From Atherix ibis (lineage: Eukaryota; Arthropoda; Insecta; Diptera; Athericidae): a stretch of DNA of 64,000 bases. The notes under the pieces were generated by a model. That model was not told where the DNA came from and did no database searches. It saw only the letters and a program-made list of their open reading frames with translations. Position 1 is the first letter of the stretch; the number at the start of each line of letters is the position of its first letter. Position numbers and translations under genes: made by a program. Shown one piece after another: positions 1 to 64,000 of the stretch. The stretch spans positions 72,837,622 through 72,901,621 of the forward strand of contig OY282606.1 of the NCBI GenBank assembly GCA_958298945.1. The letters are read 5' to 3'.

Positions 1-2178
1 CAGTGAGGAAAAATCATTATTTACTTTGCCAGAAAAATAAGAGAAATTAATGGAACCAGACTATTAGGACATGTACCTCTAATATAGCAATATTACAATA
101 AGATACAAGTTCCTTATTCTTCCTAAGGTAACTTTCTCGTAAGATGAAAAAGAGTTGAAAAAAATTAAAATCACATATTTTTCTACTGAGCCGTATTTCT
201 CTTCCAACTTCTTTTACTATCTTCTGACAATGACAAAAAGAACCAATTCCAAATATGGATATTGATACGAAATCCGAAGTTTTATTGGAATTAAAAGTTG
301 GAAGTTTTTATAGATTTTTTTTAGTTATACTAAAAATCGATTCTAAAATATTTTTGTATAGTAAAAAAAAGGCAGACAAATGCCGTTAACTAAATATCTA
401 ACAAATCTTTTAAGATTTCAAAGCTTTCCGAAAAAAAGCTAAAAAAACCAAATATTTTCCTCTTCACCTATCCAACTCATGAATAAATTATATCAATTCA
501 TATAATTTTATTTTTTGAAAATTGATCTGTTTCTTAGAAATTTTCAGTTATTTTTGACCAAAATCGGTTATTTATTTTCAGTAAATTACGAGCCTATAAA
601 AACAGTAAAAATTGCTTGTTTTCAATTATCGTCAAAGCTTTTTTACTTACTTCGTTTAGTAGTAAAATTTACAAAAGCTTTGACATAACTACTACATAAT
701 GTAACAAATTCAAATAAATTGGGCTGATTTTTTTTAAAATTCTCTATTGAAAATATTGAGTATAAATTTACTATTATACGAACAAGGCCTTAAAAAAATC
801 AATTGATTCAATTTTGAGGTCAAAGACTTTGTATCTAATTGTCCATGTAAATAAAAATGGCTACTATTAAATGGACGTCAATCAAATTTACAAATTTAAA
901 TTTCAATAGAATTAGAATAGTTTACGGTTAAAAAAAAATGTTATTGTAAAAGTATGTCTAATATTTGTAAATAATATAAAAATCAATTTTTATTGAATGA
1001 AATTTAATGATTAAAAAGTAGATAAATAACTCTGAAAATATTGAAACTTTTTTAAGGGAAATAAACAATAGATTCTATTCTGTTGGTTAGTACTCGTATA
1101 AAATTTATTAGACTGAATATGGAAATATATTAACTGAAGTTTGGGGATTATAAAATAAAAGTGAGTCATACTGGCGAACTCATAAAGTGGAAATGAAGCT
1201 CTGGCAAGAATATAAAGTAAGATACAACAAAATATTGGGAGCTTAATCGCTTATCGGGCTCACCCTCGATTACTCTCCTTACCAATAATTTTGTTAAATA
1301 AAATATTCTTGAAATATATAAAAAACTTAGTTAGAAATTGCATGGGTTTAGGCTAAACTGTTCAAGTAAGACCATTGTTTGAATATCGTTAAGACAGTCA
1401 AGCAAAAAATCCTTTAACAGAATATAATCATTCCAATAAAATAGGAATGAGCAGAAGGGGCTTGCACAATAGTTAAACTACCCTTTCTGACTATTTTTGA
1501 AAATTTTATTCGTAACCAAAGAATTTTATTCTTCAGATGCAAATTCTACAAAATATTCACAATTCTCCTTAGTTTTTGTACTTTTTAAAACACAAACTAA
1601 ATTTAACAGTTTTATTTTTCAAATGAATCTAGAACACTTCATGCTATCGTTTATAACCAATAGATGTTTTTTTTATCTACTTGGAATTTTGTGGTATTAA
1701 ATTCAGCAATGCCCTTTTGTGAAATAAGAATTATTTCGACAATCGTTTATGTGGGACTAAAGCACTCCAGACATTTACAATGAAAATGCCAAATTTTTCA
1801 GAACTTCATGTTATCAAATTTAGCTGGAAAAAATACTACGATAGTTTTTCGGAATAAGGCATATTTCAGCCCTAATGAACTCCAGGTTACTGAGTACAGC
1901 AAATATAACATCTGTTGATTATCTTCTCTAATCAAACTCCGATGGAAAAGCTCTAGCAGTACCATTTCAAAATAGGACTAATATAATGTATCAAATCAAA
2001 AAAGGTGAATAAAAACACGCCGGTGTAGATTATGTTAATGGCTCGGATTACAGACAAATTTACCTAATAGGTATCTTCAATTGGAATAAGTGTGTTCAAT
2101 AGAAGTTTCGGTAAAGCGTCCAATTTGCATTAGATTTATTTTTTGCAAATGAAAATACTGCGCAAGGTATTATTTCTA
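1..2178. other. AT-rich non-coding DNA, no gene seen
   Basis: No reading frame here resembles a known protein. The only open frame of note (1497-1700, 67 codons) is low-complexity and typical of AT-rich chance. The stretch lies upstream of the first visible cadherin exon, which starts with an incomplete codon, so it may be intron of that gene or 5' flank. I see no tRNA, rRNA or clear repeat structure. Confidence 0.6.
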
Positions 2179-3090
2179 TTGGGTTGTTCGGAAAGTAATT
2201 TCGTTTTTTTTTATTGCATAAAAATGAAAGACAATTTTCTTATAGTGAATTAATATTTTATTCAATTAAATATTGTCTAGTCTGATCTAATACCCTTTGC
2301 CATCTTTCTGGCAGGAGCATGGTTCCACGCTCATAAAATTTTTGTTCTTTGTTGGCAAAAAACTGATTCAAATGATTTTTGATGTTACCGTCTAAAAAAT
2401 TGTGTAGAGACCAGAATAAATGATAATCGGAAGGTGCTAGGTCTGGAGAGTATGGTGGGTATGGCAGTATATCCCATCCAAGCTCTAAAAGCTTGTGCCG
2501 AGTGGTCAAACTTGTATGTGGTTTCGCATTACCCTGTTGGAACACCATACCTTTCCTATTGACCAATTCTGGCCTTTTTTCTTTAAGGGAATCATTCAGT
2601 TTGTCCAACTGATGACAGTGCACTTCAGAATTGATCGTTCTATTGCTCGGTAGGAGCTCAAAATGAACGATTCCTTTGAAATCCTACTAAACAGATAGCA
2701 TAACCTTTTTTTGATGAATAATGGCTTTCGAAGTGCTTTGAGCCGGCTCATATTTTCTTCTCCAGGATCTTTTGCGCTTAACCATTATTTTAGACAACCC
2801 ATTTCTCGTTCCCAGTGATGATATGCTTCAAAAATGGATCATTTTCTTGGCGTTTGAGAAGCTAATCACATACGTTAATGCGGCGGAACAAATTATTTTC
2901 CGTAAGAAGATGAGGAATCCATATGTCGAGCTTGGAGATTAAACCTAGCCATTTCAAATGATCATGAACAGTTGAATTCGATAAATTTAATCTCTTAGCG
3001 ATCTCAAGAGTTGTTATTCACCGGTTTGCATCAATTAATGCCTTTATTGTGTCTTTATCAGCAAACGAAATTAGTTTCCGACCAACCCAA
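2179..3090 (-). mobile_element. mariner (family I) copy 1, internally deleted
   Basis: The left end reads TTGGGTTGTTCGGAAAGTAA next to a TA, and the right end is its inverted counterpart ending in CCAACCCAA. The body matches the fuller copies at 6293-7538 and 20179-21456, but about 350 bp coding for the transposase N-terminus are missing: the sequence jumps from the region after 3050 straight into the right terminal repeat near 3063. The right flanking TA is not clear. In the C-terminal half the second catalytic Asp of the D,D34D triad is Gly (QQGNAKPHT). The element is non-autonomous and dead. Confidence 0.9.
2258..2623 (-). pseudogene. mariner transposase C-terminal fragment
   Basis: This 121-codon frame is the C-terminal third of a Tc1/mariner-superfamily transposase. 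It has the motif PPYSPDLAPSDYHLF, where the last Asp is the third catalytic residue, and ends in the usual family C-terminus (RWQRVLDQTRQYLIE). The second catalytic Asp is Gly, and a short deletion near HNFLDGNIKNH removes residues present in the copy at 6293-7538. It cannot encode an active enzyme. Confidence 0.9.
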
Positions 3091-6000
3091 AATTATAAAA
3101 AAATTAATATTTCTGTTTGTTTTCAAAGAACTATTATATGCTGATTGAATTTCTATTCAGTGTTTGATACGCCCAAAGACTTAGGACAGTAAATTTACTA
3201 CAAATTTGTTATCTCTGGCTAGGTATTTAAATCAAAGTGCCTCAAGATGAGTATCTTGAGGTAGTAAAACTTGGATCATTTGAATTTTGTATAGGAACAT
3301 TTTTAAATCCAATTTCAGAATCTTCTAAAGCGATGTTCTGGGGGTGTCTAGTTAAGTAGAGCGACGACAGATAGCAGTACGGCTGTCTTATTGAGCAAAG
3401 TTTGCTTATGACCACTTCAAGCGCCAACTTGAAGAAAACAAACGGAATACAACCTTAAAGCTAATCCACTCATGTGCTCGTATACTGCTCAAATGGATCA
3501 CTTTCAGATAGAGATAATTTATATTTATGCATATTGCTTTAACGCACATTTTTAAATAAGACTCTTAGTTATTTAAATTAATTACAATACTAATCTCAGA
3601 TTTTACCCAGAAAATCAAAGTATAGATTTCGATTTTTACATATTCGAAAACTGTATAATAAAAGGTACAATTTTTGACCTCATCGGGAAGTACTAAGGCG
3701 ATCGTCATTTTCTGATCGCAACTACCCGTAATTGTCTGTTTACATTCAATGTGGCACAACAATTTTTTAGTTTTTATCCACCTAGAGCACTCGAACTGTA
3801 ATAAAAATTATTCGAATAATAGTCAAGTATGAACTTTATTTAAATGTATAATTTATTTTTACCGTCCACTTATCTAATTCACGAGTCTTTGGTTTCCGAA
3901 TAATTAAAACACTTTTTAGTCAAACACTTTATTTTCTGAAAATATTTGAACTCATTAAATTATTATTTATATAAATATTCACTTGTTTCACTTCACTCAT
4001 TATTATAATTATATTTTGTTAAATGGAGAAAAAAAACAATATTAAAAAATGTAATCCGCACGAAACGATTTTTACATTCGATATGTCAAAACACCAAAAA
4101 GATAGTTTTAGTTCTATAACTAAAGAATAGATGTCAGGCACAGCAGCTAAAATTTGATTTTTATCATCTTTTTGATTTGTATATTCGTTCATTATTCTTT
4201 GTTTTTATTGACATACAATAATTGTATTTATATTTAACAATTTTTTAAAATAAAACTTTTTTTTCATTTTTAAAGCGTTTAATATACATTTAAAATAACA
4301 GAGTTTGTAGATTAATTTTATGGTAATAGGTGGCTAAGGGGCGGCAGAGAAAATTGTTGGTTCATTGCAATTCCATGGAATTTTTTGGCTTCACTTAAAT
4401 TCCTATTCATATAGGCTGATTATCTATTCTTATACAGGTAACTCTCCTACAACACGGTTTTTATTCTTCAATTATTGTATCCTACAAAAATTAACACATT
4501 TGTAGTTCACATTTGTATTTTTGGCTTTATTTGGCGCCAGGATGAAAATTGTGAAGATCCTTGCGCCGAACAAAGCCAAAAATGCAAACGCAAACTACAA
4601 AATTGTCATTTTTCGCCACAGCAAAATTTACAATGACCTTGTAAGTCCAGCAAACAGATTAAAATAAAAGATATTTTAAGGATGGCAGAAGATGCAAAAA
4701 AAGCTAGCGAAGAAATGGGTTCGGAAAATTACAATATCGTTCGGCTGAAAAAACGATCTTGGGGGAATAAATTCATTAAGCGGACTTTGAGTTAAATGTA
4801 TTTTTAATAGAAATTATTGAATATTAAAAATAGTTGAATATAAAAAAAATATTTCGTTTTGAGAAATTTTCGGAACGCATCCTGTCATTTTATACTGGCT
4901 CCTTGTCTTCTAAAATACAATTTCACATAACGTATTGTTTTCCAGAACCTATCCACGGTGTTATAGGGGGGCTATCTGTGCTCTAAAATTAAGGTTTAAA
5001 TAAGTCATCTTTCACTGGAATACAAAAACTCAATCAGTTTTACTCGTTGCTGGACATTAACTCTATTGAAAATGAACAAGCTATGACTTTTTACAGTATT
5101 ACTAAATTATTAGAATTTTGTCAAAAGAAATATTTTGGTCAATATAAAGAACTTTGGTCAATATGAATACTTGTTTCGTATATTGGCAAACATAGAATTG
5201 GAATCTTTATTTGGAAATTTTGTATTAAATCTGCTTTCTTCTATAAATAAAATATATATTATCGAGACTGTATTACAACCAACAATGCTACTACAACACA
5301 TAGTTAACTGCTCTAGCTTTTATTACATTCAAAATTCTCACATCTATAAAAATTGAAAAATATGGGAACGAAGTTTCTTGCAATGAGTGCTTCATCGTCT
5401 GTTTGTCTTAAAATTTTCACTTCTAACATTATATTCAATTTGACACACTTAACATTTCGTTTCAAAAACACTTTTTGTAGTAAGATTTTGTATACAGAAA
5501 AACATAGAAAAAAACTTGAAGTATTAGCAAAACTGATCCGAAATCATAGGCAGAGCTCTATAAAAATCGTATTCGCCAGACAAGTCGATAATATGCCTCA
5601 TTAAAATGCGGTCAGAGAAATCAACCAATTTAAGAACTCACTGATCATTTTATGTGAGAATAAGCAATTTCGAAAGATGGGAATTTTTTGCCAAAAAATT
5701 TGCATTCAAAAGTAAAAATCTACTCTATTATCGTTTATTTTGCAACTAAATATTACTACTTTTATTTTTACAATTATTACGATTATTATTATTGTTCCAC
5801 TTTTTATAATTAATTCCATGAATCCGTCCAGTCTTGTCTTATACTTTTCTGAGGTGATATAATATTTTCTTCGACATTAGCCATTGCTCGTGCATAAATA
5901 TTAATTCTACTTGAAGCCGACTATTGTGTAACATAAGGAAATCAGCAATAAAATTATAGCAACAAATTATGGCACACTAAGTAAAAGTAAAGTTTTGGTG

Positions 6001-6292
6001 AAATTATATAAAAATTTCATCTAATTTAACTTAATTACCTATGCCCATTGCTTGATGTTGAGTGATTTTTAGTGAAGTATATATAGGAAATTAATTAATA
6101 AACTACAAGGAAATGTAATGGCTTTTATTCAAAATGAAATAAAACTGGAAAAATTATACTATTTAAAGAATTGTAATTGTTAAGAAGTGAAAAATGTATT
6201 TCATCTTGACTAATAATGAATTCAAATGCAATTTTGCTACAAATATTAACTGACGCCTATGGTTTCCTTATTTATCTAAAAATTCTTATTTA
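3091..6292. other. AT-rich non-coding DNA with one long hairpin
   Basis: No recognised gene. The open frames at 3242-3427, 3565-3762, 5135-5356 and 5353-5604 have no recognisable domain. A 37-codon frame at 4682-4795 (MAEDAKKASEEMGSENYNIV then a basic stretch) has more even codon use than its surroundings, but nothing supports it as a gene. The structured element is the inverted repeat at 4499-4602, listed separately. Confidence 0.6.
4499..4602. repeat. long inverted repeat (hairpin), arms about 45 nt
   Basis: The left arm 4499-4543 is nearly the reverse complement of the right arm 4557-4602, with about 13 nt between them. Both arms carry TTTGTAG at the outer end, ATTTTTGGCTTT in the middle and a GGCGC near the loop. 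A few mismatches are present. It could be a foldback transposon remnant, a hairpin-RNA source or a template-switch palindrome. Confidence 0.85.
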
Positions 6293-7538
6293 TTGGGTTG
6301 TCCGGGAAGCAATTTCGTTTTTATTATATAAAAATGAAAGACAATTTTCTTATAGTAAATTAATATTTTAATCAATTAAATATTATCCAGTCTGATCCAA
6401 TACCCTTTACCATCTTTCTGACAGTAGCATGATTTCGCGCTCATAAAATTTTTGTTCTTTCCTGGCAAAAAACTGATCCAAGTGATTTTTGACCTCCTCA
6501 TTTGAATTAAACGTTTTATCGTCTAAAAAATTTTGTAGAGACCAGAACAAATGATAATCGGAAGGTGCTAGGTCTGGAGAGAATAGTGGGTGTAGCAGTA
6601 TATCCCATCCAAGCTCTAAAAGCTTTTGCCGAGTGGTCAAACTTGTATGTGGTTTGGCATTATCCTGTTGGAACACTATACCTTTCCTATTGACAAATTC
6701 TAGCGTTTTTTCTTTAAGTGAATCATTCATTTGTCCAACTGATGAAAGTATACTTCAGAATTAATCATTGTGTTCCTTAGTAGAAGCTCAAAATAAACGA
6801 TTTCTTTGAAATCCCACCAAACAGATAGCATAACCTTTTTTGATGAATATTGGCCTTCGAAGAGCTTTGAGCCGGTTCATTTTTTCTGCTCCAGGATCAT
6901 TTGCACTTAAAATTGTTGTAGATAGCCCATTTCTCGTATCCAGTGATGATGCGCTTTAAAAAAGGATCATTTTTCTTGGCGTTTGAGAAACAAATCACAA
7001 ACGTCAATGCGACGGCACAAATTTTTTTCCGTAAAAAGATGAGGAACCCATATGTCAAGCTTTGAGATCAAACCTAGCCATTTCAAATGATCATGAACGG
7101 TTGAATTCGATAAATTTTGTATCAATTAATGCTTTATTATGTCTTCATCAGCTTCAAGTGACCTTCCAGAACGTGGTGCATCTTCGAGATCAAAATTGCC
7201 GGATCGAAATTTTGCAAACCCGTTTTGAAACTGGCGCTCACTAAACACATCTTCGCCATACACATCGGATAATTTTTACTTCGTTGAAGAGCATTTTTAT
7301 CTTTTCTGTAGTAAATAAGTAAAATATGCCGAAAATGCTGTTTTCCACTTTCCATATTTAAAAGGGTGTCAACCAAAAACTACTATGCAGAATCAATGAA
7401 ATTTTTTCACAAGCAAGCCTTGCTATGTCGGCTACCAAAATACATATGATTATGCGGCTTAAGTGTGAAGTTGGTTGTGAAAAAATACAATTAAGTCCTC
7501 TGTTGGGAAATAACGAAATTACTTTCCGGACAACCCAA
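6293..7538 (-). mobile_element. mariner (family I) copy 2, full length
   Basis: A 1,246-bp element with inverted ends TTGGGTTGTCCGGGAAGCAA (left) and TTGGGTTGTCCGGAAAGTAA (right), directly flanked by the TA target duplication at 6291-6292 and 7539-7540. The transposase runs on the - strand. It inserted so close to the cadherin that its right end lies 132 bp upstream of the exon starting at 7671. It is the best-preserved member of the family here for catalytic residues (the second Asp is retained), but its frame is broken by indels. Confidence 0.95.
6368..7355 (-). pseudogene. mariner transposase, frameshifted (family I copy 2)
   Basis: The presumed start is the ATG at 7355 (MESGKQHFRHILLIYYRKDK), followed by a frame-disrupted helix-turn-helix region. 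The catalytic D,D34D core is visible at 6407-6730: QQDNAKPHTSLTTRQKL, then SPDLAPSDYH, with 34 residues between the two Asp. The product would bind the terminal repeats and perform cut-and-paste into TA. Several frameshifts and a late stop break it. A decayed transposase is the only reading I support. Confidence 0.85.
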
Positions 7539-7670
7539 TAAATGATCGAAATGACAAAAAATGTATATACTCGTAGATGTTTTTCCAAAAAAAAATGAAT
7601 AAAATACTTTCAAAAAATAATTGGTCTTATATCAAAATCTAAAAATTTTCTCTTATTTATTATCTCGTAG

Positions 7671-8311
7671 GAAGCGATCCAGAAGGTAGTACACTACGAT
7701 TCAGCATATCTGGCCCAGTATTCAATGTGGATCGGGATACTGGAGTTGTTCGCTTGCAGCAGGAGCTCGACCGTGAAACTCAAGATGTTGTCGAAGTGGT
7801 TATAAGTGTAACTGACGAAGGTGTATTGGGTACAGAACCAAACACAGTTTCGTTAAGACGTGAAATACCCATTAGAGATTATAACGACAACCCACCGACA
7901 TTTATTGGTCGTCCGTATACAGCAAGTGTTAGTGAATCGACTCCCGTTGGTAGTATTATCGATGTCAAACCACAAATTATCGTTATCGATAAAGATGAGG
8001 GGAAAAATGCCGAAATTAAATTGTCATGTTTTCAAGATGTAAATAGCGAAAATGATGTATGCGAAACGTTTGAAATTAGTTCGGAAAAGACTTCGGAGGG
8101 TAATTACACAGCAACCTTGACACTCTTAAAAATGCTGGATTTCGAAACAAAACCTTCTTACATTGTGACAATAATGGCAAAAGACGCTGCAACAACAAAC
8201 CAATTGACTGCGTATGCAACAGTTTCCGTTAACGTAATTGATATACAAGATCAGCCGCCGGTCTTCACAAATGCTCCATATTCGGCTACGATTCCGGAAA
8301 ATACGCCAGAA
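7671..8311 (+). CDS. Cad74A: cadherin exon 1 of those visible (rest of EC1, EC2, start of EC3)
   Basis: The acceptor is TATCTCGTAG at 7661-7670. The exon begins with two bases of a split codon and then reads SDPEGSTLRFSISG, the middle of a cadherin repeat, so at least one coding exon precedes it. Linkers DYNDNPP (near 7877) and DIQDQPP (near 8240) end the first two repeats. The donor GAA|GTAATA at 8311/8312 opens a 67-bp intron; without splicing the frame stops at once. Confidence 0.9.
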
Positions 8312-11300
8312 GTAATATTTTCATTTGCATAGCTAACCAAAATTAAAATTAAATAATAAAAACTTTATTTGCTTTTAGGGTGTGTCCATTTTAACTATAT
8401 CTGCAACAGATGGCGATTCCGGAAGCCCATTACCAATTCACTTGTCGATTGAAGACGATGAGCCAGGACATTTTAGGCTGGTACCATTTGGTAAACCCGA
8501 AGAAGGAAAAGCAGTTCTTATGACCACCAATATTCCTCTCGATCGTGAAAGTCAAGAGATCCAGCAAAATGGCGGTGTATACACCTTCACCGTTAGGGCA
8601 ACCGAGCTTATTAATAATCAAGTACCATCAGATTCAGCAACCACAAGAGTGACGATTGTTGTTACTGACGTTGATGACCATGCCCCAGAATTCAATAAAA
8701 ACTCTCTAAATATTTCTATACCCGAAAATTTGGAAAAGGATACACCATTGCCGGGTCTTAGTATTTTTGTTATCGACAAGGACATGGGAAACAACAGCCG
8801 TTATGATCTCTCGCTTAGAAATGTTATGAATGCTGAGAATATTTTTTCGATAAGTCCGTCCAACGGTGAAGAGCGTACTCCTGTCATTGTTAAGATAATG
8901 GATCCATCAAAGCTGGACTATGACGTCACTGATGAAAGCCTACGAACAGTAGTCTTCGATTTAATTGCATCTATTGACGGTCGCGAATTAGCAACCTCAC
9001 GGATTACTATTCAACTCCAAGATGCCAATGATAATTCACCAATCTTCTCAAAACCGTATTACAGCCTGAAGGTGAAGGAAAATGAGGATATTGGATTTAA
9101 AATTGCGGACATTGCCGCAACAGATAAGGATTCTGGTCTTTTTGGCCAAGTAAGCTATGTTCTGAAGGGATTTGGCTCTGACAAATTTTCAACAGACTAT
9201 AAGCAAGGTGGAATCTTTGTTTATAAGCCACTTGACTATGAAAAGCAAACAAGCTATAGTCTAACCATTGTGGCGATTGATGGAGGTGGAAGAGAAACAA
9301 ATGCTAATGTTTTTGTTGATGTTATCGATGTTAATGATAATTATCCTATTTTCGAGAGTCAAGAGTATACGCGAACTGTACGTGAGGGTGCTACCGAATT
9401 TGAGCCACAATTTTTCGTAAGAGCAACCGATGATGATGGTCCCACTCAAGGCGGAGGAAATGTAACATATGCTATAGAGACGGACAATAGCATTTCTGGA
9501 AACGTTTTTGCTATCAATGAAATTACAGGCGAAATTACAATAAGACGACTAGTAAAGTCAATGGATACTGAGCGAGGACAGTACGAACTGACAATATCAG
9601 CTATTGACCATGGTAAGTTATAAATGGTTTTTTGTTTGTTTGAAAGAATTGTTTTCAATTTTTTGTTAAATCATATTAGGTCATCCACCATTGCGAAATA
9701 CAACACGCGTTTTGATACGTGTTGGTATATCTGGAAATCAACGGCCAATATTTAAAGGACATTTTCGCAACATTGAAAGACTTCCAGTGGTTGGTCCACC
9801 TAGTTACCGTGTGTCTATTCCAGAAAACGCTCTGCCAGGATATAATGTTACAATGGTCTCTGCATCAGATCCAGACGGTTTAGACTCCTTGCTACGATAT
9901 AAAATACTCGAAACGCATGATAATTTTGTTATTGATGAAATGTAAGTAGAAAAATTGGATTTATATTAATATTCCCACCAATTGGTTGAGCAGAAATGCA
10001 CCTTTTGATGAAGATTCAAGTTACATAAAAAAATCCATCTCATTTAAGATGTTGAATTTTAGATAAAAAATCATTTTTAAATTTATTTTTTTTAGATTTA
10101 TTTTAAAGTTATAGTATATAAAGAACAAAATTTTTGATAAACATTTTTGTATATGAAAATATCGCCAATGTAAATATTGGATGTATTTTAAGGAAAAAAT
10201 AATTTGAACATTTATCTTCCTCGACCTGTATTGTGCCTCTTCTCTGGCTACTATGTTAATATACAATATTTCTAAAACTTTATTAACAAATTTGTATAGT
10301 CTGACACTCAATAAAATTTTGTCGAAATAGTTGTTTCCAACATGCTTCACAAACATGACAAATATATATCATAATTTTTAAGAAAAAGTACTCTGAAAAA
10401 TATTTAATGGCAGTATCTAATATAAATGTGCCAACAAGATTATTTTCATCAGTACGTATATGATCGTTAGAATTTTCAAAAGAATCTCCTTTCTCTTCGA
10501 GCAAATTTCTGTCCATCATTATGTTTTTTTGAAGTTTTCACTCAACGGTCCTCACCAACGGTCACTCACAACTGCCACTCATAACAGTCACTCACAAATG
10601 TAACTCAGAACTGTCACTCACAACGATCATGCACAAATGTCCTTCACCAACGGTTTCGTAAGCTTATTTAGCATCTATACACGTAAAGCAGTGTCACTCA
10701 CAACTGTCACCCACAATGGTCACTCAACACTGTCACTCTGAATGGTCACTCACCAACAATCAGTCAGCAACAGTCAATAATCAACAATTACTAAGAAAAT
10801 TTAGCAGCTACATACGTACAGCAGTATCACTCCCAACTGTCACTCACAACTGTCACCCACAATGGTCACTCACAACCGTTACCTTCAATAGTCACTCAAC
10901 ACTGTCATTCAGAATGGTCACTCTCCAAAGGTCACTCAAAAACGGTCACCAAGCAAATATAGCAGCTATAGACGTAAAACACTGTCCAATGGTCACTCAC
11001 AACTATTCCTTACAATGGTCACTCACAAATGTCACCCACATTGGTCACTCAACACTGTCACATAGAGTGGTCATTAACCAACAATAACTAAACAAATTCA
11101 GCAGGTATACACGTAAAACAGTGTCACATTTACAACTGTCACTCACAACTGTCGCACACAATGGTTACTTCCAATGGTCACACATAAGCTAATTTAGTTT
11201 TTATACACGGAACGCAGTGTCACTCACAACTGTCACTTACAATGGTCAATCACAAATGTCCCCCACATTGGTCACTCAACACTGTCACACAGAGTGGTCA

Positions 11301-14300
11301 CTAACCAACAATAACTAAACAAATTCAGCAGGTATACACGTAAAACAGTGTCACATTTACAACTGTCACTCACAACGATCACGCGCTAACTAACTACTAA
11401 CTAATGGTCACTCACCAAAGGTCACTCAAAAACGGTCACTAAGCAAATTTAGCTGCTATGAACGTAAATATATAATATATTAATTTAAATAAATTCAAGT
11501 ATAATATATAAATAATAAATTAAGGAACTATTAACAAAAATAGTATTATTAATTGTAAATAATAAAAATTAAAGCAACTTGTTCCCTTTTTCTTATCAAG
11601 AAATACACTTGCTTAAATATTTTAAATTGTTTGAGTAAATCCCTTAATTTTGAAAAACATTAGAAATATAAAAATCGATCACGATTTCCTATTTACAGTT
11701 GATAGAAGTAAAAACATTAGTGAAATAGGTGCGAACGAAAAAAATAAATGACTATGCATAATCATAACATAATCTCATTTTTAAATTTTTCCAATATGAT
11801 TTTAGATCATATTCTTGTGTTGAATTTTCTTCCATCGATCGCAAAAATTAAATATCCTTTTGTATTTGGGGAAGGGTTACTTTGCAATGATCGTACCCAT
11901 ATGTATGGGTACGAAGCAAAAAATGATGAAACATTCTTGCATTTGACACGTTCGTTTCTCTTTAGAAAGAAATCAATACTGTTTCTTTATAAAAGTAGAG
12001 TATAGCATCTGGGCTTAGTCTGAAAAATCAAGAGAATCCTTCCTTCCATCTATTTCCTAGTCTTAAGATTTTTCGGTTCCAACCAACACTTCCAAGTAAA
12101 CGAATCCAACGAATTCTCTAATATCTCTTCGATATTTGCTGGTGTTCCACAGGGAAGTATAATTGGGCCCATCTTCTATAACATTTACACATCCGAAATT
12201 CTGTCCAAATATCTTCTTTGCTATATAAGTCGATGATACGGTCTGCCCTGCATATAGCGAGAATCCCCAACATGCTTCCGAAATTCTCCAAACCCAAATC
12301 CAAACCCTCCAGAACTGGTTTACTGGTGGAGAGTAAATGTTAATGAACGTGCATCTATCCATGTGACTTTTACTCTCCGCTATGAACCATGTCCTTCCAC
12401 AAACTTTTATGGCACCGAAATACCTCAACCCACCGAAGTTCGGTACCTAGGACTGAACTTAGACTAACGCTTCACATGCAATACTTTAAAGACAATACCT
12501 AAAAAGACGATATCTACAACTACTTCGACTTCTAGACAAACGTTCTCAACTTGCTATAGACAGCAAAGTAGTTTAATATAATGCGCTACTGAAACTGGTA
12601 TGAACTTACAGACTAGAACTCTGGGTTGCTACTAAGCCTTCTCATTACCGTCGAATCCAATCCTTTCAATCATAAATACTCCGTAAAGTTGTCGACGCTC
12701 CTTTTTATGTTCGCAATAATATTATTCAAAGTGATCTTGAAGTTCCATTTATTTTTGATGTGACTGTGTCTCGTTATAAAAATTTCCATTATCGGGTCTC
12801 TAATCATAAAAATCACCTTGTTCAAGAAATATTCTTCACTTTCCTAAAAACACCCGTCGAAGACTTAAGCGCCACTGGTCGCGTGATTTACTAAAATTCT
12901 GAGTCTTAACATAAGCGCACGCTAGCAGGAGATGCTTCAATGGACAATCTATTATATAAATCTGCTTGTTACTGTGTTGTAGTTGTAGATATCTGTAAAA
13001 ATTAAAAAAAATGCTTTTCTTGATTTTGGGCTGATACTAACGTTATAATGCATCGAAATCATGCGTTCGATCAAATCAACCGGGAATATAGGCGATAATT
13101 TCATATACAAAATTTTTGTTCTACTTTGGAATTCTTTACATATTATTACTCAATGCTTAAACTTTAAAAATTAACCTAGAATTGCCATTAAAATATGACA
13201 TCTTCAATTACAGTTCAGGACTTATTCAAGTATCACCACAAGCGCATTTGGATCGAGATTTAAATCCAAATAGCTATCAAATTGTTGTTAATGCCGTTGA
13301 TGCTGGATATCCAATTCCAGAAACAGCAACAACTATTGTGTATGTCAAAATTGAAGATGTCAACGATAAACCACCGAAATTCCAACAACCAAGCTACGTT
13401 GCATATATTTCCGAACGAACTCCGAATGCTACAGAAGTATTAAAAGTCACCGCCACTGATACTGATGTCAACTCGAACCTAACCTATAGTATTAAAGAAC
13501 CGATCAAAGCCACAACAAAATCGGGTGTTGCCATTAACGTTGGAAACCTCTACAATCCAAAAGAAAGTTTCAGAATTAACAATAAGACCGGACAGATTTT
13601 CGTAAATAGTTCACTTCGACATGATTTAGCTGCTGTTATTTCACTCACTGTCGAAGCAAGAGATCTTAACGCTGAAATTGATAAAGATCAGCAATTTGCA
13701 ACTGCAGAAGTAACTATATATGTCCAATCGTTTAAGGATACGAATCCAATATTTCGAAATAAGGGATGGACAAGTTCGAATCCAATTGTCAATATAAAGA
13801 TCAAGGAAGAGATGCCAATTGGGAGTACATTATTCACTTTAGTGGCAGATGATCCTGTCTCGAAAAGACCAATAAATAGTTTTGAGCTAGTTGAGGCAGA
13901 TCCAATGCATTTTTTTGAACTGAACGATAGAACAGGCGAAATATTACTACAGAAACGGCTTGATTACGAAGTACTAAATCAGACCAATTTCGAATTGCAA
14001 GTAAGAGCATCGAGTAATGATGGTGGAAGAAGTACAATGACTAAAGTTAACGTCACCGTTGAAAATGTTAATGACAATAGTCCACAATTCGAGCGACAAG
14101 ATTACCGAGCAACTTTAGTTGAAAATAAAAAGTATCCCGAAAAGGTTATTACCGTACGGGCCACAGACAATGATGCGGTTCTTACGGATTTAGATAAAAA
14201 GCTTGGTTATCATCAGATCATGTACTCATTGTCCGGAGAGAATTCAATTTGGTTCGAAATAAATAATATTACTGGTGAAATAACTGTTGCAAAAAATCAA

Positions 14301-16932
14301 ACTGTTGATAGGGAACGCAGTTCTTTAGTCAAGTTGACCGTTAAAGCGGAAGATTCGGCTGGGAAACGAACTGAATCCAAAATGGACACAGCTCAGTTGA
14401 TTATCGAAATACTCGATGTAAATGATAATCCACCGCAATTTAGTCAAAAAGGATATAAAACTGTAATCCCCGAAAATGCACAACCCGACTCCGTGGTTAT
14501 TAGGATGATGGCTACTGATTCAGATGAGGGCCCAGGAGCCGAAATTCGATATGAATTCCTAAGTGAAGGTGAACTTAATGGTTTTCTTAAAATTAACTCC
14601 ATGACTGGAGAGATTCGAACCAAGGCTCCTTTGACCGGTAAAGGTCGACCAGAGCCCTATGAACTTGTAATTCGAGCACAAGATAATGGTGGCCAAATTC
14701 CGAAACAGCGTTCTCTGTACAGCGATGCGACCCTGATCCTTTTCATTGGTGATGTTAGTTCAAATGATGGTATCCCATTCTTTATCATTCCGAAAGTTGG
14801 CCAAGTTGCTAATATATCTGAGGTAAGTAATCTTTACATCCTATTTTTTTATTTTTTACAGATACGATCTTATGTAGATTCAAAAGTAAAAGACTTTGAG
14901 CGTCCTAAGCAAACAAACACTTGTGAACTACGTGTTTGTTTGATCTAACTTTATCCACCGATCACTTAAATAACTTTTCACGTTTATAATTCCCGACTTC
15001 ATTCGTCGTTCACTCTACTAATACCCGATTTTAACCGGTTCGTCCTGAATCGTAGCGCTCGTATTTATACTGCTCCGGCGTGCTTCTAGAATATTCCGGA
15101 ATAGAACTCTCTGAAATATTCTGGAGGCACTCTTCTAGAAAGTTCTAGAACACGCCCAAGCCATGTTACGTCGTAACAATATTGAAATATTTTTTGAAAA
15201 TAAAATTGATTATTTGTAAATTATTTTCCCTAGAATGCTACAATTGGATCGCCTGTATTTCAAGTAATTGCAAGTGATCCAGATACACCATCTACACCTG
15301 CTGGTACTTTGATTTATCGAATCCAAGAAGGGACATCTGACGCAAAAGCATTTCATATTGATCCAGTCAGTGGACTTATAATTACCATGGTTCAACTTGA
15401 TCGTGAGACAAAGCAGAATTATAATATAATTCTGGAAGTATCAGACAATGGCAAGCCACCTCAATCAGTTACAAGAATATTGAAAATAAACATTTTGGAT
15501 ATTGATGATCATAAGCCACAATTTATACGAGAAGTTGTAAGTATCAACACTTTTGTTTTTATTACAATTTACAATATTTGTTGAATCGTTAAAACTGATA
15601 TATTATACTGTTTGCATAGGATGCCCAACCTATGGAAATGGTTATCCGTGAAGAGGAACCAATTGGAACAATTGTGGGTAATTTAACAGCCATCGATGAG
15701 GATATTGATGTAAATGGTGCTATCGACTATATGTTCATCGATGGTAATCAGGAGGATATATTTACCATAATCAGAACGAATGATAGCAGAGCAATTATCA
15801 AAACTAATAAAATAATCGATCGTGAAGTGGTAGAATCGTATTTGTTAACTGTGAAATGTTTCAAGTACGGAAAAGATACCAAAGAAGTTCCACGAAACGA
15901 GTATAATAGGTACGACCTGTCTGAGATTATGATCCTCGTGAAAGTAGAGGATATTGACGATCATTTACCGAAATTTACAGACAAAAATCCTACAGTCGGT
16001 GTAAGGATAAATGTTCCAATTGATACTTCGATTGTAACTATAAAGGCCACTGATCAAGATCCCGATGCACTTCCAATTAACTATTCATTCAAGAATATAA
16101 CATTCGTTCCACAATTTTATAAACGTGGCAATATTTCAAACAGTTCTGCCAAGGATCTTTTTATTCTAAATAATAAGACTGGCGAAATCAGAACTGGTGC
16201 TAGTCTATCGAATTTTGTCGATGGTTATTTCGAGATCGCAATAATGGCCAATAACTCTCATAAATCGAAGCGAAACTCTGTTGCTAAATTGAAAATATTC
16301 GTTATCCGGGATAAATCACTCTTGAGATTTATCTTCACAAGACCGGCTACTGAAATCCGTAGTCTTGCATATCAGTTTCGAGAAAAATTACAAACTCAAC
16401 TAAAACCTATGAAACTCGAGTTACACATCTTCGATACTCAAGTACTAACTAAATCGGATCATAGTCTAGATTTTAGTGCGACCAGCTCTTGTTTCCAGCT
16501 ATTCCGTGAAGGATCTGCACTACCTCTTAACGAAATGCAAAAAATCATGAATTCTGAACAAGTTAAACAAGAACTAATCGGCACATTCAGTGAATACGGC
16601 GTAAGTCAAGTTGACTCATGTTCCGTAAAAAGGAAAATGCCTACATCGACATTTATGTCATCAGCGGGCACATGGTTAGTAATTTTGGCGGCAATTATTG
16701 GTATTGCTGCCATTGCAGTCACGTGCACGGCTTGCTGTTTGGCAAAAAGGTATGCCCATTCGATAAATTTGTTGAATCTCACAAAAATGCAACGTGTTTC
16801 TAATCATTCGCAATTTTCAATTTCAGATTCAAAAAACAAACAAAACGATTATTATCACCTCGAGTACCACCAGAACCATTTGGTGCAGGAGCACCAGTTT
16901 TTTATTCAGAACCCATCTATGGACCATTGTAG
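7671..16932 (+). CDS. Cad74A: non-classical cadherin, probably Cad74A orthologue (5' end missing)
   Basis: This is a large single-pass adhesion protein of the plasma membrane, read across seven exons: 7671-8311, 8379-9612, 9680-9941, 13214-14822, 15234-15536, 15620-16749 and 16827-16932. All introns are GT-AG, phases agree at every junction, and the splice gives 1,760 codons plus stop without interruption. About 13 extracellular cadherin repeats are visible, with Ca2+-binding linkers such as DYNDNPP, DANDNSP, DVNDNYP, DVNDKPP and DVNDNPP; some linkers are degenerate (DIQDQPP, SFKDTNP). A membrane-proximal domain without linkers (residues about 1540-1695) resembles those of long non-classical cadherins. 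One TM helix lies near residues 1701-1722, then a ~36-residue tail with no beta-catenin-binding region. The first codon is split, so signal peptide and early EC1 lie upstream. The symbol rests on size, short tail and the nearby neurogenin-type bHLH; Cad87A, Cad89D or a midgut cadherin are alternatives. Confidence 0.85.
8379..9612 (+). CDS. Cad74A: cadherin exon 2 (EC3 to start of EC6)
   Basis: The acceptor TTGCTTTTAG precedes GGTGTGTCC in phase 0. The exon holds three full cadherin repeats with linkers DVDDHAP, DANDNSP and DVNDNYP and matching internal DRE/DYE and ATD motifs. It ends in SAIDHG at the donor G|GTAAGT. The intron 9613-9679 is also 67 bp. Confidence 0.92.
9680..9941 (+). CDS. Cad74A: cadherin exon 3 (degenerate linker, start of next repeat)
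   Basis: The exon completes HPPLRNTTRVLIRVG and crosses a linker that has lost the acidic Ca2+ motif (ISGNQRPIF), then starts a new repeat with SIPENALPG. The donor AT|GTAAGT at 9941/9942 leaves two bases of a codon. The matching acceptor is at 13213, not the nearer AG at 13179, because only 13213 restores the frame and gives VIDE-I-SGLIQVSP. Confidence 0.88.
10536..11470. repeat. 13-bp minisatellite with interspersed ~36-bp higher-order unit
   Basis: The core is about 13 bp, GTCACTCACAACT, alternating with variants such as GTCACCCACAATG and GTCACTCAACACT. It runs for over 900 bp. Seven times the array is interrupted by a conserved element containing TTTAGCAGCTATACACGTAA, beginning near 10660, 10795, 10951, 11091, 11187, 11320 and 11441, so a higher-order period of roughly 96-156 bp is laid over the 13-bp one. 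The 123-codon open frame at 10716-11087 is a by-product of the repeat. Confidence 0.92.
12060..12960 (+). mobile_element. Jockey-type non-LTR retrotransposon relic (RT C-terminal half)
   Basis: On the + strand, with several frameshifts, the sequence reads the RT motif AGVPQGSIIGPIFYNIYTSE near 12138-12197, then VRYLGLNLD near 12440 and a C-terminal stretch (WTYRLELWVATKPSHYRRIQ, near 12600-12660) typical of Jockey/CR1-group reverse transcriptases. The YADD region falls where the frame is broken. The - strand open frame 12063-12428 over the same place is a shadow. The relic is 5'-truncated, as is usual for target-primed insertion. Confidence 0.8.
13214..14822 (+). CDS. Cad74A: cadherin exon 4 (largest; about five cadherin repeats)
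   Basis: A 1,609-bp exon starting T|TCAGGACTT. It holds linkers DVNDKPP (near 13358), a degenerate SFKDTNP (near 13735), NVNDNSP (near 14060), DVNDNPP (near 14415) and a divergent DVSSNDG (near 14755). It ends NISE at the phase-0 donor GAG|GTAAGT. The predicted heat-shock-type promoter in the next intron would transcribe this exon in antisense. Confidence 0.92.
15062..15069 (-). promoter_or_regulatory. TATA box (TATAAATA) of the antisense promoter
   Basis: On the - strand the eight bases read TATAAATA, a canonical box, followed by CGAGCGCTACGATTCAGG, which resembles the TATA-to-start region of fly Hsp70 genes. Transcription would start about 25-33 bases further, near 15036-15046. Confidence 0.7.
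15084..15101. promoter_or_regulatory. heat-shock element, four perfect units
   Basis: TTCTAGAATATTCCGGAA is four alternating NGAAN pentamers in exact 5-bp register, the consensus binding site for trimeric heat-shock factor (HSF). An extra GAA follows at 15104. Confidence 0.85.
15133..15150. promoter_or_regulatory. second heat-shock element, four perfect units
   Basis: TTCTAGAAAGTTCTAGAA is again four alternating units in perfect register. Two such sites within 67 bp are very unlikely by chance. An imperfect GAA/TTC pair (15113-15121, one base out of register) lies between them. Confidence 0.85.
15234..15536 (+). CDS. Cad74A: cadherin exon 5 (one cadherin repeat)
   Basis: A 303-bp, phase 0-0 exon coding 101 residues that correspond almost exactly to one cadherin repeat. 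It begins NATIGSPVFQVIASDPD and ends with linker DIDDHKP and FIREV at the donor GTT|GTAAGT. The following intron is 83 bp. Confidence 0.92.
15620..16749 (+). CDS. Cad74A: cadherin exon 6 (last repeats, membrane-proximal domain, TM helix)
   Basis: It begins DAQPMEMVIREEEP. Linker DIDDHLP (near 15955) separates two repeats. A linker-free extracellular region with two Cys follows, comparable with the membrane-proximal domain of PCDH15/CDHR-type cadherins (inference). The TM helix WLVILAAIIGIAAIAV begins near 16675 and is followed by CCLAK. The donor is AAG|GTATGC at 16749/16750. Confidence 0.9.
16827..16932 (+). CDS. Cad74A: cadherin exon 7 (short cytoplasmic tail)
   Basis: After the 77-bp intron (acceptor TTTTCAATTTCAG) the frame reads R-FKKQTKRLLSPRVPPEPFG, continues Gly/Pro/Tyr-rich, and stops at TAG 16930-16932. 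I prefer this to the read-through frame (stop at 16945) because it starts with a basic stop-transfer cluster and the splice sites are good. No catenin-binding motif is present. Confidence 0.82.
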
Positions 16933-16996
16933 ACATACACTGTAAACAAATCTTTCACTTCATCCTCAATCATCGGAAATGAACAATCAACATTCA

Positions 16997-17006
16997 AATA
17001 AATAAA
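16997..17006 (+). other. polyadenylation signals of the cadherin gene
   Basis: Overlapping AATAAA hexamers lie about 65-75 bases after the stop codon, the right distance and strand to end the cadherin transcript. Weaker AT-rich candidates follow to 17250. Confidence 0.6.
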
Positions 17007-18370
17007 AAAATTTAAGTTAATCAACTACTTTGTACGAAAATAGTGTCAACAACAAAAAATACGACTTGTGATATAATACTCAATTTGCCTATTTATGTAA
17101 TTGTAAAATGTTTTTTTTTTAAGATTTAATTTTATGATTTTAATTTGTTTTGAATAATTTAGTTTTAATTTACAAATGAAAAATTATTAAGTAGTATAGC
17201 TTTTTTTTTATTATTATAAGAAATTATATTTTAAGAAATTAAGGATTAAGAGAGTGAAAATATATTTCTTTTGACTAAAAGAAAGGAATTTGCTGGTTTT
17301 TTTTTAATGTGATAAGAAATTAATTCAATTGTTATCGGTTTTAAGGTTAGGTTTTTGTCTTTGCTTAACAGATGATCGGTCCGCTGCAGCTATCCTACTG
17401 TTTATTTTGGTGCAGTTTTCGGTGTGGTTCCATGCTTCGTTCAGTAGAACCGGCGGCCATTATGTCCGTTTCGGGTTGTTGTCTTTGATTGCTTGTTTTC
17501 CTTCCAAAATCTGGTATTGATAGTTCCATGGTACTAATGACTTTTTCAGTTGTTTTTTCCGCATTTTTTTGTTAAGGAAATTAAAGTAAAGCTGAAATTT
17601 GAAGTGATTTTTAGGAATTTGTGTAGGACAATGCTTCATTATGATTTGAACTTACAACCCCTTGGTACGTTACTGGTCAAACCCAACTGGAAAAACATAG
17701 TACGCGGTAGTTTATATTATATGAATCGCATATTTTTCCAAGAACTTAATTATGGCATGATATGTTATATGTCAGAATAATTGATTAACTTAAGAAGTAT
17801 CTACTTTTTTGTGAAAAATTGATACTGGTAACGATAAGCATTCGAAACCGTACCGAAATTGTTTAAAGTGGCAATCTCCATTACAAAAGACTAGATACAT
17901 AGTTTTTTTTTGTTAATTAGAGCCTGACTAAGAAATTAGTCTATTCTGAAACGTTTTTTTTAATTTTGTCACATTACAGTTATTTTATCTTAAATTAATA
18001 AGAAGGAGCTTTTCATCCATTACTGTGCTACTGCATCTCGTAGTACTTACAATAATATTTTTAACAAATTTGAGGTCATTGCTTTTTTTAGAAGTTTTTT
18101 GCGGAATGTGGTAGATGAAAATTGCTAAATAAAAACAGGTTAAGAACATTGCTACGACGATCGAAATTGGAAAACTTGGTAGAACGCGAAATACTAGTTC
18201 TTAAGTCCATGTCGGTTAGAACATAGCTTTATGCATTAAAAATTTATTATTAAATGTTTTTTTCTGTTTTCGAGAAGTCCATGTAATTGTTGGTAACGTT
18301 TGTTGAATTGAGTTACATTGAGTCTCACACTTTTTTATACTAAATTTTCAGCTAATAGTTACACATTTAC
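17007..18370. other. 3' flank of the cadherin gene, no gene recognised
   Basis: AT-rich sequence. A GC-richer patch near 17335-17520 gives open frames on both strands (+ strand 63 codons; - strand reading MAAGSTERSMEPHRKLHQ) that I cannot identify; it may be a transposon scrap. The frame at 17550-17780 has no recognisable domain. Confidence 0.55.
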
Positions 18371-18376
18371 ATTTGA

Positions 18377-19820
18377 AGAGGAGAAACTTCGATGAATTTT
18401 TACTATCTGTACCAAACGTTCGTGCAAACCTAATGTCGGTTAGTCAAATGGCAAGGCATGGAAAAACCACTTGTATTCGATAAAGAAAATTGTATGTTCG
18501 ACGAAAATACAGATTTAATTGCAAAGGCACCACCGCTTGTCGACAATTTATATCGTTTGACTTGTTCGACGGAACATTTGCTGCCTCAAGGTATCAGAAT
18601 TTATGGCATCGATGCTTGCAACTTGCATATAAAAGTAATTTGAGGAAAATAAAACCGTTGGTGGATAAAGTCAATTTTTCGAAAAGTTCAGTGTTGTTTG
18701 TGCGCAGGGCAAACAAACTAGCGCGTCGATGACAACACAATCATTGGGTGGGGCACGATATTTGCTGACATTTTGTAGACGATTTCAGCAGAAAAGTCTT
18801 CTTGCAACCGATGAAGCACTAAAGTGAAGTTTTTGATTTATTTGTGACTTTCATGAAATTTGTCGGAAATCAGTCAAATTCAACCCTCACAAAGCTGCGA
18901 TCCGATAATGGAAAGGAATTTCCCAACAAACGATTCGAAACATTCACGGCAAAACATGTCATTTTGCATCAACGAAATGCATCGTTTACTCCCGAGCAAA
19001 ATAATACGCTGAATGCTAATTGATACCAACACTTGCATAAGCAGTACCGCAACATATTTGACAAATCGGATTCCATCAAGAGGAATGAAAAATGTAACTC
19101 CCGAAGAAATGTGAACGAAAAAGAACCCAGATTTGAGATCAATTCGAGTGTTGAGCTGCAAAGCAATGGTGCACATTCCAAAAGAGCATCGACGAAAATT
19201 AGATGCGAAATCGGGCGACTATATTTATATCGGCCCCACCGAACAATCTAAGAAGGCATATAGATTGTTCAACCTGAGGGAAAAAAGACTGATCGGTAGC
19301 CGTGATGTCACATTTTCAGAGCAGAAGGAAATGAGTAAATTGAAAATTAAATAATTTGTAGTCGTTTTTTTAATTCACGGAAGGAACGAAGATCCAGCAG
19401 ACAATATGAAAAAAATTTCGGCACTTATGCCCACAGTGAATGCGATTTCAGTGACGGCGAGACCAATCGTACGAAACCAGTGAGAGTTATGGCAACGATA
19501 AAAATTCTTTACACGATTCACTCCGAGAAGGCGATTTCGAAGTACTACGAGTTAAATGTCAGCCATAAATACTTTCGACAACTAAAACGGTTACAACAGT
19601 ACGACAAAAGCAAGACACGTCAATCTAGTGGCAGCGACTTCTAATTCAAGCGAACCGACTACAGTTCATGTTGCATTGAAGTGTATCGACTACGCAAAAT
19701 GTCAAGCAGTAATGATCGATGAGTAGAGAGATTGATCAAGAATAGGACCTAGGAGTTGACGGAATTGCCACCGGGAAGGAAGGGGAAACGACAGCAAGTG
19801 GGTTATTAAAGTAAAATGAA
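18377..19820 (+). mobile_element. Ty1/copia-type LTR retrotransposon relic (integrase region)
   Basis: In order on the + strand, with many frameshifts, are: a protease-to-integrase junction (RANLMSVSQMARHGK), an integrase core with GGARYLLTFVDDFSRKVF near 18745-18795, the second acidic motif KLRSDNGKEF near 18890-18915, then TPEQN with the third acidic residue near 18990, and the post-core motif MVHIPKEHRRKLDAKSGDY near 19165-19225. No LTRs are recognised at either edge and no RT domain is visible. This is a long-dead fragment. Confidence 0.85.
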
Positions 19821-20178
19821 ATTTTGAAGGTGCTATCGAACGGCCCAGGAGTCGACCCATCATGAAGAGCTATTCAGAAGTCAAGGGAATTGACTACGAA
19901 AAAAAAACTATTTTCCGGTAAACAAAAAACATGAATCCAATTCAATTTAAATGTTTAAACTTGAAACTCTAGTGAGGGTGCTGTATATATATATATGTAC
20001 TTTACATATCGTATTACTGTAAGTAACTTAGAGCTCCAGTTTGTAACATTTAGAATTTAATTTTACAATATCAATCGAAAAGAAACAGGCATCTTTTAAT
20101 TCCATATAGGTTTTCAATAAAAGCATTGAACAATAAATTCTAGATAAATTATAAAAATACTACAGTATTCCTAAATTA
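19821..20178. other. AT-rich spacer, no gene
   Basis: It contains a short (TA)n run near 19986-20000 and nothing else recognisable before the third mariner. Confidence 0.6.
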
Positions 20179-21456
20179 TTGCGTTGTCAAGAAAGTAATT
20201 TTGTTTTTTTTTTATAAAAATAAAAGCCGATTTTTTTATAGTGAATTAATATTTTATTCAATTAAATATTATCCAGTCTGATCCAATACCCTTTACCATT
20301 TTTCTGGTAGTAGCATGATTCCACGTTCATAAAATTTTTGTTCTTTCCTGGCAAAAAACTGATCCAAGTGATTTTTGACCTACTCATTTGAATCAAATGT
20401 TTTACCGTATAAAAAATGTATATAGATCGAAAAAAATGTTAATCGGAAGGTGCTAGGTCTAGAAAATATGGTGGGTGTGGCAGTATATCCCATCCAAGCT
20501 CTAAAAGATTTTGCCGAGTGATCAAACTTGTATGTGGTTTCGCATTACCCTGTTGGAACACTATACCTTTCCTATCGACCAATTCTGACCTTTTTTCTTT
20601 AAGTGAATCATTCAATTTGTCCAACTGATATTAGTAAACTTCAGAATTGATCGTTGTGTTGCTCGGTAGAAGCTCAAAATAAACGATTCCTTTGAAACAC
20701 CACCAAACAGATAGCATAACCTTTTTTTTGATGAATATTGGCCTTCGAAGTGCTTTGAGCCGGTTCATCTTTTCTACTCCAGGATCTTTTGCGCTTAAAA
20801 TTGTTGTAGACATCCCATTTCTCATCCCCAGTGATGATATGCTTCAAAAATGGATCATTTTCTTGGCGTTTAAGAAGTAAATCACAAACGTCAATGCGAC
20901 GCCACAATTTTTTTTCCGTAAGAAGATGAGGAACCCATATGTCGAGCTTTGAGATTAAACCTAGCGAATCAAACGATCACGAACGGTCGTATTCAATAAA
21001 TTTGATCTTTCAGCGATCTCACGAGTTGTTATTCGCCGGTTTGCATCAATTAATGCCTTATTGTGTCTTCATCAGCTTCAACTGGCCTTCCAGAACGTGA
21101 TGCATCTTCGAGATCAAAATTGCCGGATCAAAATTTTGCAAATCAGTTTTGGCACTGGTGCTTACTTAACACATCTTCTCTATACACATCGGATAATTTT
21201 TTTCTTGCTTGAGCAGCATTTTTATCTCTTCTATAGTAAAAAAGAAAATATGCCGAAAATGCTATTTTTAACTTTCCATATTTGAAAGGGTATCAACCAA
21301 AAAATACTGGACAGAATAAATCCAATTTTTTCACAAGCAAGCCTTACTATGTCAGCTGTCAAAATACATATGATTATGTGGCTTAAGTGTGAAGTTGATT
21401 GTAAAAAAATACAATTAAGTCCTCTGTTGTGGGGTATTACTTTCTTGACAACCAAA
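20179..21456 (-). mobile_element. mariner (family I) copy 3
   Basis: A 1,278-bp element with left end TTGCGTTGTCAAGAAAGTAA and an inverted right end, flanked by TA at 20177-20178 and 21457-21458. It is colinear with the copy at 6293-7538. The terminal repeats have diverged in the same way at both ends (GTTGTCAAGAAAG instead of GTTGTCCGGAAAG), suggesting this copy belongs to a slightly different sublineage. Confidence 0.93.
20254..21279 (-). pseudogene. mariner transposase, broken (family I copy 3)
   Basis: Fragments of the transposase are visible. 20674-20907 holds the first catalytic region (HIITGDEKWDVYNNFKRKRS). 20439-20624 holds the second and third regions, with QQGNAKPHT in place of the catalytic Asp and a changed PYFLDLAPSD. 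The same Asp-to-Gly change occurs in the copy at 2179. Frameshifts separate the pieces. Confidence 0.85.
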
Positions 21457-21458
21457 TA

Positions 21459-23243
21459 GATTCCTTTTATTATATAATTTTATTATTAGTCTGGAGTTAT
21501 ATGGGCAGAGATAAATTAGATAATTTTAGAGTTGATAGCACAATATCATTAACATCTGAGCTAATAGAAGTTCTCATAATTAAACGAAAACTTCTTTGCG
21601 AGTTTTCAGATTTTTATAGTTGAAATAAGCTGATAATTATCTTTTCAAATAGCCTTAAAATAAATAGTCTTAAAACAGGCCTAGTATCATGCAATAATAT
21701 TTTCTAAGTATTGTCATTTTACCCTCACTCAAATCAAAGATTCCATTTATGAATTAAGCAAACTTTTACGTAATGATGATACTCTTTATTTCTTTAAAAC
21801 AATTTTTTTTTAAATTTTACTCACCAAAAAAAAGGAATTTGCCTTCACCTGAAGAACAAAAAAGGACTTCTAAGAATCAATCGGGTCCAAAATTTAGTTC
21901 TACTAGATATGTTATATCTATAAATATATTTACTTCAACAACAACAAAATTATTTTCAATTGCAAACAAAGTTTGGGAATATTTAAATAAAAAATGTTAT
22001 TTATACTCGCAATAACTAATATATTATAATTAGGGCAATTATTAACTGAAGTCCTAACAAAATATAATAAAATTTGAATAAAAAAAAAATTTTGAATATA
22101 TTTTAAGAAAGTTTAATATTTTACTCCAACGTTAACGATCATAAGTAGCCTATGAAAACTACTAAAGTCTATTTTTCCAGGGGATACGAGTCCCCAGAGG
22201 CATAAATGACAACAAATACTCGTAAATACCAAATAATTACATCAACTTGACATCCAAAAATATGTAATGTGCATTGTTGTTATAAACGATATAATAAAAA
22301 AATTTTCCTCATGATAAAATTCCATAAAAGATTTTTTTTAGGTGATAAGCCTATTTGGCAGTAAATAAAAAAAATACTTTAATGTCGACCTATGTAAACA
22401 TGTCATTTAGGTAACTTGACATATACAATACTCGTATGATATTTGTTAAAGGACTCATGATGGATGGTGTATACCTTTATGACTTCAAACAATTACCGGC
22501 CTTTATTCTATACTGACGTGGAAGGCATCATGATATGACGGACTAGTTTTTTTTATGCCATACATTTGTAATCGTATACCATTGCGCGGTATTGCTTTAA
22601 TTTGTTATTATTGAATGATTACTGAGATTATAACTTATTATTATTAGTTTTTTTTTGTTCTGACATGGCATAAATTGCCCATAGCTAAAATATCATTAAA
22701 GAATATTTGATTACCCTTTTGATCAGAATAAGCTTAAATGAATATCTTATAGATGAAAGTTGTACTCTGTTTACAGATTATGTGAATAAATTTAAAACAT
22801 TAGATTAATGAGATTGGAAACCCCACAATAGATATTTTTCCGAGATGTTGATTTAAAATTTGACATGATCCTAATCAAACGATTTAAATTTACTTTTGCT
22901 TTTTAAATAATATGAACATTTAAGCTTATTTGTTCAAATTAGGTTACATTGATATAGAAAAGTGTAATGGAATATACATAAGCTGAAAAATGTATATTCC
23001 ACTGTAGAAAGTTTATAATGTATGAAAAATAGTACCACAACAGAAATAAGACCCAAAAACCGTGTTATTTTTCATGAAATATGATATTAAGCTAAATATA
23101 AACGGAACCACAAGGGAAACATTTTTACAAGAGGAGGAGATATGCATAATGGGAAGTACAGGAAGATCAACTCTACAGTAAACATAAAATTAGAAAAGTA
23201 CAGCATGATCAATTCTGCAGTAAACATAAGACAGAAAGATGTA
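21459..23243. other. AT-rich non-coding DNA
   Basis: No recognised protein or RNA. The open frames at 21429-21623 and 21773-22015 are low-complexity. A duplicated motif around 23130-23230 (two versions of ACAGTAAACATAA with GATCAAYTCT) is the only internal repetition noticed. Confidence 0.55.
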
Positions 23244-23799
23244 TAAGGTGGACCATATAAAAGTTCCACTTTAAAATGATAGACCATTTAAAAACTAGTT
23301 TATTTTTTTTTTAATTTCCGGTTTGATTAGAAAGATTAAACCTTGAGATTTAATAATGAAACACAACATCATTCCCAGAAAACTGGGAAATATTGAGAAC
23401 TTTCGAAAACCGGATAATCAGCCGAAATTCTGATATCAATTGGCCGCTTTGAAGCTGTGATTTGAGCCCGTTGGATTATTTTCTGTGGGGAGCCGTCAAG
23501 GATAAATATTACGCAAGCCTTCCAGAGATAATTGAGGTCTTGAAACACGAAATCAAAATTGCCATTAAAGAGATACAGGCCCAGACAATCGAAAATGTAC
23601 TGAAAAATTGGGTCGACCGAATGGGGTAATTTAAGGCCAGCCGTGGCAGTCATTTAAATGATGTTGTATTTTATTCTTAAATTTCAAGGTTCAATCTTTT
23701 TAATAAAATCGGAAATTAAAAAAATATACACTAGTTTTTTTCTTATTTACTTTTTAAAATGCAACTTTTAAATTTGCACCACATATATGGTCCACCCTA
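23244..23799 (+). mobile_element. small TIR transposon remnant with transposase C-terminus
   Basis: The ends read TATAAGGTGGACCATATA and, inverted, TATAGGGTGGACCATATA, each next to a TA. Inside them a second inverted stretch of about 80 bp matches (TTTTTTAATTTCCGGTTTGA side and its complement), so the terminal repeats are long, about 130 bp. The core on the + strand reads LSPLDYFLWGAVKDKYYA and later NWVDRM near 23461-23640, the C-terminal end of a Tc1/mariner-superfamily transposase with its third catalytic Asp. About 1 kb of the parent is missing, so it is a deletion derivative. Confidence 0.85.
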
Positions 23800-23801
23800 T
23801 A

Positions 23802-24150
23802 TTAAAAAGAAAGTAACACATAAACTCAATCACAATATAAATTGAACAAGAGATAATATGGTGTATTGTCAAATCATATTATGCCAAATAATAGTATTAT
23901 GTTATGAGAAAGGAACAAGAACCATATAATTTTATAAAAATCAAATTTGAAATTTTTTTTAACGAATGATTTGCATATTGAAATGTGATATGTCTTCAGG
24001 TACCAGGACACATTTGAATAAATTTGTTGCTATTCTCACTGGAGAAAAGCTATGCCAACTTGTTCTTGCAGTTATCGCAAACATATTTCATCTATTAACG
24101 AAATAGTAAATATTACCTTGACCAATTTGTAGACACACAAACTATTTAAA
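23802..24150. other. AT-rich spacer, nothing recognised
   Basis: No frame or repeat I can support lies between the small TIR element and the LINE scrap that follows. Confidence 0.55.
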
Positions 24151-24152
24151 TA

Positions 24153-24350
24153 ATGCGATTTTTGCTATCTAGTCCTAAACTAATAGCTTTATCAAAATTC
24201 TGGACCCAAGAACTGTTTAAAATCCGAATTAGTCATGCCGATCTTATTTGTAATTACCCATTTTGGCAACCATCTCGTTCTATCTGCCAGTCCTGTGGTA
24301 CTCATCGCATGGTACAATGCATCAATATCTTTCTCAAGTCTACTTTATAA
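24153..24350 (+). mobile_element. non-LTR retrotransposon scrap (C-terminal region)
   Basis: The 65-codon frame reads FKIRISHADLICNYPFWQ followed by ICQSCGTHRM. This resembles the end of Jockey-group polyproteins, where an R-x-R-I-G-H motif precedes a Cys/His cluster. A similar stretch (PICQSYGVHLTIPLAE) is at 33130-33230 on the other strand. It is small and decayed. Confidence 0.6.
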
Positions 24351-26980
24351 GACTGGCATGCTTAATAAAGCTATAACATCTTACTCACTCCTAACCCAAT
24401 GACCTCATGGTGGTTGCGCTATAAAATATTCCCTGGAATACGACTTAAAGATCATATAAAAACAAAAAAATGGGACGGATCTCAAGCAAACAAAGTAAAC
24501 GTAAAAATTGAGAGCCCTTCGAAAAATTCAGGGATTAAAAAATAACGTATTAATGGCATGATAGAGTTGTTGTAGAAGAATGAGGCTATTTGGCTAGAAA
24601 ACAGTATCACCCTCGGTGTCTTTATGACCAACGCCCACGCCTAGCTCCAGAATGTCTTCATTCTAACTTTAAATGTTTCGACTTAAAAATAAATTGTATC
24701 TTATTTTCGTAATTCACACGAACATTTTCGATATTTAAGAGCTTTTTTGAGCTTTTATTACCGAAAGCTCTTTAACCTGACCTAATATGTTGAAAAATCC
24801 GTCTCCCTCTGAACTTACCTCAATATTTTAGAATTTTTATGAAATTTTTTTAGTGAATTTTATTACAAATCCAAATTTAAATACTAACCAATCCAAATTC
24901 ATATAAATTTTGTAGAATATTTGCGAAAAAATCCAAATGGTAAGGCTTTACTTTCTCACAATTGTTTGCTAGTCAATAGGTTCTCACAGGATATTGATGT
25001 GAAAAATTAATTATTTGCAGATAAAACTGAACTAAGCAAGTACCTCATAATATTTAATATGATTGCAAATAAAACAAAAAATAGTTTTTATTTATTGAAC
25101 AACTTGTCCAACACATGTCAGCTAAAAGGTAAACGGTACACTTTCCAAATATGGTTTTGAAGTCGTCATTCGGGGCAACAGTTTATCCTAGTTATTTATT
25201 CAATTGTCTGGTTAATACTTAATGCAACTGAATATGGAGTCTTGTTTGTAATGCACTTGTAATACGAATTTATTATTGTTTGAAAACTGATAACGATACT
25301 CTACTATATTCTGCTCGACATCATCGTGTCATTTTTATTTTAGGACAATTTAACCACCTTATAAAATGTCATATAATAGGCTAAAACTTCTGCTGACAAT
25401 CATATAATTCCCTTTTATTGAATAAGGGTTTTTTTTTATATGAAAATAATGTCTTTCGTATGATTGATATCCACTTGAACTCTAATCAAAGTTAAGTAAT
25501 GAGAAATTTCATATTTAACCAATTAGTGACATTATTAAAATGACAACCTGTCTTTGCAATTTGTGCAAAAATAAAACTTCCATATACCAAATGGTATTTT
25601 TCCAGTACAGTAGTTTTATAAAAAAAAAAAAAAATTGAAAATTGCTAGTTTTTTTAGGCCAGAGGAAAAATAGACAGTTTTTTGCTAGTTTAGCAAATAT
25701 TTATTATATTGCTTTGTACAATTTTCCACTTTAATATTTATTATTCATTTTGATAAATACTTTTTTGATTTTTATATGTCTTCCTACGGTTTGGAAATTT
25801 CCTGTGGTGCTAAAAAATGTTGTGTAAAAAATTTAGAAGAAGCTCACACATTTAAAATTCGCTTTAAACGCATAGGTAGTTTGAACGGTCTTTGCTTCGC
25901 AAAAGAATAAAAACGGAACCAGTCACAGTATGATATTGAATGAGCTCCAGGAGATAAACCGGTCAAGATAAACTTATAAGAACATGTTTGCGGAAGAATA
26001 CGAATCTGGCTTAAAAGGTTCCTTTCCACAAGGGACTGTTTCTGTAAAATCCTAAAAAACCCTAACTTATTCATCTAACCAAATTTTGAGAACAGGTGGA
26101 AGAGTAATATAACCAAATCTGGCGAAGATGGTTGTTATTAAACGATTTGAAACTTTAATTATGCCGATTAATATCATAATTGAATTAATAGGATTTTATA
26201 ATGGAAACAATACATTTTTCACCTTCATCTAATTTGTTCAAAAGCTTGATGTAAACATTAACCAGTGAACCGTTTTTTCTTTCTTTAGGTAATCAATTAA
26301 AAGAATTTCTTTCGCATCCTAAAAAACTGATGCCAACACATTTTCAGTCTTCGCCTTCGTCGATGCCCATTCCGTAACCAAATGTTTCAAGTATCTTTTC
26401 ATATTTAGGGAATAAAAGTGTACTCAAATTTTATCAAATAAGAATATGATATCCGGACTTGAATACGTTTCTACTTGGTATTTATCAGGGCACCTTTATT
26501 TAACGGTCTGATTTAACTATATAAAATATCTTTTTCCTAAGTTAGATGAAAATATCAAAAGAAATAAAAAGGACTCCTTTGAATAATGTGGAATTATTAT
26601 CCACTAAAAATAACTCCCTACAATTTTTATTAATTTAATCGCATTTGGACTTATTTAAGAAAGTGAATTGTCTTCGTAGTTGCTATTCTGGTAATTCCTA
26701 AGATTTGATCCTTTTAAAACGATATACGTTGTTGATCGTAACAATAACAGTTTTCATTTTAGAATTTTCATACGAATTAAAAAGTTCATCATGTTTAATT
26801 GCTTTCTTCCTTATTTCATCACAAACCAAATTAATTTACAAATCACGTTGGAGATCTTTATCTTTTATGTGTCATGGAACGTTTACTATACCACGTAAAA
26901 CTTTTTTAAGTATTTAGTTGCAAATTAAAATTTTATTCTGCCAATACTATAAACATTTTCTATACTTATTGTTAACTTAA
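24351..26980. other. AT-rich non-coding DNA
   Basis: No host gene recognised. The - strand frame 25844-26074 (76 codons) and + strand frame 26705-26917 have no family I know. The GC content rises slightly around 25840-26090, so an unrecognised mobile-element scrap is possible there. Confidence 0.5.
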
Positions 26981-26981
26981 T

Positions 26982-27045
26982 ATCTACATATGTATAATCC
27001 TTGATACCACTTAAGTTTGTTATCAAGGATCATACATATGTAGAT
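26982..27045. repeat. near-perfect palindrome, arms 25 nt, spacer 14 nt
   Basis: The left arm 26982-27006 begins ATCTACATATGTATAATCC; the right arm 27021-27045 is its reverse complement with one mismatch. It sits just outside the 3' edge of the Jockey relic and would form a strong stem. Confidence 0.9.
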
Positions 27046-27049
27046 CCTG

Positions 27050-29480
27050 TTGGGAAGGATAATATGAGCTGATATTGCGTTATTATAGCTTAATGCGGCA
27101 TAGATTTGTCCAGTTGTTGGTGTTAATTATTACATTCTGCACCTTTAAAGTGGCGCTTACAATAGATGAATCTCCCTCTATTATTGTAGTGTCATCTGCA
27201 AATGTAGCCACTACTTTTTCATCACTTTTATCTAATATCTTTCGTATACACATATAATGAATGCAGGAAAGGGTTTAGCACGCTGCCTTGAGCCACTCCT
27301 GATTTTATTTCTTTTAGGTCAGAATATTCATTGTTATAAACTCTCAACTGTATCTCTAAAATATATGAAGCGAACAGTTTAAAGAATTATTTTGAGAAGA
27401 CTTTATGTAGTTCATGCATAAATCGTTCCTGCCACTCCTTGAGAGCATACATTTTCCTTTTCTAGTGATTTTTTCACTTTATTGGTGATTCAATGTACAT
27501 GCTCTATAGTAGAGTATTTTTCTCTGAAGACAAACTGATGATACAAGGATCACTTCGCCGATTTCCAAAATTTGGCTACAAAGAACTGAAACTTTAGGTA
27601 GCCCACCTCTGGGAGTTCTTTTATGTACCGGCCAGTTATAAGATGAAATCCAGGAGCTTTTTCGGCAATTTTGTGGCTAATTTTTTTTTGTTATTTACTT
27701 TATTTGCATTTATAGCATTTTTCAGATGTGGTTTGAAAATATATGCTACATAATCATCAAAGAGGCTGACTTTTCGTTAGGACAGTCTACACATTTATTA
27801 TCTTTAGATTTTAGTAGCGGATTTTGAATAAAGGATCTTGTCAATCTTTTAGTAGCGTTCCATAGGAAGTAATATTAATTTTCTTCCTCTGTTAAATTTA
27901 TGAGATATTTGTTGATTGTTTTGTATTTTAAAATCACTGATTTATTATTTAGAATCCGTGTATCTGTAGGGTTTGCCATTTTCTCCAAGCTCTCCTTATC
28001 GATTTTAGTAGCTCATATATTTCAGTGGTAAAGCTTACTCTAAAGGTATTACTGAAAATTTCGTATGGTGTGTTTTCTTGCAGAGATTGCAGGTTAAGGT
28101 ACTGTGTGGGTTTACTACTAAATATATTTTATTGGCTAGTCGCGGAAGAGCTTCTTTGAGGATTAAGTTCCCTCAATAAGCTCTTCTGCGACTCTTTTCT
28201 TTGGGGAGAGCAAAGCTGCTCTCTATTACTATATGCTTGGAAGATATTCTCTTGGAAATAAAGAAATCAATCATACCAGAAATCTTTGTGATATCGGATG
28301 GCCAGTATATTGGTATTTCTGAGGAATGAAAATCAGATTTTTGTTCTCTGTTAGCAATATACAGTTCTCTACCTCTCGATTTAACTAGTCTAGAGCCCCA
28401 ATAAGGCTGTTTTGAGCTGAAATCCTCTTCTATGAAGTAGTGTGGTCCTAGACTTTCACACAGGTTAATATAGTCATATTTCTTAATTATCTGTGTCGGT
28501 AGACAGTATATGGTATTGCTGATATTTTAAAATCATTGATTGTAGTTTTAACAATTATTATTGTAACTTGCATCATATCAGTATACAAGTATTTTATTTT
28601 ACCTGCACCGCTGATCCACCTTTTGATTTGTTGACTGGATGTGGAGTGCGATAGCTTTTACTCCGCTTTCTAGAACGTATTTTTTATATTAATTTCCTCA
28701 GCGAGTGCTTTAAACAGTTTATGCTAGATTTCTAATCTTATCTCTGAAGGATAAGAAGTAGAGTATTTTTAAATGACTTTTTTTCTTCTTGTCTGAGATT
28801 TCTATTAATGAGTGAATATGTTTTGGCGTTTGAACTCTTGCACTTCTTTCGATTACTGGTTTGACTATTACTATCATCACTTCGTGGGTGTTTTGTTTGT
28901 CAGTAAAGCGAAAATTATTGGATTTGTCTGTCTAACAAGTGTAGATTAGTTTGTTTTGTCTAGTTTATTGTTCTTTTGCTATAATACAGGCTCCATAGCT
29001 TACTGGATAATTGCCTCTACAGACAAATTCTCTACTGCAGTAGTTTTTTATGTTCCAAAAAACCTGATAGCGTTTACATTTCTTCTCATTGGTTAAATTT
29101 TGACAGCTCTTCTCATTGTTAATTTAATAGTGAATATTTAATTTACAATTTCTGTATTGTACAAAGGAGCATAAAAATTTGAAGTCCTTTTTTGATAACG
29201 AATCTTTCTTTTTTTCTCATTTCTATAATTTCCTTTTTTATTATATTTTTCGCTTCTAGAATACAAAAGCCTTTATATGACAGATCTTGCATAGTATCTT
29301 TTTTTAATAAGCTGGATGAAACCGTCTCGCCATGACTTTCACGTGCCTACTAACTTTGTTCTCGCAAGAAAACCATATAATGAACATTATTTATAATATA
29401 GGAGCCATTTTTTGTCGTTCTGAACTTGACTCACTAGTCGCTTATGTCCTACTTCGTCTACATTAGGATAATGATCATAA
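27050..29480 (-). mobile_element. Jockey-type non-LTR retrotransposon relic (gag, endonuclease, RT)
   Basis: Read on the - strand from 29480 down, with many frameshifts. A gag-like part has a decayed CCHC knuckle (KCKRYQVFWNIKNYCSREF near 29070-29020). An apurinic endonuclease part follows (PYWGSRLVKSRGRELY near 28410-28365, then IYWPSDITKISGMIDFFISK near 28310-28255). Next come RT motifs GVAQGSVLNPFL near 27290 and the catalytic FADD in VVATFADDTTIIEG near 27210-27170. The order gag-EN-RT and the wording are diagnostic for the Jockey clade. No frame is intact. A palindrome (28138-28193) interrupts the RT region. Confidence 0.85.
28138..28193. repeat. palindrome inside the Jockey relic, arms about 24 nt, spacer 9 nt
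   Basis: The left arm 28138-28161 starts AGTCGCGGAAGAGCTT; the right arm 28171-28193 is its reverse complement with two substitutions and one base indel. The spacer is ATTAAGTTC. Confidence 0.88.
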
Positions 29481-32400
29481 TTTTATATAATTTTCAGATA
29501 AAAATTTCTTTTATTAACAATCAAAATTTCTACTTTCTCCCTTTTCAAAATTATGAAAGATAATTATGCATTCCAGACACTAAAATCGCCTTTCATGTAG
29601 TATGAAGGATTTAATTATATATATGAGAAAATGATTTTTAAGTTTAAGGCTTTATTATAAGCGAAAAAAAGAGATGATGATAATATGATGGGACTGGACA
29701 GAGAAAGTTTCCAAAAGTCGACCATAGAGCTTATCATTAAAAATTAATTTGAAAAGCATTCTAATATCAGAAAAAGATAACACCAAAGCTTAAGACATTG
29801 TTATTTCTTAATTCAATCAGACAAAATGCAAAAATTAGTTTATTTGGAAACCCATAGTTAATTGACTTTGAACTAGACAATTTTTGTACACAGTTGTGGT
29901 TTGACTGTAAACCCCAGACTTGGTAATATTTGAATTGAAATAATATGGAAAAGTAATTCAAAATTCCTAAAAGTATTGAAAAAGTGATTTTATTAAAAAT
30001 TTATAGGAAAAACAAATTTTAAATCTTACAGCGAATAAATCAAAAGCTAGTATATACTGTCTTTTAAGTGCACCTTTCCATTGATCATAAGAAAAATATA
30101 AAAATACAATTAAATATTTAAATTTTGCCATTTATCAATACTCTAAAAAGGTGAAGGAAAATATAAAAAAAAACCTTTTAAATACTAAAAAGTAATAGCA
30201 GCTCATGTGCATGAGGTGCTATTATTTTTTAGTATTTGAAGGGTTCTATACCTCATGCGCTATCTTTTGACCATCATTCTTTTAACTATACAACTGCCAT
30301 CGTTTACTTTACGATGTTTACATATTCTTAACTGGGCATAAAACCGATCTTCATAAATTCTCTCATGTCACAGCCATTAAGTTTCGTTTGTCATTCAAAT
30401 TCCAATCGGGTCCGGGTAACGATAACAGTCATCGTGCCTATACTGAAGTGAAACTCGTTACTTTAAAAAAAAAAACTTATAATTACCCAACTATAATCGA
30501 ACTGAATAGGATAGAATAATGTACCAAAATACACTATACTATCGAAAGTCAAGGCATCACCCAAAATTTGAAACAGAAAACCTAATTTGAATAACAATGC
30601 AAAAAAGGACTTATAATGCAAATAAGAACATTATTCTTTTCAGTTAATATAATTTTTTTTCTGTGTATTACTTCTCGCTTTTAAATCAATTTTTCATTGA
30701 TCAAAAAATTATTTTTTTTCAAAATACTACCCCCTTTGAAGTACTAGAACTGCTGGTGCAATCTAGTAGTTGAACTGGAAAAAATTACAAAAATAAACGT
30801 TCAAATGGAGTGGTATGATGATAGGAAGTAATTTTTTTTATTTCTCTCGTTTGAGTCTACTTTTATGTGTGTTGATGCCAAATTCTAACTATGAGAGGTA
30901 GTAGCTGGTGGATAACGAGTTACCCTTTGATTTTTTTTCTTTTATACCATCCTCGCTTCATCATATAATCATTATTTTACATTACAACCCTTCACTTCAA
31001 AATTCTGCAAATTCATACACATACGCACTTCTCACCCCTTTACGAACATATTCCCTTGAAGTTGATTTAAATGAGTTGAGTTGAGCGGAACATTTAAAAT
31101 TTATAGATTCTGTTGTTCCATATAGTTCAGTGAGCCTCTAAAGTTTTGGCATAAACTAACAAAACGTAACGAGTCTTTGTTAAAAGAATACGTGTAGATA
31201 CATTGGGAAAAAACACTTGCAACGGTTTATTTAGTAGCCCTTAGGGCATACACAGACAAGTAAATGACTTTGGGATGAATTTACAATACAGATTCGTTGT
31301 CATCATCATCAAGATCATCATAATCGTCATCGTTATCATATGTTATTTTTCAGTACAAAGTTTCGAAGAAAGAGATGAATTTAGAAATGGTTCTTTCCAT
31401 AATGAAATGGATCTAAAATTGAAACTTCTTTTCATCTTTTTGTAGAAGCTTTTTTTAACAGTTCAGTAATACTCTGTATACGAGTATTAAGTATTATTTA
31501 AGAGATCATAGAAATTTCCTAAAATAAACCGACAATTTTATTTAAACGAATTCACCAACTAGTGGTTTTTTTTATACTTTATCAGGGATTTAATTTTTAA
31601 AAAGATTGGAGTGATTCAAGAGCTGAGTTTGTGAAAACAAAAAAAAACTATTTACGAATTGTTAGGGTGAAAAATTCGTCTATAAATAAAATCAGAAGAA
31701 TATTTTTGCAATTACAATATAAAGTCTATTTTTTATTTAAAAATATTTGCTATTTCGTCTTTATCATATAGTATTTTAAAATGTCATAGCGCATTTTTCA
31801 ACTTTTTTATTTCAATTCTAGTTTGGAAATCAGAATTAATTTTTAATAATTAGTTTGAATTTAAAGGTCCATATTTAGCAAATTATAGCTTGGATCAAAA
31901 ATCTTAATGGGAAATTAAACCTTTTTCACTTTAATAATAACCAAATAATAAAGATAATCCTTCTTGAATAATAGCAATTGATAATAATATTCCTAAACTA
32001 GTTCTCGCAAAAATTAAATAACAAAATCAAACTACCTAATGATTTTGTCACAGATAATCTCTAATCATTGGCTAAACATTTGCACCAACATACAACAAAA
32101 AAAAAATAATCCTCAAAACCGAAAACATAAACTTGTCGTGGCAATAATCTCTTAAATATTGACAAAAGCGATTTTACAGGATTTAAGCTTTAAAATGAGT
32201 TCAAACACAAATCATATCTTATACTCTGACGGATGGAATATAAGCAAAAAATACAAACTGACATAAATAAGAGAATTGCATACTCTAAAAGGATACTACT
32301 AAAAATAACAAGCAAGAAATTATGAACTACATAAGGGATGGTAAAGTGTGTAAACGAACCGAAGATGAAAGAAGGAAGGGTGTTATATAAAAAAGGATAC

Positions 32401-33085
32401 AACCTCGTTACATGTTTTACAATTTAAAGTTAAAGCGCAACACAATCTACGCGTTATAATATCGAACCAGCATAGCGAATTTTTAATCTGACAGCAAAAA
32501 AAGGGTTTGAAGCCCAACAATTCTTTTTTTAGTCTAAATCAATTCCTTTAGTTAGGGTTGAAAATTGTTGTTCTCGTTTGGAATTTTCTGACACACTTAC
32601 AAAAATTATTGATGTTCGGTTTCATATATTTATCTTCTATGATTTGTTAAATAAACAAAACTTAAAATGCCTTAATCGTGTTAAAGAAGATTATCTATGA
32701 AAGCAATGAATTATTTATTATTTTCTATTACATTTTTTTCTTTACTTAATAATTCGTTGATTTCATATACCATATAAGCATAGTTATTTATGGAAATTTG
32801 TAATTAAAATTATTATGGAAATTTGTAAATTAAAATCATGTACCGGACATAAAAATATCGTATCTGTAATAAATGTTATTGTTTATTTTTGTAAGGTCTC
32901 AAAAACATGTGCCAGGGGCCATATCTAAACACCACGACCACGAGGTAATTTGGCGTCTTAGGTATGATGGCCTAAATGGTGAAGTTAGTGACATTTGGGA
33001 ACTCTATTGTATTAATTTAGAAAGGGGAAGAAGAGTATGTACTATATTTTGGGAAGTAAATTTGTTTGTGTAAATAGGTTAAAGG
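29481..33085. other. AT-rich non-coding DNA with one hairpin
   Basis: No gene recognised over 3.6 kb. A CAT/ATC-rich patch lies near 31297-31345. The palindrome at 30174-30242 is listed separately. The open frames at 29767-29961, 32190-32402 and 32873-33073 show no domain. Confidence 0.55.
30174..30242. repeat. near-perfect palindrome, arms 33-34 nt, spacer 2 nt
   Basis: The left arm 30174-30207 (CCTTTTAAATACTAAAAAGT, then AATAGCAGCTCATG) pairs with 30210-30242 with three or so mismatches. The size would suit a microRNA precursor stem, but the loop is almost absent, which argues against one. Confidence 0.9.
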
Positions 33086-33089
33086 GCGG

Positions 33090-33553
33090 ACTAGGGAATG
33101 GTGAATTTGGTTGTAGCAGTACCGCTATATGAGGAATCCTACCCAAAAAGCATCCCCATGTTGCGTGACATTCCGCCAGTGGAATAGTTAGATGAACGCC
33201 ATAGGATTGGCAGATAGGATGTCCATGATTAGCGAATCCAAAGTCGTGACTATACTCTTGCCCAGAATTTTTCAATGATGGTCAAGTAATTCGGCTTGAC
33301 GATGGTATGGCAGTGGATAGCGAGAAATGTTTCATTATTTTTCCACTCTGTGCATCTGGTGGAGGTCGGTGATGTTAGTTGCCATGAGTTGAATATGTCA
33401 ATAAACTGCGCTAATACTGTGGGAACTGGGCTAAGTAGAACGTCTTTAGCAAGTTTATCAGCATATTCGTTTCCATGAATGCCCACATGACCCAAAACCC
33501 ATCGCAACTGAATAAAATTATTGTTCATTAGGCAATATCCAATTTCATCTAGT
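33090..33553 (-). mobile_element. non-LTR retrotransposon fragment: end of RNase H and C-terminus
   Basis: On the - strand the frame 33250-33567 reads LRWVLGHVGIHGNEYADKLA, the last RNase H motif (His and two acidic residues). After a frameshift there is a Cys-containing tail (HPICQSYGVHLTIPLAECHA, 33130-33230). The preceding part of RNase H lies at 34224-34533, so the element has been split by a ~670-bp insertion. It was probably a Jockey- or CR1-type LINE. Confidence 0.82.
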
Positions 33554-34223
33554 TTTCTCATACCCAAAATTTCTTGTAAGATATTGTCTATACGTTCTTT
33601 TAAAATGTCATAATCTTTTATATCTCATAATCTTTCAAATATCAATATTGTGTATTAAATAAATCTCTATTATAGTTTTTAAGGTTAGTTTTTATTTCAA
33701 GTATTAATTTTTTTTTTAAAAAAAAAAGTTTCATTTATTAATTAAACAACAAAAATCTTGCTTCCTTTAAATAGATGTCAAAAGTAAAGTAATGAACAGA
33801 TGTTTATAAATTTTTTATGGCTATTTTTTAAAAATCTATTTCAAACATTTAAAAAAAATGCCCTATGATACAGAATTATTGTATAGCTACTGACTTATCA
33901 TACTGCCCTTGCAAAAAAAATTACTATAAATAAATATCCATCGAATAATAATAGGCATAAATAGTTGAACCAAAGTCCACTTAGTTGGCCACGAACAAGT
34001 ATTTTCAATGATAATTATTTGTTCATAGATAGCAAATACTTCAAATTATAATTGCGAGTCGTTTTCATTAAATATATTCCACAAATGGATTTTAGCAAAA
34101 TGCTCATCACTGCCAATATTCTCATTGATTCAAAAATGTAGGCTTTTTTACCTGATATTGCTTAACTAAAAACTAATTGAGGGATCAGCAAAATAAGTCA
34201 GTGTTTGGAAAATTAACGAATCC
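33554..34223. repeat. ~650-bp dispersed repeat, copy 1 (pairs with 39840-40402)
   Basis: The two copies lie in the same orientation and are about 85-90 percent alike by eye, for example CTTGCTTCCTTTAAATAGAT against CTTGCTTCCTTCAAATAGAT and a shared GGATTTTAGCAAAAT. The left edge carries the start of a mariner-like transposase reading frame on the - strand (RIDNILQEILGMRK). This copy interrupts a LINE RNase H, and both edges show TCCAATTTCATCTAGT, a possible 16-bp duplication. Confidence 0.8.
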
Positions 34224-34533
34224 GGTGTACGGTAAAATAGAAATACGAAGAATTTTTTATGTCAACATTATTATTTATTAGTCCAATTTCATCTAGTGCC
34301 AGGTCTCTCCTGGAGCCACAAATGGCATTTAAATCAGCGAGGCTACTGATAAAAATAACCACCTCGTGGCCATTTTCAGGTTTTTTGCTTATTGCAAATC
34401 TTACTGCCCATATCTTTGCGAAATAAGCTGCTCTCCTATTTTGAAAAAATACATGGTGTACCTCCTTAAAGAAACAGCCCGTTTGTTGAATAACCGCAAA
34501 ATATAAAGTATAAGTGGTCATTCGTTGCCGCAT
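34224..34533 (-). mobile_element. non-LTR retrotransposon fragment: start of RNase H
   Basis: The - strand frame 34213-34533 reads FFKEVHHVFFQNRRAAYFAK, then IWAVRFAISK and VVIFISSLADLNAI, the usual first half of a LINE RNase H domain (the position of a catalytic Asp is now Ile-Ser-Ser). It continues at 33553-33090 beyond the inserted repeat, where the DEIG motif recurs. Confidence 0.78.
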
Positions 34534-34594
34534 CAGTAAACTGAGGCATTACATAATCCACCCAGCTCGTGGTTAAAGATTATGCAGAAGCCTA

Positions 34595-34656
34595 TTGAGT
34601 TGGTTGTTTTGTTTTTCATACAGGACATGGAATGAAAAACAAAGCAACCAACCCAA
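34595..34656. repeat. palindrome, arms 25 nt, spacer 12 nt
   Basis: The left arm 34595-34619 is TTGAGTTGGTTGTTTTGTTT plus TTCAT; the right arm 34632-34656 is its reverse complement with two mismatches. The spacer is ACAGGACATGGA. Confidence 0.88.
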
Positions 34657-34903
34657 CAATGGCTCCCAACCAAGTCCTCTATGCCGGGTCTGGACGGGTA
34701 TTTGGGAGGTTATAAGGTGGAATATTAGGATTACTTTCGATTTCTGATAGGATTAGTGAAAAGGAAGAATAGTTTCGTTTTATTATATTCTTAAGCAGAG
34801 AATGTAATAGAGGGTTACGAGGGTCATTCAACAAATACTTAGCCTACAAAAGAAAAACGAAAATTTTGGAAAGGTGGCAATTTATTTTACCACATAAGCT
34901 CAT

Positions 34904-35927
34904 TCAAGCTCGATTCAATTGGCGATGCTCTAACTTTTTTAACCCGTCCAAAAAATACATTTTCTCGGGGGAAGTAAAATAGGCCTCCGTGGCGACGATG
35001 ACCTCCTCATTCGACCCAAATCTATTCCCGGCGAGTGATTTTTTCATGTTTGGAAACAAAAAGTAGTCACAGGGAGCCAAATCTGGAGAGTACGGTGGAT
35101 GGGGCAGCAATTCGTAGCGCAATTCGACCAATTTGGCCATGGCGACGGCGGAGGTGTGAGCCGGCGCGTTGTCGTGGTGGAACAGCCCAATATTGGGCCG
35201 ATTTGACGTCGAATTGAGTCTTCAATTCGACGTCAAATCGGCCCAATAAGTCAGCATAGTAGCGCCCCGTGATTGTTTTACCCTTCTCGAGGTAATCGAT
35301 GTGGATCACACCTTGTGAATCCCAGAAAACGGTGGCCATCATCTTTCCGGCCGATCGAACAGTCTTCGCCTTCTTCGGAGCACGTTCGCCGGGTGAAGTC
35401 CACTGTTTCGACTGTTCCTTGGTCTCTGGTGTGTACCAGTGAATCCATGTTTCGTCGATGGTCACGAAACGACGCAAGAACTCCGCTGGATTGCGCTGAA
35501 ACAGCGCCAAACACGTCGCCGATGTGGTCTCACGGTTGCGCTTGTTTTCCGGTGTGAGCAAACGCGGCACCCATCGCGCCGACAGCTTTCTCATGCCCAG
35601 TTCTTCGTGTAGAATATGATGCACCGTTCCTACTGCGATGCCCACAGTCTCAGCTATCTCGTGAACCTTCAATCGACGGTCTGCCAACACGAGATCGTGC
35701 ACTTTCTTAACGTTTTCCTCCGTAGCAGCCGTTTTTGGGGCACCTGGGCGTGGCTCATCAAAAACCGACGTGCGGCCACGAACAAACTCGTTGAACCAAT
35801 TCTTAACGGTCGCCATCGAAGGAGAAGAGTCACCATACACAGCATCCAAGCGATCTTTGATTTCGCTGCGCGTTTTCACTTCTAAAAACAAGAATCTAAT
35901 CACCAAACGATATTGTTCTTTTTCCAT
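34904..35927 (-). pseudogene. mariner transposase, disrupted by a palindrome (family A copy 1)
   Basis: The start is the ATG at 35927 (MEKEQYRLVIRFLFLE). The N-terminal paired helix-turn-helix region is intact, as is the first catalytic motif TIDETWIHW. At 35191-35248 a 27-nt inverted copy has replaced the sequence coding for the stretch before the second catalytic Asp and shifted the frame, so HHDNAPAHTS is read out of frame. The third motif PPYSPDLAPCDYFLFP is intact in 34904-35140. A small deletion near 34920 also changes the C-terminus. Confidence 0.92.
35191..35248. repeat. perfect 27-nt palindrome created inside the mariner
   Basis: The arms 35191-35217 and 35222-35248 are exact reverse complements with spacer GTCT. 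The right arm is native transposase sequence (LLGRFDVEL); the left arm is its inverted copy. The sister element at 61131-62422 has unrelated coding sequence (for KKRPRFAKKKV) in its place, so this copy gained the palindrome after they diverged. Confidence 0.95.
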
Positions 35928-36107
35928 TTTTGTGCAACCGACCGACACGCTCGCTTTCAAAGGCTCTCACAACAAAACTAATGAAGGATTTCTACTGAAA
36001 CTTTGACAGTAGGCTACGAAAAGAATGTACTGCACGATGGTAAATTTTTTTTGTGACAGCAGTTCCATCGGGCGGTGAGGCTAAGTACTTGTTGAATGAC
36101 CCTCGTA

Positions 36108-36833
36108 TAGTAGCATCGTTTTTGAAGATAAAGCTATAATTGAATTTGAAGAGAAGGTGAGATAAATAAGTTGCATAAGTTTCAACTAGTATATAAGCTA
36201 CTGATAATGTGCGGCTACCCGCTGCCTCAATTTTGTTGAGCTCTGGCGTTGGGTTCCTGACACACAGAGTAAGGTACTATAGCAATCTACCGTCGAGAAG
36301 AGCGTCAGTTACTGGCATTACCTGATCCTGTCTGACTTTATTACTACTGCTAACAAGGATATTTTGTTTTTTTATTTCAGATCGTTTCTCGTAACATTTG
36401 TAATGAAATGAAAATTCTTAGCATTGCGACAACTCTGGCCATTTATCGCCAACTATAAAGTATCCGGCTATGGGATATAACCCAGCTGGATTTCAAAAAA
36501 TACTGCCCGTAGATATCCCAATGTCTTGAATCAAAGCACAATTTTGTTTGTTTTATATTAAAAAAATAATAAAGTTAAGACTATGCAATTTTTAAATACC
36601 GAGGGATCTGTGGATTTAAATTGTATGAAATATATATTAATTGCTGTACAATTAAAATATTATTTTTTGTAGTTTTCTTAAAGTATTTCTGTTATAAATA
36701 ATTCTTATATGTTCTTAGAAATATAATGCAATCCGAAAAGTAGATTTTCTTTCTTAAATGATATAAAGTTATTTTTAGAAAGTTTTTTTTCAGAATTCGA
36801 CAAATATCCTTTTATGAATTTGTCTTTTCTAAA
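36108..36833. other. AT-rich spacer, no gene
   Basis: No reading frame or repeat recognised except chance-level AT runs. Confidence 0.55.
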
Positions 36834-37078
36834 ACCAAAATACACCTATTTGCTCAGCAGTGAGTCAACATGGAATTAAGTCCATCAGGCCTTAGAGTTA
36901 GACATTTTTTGAACCTATAATATGACCCAAAAATTATTCAAGCTTATATTATAAGGCGTCAGAGGTCAAAGGATTTTATCATTTGGCGTTGTTAAATCCA
37001 TCGTTAAATTAAATTCAAAGTTGAGCTGCATCTCTAATTTGTTTCTTCTTTTAAAATACTCATATTATTTAGATACTT
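36834..37078. repeat. ~245-bp dispersed repeat, copy 1 (pairs with 41288-41531)
   Basis: It begins CCAAAATACACCTATTTGCT and ends near ACTCATATTATTTA. The second copy is in the same orientation 4.45 kb downstream with only about ten differences by eye. The family is not recognised and has no coding capacity. Confidence 0.88.
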
Positions 37079-37367
37079 CCTTTCGGAATTTATCAGTTTA
37101 TAATATTTTTATCTTTGATTTTTCTATTTTATTTGAGTTTTAATGTACAAAAGGAGTAACAATATGCCAATAAGCTGGGTCTTTGGTCTCATTTTCCACG
37201 GAATTGCATTACTTTGGTCTCATTTTCCACGGAAGGGACTTATATCCACTGACAGAGGCAATTAATTAAATTTTTTTTTCCATCGCTGACAAAATATAAT
37301 ATTTTGCAATAATTCTGTGTATAAATTAGAAAAATCAAGGACTGCCCGGGCGTCAAAAAATCTTACT
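37079..37367. other. spacer with a short direct repeat
   Basis: CTTTGGTCTCATTTTCCACG occurs twice, 29 bp apart, near 37180-37235. Nothing else is recognised. Confidence 0.6.
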
Positions 37368-38349
37368 CCGCCATTGTTAAAATATAAAATTATTAAATGC
37401 AAAATTAGGGGCATCGGACGTAAGACTCATGCCGAGGATCCAAAACCCTAGCTACGCCACAACGGAATGAAGATCGCTTAATTTAAAAATAAAACCGGAC
37501 TCACCGCTTATTTTAATAAGTTTTCTTAAAAGTAGCTATAAGTATTTTTTATTATTAAATTTAGAGATATTTACTTCGATGTAGAGCCTTTTTGGCAACT
37601 GTCCAAAGATTTTTAATAGTGTTAAGAACACAAGTAACTGATCTACGATAAATGATTAAACTATCAGTGTGAGTTGAATGGGTTTGTTGTTTTACCGCCA
37701 TTGTTAAAATATAAAATTATTAAATGCAAAATTAGGGGCATCGGACGTAAGACTCATGCCGAGGATCCAAAACCCTAGCTACGCCACAACGGAATGAAGA
37801 TCGCTTCATTTAAAAATAAAACCGGACTCACCGCTTATTTTAATAAGTTTTCTTAAAAGTAGCTATAAGTATTTTTTATTATTAAATTTAGAGATATTTA
37901 CTTCGATGTAGAGCCTTTTTGGCAACTGTCCAAAGATTTTTAATAGTGTTAAGAACACAAGTAACTGATCTACGATAAATGATTTAACTATCAGTGTGAG
38001 TTGAATGGGTTTGTTGTTTTACCGCCATTGTTAAAATATAAAATTATTAAATGCAAAATTAGGGGCATCGGGCGTAACACTCATGCCGAGGATCCAAAAC
38101 CCTAGCTACGCCACAGCGGAATGAAGATCGCCTAATTTAAAAATAAAACCGAACTCACCGCTTATTCTAATAAGTTTTCTTAAAAGCAGCTATAAGTATT
38201 TTTTATTATTAAATTTAGAGATATTTACTTCGATGTAGAGCCTTTTTGGCAACTGTCCAAAGATTTTTAATAGTGTGTAGAACACAAGTAACTGATCTAC
38301 GATAAATGATTTAACTATCAGTGTGAGTTGAATGGGTTTGTTGTTTTAC
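37368..38349. repeat. tandem triplication of a 327-bp unit
   Basis: Three head-to-tail units begin at 37368, 37695 and 38022, each starting CCGCCATTGTTAAAATATAA and ending GGGTTTGTTGTTTTA. The period is exactly 327 bp both times. Units 1 and 2 differ by about three bases, unit 3 by about fifteen. It is non-coding. The near-identity implies recent unequal exchange, or an array that an assembler could have mis-sized. Confidence 0.97.
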
Positions 38350-39250
38350 TGGATAGTCTGCTATTCCGTTGAACTTATTCAATTGTAACTGCAACAAAAT
38401 GAAACGGTTCCTGGCATACTTTTGTCTGTTAATAATTGGTCCAAATAAGACTATGGGTCCCGCAAAGCTTAGGCTTAGGCCGTAAAAAGACTTTTGGCCT
38501 CATTTCTTAAATCATGGATGTACGTGTAATATTGAAATTCATCTGAATAAGTCCTTTGACTATACATACTGTCCATAATAATTTAAGGTATATTATTTGT
38601 TTTTTTTTTAGTTTTTAAGCCTTAGATATGTACAAGAATAATTACTTGTATGACTCAAATACTTCCAGATGCTCCAACATTTAATGCCATAAAAGAAGGT
38701 CCCACGTTCCTTTATGTTTTTGAGATTTTAAAGTGTGCGGATCTATTTTTCCGTAGCTGTTTAGAGTACTGCGATTTAATTTATTAGCAACAAAGTTTAG
38801 GTCAGAAATTTCAACACAGTACACAATAAAATAATACATCGATTTCTCTCTATTTATAGTTTTGAATAGCTCTCACGGGCCCAGTAAAAAGTAAGATGAG
38901 GTTAATCAAGGATCGCGGAGTATATATATGGTTTACCTGTTGCCTGCCCTGCATCTCCTGCCGTTCTTTATTCATTTTCACCAATTCTTGATAAATTTAA
39001 TTGGTTTAATCTTTCTTTATTATAGTCTTCGTGGCATAAAATTTTCATTCATTGAATTTGTGCAACAGATTATACAGCATGATTATATATATTGAAATAA
39101 ATAATATTAATCTAGGAGAAGATTCTGTACTAGAACGGTATGATAAATCAGTGATATAATGAAACAACGAATTGATTTTTATAACGCAAATTGATTTATT
39201 TGTCAATATAATCTCCTTTGAACTCGATATATTACGTTCAACGACATTCC
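38350..39250. other. non-coding spacer
   Basis: No gene recognised. The - strand frame 39045-39287 may be a highly decayed continuation of the mariner relic to its right. Confidence 0.5.
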
Positions 39251-39880
39251 AACTTTTTTGGAACATCCGTATAATACGATTTGTCAAAAAGGCTCTAGTT
39301 TTGGCTAAAAATTCAGAATAGGACGCAAATTTCTTTCCACCAAACTATTCATGTTTGAAAATAAGAAAGAGTCGCAGGAAGCACCATAACGTGATTCTAC
39401 TTATTTTGCTATGGCTAATGCCAATGAATATGCAAATGTGTTGTCCTGATTAAGAAGAACTTCTTTCTTTGCCAAATGCATCGTTTTGTCTTGATTTTAT
39501 TATTTAACTGGTCTAATAATACTGTATATTACTGTCCTGTTAGTTTTTTGTCCTTTTCCAAGGCAGTTGATGAAGATTTAACCTTGTACATCCCAGAAAA
39601 TAGTTGCTGTTTTTTTTGGTGCACGTTCGGTAGTAGACGTCCATTCTTTCAACTGAACTTTAGTCTCGTGTAGAATGGTGTATTCATGTTTGACCAACAG
39701 TTATGAATCGACGAAAAAATTTGTTAGAATACCGTTTAAAAATGTACAGAAACTCCATTGCAGTTGTTATACGAATACGTTTTTGCTCAGTTATAAGCAA
39801 ACGGGGCACCAATCTCGCCGATAGCTTTCTCATAGCCAACATAACTTATAAGACATTGTCAATACGTTCTTTTAAGATGT
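39250..39880 (-). mobile_element. old mariner relic related to family A
   Basis: On the - strand, with stops and frameshifts, the sequence reads LAMRKLSARLVPRLLITEQK, FFRRFITVGQT, VQLKEWTSTTERAPKK, then KKEVLLNQDN. All align with the family A transposase in order. No terminal repeats remain. It is much older than the copies at 34818 and 61131. Confidence 0.82.
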
Positions 39881-40402
39881 TATAATCTCAGTTGGTTTTT
39901 ATTTCAAATATTGATTTTTTTCTCACAAAATAATGTTTTATTTATTAATTAAACAATAAAAATTTTGCTTCCTTCAAATAGATGTCAAAACTAAACTAAT
40001 GAACAGATGTTTATAAATTTTTGTGTGGCTTTTTTTTAAAGCTACTTTGAACATTTAAATAAAAATGTCATATGATATAAAATTATTATACTGCCCTTGC
40101 AAGAAAATTACTATATATAAATATCTATCTTATAATAATAGGCATAAATATTTGAACCAAAGTCTGCTTAGTTGGCCACGAACAAGTATTTTAAATAATA
40201 ATTGTTTGTTCATAGAGAGGCAAATTATAATAAATAGTCGTTTTAATTAAATATATTCCACAAATGGATTTTAGCAAAATACTCATCGCTGCTAATATTC
40301 TCAATGATTCAAAAATATAGGCTTTTTACCTGATATTGCTTAACTAAAAACAAATTGGGGGATAAGTAAAATAAGTCAGTGTTTGGAAAATTAACGAACC
40401 CG
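39840..40402. repeat. ~650-bp dispersed repeat, copy 2 (pairs with 33554-34223)
   Basis: Same orientation as copy 1 and about 100 bp shorter through small deletions. Its left edge overlaps the N-terminal coding part of the old mariner relic, so the repeat unit seems to consist of a mariner 5' piece plus unrelated flanking DNA. Confidence 0.8.
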
Positions 40403-40529
40403 GTTCATTAACATGCGTATATGTAACATGGTTACAAAAAAAGATCACGAATTTTGAATTTCCGCGGGTTACGTATATTCGATTTTTTGTGGCGTTATGT
40501 TGGTACTTATGTCTCTCACTTATGCCGAC

Positions 40530-41222
40530 AAGTTCCATTTTGAATGTTCAGTTAATTTTGGACAGCTGCTTTGCGTGCACGTGTTTTAGCTCGTCTTCGA
40601 TTTTTGCCCATTCCAAAAAATGGATCAAAGAATCGGTTTCGGGAACAAAAAAAGTTACAGAGGGCAGATCTGGGGAATACGGTGGCTGCGGCATTATTAG
40701 TGTGTCGTTTTTGGCCAAAAATTCGCGCACAAGCAACAATGGGTGAGCAGGGGCGTTATCATGGTGCAAAAGCCAATTTTTGTTCTTCCACAAATCCGGG
40801 CGTTTCTAGCAGATTGCTTCTCGCAACTTTTGCATAACTTACAGGTAATATTCCTTATTGACCGTTCTACCCTGCGGCAAGAACTCATGATGCACCACAA
40901 CCCTGTAATCAAAGAAAACTGTAAGCAAAAGCTTCACATTCGACCGAACTTGGCGCGCTTTTTGCGGTCTTGGCTCGTGCGGCAGCTTCCATTGGGATGA
41001 TTGAGCGTTGGTTTCCACGTCATAACCATAAACCCATCGTCACCAGTTATGACGCTCTGGATCAAATTTGGGTCGTCGCGGACAGAGTCCAACAGCTCCT
41101 AAGCAACGTTAATGCGATGCTGTTTATGGTCGAAATTGAGCAAAAATCTAAAACGAGCCAATACACGTGCAAACAAAGCAGCTGTCAAAAATTAACTGAA
41201 CATTTTTGAACAGACCTCGTAT
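40530..41222 (-). mobile_element. mariner relic (third lineage) with long inverted ends
   Basis: On the - strand: NFDHKQHRINVA-like, VITGDD, SSQWKLPHEPRPKKARQVRS, VVHHEFLPQGRTVNKEYYL, WKNKNWLLHHDNAPAH and LIMPQPPYSPDLP, in the order of a D,D34D transposase with a missing N-terminal third. The last catalytic Asp is lost in a frame disruption. The two ends (40537-40610 and about 41140-41210) are inverted copies of each other over about 70 bp, sharing GTTCAGTTAATTTT and GACAGCTGCTTTG. Confidence 0.82.
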
Positions 41223-41287
41223 ATACGAGTAATCTAATATTATGATCGTAAGCTTTTAATATAGAACGAAATTAGTTATGTGCCATA

Positions 41288-41531
41288 AAACCAAAATACA
41301 CCTATTTGCTCAACAGTGAGTCAACATGGAATTAAGTCCATCAGGCCTTAGAATTAGACATTTTTTGAACCTATAATATGACCCGAAAATTATTCAAGCT
41401 TATATTATGAGGCGTCAGAGGTCAAAGGATTTTATAATTTGGCGTTGTTAAATCCATCATGAAATTGAATTCAAAGTTGAGCTGCATCTCTGTTTTGTTT
41501 CTTCTTTTAAAATACTCATATTATTTAAACA
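41288..41531. repeat. ~245-bp dispersed repeat, copy 2
   Basis: Direct copy of 36834-37078; see that entry. Differences are single substitutions, for example CTCAACAG for CTCAGCAG. Confidence 0.88.
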
Positions 41532-44500
41532 CTTAAATGAGATGTAAACATACATCTTATCTAATTTATATATCTGAAATTAAAGTTAAATAAAGTACAC
41601 TTAAAATATAGCATGTTATATAACATCATGTAAATGGCCGCTACGAGACTTCCTGCAGGACTCGATCTTTTTAAAGTAATTTTTTAATGGCTTTTTCGCA
41701 CATTTTGGACTATAATTTTGATGTTGATTTTTAATTTTGAGGCTTTTTTGCGATTTTTTCTCATTATTTTGAGGCTTTTTTGTCTCAAAATAATGAGAAA
41801 AAATCGCAAAATTTTTCTTTTTCTTTTTCATAAGAAAAAGATCTTTCGGGTAGCTTCACAAGAAAACCGCATTATTTTGTAGTCCAACTGACATTACCAA
41901 ATCTCGAAATTATTTGTGCTTGAAACTTTTTCCAGAATACAAGTATATCCAAAATTTTTGTCATAGTAAATGGCTTGTAATACTGTTTTGTATAAATCAG
42001 ATTAAAATCTTTACGGTCAGGCCCAAATAGGTGGTTATCATACGGCCATAGCGCTAGGCTAAGGTTGATTTCAATCTTAATTTTGAAACAAATTTTGAGA
42101 TGCCAATTACACATTCGGATCAAAATACTCACCAGGCAATTACTTTTTCTAAATACAATGGCTTTTACTTAAAGTTATGTGTAGTTTTTTTATAGTCTTC
42201 TAGAATTATAATTTATAGAATTGTTAATTTTATAGTAAGTTTTTCCAAACTAATCATATTATTTAGAAATTTATAAATTCAATTTATAAAATGGTAAATT
42301 TTAAACTAAACAACTGCTATCTTAAATAATATATAGATTTGACAGTTATGAAACGATATAGTTGTTACTTCCAAACTCTAAAATTAATAAAGGCTAACTT
42401 TTTAATTTGCTCCTTAAATTTGGCATCGCCCTACACATGCTTTTCCTTAAATGGCATCGCCCAACACCGTATAAATATATACACACACTTAAAAAATTAC
42501 AATAAATCAAAGTTAATATATAATTCTACTTCAAACATTTAAAAAAAAATATTTTTATCTTTAAAAATTAATTTTAATTAATATTTTTTTTTAAATAAAC
42601 TTATGTATACATTTTATAAATAAGATTTTGAAAAGAAATCTCAAAAAAAGGAAATCCATAGATTTAAAAAATAAGATGTTAAAGGAAAACAATAAAATAT
42701 TCTTCAAATCGAAACTAATAATGAATTAAAAATTATTCGAAAATAAAATGAAATTTGAATACAGTAAACTTAAAAAGTATATAACTGCTGGTACTGTTCA
42801 AGTTAAAATAACATCTTTTTGCAAGAGCAAACATTTTTCGCAACAAATGTCACAATTCATAAATTTACCATAAAAATATCAATAATTGACACCATGACAT
42901 AACAATAAATTATCAATAAAAAAAGGACTGCATCTTTACCCTTTAACTACCAAAAATACTAAAGAGTTGCCTATGACCTCAAAAAGTGCATCATTCAAAT
43001 TGAAAAACTCTGGAGGTCCTGTATTGGAATCAATAAAACCAAATAAAAATTCGATACGATCGAAAAATTTAATGATACGAAATAAAATTGAATTGCAATT
43101 GTAAATATTTTTTTTATATTTTTAGCAATGTATTTTACACAAACTGATAGATAATAGGTGATAGAAAATTGTAAGAGGGTTACAAAAATAAAGGGTTTTG
43201 CGAAAATAATTGATCTTTGTGACCGAAGTTGGTCTCTGCTATGCTTTATTAGAATAGAAATTTTACGGAAATAGAAACAGAAAAATTGATGCTGAAAATT
43301 TTCAATGGATAATTTTGCTATAAATTATGGAATGTAACTAATTCGAATTGATGCTTTTTGTACGGATAGAATTATTCTAAGTGAAATGATAGCAAGGAAT
43401 TTGACGATATTTCATAATCGTCAAAAAAATCGTAGGTAAATAAAATGTTATAAGAAATCTTCTAATTTTCTAGCGAAAAGCTTATACAGAATTTAATGTT
43501 ACTATACACATATGATTGATACTGTTCAAAAGTAACATAATAAAGTATTTAAGTACTTACAATCAAAATACAGGCAAATATAATCATCATTATCAGTAAT
43601 AGGACACGGATTCAGAGGCCTGGGATTTCGGTCCATGGGTCCTATTCATCGATCACTCTATCAATGATGAAACTGTATAATATAAATTTTTAATCTATAA
43701 TTTCCTAACTGCATATAACCAGTTTTGGAATTTGTCTTCAACGTTATTTTTTTTCTGTAAAATATAAAAATTATGTTAAAAATAATACAATTTTTCGACA
43801 AAATTTTTATAAAAAATCTTTTTAAAAATGCCGACATATTTAGCTTTTTCAAGACCTTTTGCACTTTCAAAGAAAAAAGCCCTTATTATGCTTTCGAAAT
43901 TAGATCTTAAATTTCCATATGTCTCAGGTAGTCATAAGTTTACTATAAAATCATTTTGCTTGATTATCTCAATATTAAAATTACTTTGTTGACATGATCA
44001 AGCAAAATTGCTATAGAATTGCTCATTTTTATAAACACATTGAGAAGCTAACGATAATGGTCTCATGGTCATGGCGCTGCATTGTGCCTCCTAGCTCATA
44101 TTCTAGGGGCCTTACATATAAACAAAGAAACAAACAGTAGCTCGCGATTCCGTTTGCTCGTAATTCTGGTTTTTAAAGCAATTTCTAAATTAACAAATAA
44201 TTATTTTACTTTATGTTCAATTATAATTTCTATTAATATTTAATATAATTTTTTTATTCCAAAACAAAAGCAAAAATTAGGAGCTTTACAAAAACCATGG
44301 TAAAATTCGAAATAAATCCAATAAAAGATTTCTTTTAAAACGGTGCGAAAATTTACAAGCAAATTAACACCTGATGATAGAATTATAGTAATAGTAATAG
44401 ACCCAATTCAGTACCATAATCAAGCCACAAAATATGTCATACATAGAATATCATAACTGAGTTCACCTAAAGAAAACCATAATTTTTCTCAAGTAACTCC

Positions 44501-44700
44501 TTCCCGTCCATCGTAAATTTAAATCGGGGGAGAAATATTTGTCTTTTACGACCCCTTTTGCTAAGCACACTACCATGCGTCAGAATGAAATCCTATTGGC
44601 TTAGCGCCTCAAGCATAGACCATCCTATCCGGTCAAACATCAGTTTAACAACAAAGGCGATATGGAATGGGGTTGATTAGAAGGAAGGGAACTAATAATG
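41532..44700. other. very AT-rich non-coding DNA upstream of the bHLH gene
   Basis: No gene recognised. The palindrome at 41746-41811 is listed separately. This stretch is a natural place for regulatory sequence of the downstream bHLH gene, but I cannot point to a defined enhancer. Confidence 0.5.
41746..41811. repeat. perfect 28-nt palindrome, spacer 10 nt
   Basis: The left arm 41746-41773 begins TTTTGCGATTTTTTCTCATT; the right arm 41784-41811 is its exact reverse complement. The spacer GCTTTTTTGT, with the flanking GAG, repeats sequence found just before the left arm (TTTTGAGGCTTTTTTG, from about 41735), the pattern left by a template switch. Confidence 0.95.
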
Positions 44701-44705
44701 GAGGG

Positions 44706-44770
44706 TAGATAAAACGCATGCGAACTCTACATACCAGTTTAGTCTCTAGTTGAACGTGAAGCGCGTGATA
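44706..44770 (+). promoter_or_regulatory. candidate core promoter of the bHLH gene
   Basis: A TATA-like GATAAAA at 44708 is followed about 28 bases later by an initiator-like CCAGTTTAGTC and then a CG-containing downstream block (GAACGTGAAGCGCGTG) that stands out from the AT-rich flank. This would give a 5' leader of about 325 bases. The inference rests on spacing only. Confidence 0.35.
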
Positions 44771-45065
44771 CGCGAAAAAGTCGACACGACTAGACCAGAT
44801 CTAACTAGATGGGCTAGTTTGAAAAATTATCAACCAAAATAAATCTATTGAATATCGCTCAAGTAAAATAATGTGAAATAAATAAGCAATTACACTGAAG
44901 AAAAAAGAGTAGAAATTTATTAGAAAAATTTAAAAGAAAATCTTACGAAAATTCGATTATCGAAAAGATAAGTTCCATAATAAGAAATTGTGATTTTTAA
45001 CTAATTCCAAATGTAAATGGTTCAAGTGCATTTAAAAAAAAATATTATAGAAGAGCTGTGAAAAT

Positions 45066-46121
45066 ATGTCTTCATGTTATAGTGGAGGATTAGATGATCG
45101 TTCTTTTGAATTTGATGATTCATCATTCGATAGCGGTTTCGAGAAGAGTTTCGAAACGGAATTTACATATACACCTCGGAAACTGTTATTCGATTCGCCA
45201 GACTATCTCTCGCAGCATAGCAATATAACAAAATCAGTAGAGAGTAGTTCAGATTCAAAGACCGATGATGATTTTACACCGAAGCTTGGCACCCAAACAT
45301 CGACGCCAACGAAAAAGGATCAATCAAAGCCGAAACGAAAGTATGCTGTTGGTAAGAATCGTATGACCCGTTCTCGAAGTCCAACTCAAATAATAAGAAT
45401 CAAAAAGCACCGACGGATGAAAGCCAACGATCGGGAACGGAATCGTATGCACACTTTAAATGAAGCTTTGGATCGACTTCGGTGTGCCCTGCCTACGTTC
45501 CCAGAGGATACGAAGCTGACAAAGATCGAGACACTTCGATTTGCCCACAATTACATTTTCGCAATGCAGCAGGTACTAGAGAGCGGCGGCACTGTACACC
45601 TTGATATGGAGAAACTACAGAGCATCACCCTAAGCGGCGATAAAATCACTAAGGAACTCTTTGACACAATGTTTGCAAATCCGACTTCATGCCAAATGGC
45701 TGGGCCAGGATTCTCCTCTTGTGATTTCTTAAGCAGCATACGACAATATGGACAAACTATACAACAGCCGATAGTCGAATCACCTCAATTTGCTCAGCAT
45801 AATTACGAACTCTTCAAAGGATCTTTCGATTCAGCGTTGAACGGATCTTATCCTCCCATACAACATCACCAACGTCAGCCAATGACGCAAAATCACCACC
45901 AGCATCAAAATCAACATCAAATATCGGGCATCTATTCCGGCCAAACAGGCAACACCCACACTCAATATAATAGAAATGATAGTTATTTGAATCAATATTC
46001 AACAAATGGGGAACATATCAATAGGTTACATCAAAATAGCAGCTTTTATGCACAAACACCACCGTGGAAGGATTATAATGAGCAGATCGTTAATAATTAT
46101 GGACAGTATCCAGCACTTTAG
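45066..46121 (+). CDS. tap: neurogenin-family bHLH transcription factor, probable tap orthologue
   Basis: A single-exon gene of 351 residues. The start ATG at 45066 follows AAAAT and an in-frame stop upstream. Residues 1-95 are acidic/Ser-rich ([20 protein letters not shown]). A basic stretch ([12 protein letters not shown]) precedes the bHLH at about residues 114-172: basic region [19 protein letters not shown] with the neurogenin/NeuroD Ala-Asn and Arg residues, then a short loop [20 protein letters not shown]. The C-terminal 130 residues are Gln/His/Asn/Tyr-rich and probably disordered. Such factors dimerise with Daughterless/E proteins and bind E-boxes in neural precursors; fly tap acts in subsets of neurons. 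The basic region and LESGG after helix 2 fit tap better than atonal or achaete-scute groups. No paralogue is visible nearby. Confidence 0.9.
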
Positions 46122-46277
46122 TGAATTTTAATCTTTAGTTTCTTACTTAATTTATTTGAATACTAGTCAACGTAAATTAAATTTTAATTTTTAATATGAT
46201 AATTATAATTTTGACTGCAATATTTTTATTTTTTTTAGATATATATTTATTTATTTTTTCCGAATGTCTATTTTATA

Positions 46278-46283
46278 AATAAA
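46278..46283 (+). other. polyadenylation signal of the bHLH gene
   Basis: AATAAA lies 157 bases after the stop codon, followed by a T/G-rich downstream region (GTCGGTGCTCGATT). It is the first good hexamer on the strand. Confidence 0.55.
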
Positions 46284-46289
46284 TTCTAG

Positions 46290-46923
46290 TCGGTGCTCGA
46301 TTCAATTTCTTTGAGAGGTGCTTTTATATTTGATAATGCATCAATAATGCTACAATATTTTAATAGAATTAATTAACTAAACAATTTAAAAATTTCATCA
46401 CAAAATAGTTTTGAATTCAGAAACTATATCGCCTAATAATCTGATGCTCGTAAAGTTTTAAAGCAAATCTCAGCAATAGGTGCTTCAATAATGCCTCAGC
46501 AATCTTTTTTATAACGGAAAGTATTAGCCAGTATCTTTGGGAGCATTAAATTTAAAATAGAAAATAACTACCAAACCGTACTATTTAATGAATAATATTT
46601 TTTTAAAAATATCCTTAAACATCTTATTTTTCTTATAAGATATATAACAGTTTCGATTTTTGTCAAAGAACATATAAAGGACCTCGGTTTTAATACAAGC
46701 TCAAAAATGGGTTTTTGCCAAATATTTAATTATATTATTATACTACTTACTACTATCGTAAATACCTAAGAAATCTTGAATATCCTTACGCTCTTATGTC
46801 ATTTATCAACTCCAGGATTGCAATTTCAATGTTAACGTGAAAACTTAAGCGAAAATCTAAAGAAATTAATCGTCCCGACAAATAATTTTAAGTTATTTTC
46901 TTAAAATTTTATTTAATATAATA
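46290..46923. other. 3' flank of the bHLH gene
   Basis: AT-rich, with no gene or repeat recognised before the mariner that follows. Confidence 0.6.
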
Positions 46924-48182
46924 CGTGGGCTACTATATATATTTCTGGCCTAATAATGAAAATGCGAATATTTATCAACGAAAAAGGTTTTATTGTTTTT
47001 CAAAATATTCTCCATCAAGATTTATACACTTTTGCATGCGCTCAAACCAATTTTCGAAGCACTTTTTCCACTCCGATTGAGACACCTCCAAAACATGGTT
47101 TTTGAATGCTTCAACAGCATCTTCTGGCGACGAAAATTAAAAAGAAGTCATTGGGTGCCAAGTCAGGGCTGTACGGAGGATGACCCATCAATTCGACGTT
47201 TTGTCCGGTCAAAAAGGCGCTGGTTTGAGCCGATGTGTGAGAGCTCGCATTGTCATGGTGCACAATGATTCGACTTCTCTTGTTCGTTTTTCGAATTTCT
47301 CCGAAGACTTCAGGCAAACAAATGGTGGTGTACCACTCAGAATTGACCGTCCTACGTTGCACAAGCGGAACAGTCGCCACTTGACCAGTTTTGCCAAAGA
47401 AACAAGCGACCATTTGCTTCGAAGTGCTTCTTCCACGAACAACTTTCGTTGGATTTGACTCGTCTTGGAAGACCCACACGGTCGATTGCTGTTTTGTTTC
47501 GGGCTCATACGCATAGATCCATGATTCGTCACCTGTGACGATCTTATAAACGTCTTTTGAAGCACCGCGATCGTATTTTTTCAGCATTTCTTTACACCAA
47601 TCCACACGAGCCTTTTTTTGAGCGATTGTCAAATTGTGCGGGATCCAACGAGAACAAACCTTTTTTACGGCCAGGTGTTCATGCAATATCGAATGTATGC
47701 TGGTGGGAGAAATGCCTAGGCATGCCTCTATCTCACGGTATGTCACATGACGGTCTTGCATTATCAGTTCACGTACGGCATCGATGTTTTCTGGAACAAC
47801 GGCTGTTTTTGGACGACCTTCACGGAATTCGTCTTTGAGCGAGCGTCGGCCACGATTGAATTCGTTGTACCAGTTTTTCACAGTGCTATAGGATGGTGCT
47901 TCATAGCCATACAAAGATTTAAGTTCATCGATGCACTCTTGTCGTGATAATCCACGTCGAAAGTTGTGAAAAATGATCGCACGAAAATGTTCACGAGTTA
48001 ATTCCATTTTTTTGCCAAATTGATTTTTTCAAGTCACTGTAAACAACACAAATGATAGTCGTACGTCAAAACGTTCTGAGTACGTTTATGCTAAAAAATG
48101 TCAAACTTTCCAATGGAAATGTCAGATCGCACCTGGCAACACTTAGTGTTGCCTAGGCCAGAAATATATATAGTAGCCTACG
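46924..48182 (-). mobile_element. mariner (family C), full length
   Basis: A 1,259-bp element with inverted ends CGTGGGCTACTATATATATT and CGTAGGCTACTATATATATT, flanked by TA at 46922-46923 and 48183-48184. The transposase is on the - strand. The left and right ends match over about 30 bp with one difference, so the insertion is recent. It sits 0.8 kb downstream of the bHLH stop codon. Confidence 0.96.
46990..48007 (-). pseudogene. mariner transposase with one small deletion (family C)
   Basis: The ATG at 48007 opens MELTREHFRAIIFHNFRRGL. A helix-turn-helix N-terminus, the linker WIPHNLT and all three catalytic Asp are present: VTGDESWIYAYE, VHHDNASSHTS and PPYSPDLAPNDFFL, with 34 residues between the last two. 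Directly after the third motif (near 47130) a short deletion removes the conserved region of about 14 residues and shifts the frame; the correct C-terminus then continues (EWKKCFENWFERMQKCINLD) to the stop at 46990. It is close to intact and of the type seen in SETMAR-like insect sequences. Confidence 0.93.
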
Positions 48183-48184
48183 TA

Positions 48185-51100
48185 GATTTATTAATTTTTG
48201 AAAAATTGATTGCAAAACTATATTAGACAAGAGAAGATTGTACTTTAAATTGACTTAACAAAAAAAAAGGTTTAAATTAACAGAGAGTAGAATTAATTTT
48301 CCCTCTTTATTATTTCGATTACAAATAGATCTTTTGTCATTCATTTATAATTCAGTACAAAAAATTTCAAATCAGGACCTTAGTAGAAGGCAAATAAGTC
48401 AGAAGGTTTAAATTTATTTTAAATGTCTGATTTATGAGTTTGTCAGGAGAACTTTTTACGCCAATCAAAGGTGAAAAACTTTTGAATTCTGAAATCAAAT
48501 ATCAACTTTTAATAAAAGACTCAAAAATTACTTTCTCAAATATGCAGACAATAATTATCGATCAATGCCAACTTACACGAAACCTAAAGAAACCAAATAA
48601 TGCATTTAAAGACCTTAAATCTAATCAAGACCATATTTGATTGGTTAGATTTAAGATCGTATCAAAAAACTGATTCCAATTAATTAAAATTAATTATTTT
48701 ATATTTTAATAAAGAACTTATATAATAGATAAGGTTCCTTGAAAGAGTTTTCAAGTTAAAGGAAATTTTTCGTCAAAAAAAATATAAATTTACAATTTGC
48801 CTTTTTTATATATTGTCGTTTTTTATATTAAGAACTTTAAGCCATTAAGGGTTTATTTACAAGTAAGATCACTCATATAAATCCCAAAGGACATTTCGTG
48901 GTGATACAATCATTACAAAATGGCCTTCGGCTTCTATTTCAGAGACCTTACACCCAAATATATAATTGACGACTTCACGTTTATTGTAAGTTTGTATTTG
49001 GTAGCTTCCCGAGAAATACTGCTCAATTGTTAATTATATATAACAGAGAGAATTTTTTTAATTTTTTTTTAGATTTATTATACTTTAAAAAGTTTTATCA
49101 TTTCTATTAAAATTTATAATTTCCTTTAAAGTAAATTTTGATCATTTTCATATAACATCAAGTTTGATGGTTTTATACCCCCATAAAAAAATTGATTATT
49201 GCTTGTATATATTATAAAAATTGAGTTAACTTTATAGTGACGAATATTATATTTTTATTTTATAAAAATTTCGATATTCTTTATTTTACATAATATTTAT
49301 GAAACAACATTTTTTAATAGTGCTTTTCGTATATATGTATTAGTTTTGTAGTCAATTTTTCTGCCTAGTCAAAGACTCTTTTTTTAAAATTAAAAAAATA
49401 ATAATAATTTAAATCTAGTCATTTTCTTTTAAATTTAGTTTAATTTTTATTTATATTCTTTATTATAAAAATGCTATTAAGAATTAATTATTTAAAATAA
49501 CAAGCACTTATGATAAATATGCCTTGAAAAATATAAAATAATATTTATAAAAGAATTTATAATAAATTATATGAATTTCATAAAGAACAAAGTAATTAAT
49601 ATATGAAAATCTATATATTTTTATAAAGATATTATTAAAAATTTATGTACATATTTTTACACAATATAGAAGGAGAGTTATTAATAAATATTAACATGTG
49701 AGGAAAATCTTTAGTTTTATATTTTCATAAAAAGAACTATTTAAACAAATAAAGCCATAGTAAAAGTTTCAATAGAAAAAAAAAATTGTTTTTTTTTAAA
49801 TCCTAATAACTCTTGTTACTAAAAAAATTAATTAAATTTATATAAAAATAAAACAAAAACATAAAATTTTGTAATTAAATAATAGAGAAAATAAATTTTA
49901 TGTTAATCAAAATATTAGAAATGTAAAAATATTGACAATGAAAATAAACCAATTAAAAATTTGTAAGTCAAGTCTTGATTTTATCAGTATTTTTAACTGA
50001 ACTTAACAAATCCACCAATTACAAAAAGTTAACAGATTTTTTTTTTTAAATTATTAATTTAAGTTAGTTAGAAAATATTGCGTACTCTACTACACTATTT
50101 GATTATACAAAAGATAATTGAATGCATTACCGGACGGAAATATTAAATTATAGTGTTTACTCCAAAAAAACATACTTTTAAAGAAGGGTACTTTTCGACT
50201 TAAGCAGACAGCATCATTCTGGATGGTAGGTACCCTTACTGAAAGAGGAGTCAACGAATGAATAGCAGACCAACAAAAAGTAAAAAATCACCGCCCTGTT
50301 AAGAATGTACCATAATCTAAAATAATTCATTCCCAACACCTCAGGGGGTCGTCATTTAGTTTTTGTTCATTGCAAAAATTCTAAATTTCTAGCAATAGGC
50401 TCAGTTTATTCTTTAATCCAAGTCAACCGAGAGGAGAGAAGAATGAGAATATAGGATGCCTTTTCGATTTCGATTTACTAAAAACATTTCATCCTGCCAA
50501 GTTTCTGCGAATCCTCTTCCTGTTCCATTTTCCTCCCTCTTCTAACTACCAACTCCATAGATAATTTTGATTTTATTCCAATTTTAGCTTCGTCCTTGTC
50601 CCTAATCCAGGCTTATGTTCTTGTACTAGTTAGACTCGATGCTCGCGTATTCAAACAAAACTGCCAGCAATGTTATTTGAGATCTTATTGTTCTGATTAT
50701 TCATGTTGAAATCATTCACATTAACAGAAAAGTACCCTTTTTAGTATATTTTTGTAAACATTCAAATACAGTCGCTTACACAAATAAATAAGAAATATTC
50801 TAACTATGCTTGGAAAAAATTTTAACAACTGTCTAGAAAAATGTTTTAAACTAAAATTAGAATTAATTTCTGATTTTATTTTATTAATGCATTTTAGACA
50901 GTTGCTAAAAGTAGCCTATTTCTTAAGACATAAATTTTGTTAGTTAAAGAAAAAAAAACGTACTTTTCAAATCACGATAGAAAACTTTTACAAAATAAAT
51001 TTATTTTCTGATATTTTTGTTTATGGAAGTCTCTTCTCGTTATTTTTATCTGTACAATGGGTGGATATCCAGTTAATACCCATTAGGGATATTCCTTTTA

Positions 51101-53780
51101 ACTCAGTGTACATTGATTATAGGATCGATTCTTTGACTTTACCAAATTTTACTACGAAATATGTGCTTTCCTGGACAAACCTTGCTACTCTTCATATCGT
51201 CTATACTGACTAAGACAAAGCTATAAAAGCTTATCAATTTTCATCTTATCCAAAGCCAAATTTTATTTTTGCTATAATTTTAAGTTATAATGATAAAAGT
51301 ACTAAGATAGAAATAATAAGTACCATTATTGTTTATTAACTCATTTTGATAATAGTTATACTGATCACGAACATTAAAGATAAAAATGAAGATCAATCTG
51401 AGACTTTTAGATAATCAGCTCATGAGCTCTAATGAGTTTTAACAGTGTACGTTTATTATATTTACTGACCTAATAAACTGACCTACAAAATGATAAGATT
51501 AACAAGTAAAAGAAAAATCGATTATAAGTACCATATTATTATTTTTTGAATACTACTTATATTACAGCTACAACACCGTACTTTAAAACAATACTTACTA
51601 TATTGTTTATATATAGTTATAGAACTCAGACGAATTTATCTATTTTTGAATTAAGAATATATTTTATATTTAATTGTAAAACATTAAATATTTTCTTTGT
51701 CATGTTCTCTAAAAAAAATGGTTCAGATTTTTAATTAAAAAAAATAGTTCAGATACCTTAATTATCCTTATCATTTAATAAAGTATATATTTGCCATTAA
51801 ATTTTTCTTTAAAAACAATAAACCATAAATGATGAAAATATAATTTTTTTTTACATAAATATTCAAAAATTCTTGCAAGTACAATACATTAAATCCTAAA
51901 AGTCGAAAAGGACGATGAATTGTTTAAACGCATTCAACTGAAAAACAAAATCTCAGATACGAATTGTAACCGACTGTTGGTAAAAGACTGGTACTAAAAT
52001 CGACCCTTAACAATGTTTTCTATATTCAATTCGACATGGGGTGAGTGCAAAACAAAAGACGATTTCACGTCACCTGCTGCCTATTATTCTAGTGCATGTA
52101 TTCAGGATTGATATGCGCAAATACATGTTTAGGATATGTACAAAAGGATATACGATGGCATAGGGTTTAACCGGTGCAGGAATGAGTGTACGAACGCACA
52201 GTAGTATGGCTGCATGAGTACATATACGGGATACTTTGATTGTTACCAAAATAGGACATTCGACCAGGACTCTACCGTTGACGGTGGTTCATTGCAATTG
52301 GTACCCCCATATTACTGCTGCTGCCACCGATCTTACAATGCAAACTTGGCTGCGTGCTCAGCTAAGCAGACTGATGATTTTTCTGTTGAAAACAAACCGG
52401 ATGCACACCGCTAACTCAGAATTTTATAAACAGATTTTTAGATATTCCATTGAGGTATTATGGACCAAAATCATTGCTCGCTTCTCTTTCCATTCACTTC
52501 TACATTAGGTGTAGAGTTCGACTGCCTTAAGCAAAAATATTGTAGCACGATAACAGTCGATGGCGGCGTATAGGTACATTCAACAAGCCCTCAGATTTCT
52601 ATGAAATTTCCGTCACATTTCAGTGCGCAACCACGTCAATGTCAAATAGCCGAAATATCCCTTATTCTTACTTTATGGAAAATTTCGCCTCAGGGCTAGA
52701 GGAGGATAGCCCGAGGATTGCTTCTAAATACTAACCCTAGAACGGGGACTGCCTCACTTTCGAACAACGAGTGTTCAACTAAACGATTCAAGTAGGTATG
52801 AATTTATGATGTTCATCAAAGGCAGGACTTTAGCCGATCACCGTCATCCCTTTTCAAAACTCAATTAGAATTCATAAGCAAACGATTCCTCCAAATATTT
52901 ACTTATTGAAAAATAGAAAAACAAAAGAAAATGAACGAAAATAAATATTTTCAATATTCTTTTACTTTGAATATAAATTAGAAACCAAGAAGCTAATTAT
53001 GCTTGCTTTCCACGGTCAGTTAAATTGAGCACCTCCTACGTGTAGAATTACGTCTTTTCATCTTTCACACGTGCTGCTGATGGCGGTTCTGCTTCGTTAG
53101 ATGGTTAGCGTCACTCAGCTGTGGAAAAATCGCTTAGAAACGTTTTCAAGCACGAGTTCATATTCAAAAAAAAAAGTTTCTATGCTTCTATGCCTCTTCG
53201 GTATTGTTCTTTTTCATAAAAATGAAATCAATTGGCTAGGAAAGTCGTTGCTATTTTACAATAGAAAAATATTTATAATACTGATTATGCCACATTTGCA
53301 GGTATGACAGTTTTAACTTACACCTTTGAATAATAATTATGAGCACGCAAACACAATCTGTTCTGTAAATTTATCTGTTCAAAAAGTAATCTGGTCTGTA
53401 TATTTTTAGTGTCAATGTGGGAAAGTAGGATCACAGGTGTGCACAAAATGTATAAAATATGTGTCATGTTTTGAATTGTTTCCTGTTTGAATTTAGATAA
53501 AATAAGTTTAATAACTTTACACAGTGTATATATAAAAGAGCTCGATAATATACATATAATCGTAATATGTGAAATTTAAGATCTGGTTTTCGTATTAAAA
53601 TATTTTTTTTTTGTTCAATTTTCTCTAATTTTTTTCACAGTTGGTAATTAAATAAAAAGCTTGAATATTTCTACGAATTGTTGAACATTATCACGATCAT
53701 ATTATATTATTTAACGTGACTTATTTGTCGTTTAACATAAAAACATGAGTCGCCTTTATATGGATTGAGTTACGCTCAAT
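48185..53780. other. 5.6 kb of very AT-rich DNA, no gene recognised
   Basis: 48185-51900 is almost pure A/T-rich sequence. A small stem (48614-48655) and a long imperfect inverted repeat near 50790-50930 (AACAACTGTCT against AGACAGTTG) are visible. 52030-52860 is richer in GC and gives overlapping frames (52214-52508) of unknown nature, possibly a decayed mobile element. Confidence 0.5.
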
Positions 53781-53899
53781 CAACGCACCACCATTACTGG
53801 CAGTTTACAGCCAGTAACCAGTTACAAGCTAATTACTCCAACTGTTAGTGGCGAGGACTATCTAAACCTCTACTGTCATCAACCATAGCCACTACGTTG

Positions 53900-55060
53900 C
53901 TGCCTAAGTGTCCACTTACATTCACACTCTCAAATCCCCGTACAGGCCACACTCAATGAGAAGGTGCTTGGTACTCTCCTCCGGCGCTCCACAAAGGCAT
54001 CTATCCGCCGCCCCACAAGGGCATCTATTCGCCGCAGCTAGACCACGCCTGTACAGGAACCCATTCATACTCCCATGTCCCGTGAGTAAATACCCAAGGT
54101 ACAGACCAAATTCAAATCCATACGGAGAGACAAAGCACACATCCGAAATGAACATATGCGTCCATCTGCCAGTCACACTTTCCTCCCATCGACGTTACCA
54201 AATTTTATACATTCTGTTCAGGACCAGCATACGCCGCTGGCGTGGACTAAGATCCTAAACCTCTTCATTCATAAACGGACAACCAGCAACCGGGATGGCC
54301 CGCCGTAGATGGTAGTGAATGGTTCCACGCAGCACCTCCAGGTCCCATGGAATTTCTCCCATGAGAACCCGCATCGCATCGGTTGACACGGTTCCACATA
54401 CATTCAAACATGCATACAAAGCCAGACGCTCAACTGAATTTATGCCCACCCTTGCATACTGGTGGCGCATAATGTCAGTCCATACACACGGCGCATATAT
54501 TGGACACGGTATAAATACACCCTTCTACAAGACTTTCACCGCTCTGGATCGAAGTCACCATTCTTTGCAAAAAATTCGCACCAACATGCCAACCAAACCG
54601 GCCACACGCTCCCTCAGATGTTGCAAGTGAGGCCGAAAGTTCAGCCTCTCTCTAACCTCTGTTCCAAGGTACCGTACTTCTCGTGCGTATCAGACCCCCA
54701 CCGCCTCTAAACGAATACTGGACAGCCTACTGGCCGCCAAAAAACCCTTCAACAACATACACCCGGTTTTCCTTTCTGAAATATTCACTCCCATTCTATT
54801 CCCCCATTCAGACACCATCTGCATATGGTGGCTTCCCGCTTTCTCTATTGGCAGACCTACTACCCCCGTCCCCTCCTCCCTTATCTAAAGTAGAAGATCA
54901 TCCGCATATGCGATCAAACCGCAACCGGTCTCCTCCAACTGCACCAAGAGACCGTTTATCATCATATTCCAGATGGTGGGGCCGGCTATAGATCCCTGTG
55001 GGCAGGCACGCACCATCTGGCAAACAACCCTCCCATTGTTCCCAGTATCACGATGAATCA
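53900..55060 (-). mobile_element. non-LTR retrotransposon fragment (RT and C-terminus), R1/Jockey-like
   Basis: On the - strand from 55060: GNNGRVVCQMVRACPQGSIA (near 55040-54985), then the catalytic GLIAYADDLLL near 54920-54890. After frameshifts come ERLALYACLNVCGTVSTDAM (54255-54470) and a C-terminal part with LTGHGSMNGFLYRRG and CPCGAA...CLCGAPEESTKH (53922-54176), a Cys/His cluster of LINE C-termini. It is strikingly GC-rich against its AT-rich surroundings, so it is a fairly young or horizontally derived fragment. The wording is closest to the R1 group in my memory. Confidence 0.85.
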
Positions 55061-55109
55061 AACCTTCTCTAAAAAAAACCTCCTATTCGATAGATCATCT
55101 CATATTCAT

Positions 55110-55560
55110 CACAAAGAACCACCTCTTACCCTTAAGAATGTTCCAGCCGTCATCAAAAAATTAAAGACTAAAAAAGAATCGGGCTCTGATTATAGTCAGG
55201 CAGTAACCTTTAAAGCGGGTAGTACAAATTTTGTTGTTCAACTAATCTTGACGATTCAACTAATCAACCGATTAGATTTTCACGATTCAACTAATCTTGA
55301 AGTATAGCCGAGAATTTTCGATTAACACTCATTTGATTTCCGAAACAAATATCGAATGCTTGATTATAGGATCACCCCAACTTCTCGAACATTTGCCAGA
55401 AAACGTGTTTTTTCGTAATATGTTCAATACCATTAGGTTCAGTCATCCTAATGTCAGTCAGGCTTTTGTAGGCTTTGGGATAGTAGCCCATTCTATGGGT
55501 TCACATATAAATGAGAACAAAACTAAATATATGATTTTCTGGAAGAAAAAAGTATTTCTA
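55110..55560 (+). mobile_element. second LINE scrap (RT), opposite strand
   Basis: The + strand reads LTLKNVPAVIKKLKTKKESG near 55115-55175, the entry to a Jockey-type RT, then after a deletion SHINENKTKYMIF near 55500-55540, a late RT motif. The middle, including the catalytic motif, is gone. Confidence 0.65.
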
Positions 55561-55599
55561 CATCAGCTTAGAGAACATATCACAAATAAAATTTAGAAT

Positions 55600-56570
55600 T
55601 TGTGAAGGATATCGTTTATTCAGGATTTTTAAAATGCTACAAAAATAAAATTACCACTTTTATAGGGTCTTACTAGGATCTTACTATAATTGAGCAGAAT
55701 ATTTTGTTCGAAAAACAATTTCATCAGTGATCAATGACAGATTTATAGAACTGCGGGGATAAAGCTATTATTTTTGTACGTTTTTAAATAAAAATAATTT
55801 GCAATATTTTAAATTAGATATTATAAAATGCTATTCTTAGCAGAAAGATGATACTGTCCAAATGGCATAGATAGCTAAGTTATATAGATACGACTGAATA
55901 AATAGAAGCTCATAAAAAGATTAAAAAAATAAACCCGCCAACGAAAAAAATTGTGCAAACTCTACTTAATGTGGCAAAAACCCACAATGAGTCGCAGTGA
56001 TACTAAATAATAATAATAATAGTACTCACAGAGACTTTTGTTGGTATCCAAAACTTATACTTGTTTTGTGCTAAGTAAGATTGTATTAGTTTTTGTAATT
56101 TAGTTTTATTTTAATTATTTATAAATTTAGTTTAAAGTACTAAATTTTAAACAAAATTAATTATTGTAAAAACGAATTTTTATTTCATTTATGATTTGCT
56201 TATTTCTTTTCTATTTAAAGTTTTTAAAACAAGCACCAAATGTCATTCGGTAGTTCTACTCAGTGACATTATGTTTCGTTTGGGTTTGTATTACCAGTTT
56301 TAATAACAAAACTAAATCGAAAGTAAATTGGTGGAAGCTATAAAAAGTTGTTAGATTTGGTGGATCATATTTGATTGTTTTAGAAAACTAAAGAGAGAAA
56401 AAAGGGAAAATAATGGGTAAATTCCCGAGAATTTCAAAATGGTTGTTGAGTAGTCTATTTCTCTGATGTTTGGCCAATATCTGGAAAAAAATATTCCATT
56501 GTTAGTCTAGTCTATTTATCTACGATTGTCAAAAGATACTACATTTCATTTGTACAGTAGATGCGTCAAA
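55600..56570. other. AT-rich spacer
   Basis: No gene or recognisable repeat; a short (TAA)n run is at 56008-56022. Confidence 0.55.
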
Positions 56571-56577
56571 TTGGTAA

Positions 56578-56880
56578 TTACAGTGACCATACGAATGGTG
56601 AAAGCTTTTCCGCCAGTTGATCAGCTCTCTTATTGCCGAGGATAATAGTATGACCAAAGCAACTTAACTTTCCTCTTGTTAAGTAACCAATGCCAAATAC
56701 AATCGAAAACTTGACAAGCCACGAATAGCTTCCAAGGTGGCGAGATTGCCGTTCTAATTGCCCACAGTTCTCTAAGCAAACGAGAACTTCTATTTGGTAA
56801 GACTCCACACTTCAGTTCACGATACTCACCGTCAAAAAGATAGGTGATTGCAGAGGATGTGTCAATTCTAGAAAGAGCTT
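56578..56880 (-). mobile_element. LINE RNase H scrap
   Basis: The - strand frame ends with FGHTIILGNKRADQLAEKLS, the final RNase H motif (GH...GN..AD.LA). Upstream in the neighbouring frame is AITYLFDGEYRELK, where the first RNase H strand would be. It is a short, decayed piece. Confidence 0.65.
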
Positions 56881-56899
56881 CCTATAGTAAAATAAGACA

Positions 56900-59850
56900 G
56901 TGTTTGCATTTTGGAACCCCAGTTATAGATATCCTCAACTCCACTCCTAACAACGGTTTTCTATCCAAGTTCGAATGAAAACCTGGCAGTGAAGAGAAAA
57001 ACCTTTTTAAGAGGAGGTTCTTAAAACCTTTTTCAATTTTTCTTAAAACATTTTAACGAGTAGAGTAAAGGTTTTTATAAATAGGAATTTCCTTATCTCT
57101 CTATTTTGCTACTTCTCTATCTTTTTATCTGTATATTTCTGCCCTTCTATCATTTTATGAAGCAGATTTTATTAGAGTCCTTGATAGCGATCACTTGAAT
57201 AAACAAATAAGAAAATTTGATCGAATTGTAGCAGAAATTATAAGAAAATTGGTTTTTTTTACCAAATCTTAGTAAAATAGATCTCAGTCAAGTGGCGGAA
57301 AAATTTACTTCTATGAGAAGCCCGAAAGAAACCAAAACTATATTCTTAAATTTTTTCCCTTTTTTAAACGATATGAAGATAGCTGGTTCCGCATCAATTT
57401 TAACCATGAGATCATAGAACACTATCATGACTACCCGGTGTTGTTAATATCAAGCTCTATAGTCTACGGTGCATTGGACACTTAATTCGTATGGATAAGG
57501 AAGATATAGCCCAGAAGGTCTATAGTCAAGTCAAAAGGTGAGGATAGGTCGGTTTTCGTTGGAGCGATGGCTTTAGTCAGCCGGCCTACCATCCAAAGTG
57601 AAGCATGGTCCTACGCTAAGTACCTATCACCGCATTCTTTCGTTTCATATCATTTCATTTCATCCCTTTGTGATATCACGACTAAAAATACCGAACAGCT
57701 ACTCTAAACAAACAAACAAACAACAACAAACATCTCATATCTACAAAAAAAAATTTTATATATTGTAAAATTCTAAAATGTCCTTACTATACAGGATATA
57801 TAAAAAAAATCCTCTTTTGAACAAAACGAAACAATACATCAATTACCCAAAATATTCTCTTAATGGTTATAAAATTATATTAAACGTAAATAAAAAATAT
57901 CCTTTTTTTGATACAATAGTAAGGACATTTTCGAATTCAATAAGCAACAATTCATTTAGAAGTAAATATGGAATTGCAATGAGCGATTCCGATCTGATCG
58001 AAACCTTTTTTGGTGTACTCTTACCAGCATTTACACCCTAAGAGACAGTTTACAAGAGTACAAAAGAAATTCAGTATTTAGCATTTAGTTGATGGATTAT
58101 TCCGGCGACTGAATCTATTTGAATGGCTTTGAATAGTTTCGAATCCAGTTGCTAGATATATGGTACTTTGTGAACTTTTTTTCGTTTTTATTGAGGTGTT
58201 AGAATTTATCTTTGATCGTTTTAATGACAAAGACCATGCACAGCAGGCAACAGACTAACTGACGGATTAGTCAAGTATTAGGAAAGATAAAATATAGAAC
58301 CACCCTAATAGAGCGAATTTCGAAAAATATAAACTAGTAACAGCAAAAATCCAACTGCTTTCTAATGTGAATTTGCGTATGAGTATAAATTGAAGTAAAA
58401 TCGCACTTTTAGAACGAATGTCACATATATACTAGAACCCAAAGAACTCTTCAACTTCTAATCATTCGCGCTTTGATCTATTTTTTGCCTAGGCACTCGT
58501 TATCTAATTTACTCGAGAGATATTTTTTTTTATCAGTGCATCGAAACAATTTTCTGATCTGGGAGTAGCGATAACAGTCCCCCGATACCCGTTTTTCTAT
58601 TATTTATTAGGGATATTGTAGATCTTACAATACAAAACATTTAGGGGTTCAAATCTTCAGCACATCATTCTTTAATCCCTTGTGGGATGCTAAGTAAATA
58701 TCTTGTAATTTGTTATTCATAACTGAAATATTTCGAAATTTTATTTTCATTGTTATTTGGTTGCGTTTTCAACCCTCATCACATGTACACATATATTCTC
58801 TACTAAGAGTGCAACAAGCACAACTATGGCAATATACCACCTTACACTTTATAACCAATACTACCTTTAACTTGTGGGCAACCAATCAAAATGTGGCCGT
58901 TCCTTTTGACGGTTCATATGCAACAAGAGGGTGGAAAGTCATTACGTACTGGTTTGATTTCGTTCTAATTTCTATTGTCTTCGGAATAATGCTGGCTCAA
59001 CTCAACCGTTTCCTGTATGCTGAACTGGCCAAAGTTGTGAACTTCATTCCATATCTAACAACCATACATATTCTATCGAAATGACAACAAGTACTCTAAC
59101 AAACGACTGTGGCATGCACGCAATTAAACGTTCGACGAACATTAACTTTCCAAGTCAAACTTAGTGAATGTGTTACCAAAAATAAAATCATTGCCTTGAA
59201 AGTATGAATTGATTGCATCATTGTTAAAGAGCTGGCAGGTGTTAATTCGCTACTATAGTTCTCCAGTAGCTAACTATTTCCAGAACGGTTAGGAAATCCA
59301 CACACACACATAAAAATAAGGATAAAAAAAATAAACCTACTAAGAACAGTGGCAATCAACAACAACAAAAGTAATAAGAAAAAAAAACGGATAATATTCC
59401 AGCATTCGACATAACGGTACCAGTCAAAGTGTCCAGTAGGATTTTTAACAGATGTGCAAACCTATTTTCGCTCGACTCATTACGGTTGCGTGATTTTTTT
59501 AACTAAAACACCATTTTTTTCACACAAAATACTGCATTTTTAACACGAAAAAATATCCCTAAATTTTCGGAAAATTAATTATGAATGAGGGTAAGAAATG
59601 CCCATGTAAGCTGCACTGTGACCTACCAAAGTGTTATAATCCTGGAAAATGCAGCACACCAGGACTTTCTATTTATGACTGTTTGACAAATATTTAATTT
59701 TTATTGATTTTCTAGATGATTAGCTAGCTGCACAGATACTTTCTGTATTTGATTTATTACCATTTAGTATAGAGCGTTTTATTTATAGAATGTGTAAAAC
59801 CACTGAATTCTTAGGAAATTAAATAGCATAAACCACAAAATTTACCTTTT
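56900..59850. other. intergenic DNA, two doubtful open frames
   Basis: 57480-57770 has a (CAAA)n tail and a GC-richer block (GGCTTTAGTCAGCCGGCCTA) that looks like the 3' end of a retrotransposon. 58710-59084 is open for 124 codons with a stretch AVPFDGSYATRGW loosely like the start of a Mutator-type transposase core; I do not claim it. No exon structure or RNA is seen. Confidence 0.45.
57778..58041 (+). CDS. hypothetical 87-residue open frame
   Basis: MSLLYRIYKKNPLLNKTKQY at the start, a basic Asn/Tyr-rich first half, and a hydrophobic end IETFFGVLLPAFTP that could be a short membrane segment. The family is not recognised. It lies downstream of a (CAAA)n tail and has no clear promoter. In DNA this AT-rich, 87 codons can occur by chance, so I give it a low score. 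Confidence 0.15.
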   Translation: MSLLYRIYKKNPLLNKTKQYINYPKYSLNGYKIILNVNKKYPFFDTIVRTFSNSISNNSFRSKYGIAMSDSDLIETFFGVLLPAFTP

Positions 59851-60080
59851 TAGTGATACACCGGGAGTCCGGTCTAGGTTTGCTGAATCAAAGAATTCCA
59901 GATGTCCCGGCTTGGCGGCGTGATTTTTCAGCTCGATATTTCCAGCACGTTTTTGGCGTACTAGCTAAAACCGCCGCCCCACAGAAGGTAGGGCCTACCT
60001 TCTCTTCTGGGATCATAGCCTTTCCGAGTAGGATCTTCTTTATCTATACGCTGCCTATTGTGCTTAATTTTATCCATAAT
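59850..60080. other. GC-richer block with unrecognised frames
   Basis: An 85-codon frame runs on the + strand (59853-60110). The - strand reads NDLERYCRIMDKIKHNRQRI from about 60105. Neither is recognised. A small inverted repeat, AGAAGGTAGGGCCTACCTTC, is at 59982-60003. It borders the tandem array and may be part of the same repeat family. Confidence 0.5.
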
Positions 60081-61000
60081 GCGGCAGTAACGCTCCAGGT
60101 CGTTAAATAGACTTCCAAATCGTTCATCCTCATGTAGGGGTCCTAATATTTTTCGAAGGATCCCCCCTTTATAAGCGGAAAGATAAATATATTTGTTTGT
60201 AATTGAGGCTCATTTACCGTTTATTAAAATTATATCACCTTTCGATAATTACAAAAGTTTTTGAGGATAACAAATGTCACCAAATGACCTTTAACGCTCT
60301 AGAATCAGCGTCGTTAAATAGGCTCCTAAATCGTCTATACTCATGTAGAGGTCCTAATATTTTTCAAAGTATACTCTCCTCGTGAGCAGAAAGCTTAACG
60401 TAACTATTTGGAAATGCGGCTCATTTACCGTTTAATATAATTCGATGACCTTTAAATAATTAGAAATGTTTTCAAGAATAGTAACTGTCACTAAATAACC
60501 TTTAACACCTCAGAATCAACGTCATTAAATAGGCTCCGGAATTGTCCATCTTTACGTAGAGGGCCAAAAGCGGAAAGATCAACGTAACTATTTGGGAATG
60601 AGGCTCATTTAACGTTTATTAAGATTATATGACCTTTCGACAATTAGAAAAGTTTTCGAGGATAACAAATGTCACCAAATGACCTTAAACGGTCTAGAAA
60701 TAGTATCGTTAAATAGGCTCCCAAATCGTCTATACTCATGTAAAAGTCTTAATATATTTCAAAGGATCCTCCCCTCGTGAGCATAAAGATCAACGTAACT
60801 ATTTGAAAATGAGGCTCATTTACCGTTTATTTAAATTCTATCACCGAAGGAACTTCGAGGAGATGAAATGTCATCGAAGGAACTTTAATTCCCCAGGATC
60901 AACGTTAATAAATAGGCTCCAGAATCGTCCATCCTCATATAGGGGGCCAAAAATTCTTCGAAGGATCCTCCTCTGGAATGCGGATAAGAGTTCGCAATGG
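60080..61000. repeat. degenerate tandem array, unit about 184-211 bp, 4-5 copies
   Basis: Each unit contains GAGGCTCATTTACCGTTTAT (near 60205, 60416, 60600 and 60811), GTTAAATAGGCTCC, a CTCATGTAGAGGTCCTAATA motif and AAGATCAACGTAACTATTTG. Spacings are 211, 184 and 211 bp; the shorter unit lacks the FCAAAGGATCCTCC-type segment (positions 60545-60570). Units are about 80-90 percent alike, so the array is older than the 327-bp array at 37.4 kb. No coding capacity is recognised. Confidence 0.9.
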
Positions 61001-61130
61001 TTTTTACTGAGAACCCTAGTTTCCGAATAATATTATATATGAAAACTGATAAGAGTAGTGTCTTCTACAGCAGTAGCTTCGATGTTATGGTCAGAATTGT
61101 CGAGCGAAATAATTTAGATTGACTGAAGTA

Positions 61131-62422
61131 CGAGGGTCATTCAACAAGTACTTAGCGTCACCGCCCGATAGAACTGCTGTCACAAAATAAATTTACCATC
61201 GTGCAGTACATTCTTTTAGTAGGCTACTGTCAAAGTTTCAGTCGATTCCCTTCATTAGTTTTATTTTGAGAGCCTTTGAAAGCGAGCGTGTCGGTCGGTT
61301 GCACAAAAATGGAAAAAGAACAATATCGTTCGGTGATTAGATTCTTGTTTTTGGAAGGGAAAACGCGCAGCAAAATCAAAGATCGCTTGGATGGTGTGTA
61401 TGGTAACTCTTCTCCTTCGATGGCGACCGTCAAGAATTGGTTCAACGAGTTTGTTCGTGGCCGCACGTCGATTTTTGATTAGCCACGCCCAGGTGCCCCG
61501 AAAACGGCTGCTACGGAGGAAAACGTTAAAAAAGTTCACGATCTCGTGTTGGCAGACCAACGATTGAAGGTTCACGAGATAGCTGAGACTGTGGGCATCG
61601 CAGTAGGAACGGTGCATCATATTCTACACGAAGAACTGGGCATGAGAAAGCTATCGGCGCGATGGGTGCCGCATTTGCTCACACCGGAAAACAAGCGCAA
61701 CTGTGAGACCACATAGGCGACGTGTTGGGCGCTGTTTCAGCGCAATCCAGCGGAGTTCTTGCGTCGTTTCGTGACCGTCGACGAAACATGGATTCACTGG
61801 TACACACCAGAGACCAAGGAACAGTCGAAACAGTGGACTTCACCCGGCGAACGTGCTCCGAAGAAGGCGAAGACTGTTCGATCGGCCGGAAAGGTGATGG
61901 CCACCGTTTTCTGGGATTCACAAGGTGTGATCCACATCGATTACCTCGAGAAGGGTAAAACAATCACGGGGCGCTACTATGCTGACTTATTGGGCCGATT
62001 TGACGTCGAATTGAAGAAAAAGAGGCCCCGCTTTGCGAAGAAAAAAGTGCTGTTCCACCACGACAACGCGCCGGCTCACACCTCCGCCGTCGCCATGGCC
62101 AAATTGGTCGAATTGCGCTACGAATTGCTGCCCCATCCACCGTACTCTCCAGATTTGACCTCCTGTGACTACTTTTTGGTTCCAAACCTGAAAAAATCAC
62201 TCGCCGGGAATAGATTTGGATCGAATGAGGAGGTCATCGTCGCCACGGAGGCTTATTTTGCTTCCCTCGAGAAAATGTATTTTTTGGACGGGTTAAAAAA
62301 GTTAGAGCATCGCTGGGCCAAGTGTATCGAGCTTGAAGGAGATTATGTGGAAAAATAAATTGCCACCTTTCCAAAATTTTCGTTTTTCTTTTGTAGGCTA
62401 AGTACTTGTTGAATGACCCTCG
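61131..62422 (+). mobile_element. mariner (family A) copy 2, nearly intact
   Basis: A 1,292-bp element with inverted ends CGAGGGTCATTCAACAAGTA at both termini, flanked by TA at 61129-61130 and 62423-62424. It is in the opposite orientation to the copy at 34818-36105. It lies about 130 bp after the tandem array. Confidence 0.97.
61309..62358 (+). pseudogene. mariner transposase with two premature TAG codons
   Basis: One reading frame runs from ATG 61309 to TAA 62356-62358, 350 codons, which is the full family length. The only defects are TAG at 61480-61482 (where copy 1 has Glu in FDEPRPG) and TAG at 61714-61716 (in place of Ser in TTSATC). All catalytic motifs are present in frame: TVDETWIHW, HHDNAPAHTS and PPYSPDLTSCDYF, with 34 residues between the last two Asp. 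The third motif has TS for the usual AP. It is inactive only through two nonsense changes. Confidence 0.95.
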
Positions 62423-62424
62423 TA

Positions 62425-64000
62425 GACTCTGTTGGCTGCCAGCAGCCATGCGCGGATTTTCTCATCCATATTGTTATCGGGTGCGATCATGGACCTCAAA
62501 TAGGAAAATAATTTAGAGCGTTTGGTCAAATTTTTCATCACTTGCTAACATAATGGCTTCTCTACCTCATTGAAGTTGCCTGTGACCAGACAGCCACTTT
62601 TTCAAAGAGCATTTGTATTTGTCCAAGTCCGACGAATTTACCCAATTAACAAAGTAAATAATCTTGAGATCTTCCGTCAGCTAAATTTTTTATTGGTGTA
62701 GTCCCTAGTCTTTCCGCAAGATTTGGAAAGATGATGTCTGAGAAAACCCAATTTACTTTCAGCTTTTTCTTCTATATTATCGGTGTTTAGCTTATTACTA
62801 CGCCATGAATAATGTGCTTTTAAGAACGACTTTGTTAACCAATAGTTTCTTTTAATGTAAACAACTTTTCTTATATAGAAAAAAAAATTATTGTAATATT
62901 TTTATATTAATAAAAAAATAATATAGGCGCAACTCAGACACCTTGTCTCCATTGAAAAACCCTTTAATTTTTCAGATTTGTATGAAATTTTGAGTTAATT
63001 ATACTGGTTTGTGAAAAAGATTAAATTACGATTTTCTTATAAAAAATTTCTAATCTGGACCTTAATTTAATTTTCCCTCTACCACATCCGGTCTAAATCA
63101 CTATACCAAATTAGGTTTGAAAGGTATTACTAAGTTAAAGAATATTTTAGAATTAATACAACCAATTATTTTTACATAACATTATTTTAGTATAAATCTA
63201 AATTTATTGTCATAAACTTAAATTAATGATCTTTTATAAATTTTCCTTGATCTTTTATAAATTTTACTTGACATTTTTATAGAAATAGTTCTAACAAAGA
63301 TTGTATCTGATGAGACAAAAGCACCATTTTTCTCATCTGGCAGGAGAGAGAATTTCTCAAGGAGTCTCAGAAACACACTATTCTATGAATTTTAAAAAAA
63401 TATTTTCGGGCATCCCTCAGCCTAATTATTAGGGTCTAGTATAACTATTATAAGAAATTTATTTGTTCAATTTTTTTTATTTTTAATCCACAATTTCATT
63501 AAAAAGTTCTGTCTTTTAATTCATCCGAAACCCCAGCAAAATCTTTCCGATGAATTGTGATATCTTGTTTTATCGAAAATAATATTCCGACCATTGATAT
63601 TTTGTATTCTGTTTCTTTGGAAAATATTTCATAAATGGTATGTAACTTAACACAAAATCAAGTAAAATTGAAGAAATTTAAATTGTTATTTGCTTTTAAA
63701 TTCAGAAGGCGTATCATTTTTTTTAAATATTGTTTTGAATTAATCTTTTGAAAATCTACAAAATTGATCAATAAACTAAGTGCTTCGAGAAAAATAGGAG
63801 TACAATGTTGATAAAAGTTATTTTTTGCGCTTAATAAAATTTAATCAAAGAAATTCTTTTTATTGCAGTGGCCAGCATTGTGTGGCAATTTTTATTGTAG
63901 TTGGTCAAATCCAATTTTTTTGCTTCAATGCTTCCCTTAGAAAAAAATCCTTTAATGCAATCATTAAGAGAAAAAATCCCTTAATGCAATCATTTATGAA
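62425..64000. other. AT-rich non-coding DNA to the window end
   Basis: No gene recognised. Short duplications occur (GATCTTTTATAAATTTTCCT/TACT near 63229-63269, and CCCTTAATGCAATCATT twice at the very end), typical of slippage in AT-rich DNA. Confidence 0.55.

Follow-up and report, generated by a model that had tools for sequence, protein, structure and literature searches.

A candidate Hsp70-class promoter copy in antisense orientation within a cadherin intron of the fly Atherix ibis

In the Hsp70 genes of Drosophila, heat-shock elements (HSEs) are located a short distance upstream of the TATA box. At 87C, the alpha-beta repeats at the Drosophila Hsp70 locus produce heat-shock transcripts in which Hsp70 promoter sequence drives a non-Hsp RNA. 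A study of HSF binding in Drosophila places 57% of HSF sites in genes and approximately two-thirds of those in introns, with altered transcription for about 10% of the genes associated with HSF (PMC3021535). Reports on Caenorhabditis indicate that HSE-bearing Helitrons rewire the heat response (PMC6927752) and that the induction of a Helitron RNA is HSF-1 dependent (PMC6765114). In D. mojavensis, the Hsp68 gene is described as relocated by an inversion, with an HSE apparently dragged from its coding region (PMC3355041). Transgenes that include the promoter and leader of Hsp70 undergo repression by Hsp70 piRNAs in the Drosophila female germline (PMC5972414).

Here we describe a block of approximately 300 bp located in a cadherin intron of A. 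ibis, within a 64-kb window that constitutes the whole stretch of DNA analysed. None of the open-access matches listed describes, in the portions available, an Hsp promoter that lies antisense in a cadherin intron. The reading that we favour, with a probability of roughly 0.55, treats the block as a displaced Hsp70-class promoter copy with a partial leader, which is oriented antisense to the cadherin gene and would function by the mechanism proposed below. The odds given for the various readings are not mutually exclusive, and a transposon origin is compatible with an active promoter.

Heat-shock elements and core promoter

Two perfect four-unit HSEs are present on the minus strand, a distal element at positions 15133-15150 and a proximal element at 15084-15101, such that the block twice exhibits an array of at least three inverted nGAAn units. 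When four alternating GAA/TTC units in 5-bp register are scored at every position of the window, both elements score 12/12. This score is reached nowhere else in the 64 kb, and the two sites are separated by 49 bp. The next-best score is 10/12, which occurs at 16 starts across the whole window. In 300 windows simulated with an order-3 Markov model derived from the window itself, the expectation is 0.02 perfect four-unit HSEs per window, and a pair of such elements no more than 60 bp apart was observed in none of these simulations.

A weak five-unit HSE is located between the two perfect elements (15103-15127, minus strand) and carries 12 of 15 core bases. Five-unit scores of at least 12 are found at 11 starts in the window, six of which are outside the block, and therefore this middle element adds little. 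The original prediction listed the same three elements. Its two perfect HSEs are borne out at the positions given above, and the weaker one between them is indeed present, but its score is near background.

The region spanning 15072-15161 forms an imperfect palindrome of approximately 90 bp (69.6%) with CACGCC oriented outward on both flanks and a TATA box on the minus side only. In an anchored test, CACGCC on both sides of the palindrome was recovered in 8 of 20,000 trials. The best free alignment of the two arms adopts a different register, and an equally good alignment was obtained for 83 of 5000 shuffles. A bidirectional promoter was considered on account of the palindrome and rejected, because inspection by eye revealed no TATA box on the plus side.

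The TATA box of the block, TATAAATA, is located at 15062-15069 on the minus strand, 14 bases from the proximal HSE, which places it near and downstream of the HSEs on the same strand. By itself this sequence is common in the window, with 13 occurrences on the plus strand and 12 on the minus strand. Its surroundings on the minus strand resemble those found in Drosophila. Specifically, CGCCGGAG at 15073-15080 is identical to the bases that precede the TATA box of Drosophila Hsp70 in PMC5972414, and downstream of the TATA box GCGCTACG at 15051-15058 is in register with GCGCTTCG of Drosophila Hsp70.

The D. melanogaster Hsp70 core promoter as printed in PMC5972414 served as the reference for a flank test, devised post hoc, that compares 11 upstream and 24 downstream positions, excludes the TATA box itself and permits a gap of at most 4 bases. 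In this post hoc test, the flanks of the block are identical to the Drosophila core at 22 of 35 positions, the best result among 201 TATAAA sites in the window (mean 8.4, sd 2.5). The other 200 sites match at 14 positions at most, and none of 200,000 random flanks (GC 0.42) reached a score of 22. A plain local alignment to the same core gives the block a score of 27.0 versus 28.0 for the plus-strand stretch at 9,600-9,700 (1276 stretches), and we attribute the latter score to a CAAACAAA-type run. With a longer, approximate Hsp70 reference, the block scores 40.5 versus 40.0 for the best other stretch (822 stretches in all), and none of 1000 resampled versions reaches 40.5, their best being 40.0.

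Because of the rarity of the HSEs, the position of TATAAATA and the flank match of 22/35, the TATA region is very likely to be a real Hsp70-class core promoter. As judged from sequence, this class assignment appears well supported for the core promoter and not so for the leader. The original prediction of a heat-shock-type promoter whose elements are ordered and spaced like those of fly Hsp70 promoters, and which points antisense to the cadherin gene, is supported, and the core match strengthens it.

Host gene, block boundaries and predicted transcript

The intron that bears the block spans 14823-15233 on the plus strand (411 bp, phase 0) and has canonical ends of the form GTAAGT...CCTAG, with the donor GTAAGT at 14823 and the acceptor AG ending at 15233. 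The cadherin frame is open on both sides. The large exon preceding the intron, which the original prediction numbered exon 4, extends over 13214-14822 on the plus strand, with its start assigned by eye at the acceptor ending at 13213. Four Cadherin domain stretches (Pfam) are present in the ORF at 13182-14948. The cadherin frame continues, by frame reading only, through the exon directly 3' of the intron (15234-15536), and cadherin domains (Pfam) are also found in the ORF of the second exon 3' of the intron.

Three other introns of this gene measure 67 bp (9613-9679), 83 bp (15537-15619) and 3272 bp (9942-13213), the last being laden with repeats. The 411-bp intron is approximately five to six times the length of the two short ones. 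Its length alone is no proof of an insertion, because the third of these introns is far longer. The GC content is 0.25 in 14822-14870, rises to 0.40 in 14871-15178 and falls to 0.15 in 15179-15233, with the central value of 0.40 being ordinary for the window, where 208 of 1274 stretches are equally high. These steps in composition and the size of the intron fit a scenario in which approximately 300 bp was inserted into an intron originally about 100 bp long. The putative inserted block would thus occupy 14871-15178 on the minus strand, with both edges drawn from composition only.

Within the 3272-bp intron, degenerate repeats of 13 bp and 26 bp (CAACTGTCACTCA type) take up about 900 bp in several pieces at 10543-11440, and a remnant at 12050-12800 (plus strand) reads VPQGSIIGPILYN and by eye resembles a non-LTR reverse transcriptase. 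Farther away, mariner-type transposase sequences with Pfam matches to Transposase_1 and the Mos1 HTH are located on the minus strand at 35067-35960 and 47111-48007. Mariner-type remnants with Transposase_1 matches in minus-strand frames are found at 2258-2779 and approximately 6697-7344, and a plus-strand sequence at 61759-62358 is of mariner type by ORF resemblance only. The window also contains a 327-bp unit arrayed three times in tandem with 98% match (37368-38349), diverged tandem repeats of 184-211 bp (60099-60721), and a bHLH ORF of 351 codons with an HLH domain (45066-46121; Pfam). Presumably, this ORF resembles Neurogenin/Tap. The cadherin gene, the bHLH ORF, the mariner-type elements and the Hsp70-like core all point to an insect host, most likely a fly.

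By analogy with the spacing in Drosophila, transcription from the block would begin at 15037 on the minus strand. The predicted leader spans 14871-15037 and includes a 24-codon ORF from 15002, which is the only ATG-initiated ORF of at least 20 codons ahead of the first AATAAA. An A-rich leader is present, as the original prediction stated. However, its likeness to an Hsp70 leader is not separable from chance, in that 295 of 1000 resampled leaders score equally well against an approximate reference. The first minus-strand AATAAA past the predicted start is located at 14848-14853, approximately 185 nt after the start and still within the intron. This signal precedes the large exon, and therefore an intron-confined RNA of about 200 nt would be the simplest product. 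The proposal that an RNA runs through the large exon in antisense is not supported by this arrangement, and the suggested control of the cadherin gene by a switch, dsRNA or siRNA is likewise unsupported.

A hairpin with an 11-bp perfect stem and an 11-nt loop can be drawn at 14910-14942 on the minus strand. Stems of this kind occur at seven places in the window (22 starts), and thus the hairpin may be due to chance. The RNA corresponding to 14830-15037 folds no better than its shuffles (z -0.11; 85 of 200 shuffles fold equally well), and the window has no match in Rfam at the gathering threshold. One miRNA match coincides with the HSE array but falls far below the gathering threshold (17.1 bits versus 100; E 3.7), and it was rejected as an effect of the palindromic HSEs. 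We also considered a reading similar to hsr-omega, in which a short ORF is followed by tandem repeats. This was prompted by the 13-bp array at 10543-11440 and was abandoned, as no link was found.

No Pfam domain is detected at E ≤1 in the three minus-strand frames of 9001-17999, and the three minus-strand frames of 1-9000 have no HSP70 match, yielding transposase, DDE and HTH matches only (E ≤0.1). Therefore, no protein product is apparent. In accord with the original prediction, no heat-shock protein frame follows the promoter in these frames, and the downstream HSP70 coding sequence that an Hsp70 gene would have is absent from them.

We propose that an insect Hsp70-class promoter and part of its leader were copied in antisense orientation into what was a short cadherin intron. 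On heat stress, the two perfect HSEs would recruit HSF trimers, and RNA polymerase II would fire from approximately position 15037 along the minus strand. The first poly(A) signal, in the same intron, would most likely limit the product to a short non-coding transcript of about 200 nt with its one 24-codon ORF. Transcription termination changes during heat, and on this basis some read-through into the large exon might occur under these conditions. The effect on the cadherin gene is probably small or none. Although the anatomy of the block is sound, its function is a proposal that is unproven, and the small fraction of HSF-associated Drosophila genes that change expression (only about 10%) calls for caution.

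Alternative explanations

The block could instead be an inserted solo LTR, MITE, Helitron or other short element with an Hsp70-like heat-responsive promoter, one of many copies, and we regard this as possible but doubtful. A sequence of approximately 300 bp that includes a promoter and a leader and lacks a coding region has the contents of an LTR, remnants of mobile elements are located nearby, and HSEs have been documented in the Helitrons of Caenorhabditis (PMC6927752). The right edge of the block coincides with a palindrome, TGTTACGTCGTAACA (15164-15178), and the block is bracketed by an 8-bp direct repeat, TATTTTTT (14850-14857 and 15188-15195), and by an 18-nt inverted repeat with 78% identity (14847-14864 and 15188-15205). 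However, these bracketing repeats consist of T-rich or A-rich sequence, and chance may account for them. Three candidate TG..CA pairs of the LTR type are present, one at 14873-15163 with 4/5 duplicated bases and two at 14937-15163 and 14941-15163 with 4/4 each, but none is located at the edges defined by composition. At those edges there is no convincing target-site duplication, LTR end or terminal inverted repeat, and inspection by eye revealed no Helitron ends. Furthermore, the 64-kb window contains no second copy of the block, and the only strong match of the block to itself comes from the palindrome formed by its HSEs. Exact pattern scans of collections that hold no insect genomes returned no stretches for most patterns. 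One pattern returned 53 viral stretches, none of which shows the GCGCT register or is preceded by a four-unit HSE in the 200 bases upstream.

It is also conceivable, if unlikely, that the HSE cluster is an HSF-bound intronic site that makes no transcript of its own and either enhances or represses expression or is neutral. Such intronic sites are frequent in Drosophila (PMC3021535), but a binding site alone does not need a complete TATA box and an Hsp70-like core at the right distance and in the right orientation, as are found here.

We consider it quite improbable that the locus is a stress-controlled antisense switch, in which a heat-induced RNA crosses the large exon and represses the cadherin gene by interference or dsRNA. 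The orientation of the promoter and its distance to the exon would suit this arrangement, and a Drosophila gene is reportedly silenced by transposon-induced antisense RNA, to judge from the title of Puig et al. 2004. Against this, the AATAAA at 14853 comes before the exon. On the antisense strand, the first match to any of five donor patterns is GTAAGA at 14185, within the antisense of the exon, and thus gives no hint that the leader is spliced to a site beyond the exon. More improbable again is a scheme in which a captured Hsp70 promoter and leader give rise to heat-induced antisense RNA that enters the large exon and lowers adhesion, while the cadherin pre-mRNA, carrying the antisense of an Hsp70-type leader, could pair with resident Hsp70 transcripts or make small RNAs against them. 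Finally, it is scarcely credible that HSE-like and TATA motifs came together in the intron by chance, for although TATAAATA alone is common (25 sites), the four-unit HSE expectation is 0.02, the close pair arose in 0/300 simulations and the flank match in 0/200,000 random flanks.

Comparison with known systems

If the displaced promoter copy that we favour is active, it would represent a natural heat-shock promoter parted from its gene and placed antisense in a developmental adhesion gene, and it would offer a testable example of how stress-responsive promoters move. If it is silent, the block would be the molecular fossil left either by a duplication of Hsp70 or by a mobile element responsive to heat. 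Given that Hsp70 piRNAs repress transgenes with the Hsp70 promoter and leader in Drosophila, the block might also be a target of small RNAs.

As in D. mojavensis Hsp68, an HSE apparently lies apart from its own coding region, although the D. mojavensis HSE is now located upstream of another Hsp gene (PMC3355041). The Helitrons of Caenorhabditis constitute, as the A. ibis block may, a mobile block that puts HSEs beside unrelated genes, and heat-induced non-coding RNA is a feature of these elements (PMC6927752, PMC6765114). In contrast, the A. ibis block has an Hsp70-like core promoter and, by eye, shows no Helitron ends. The intronic HSF sites of Drosophila resemble the block in that a cluster of HSF motifs resides within an intron of a non-heat-shock gene (PMC3021535). 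To this the block adds a TATA box and core promoter, and binding by HSF is here a prediction.

With the Drosophila Hsp70 promoter, the block shares the series CGCCGGAG, TATAAATA, three bases, GCGCT, one base and CG (PMC5972414). The HSEs are near the TATA box in the block as well. It differs by three extra bases ahead of the TATA box, by a leader that is not alignable beyond chance, and by its location inside an intron with no Hsp70 coding region downstream. Like the alpha-beta units of 87C, the block places Hsp70 promoter sequence ahead of non-Hsp sequence. However, those units are repeats at the Hsp70 locus, whereas the A. ibis sequence is a single block in a cadherin intron.
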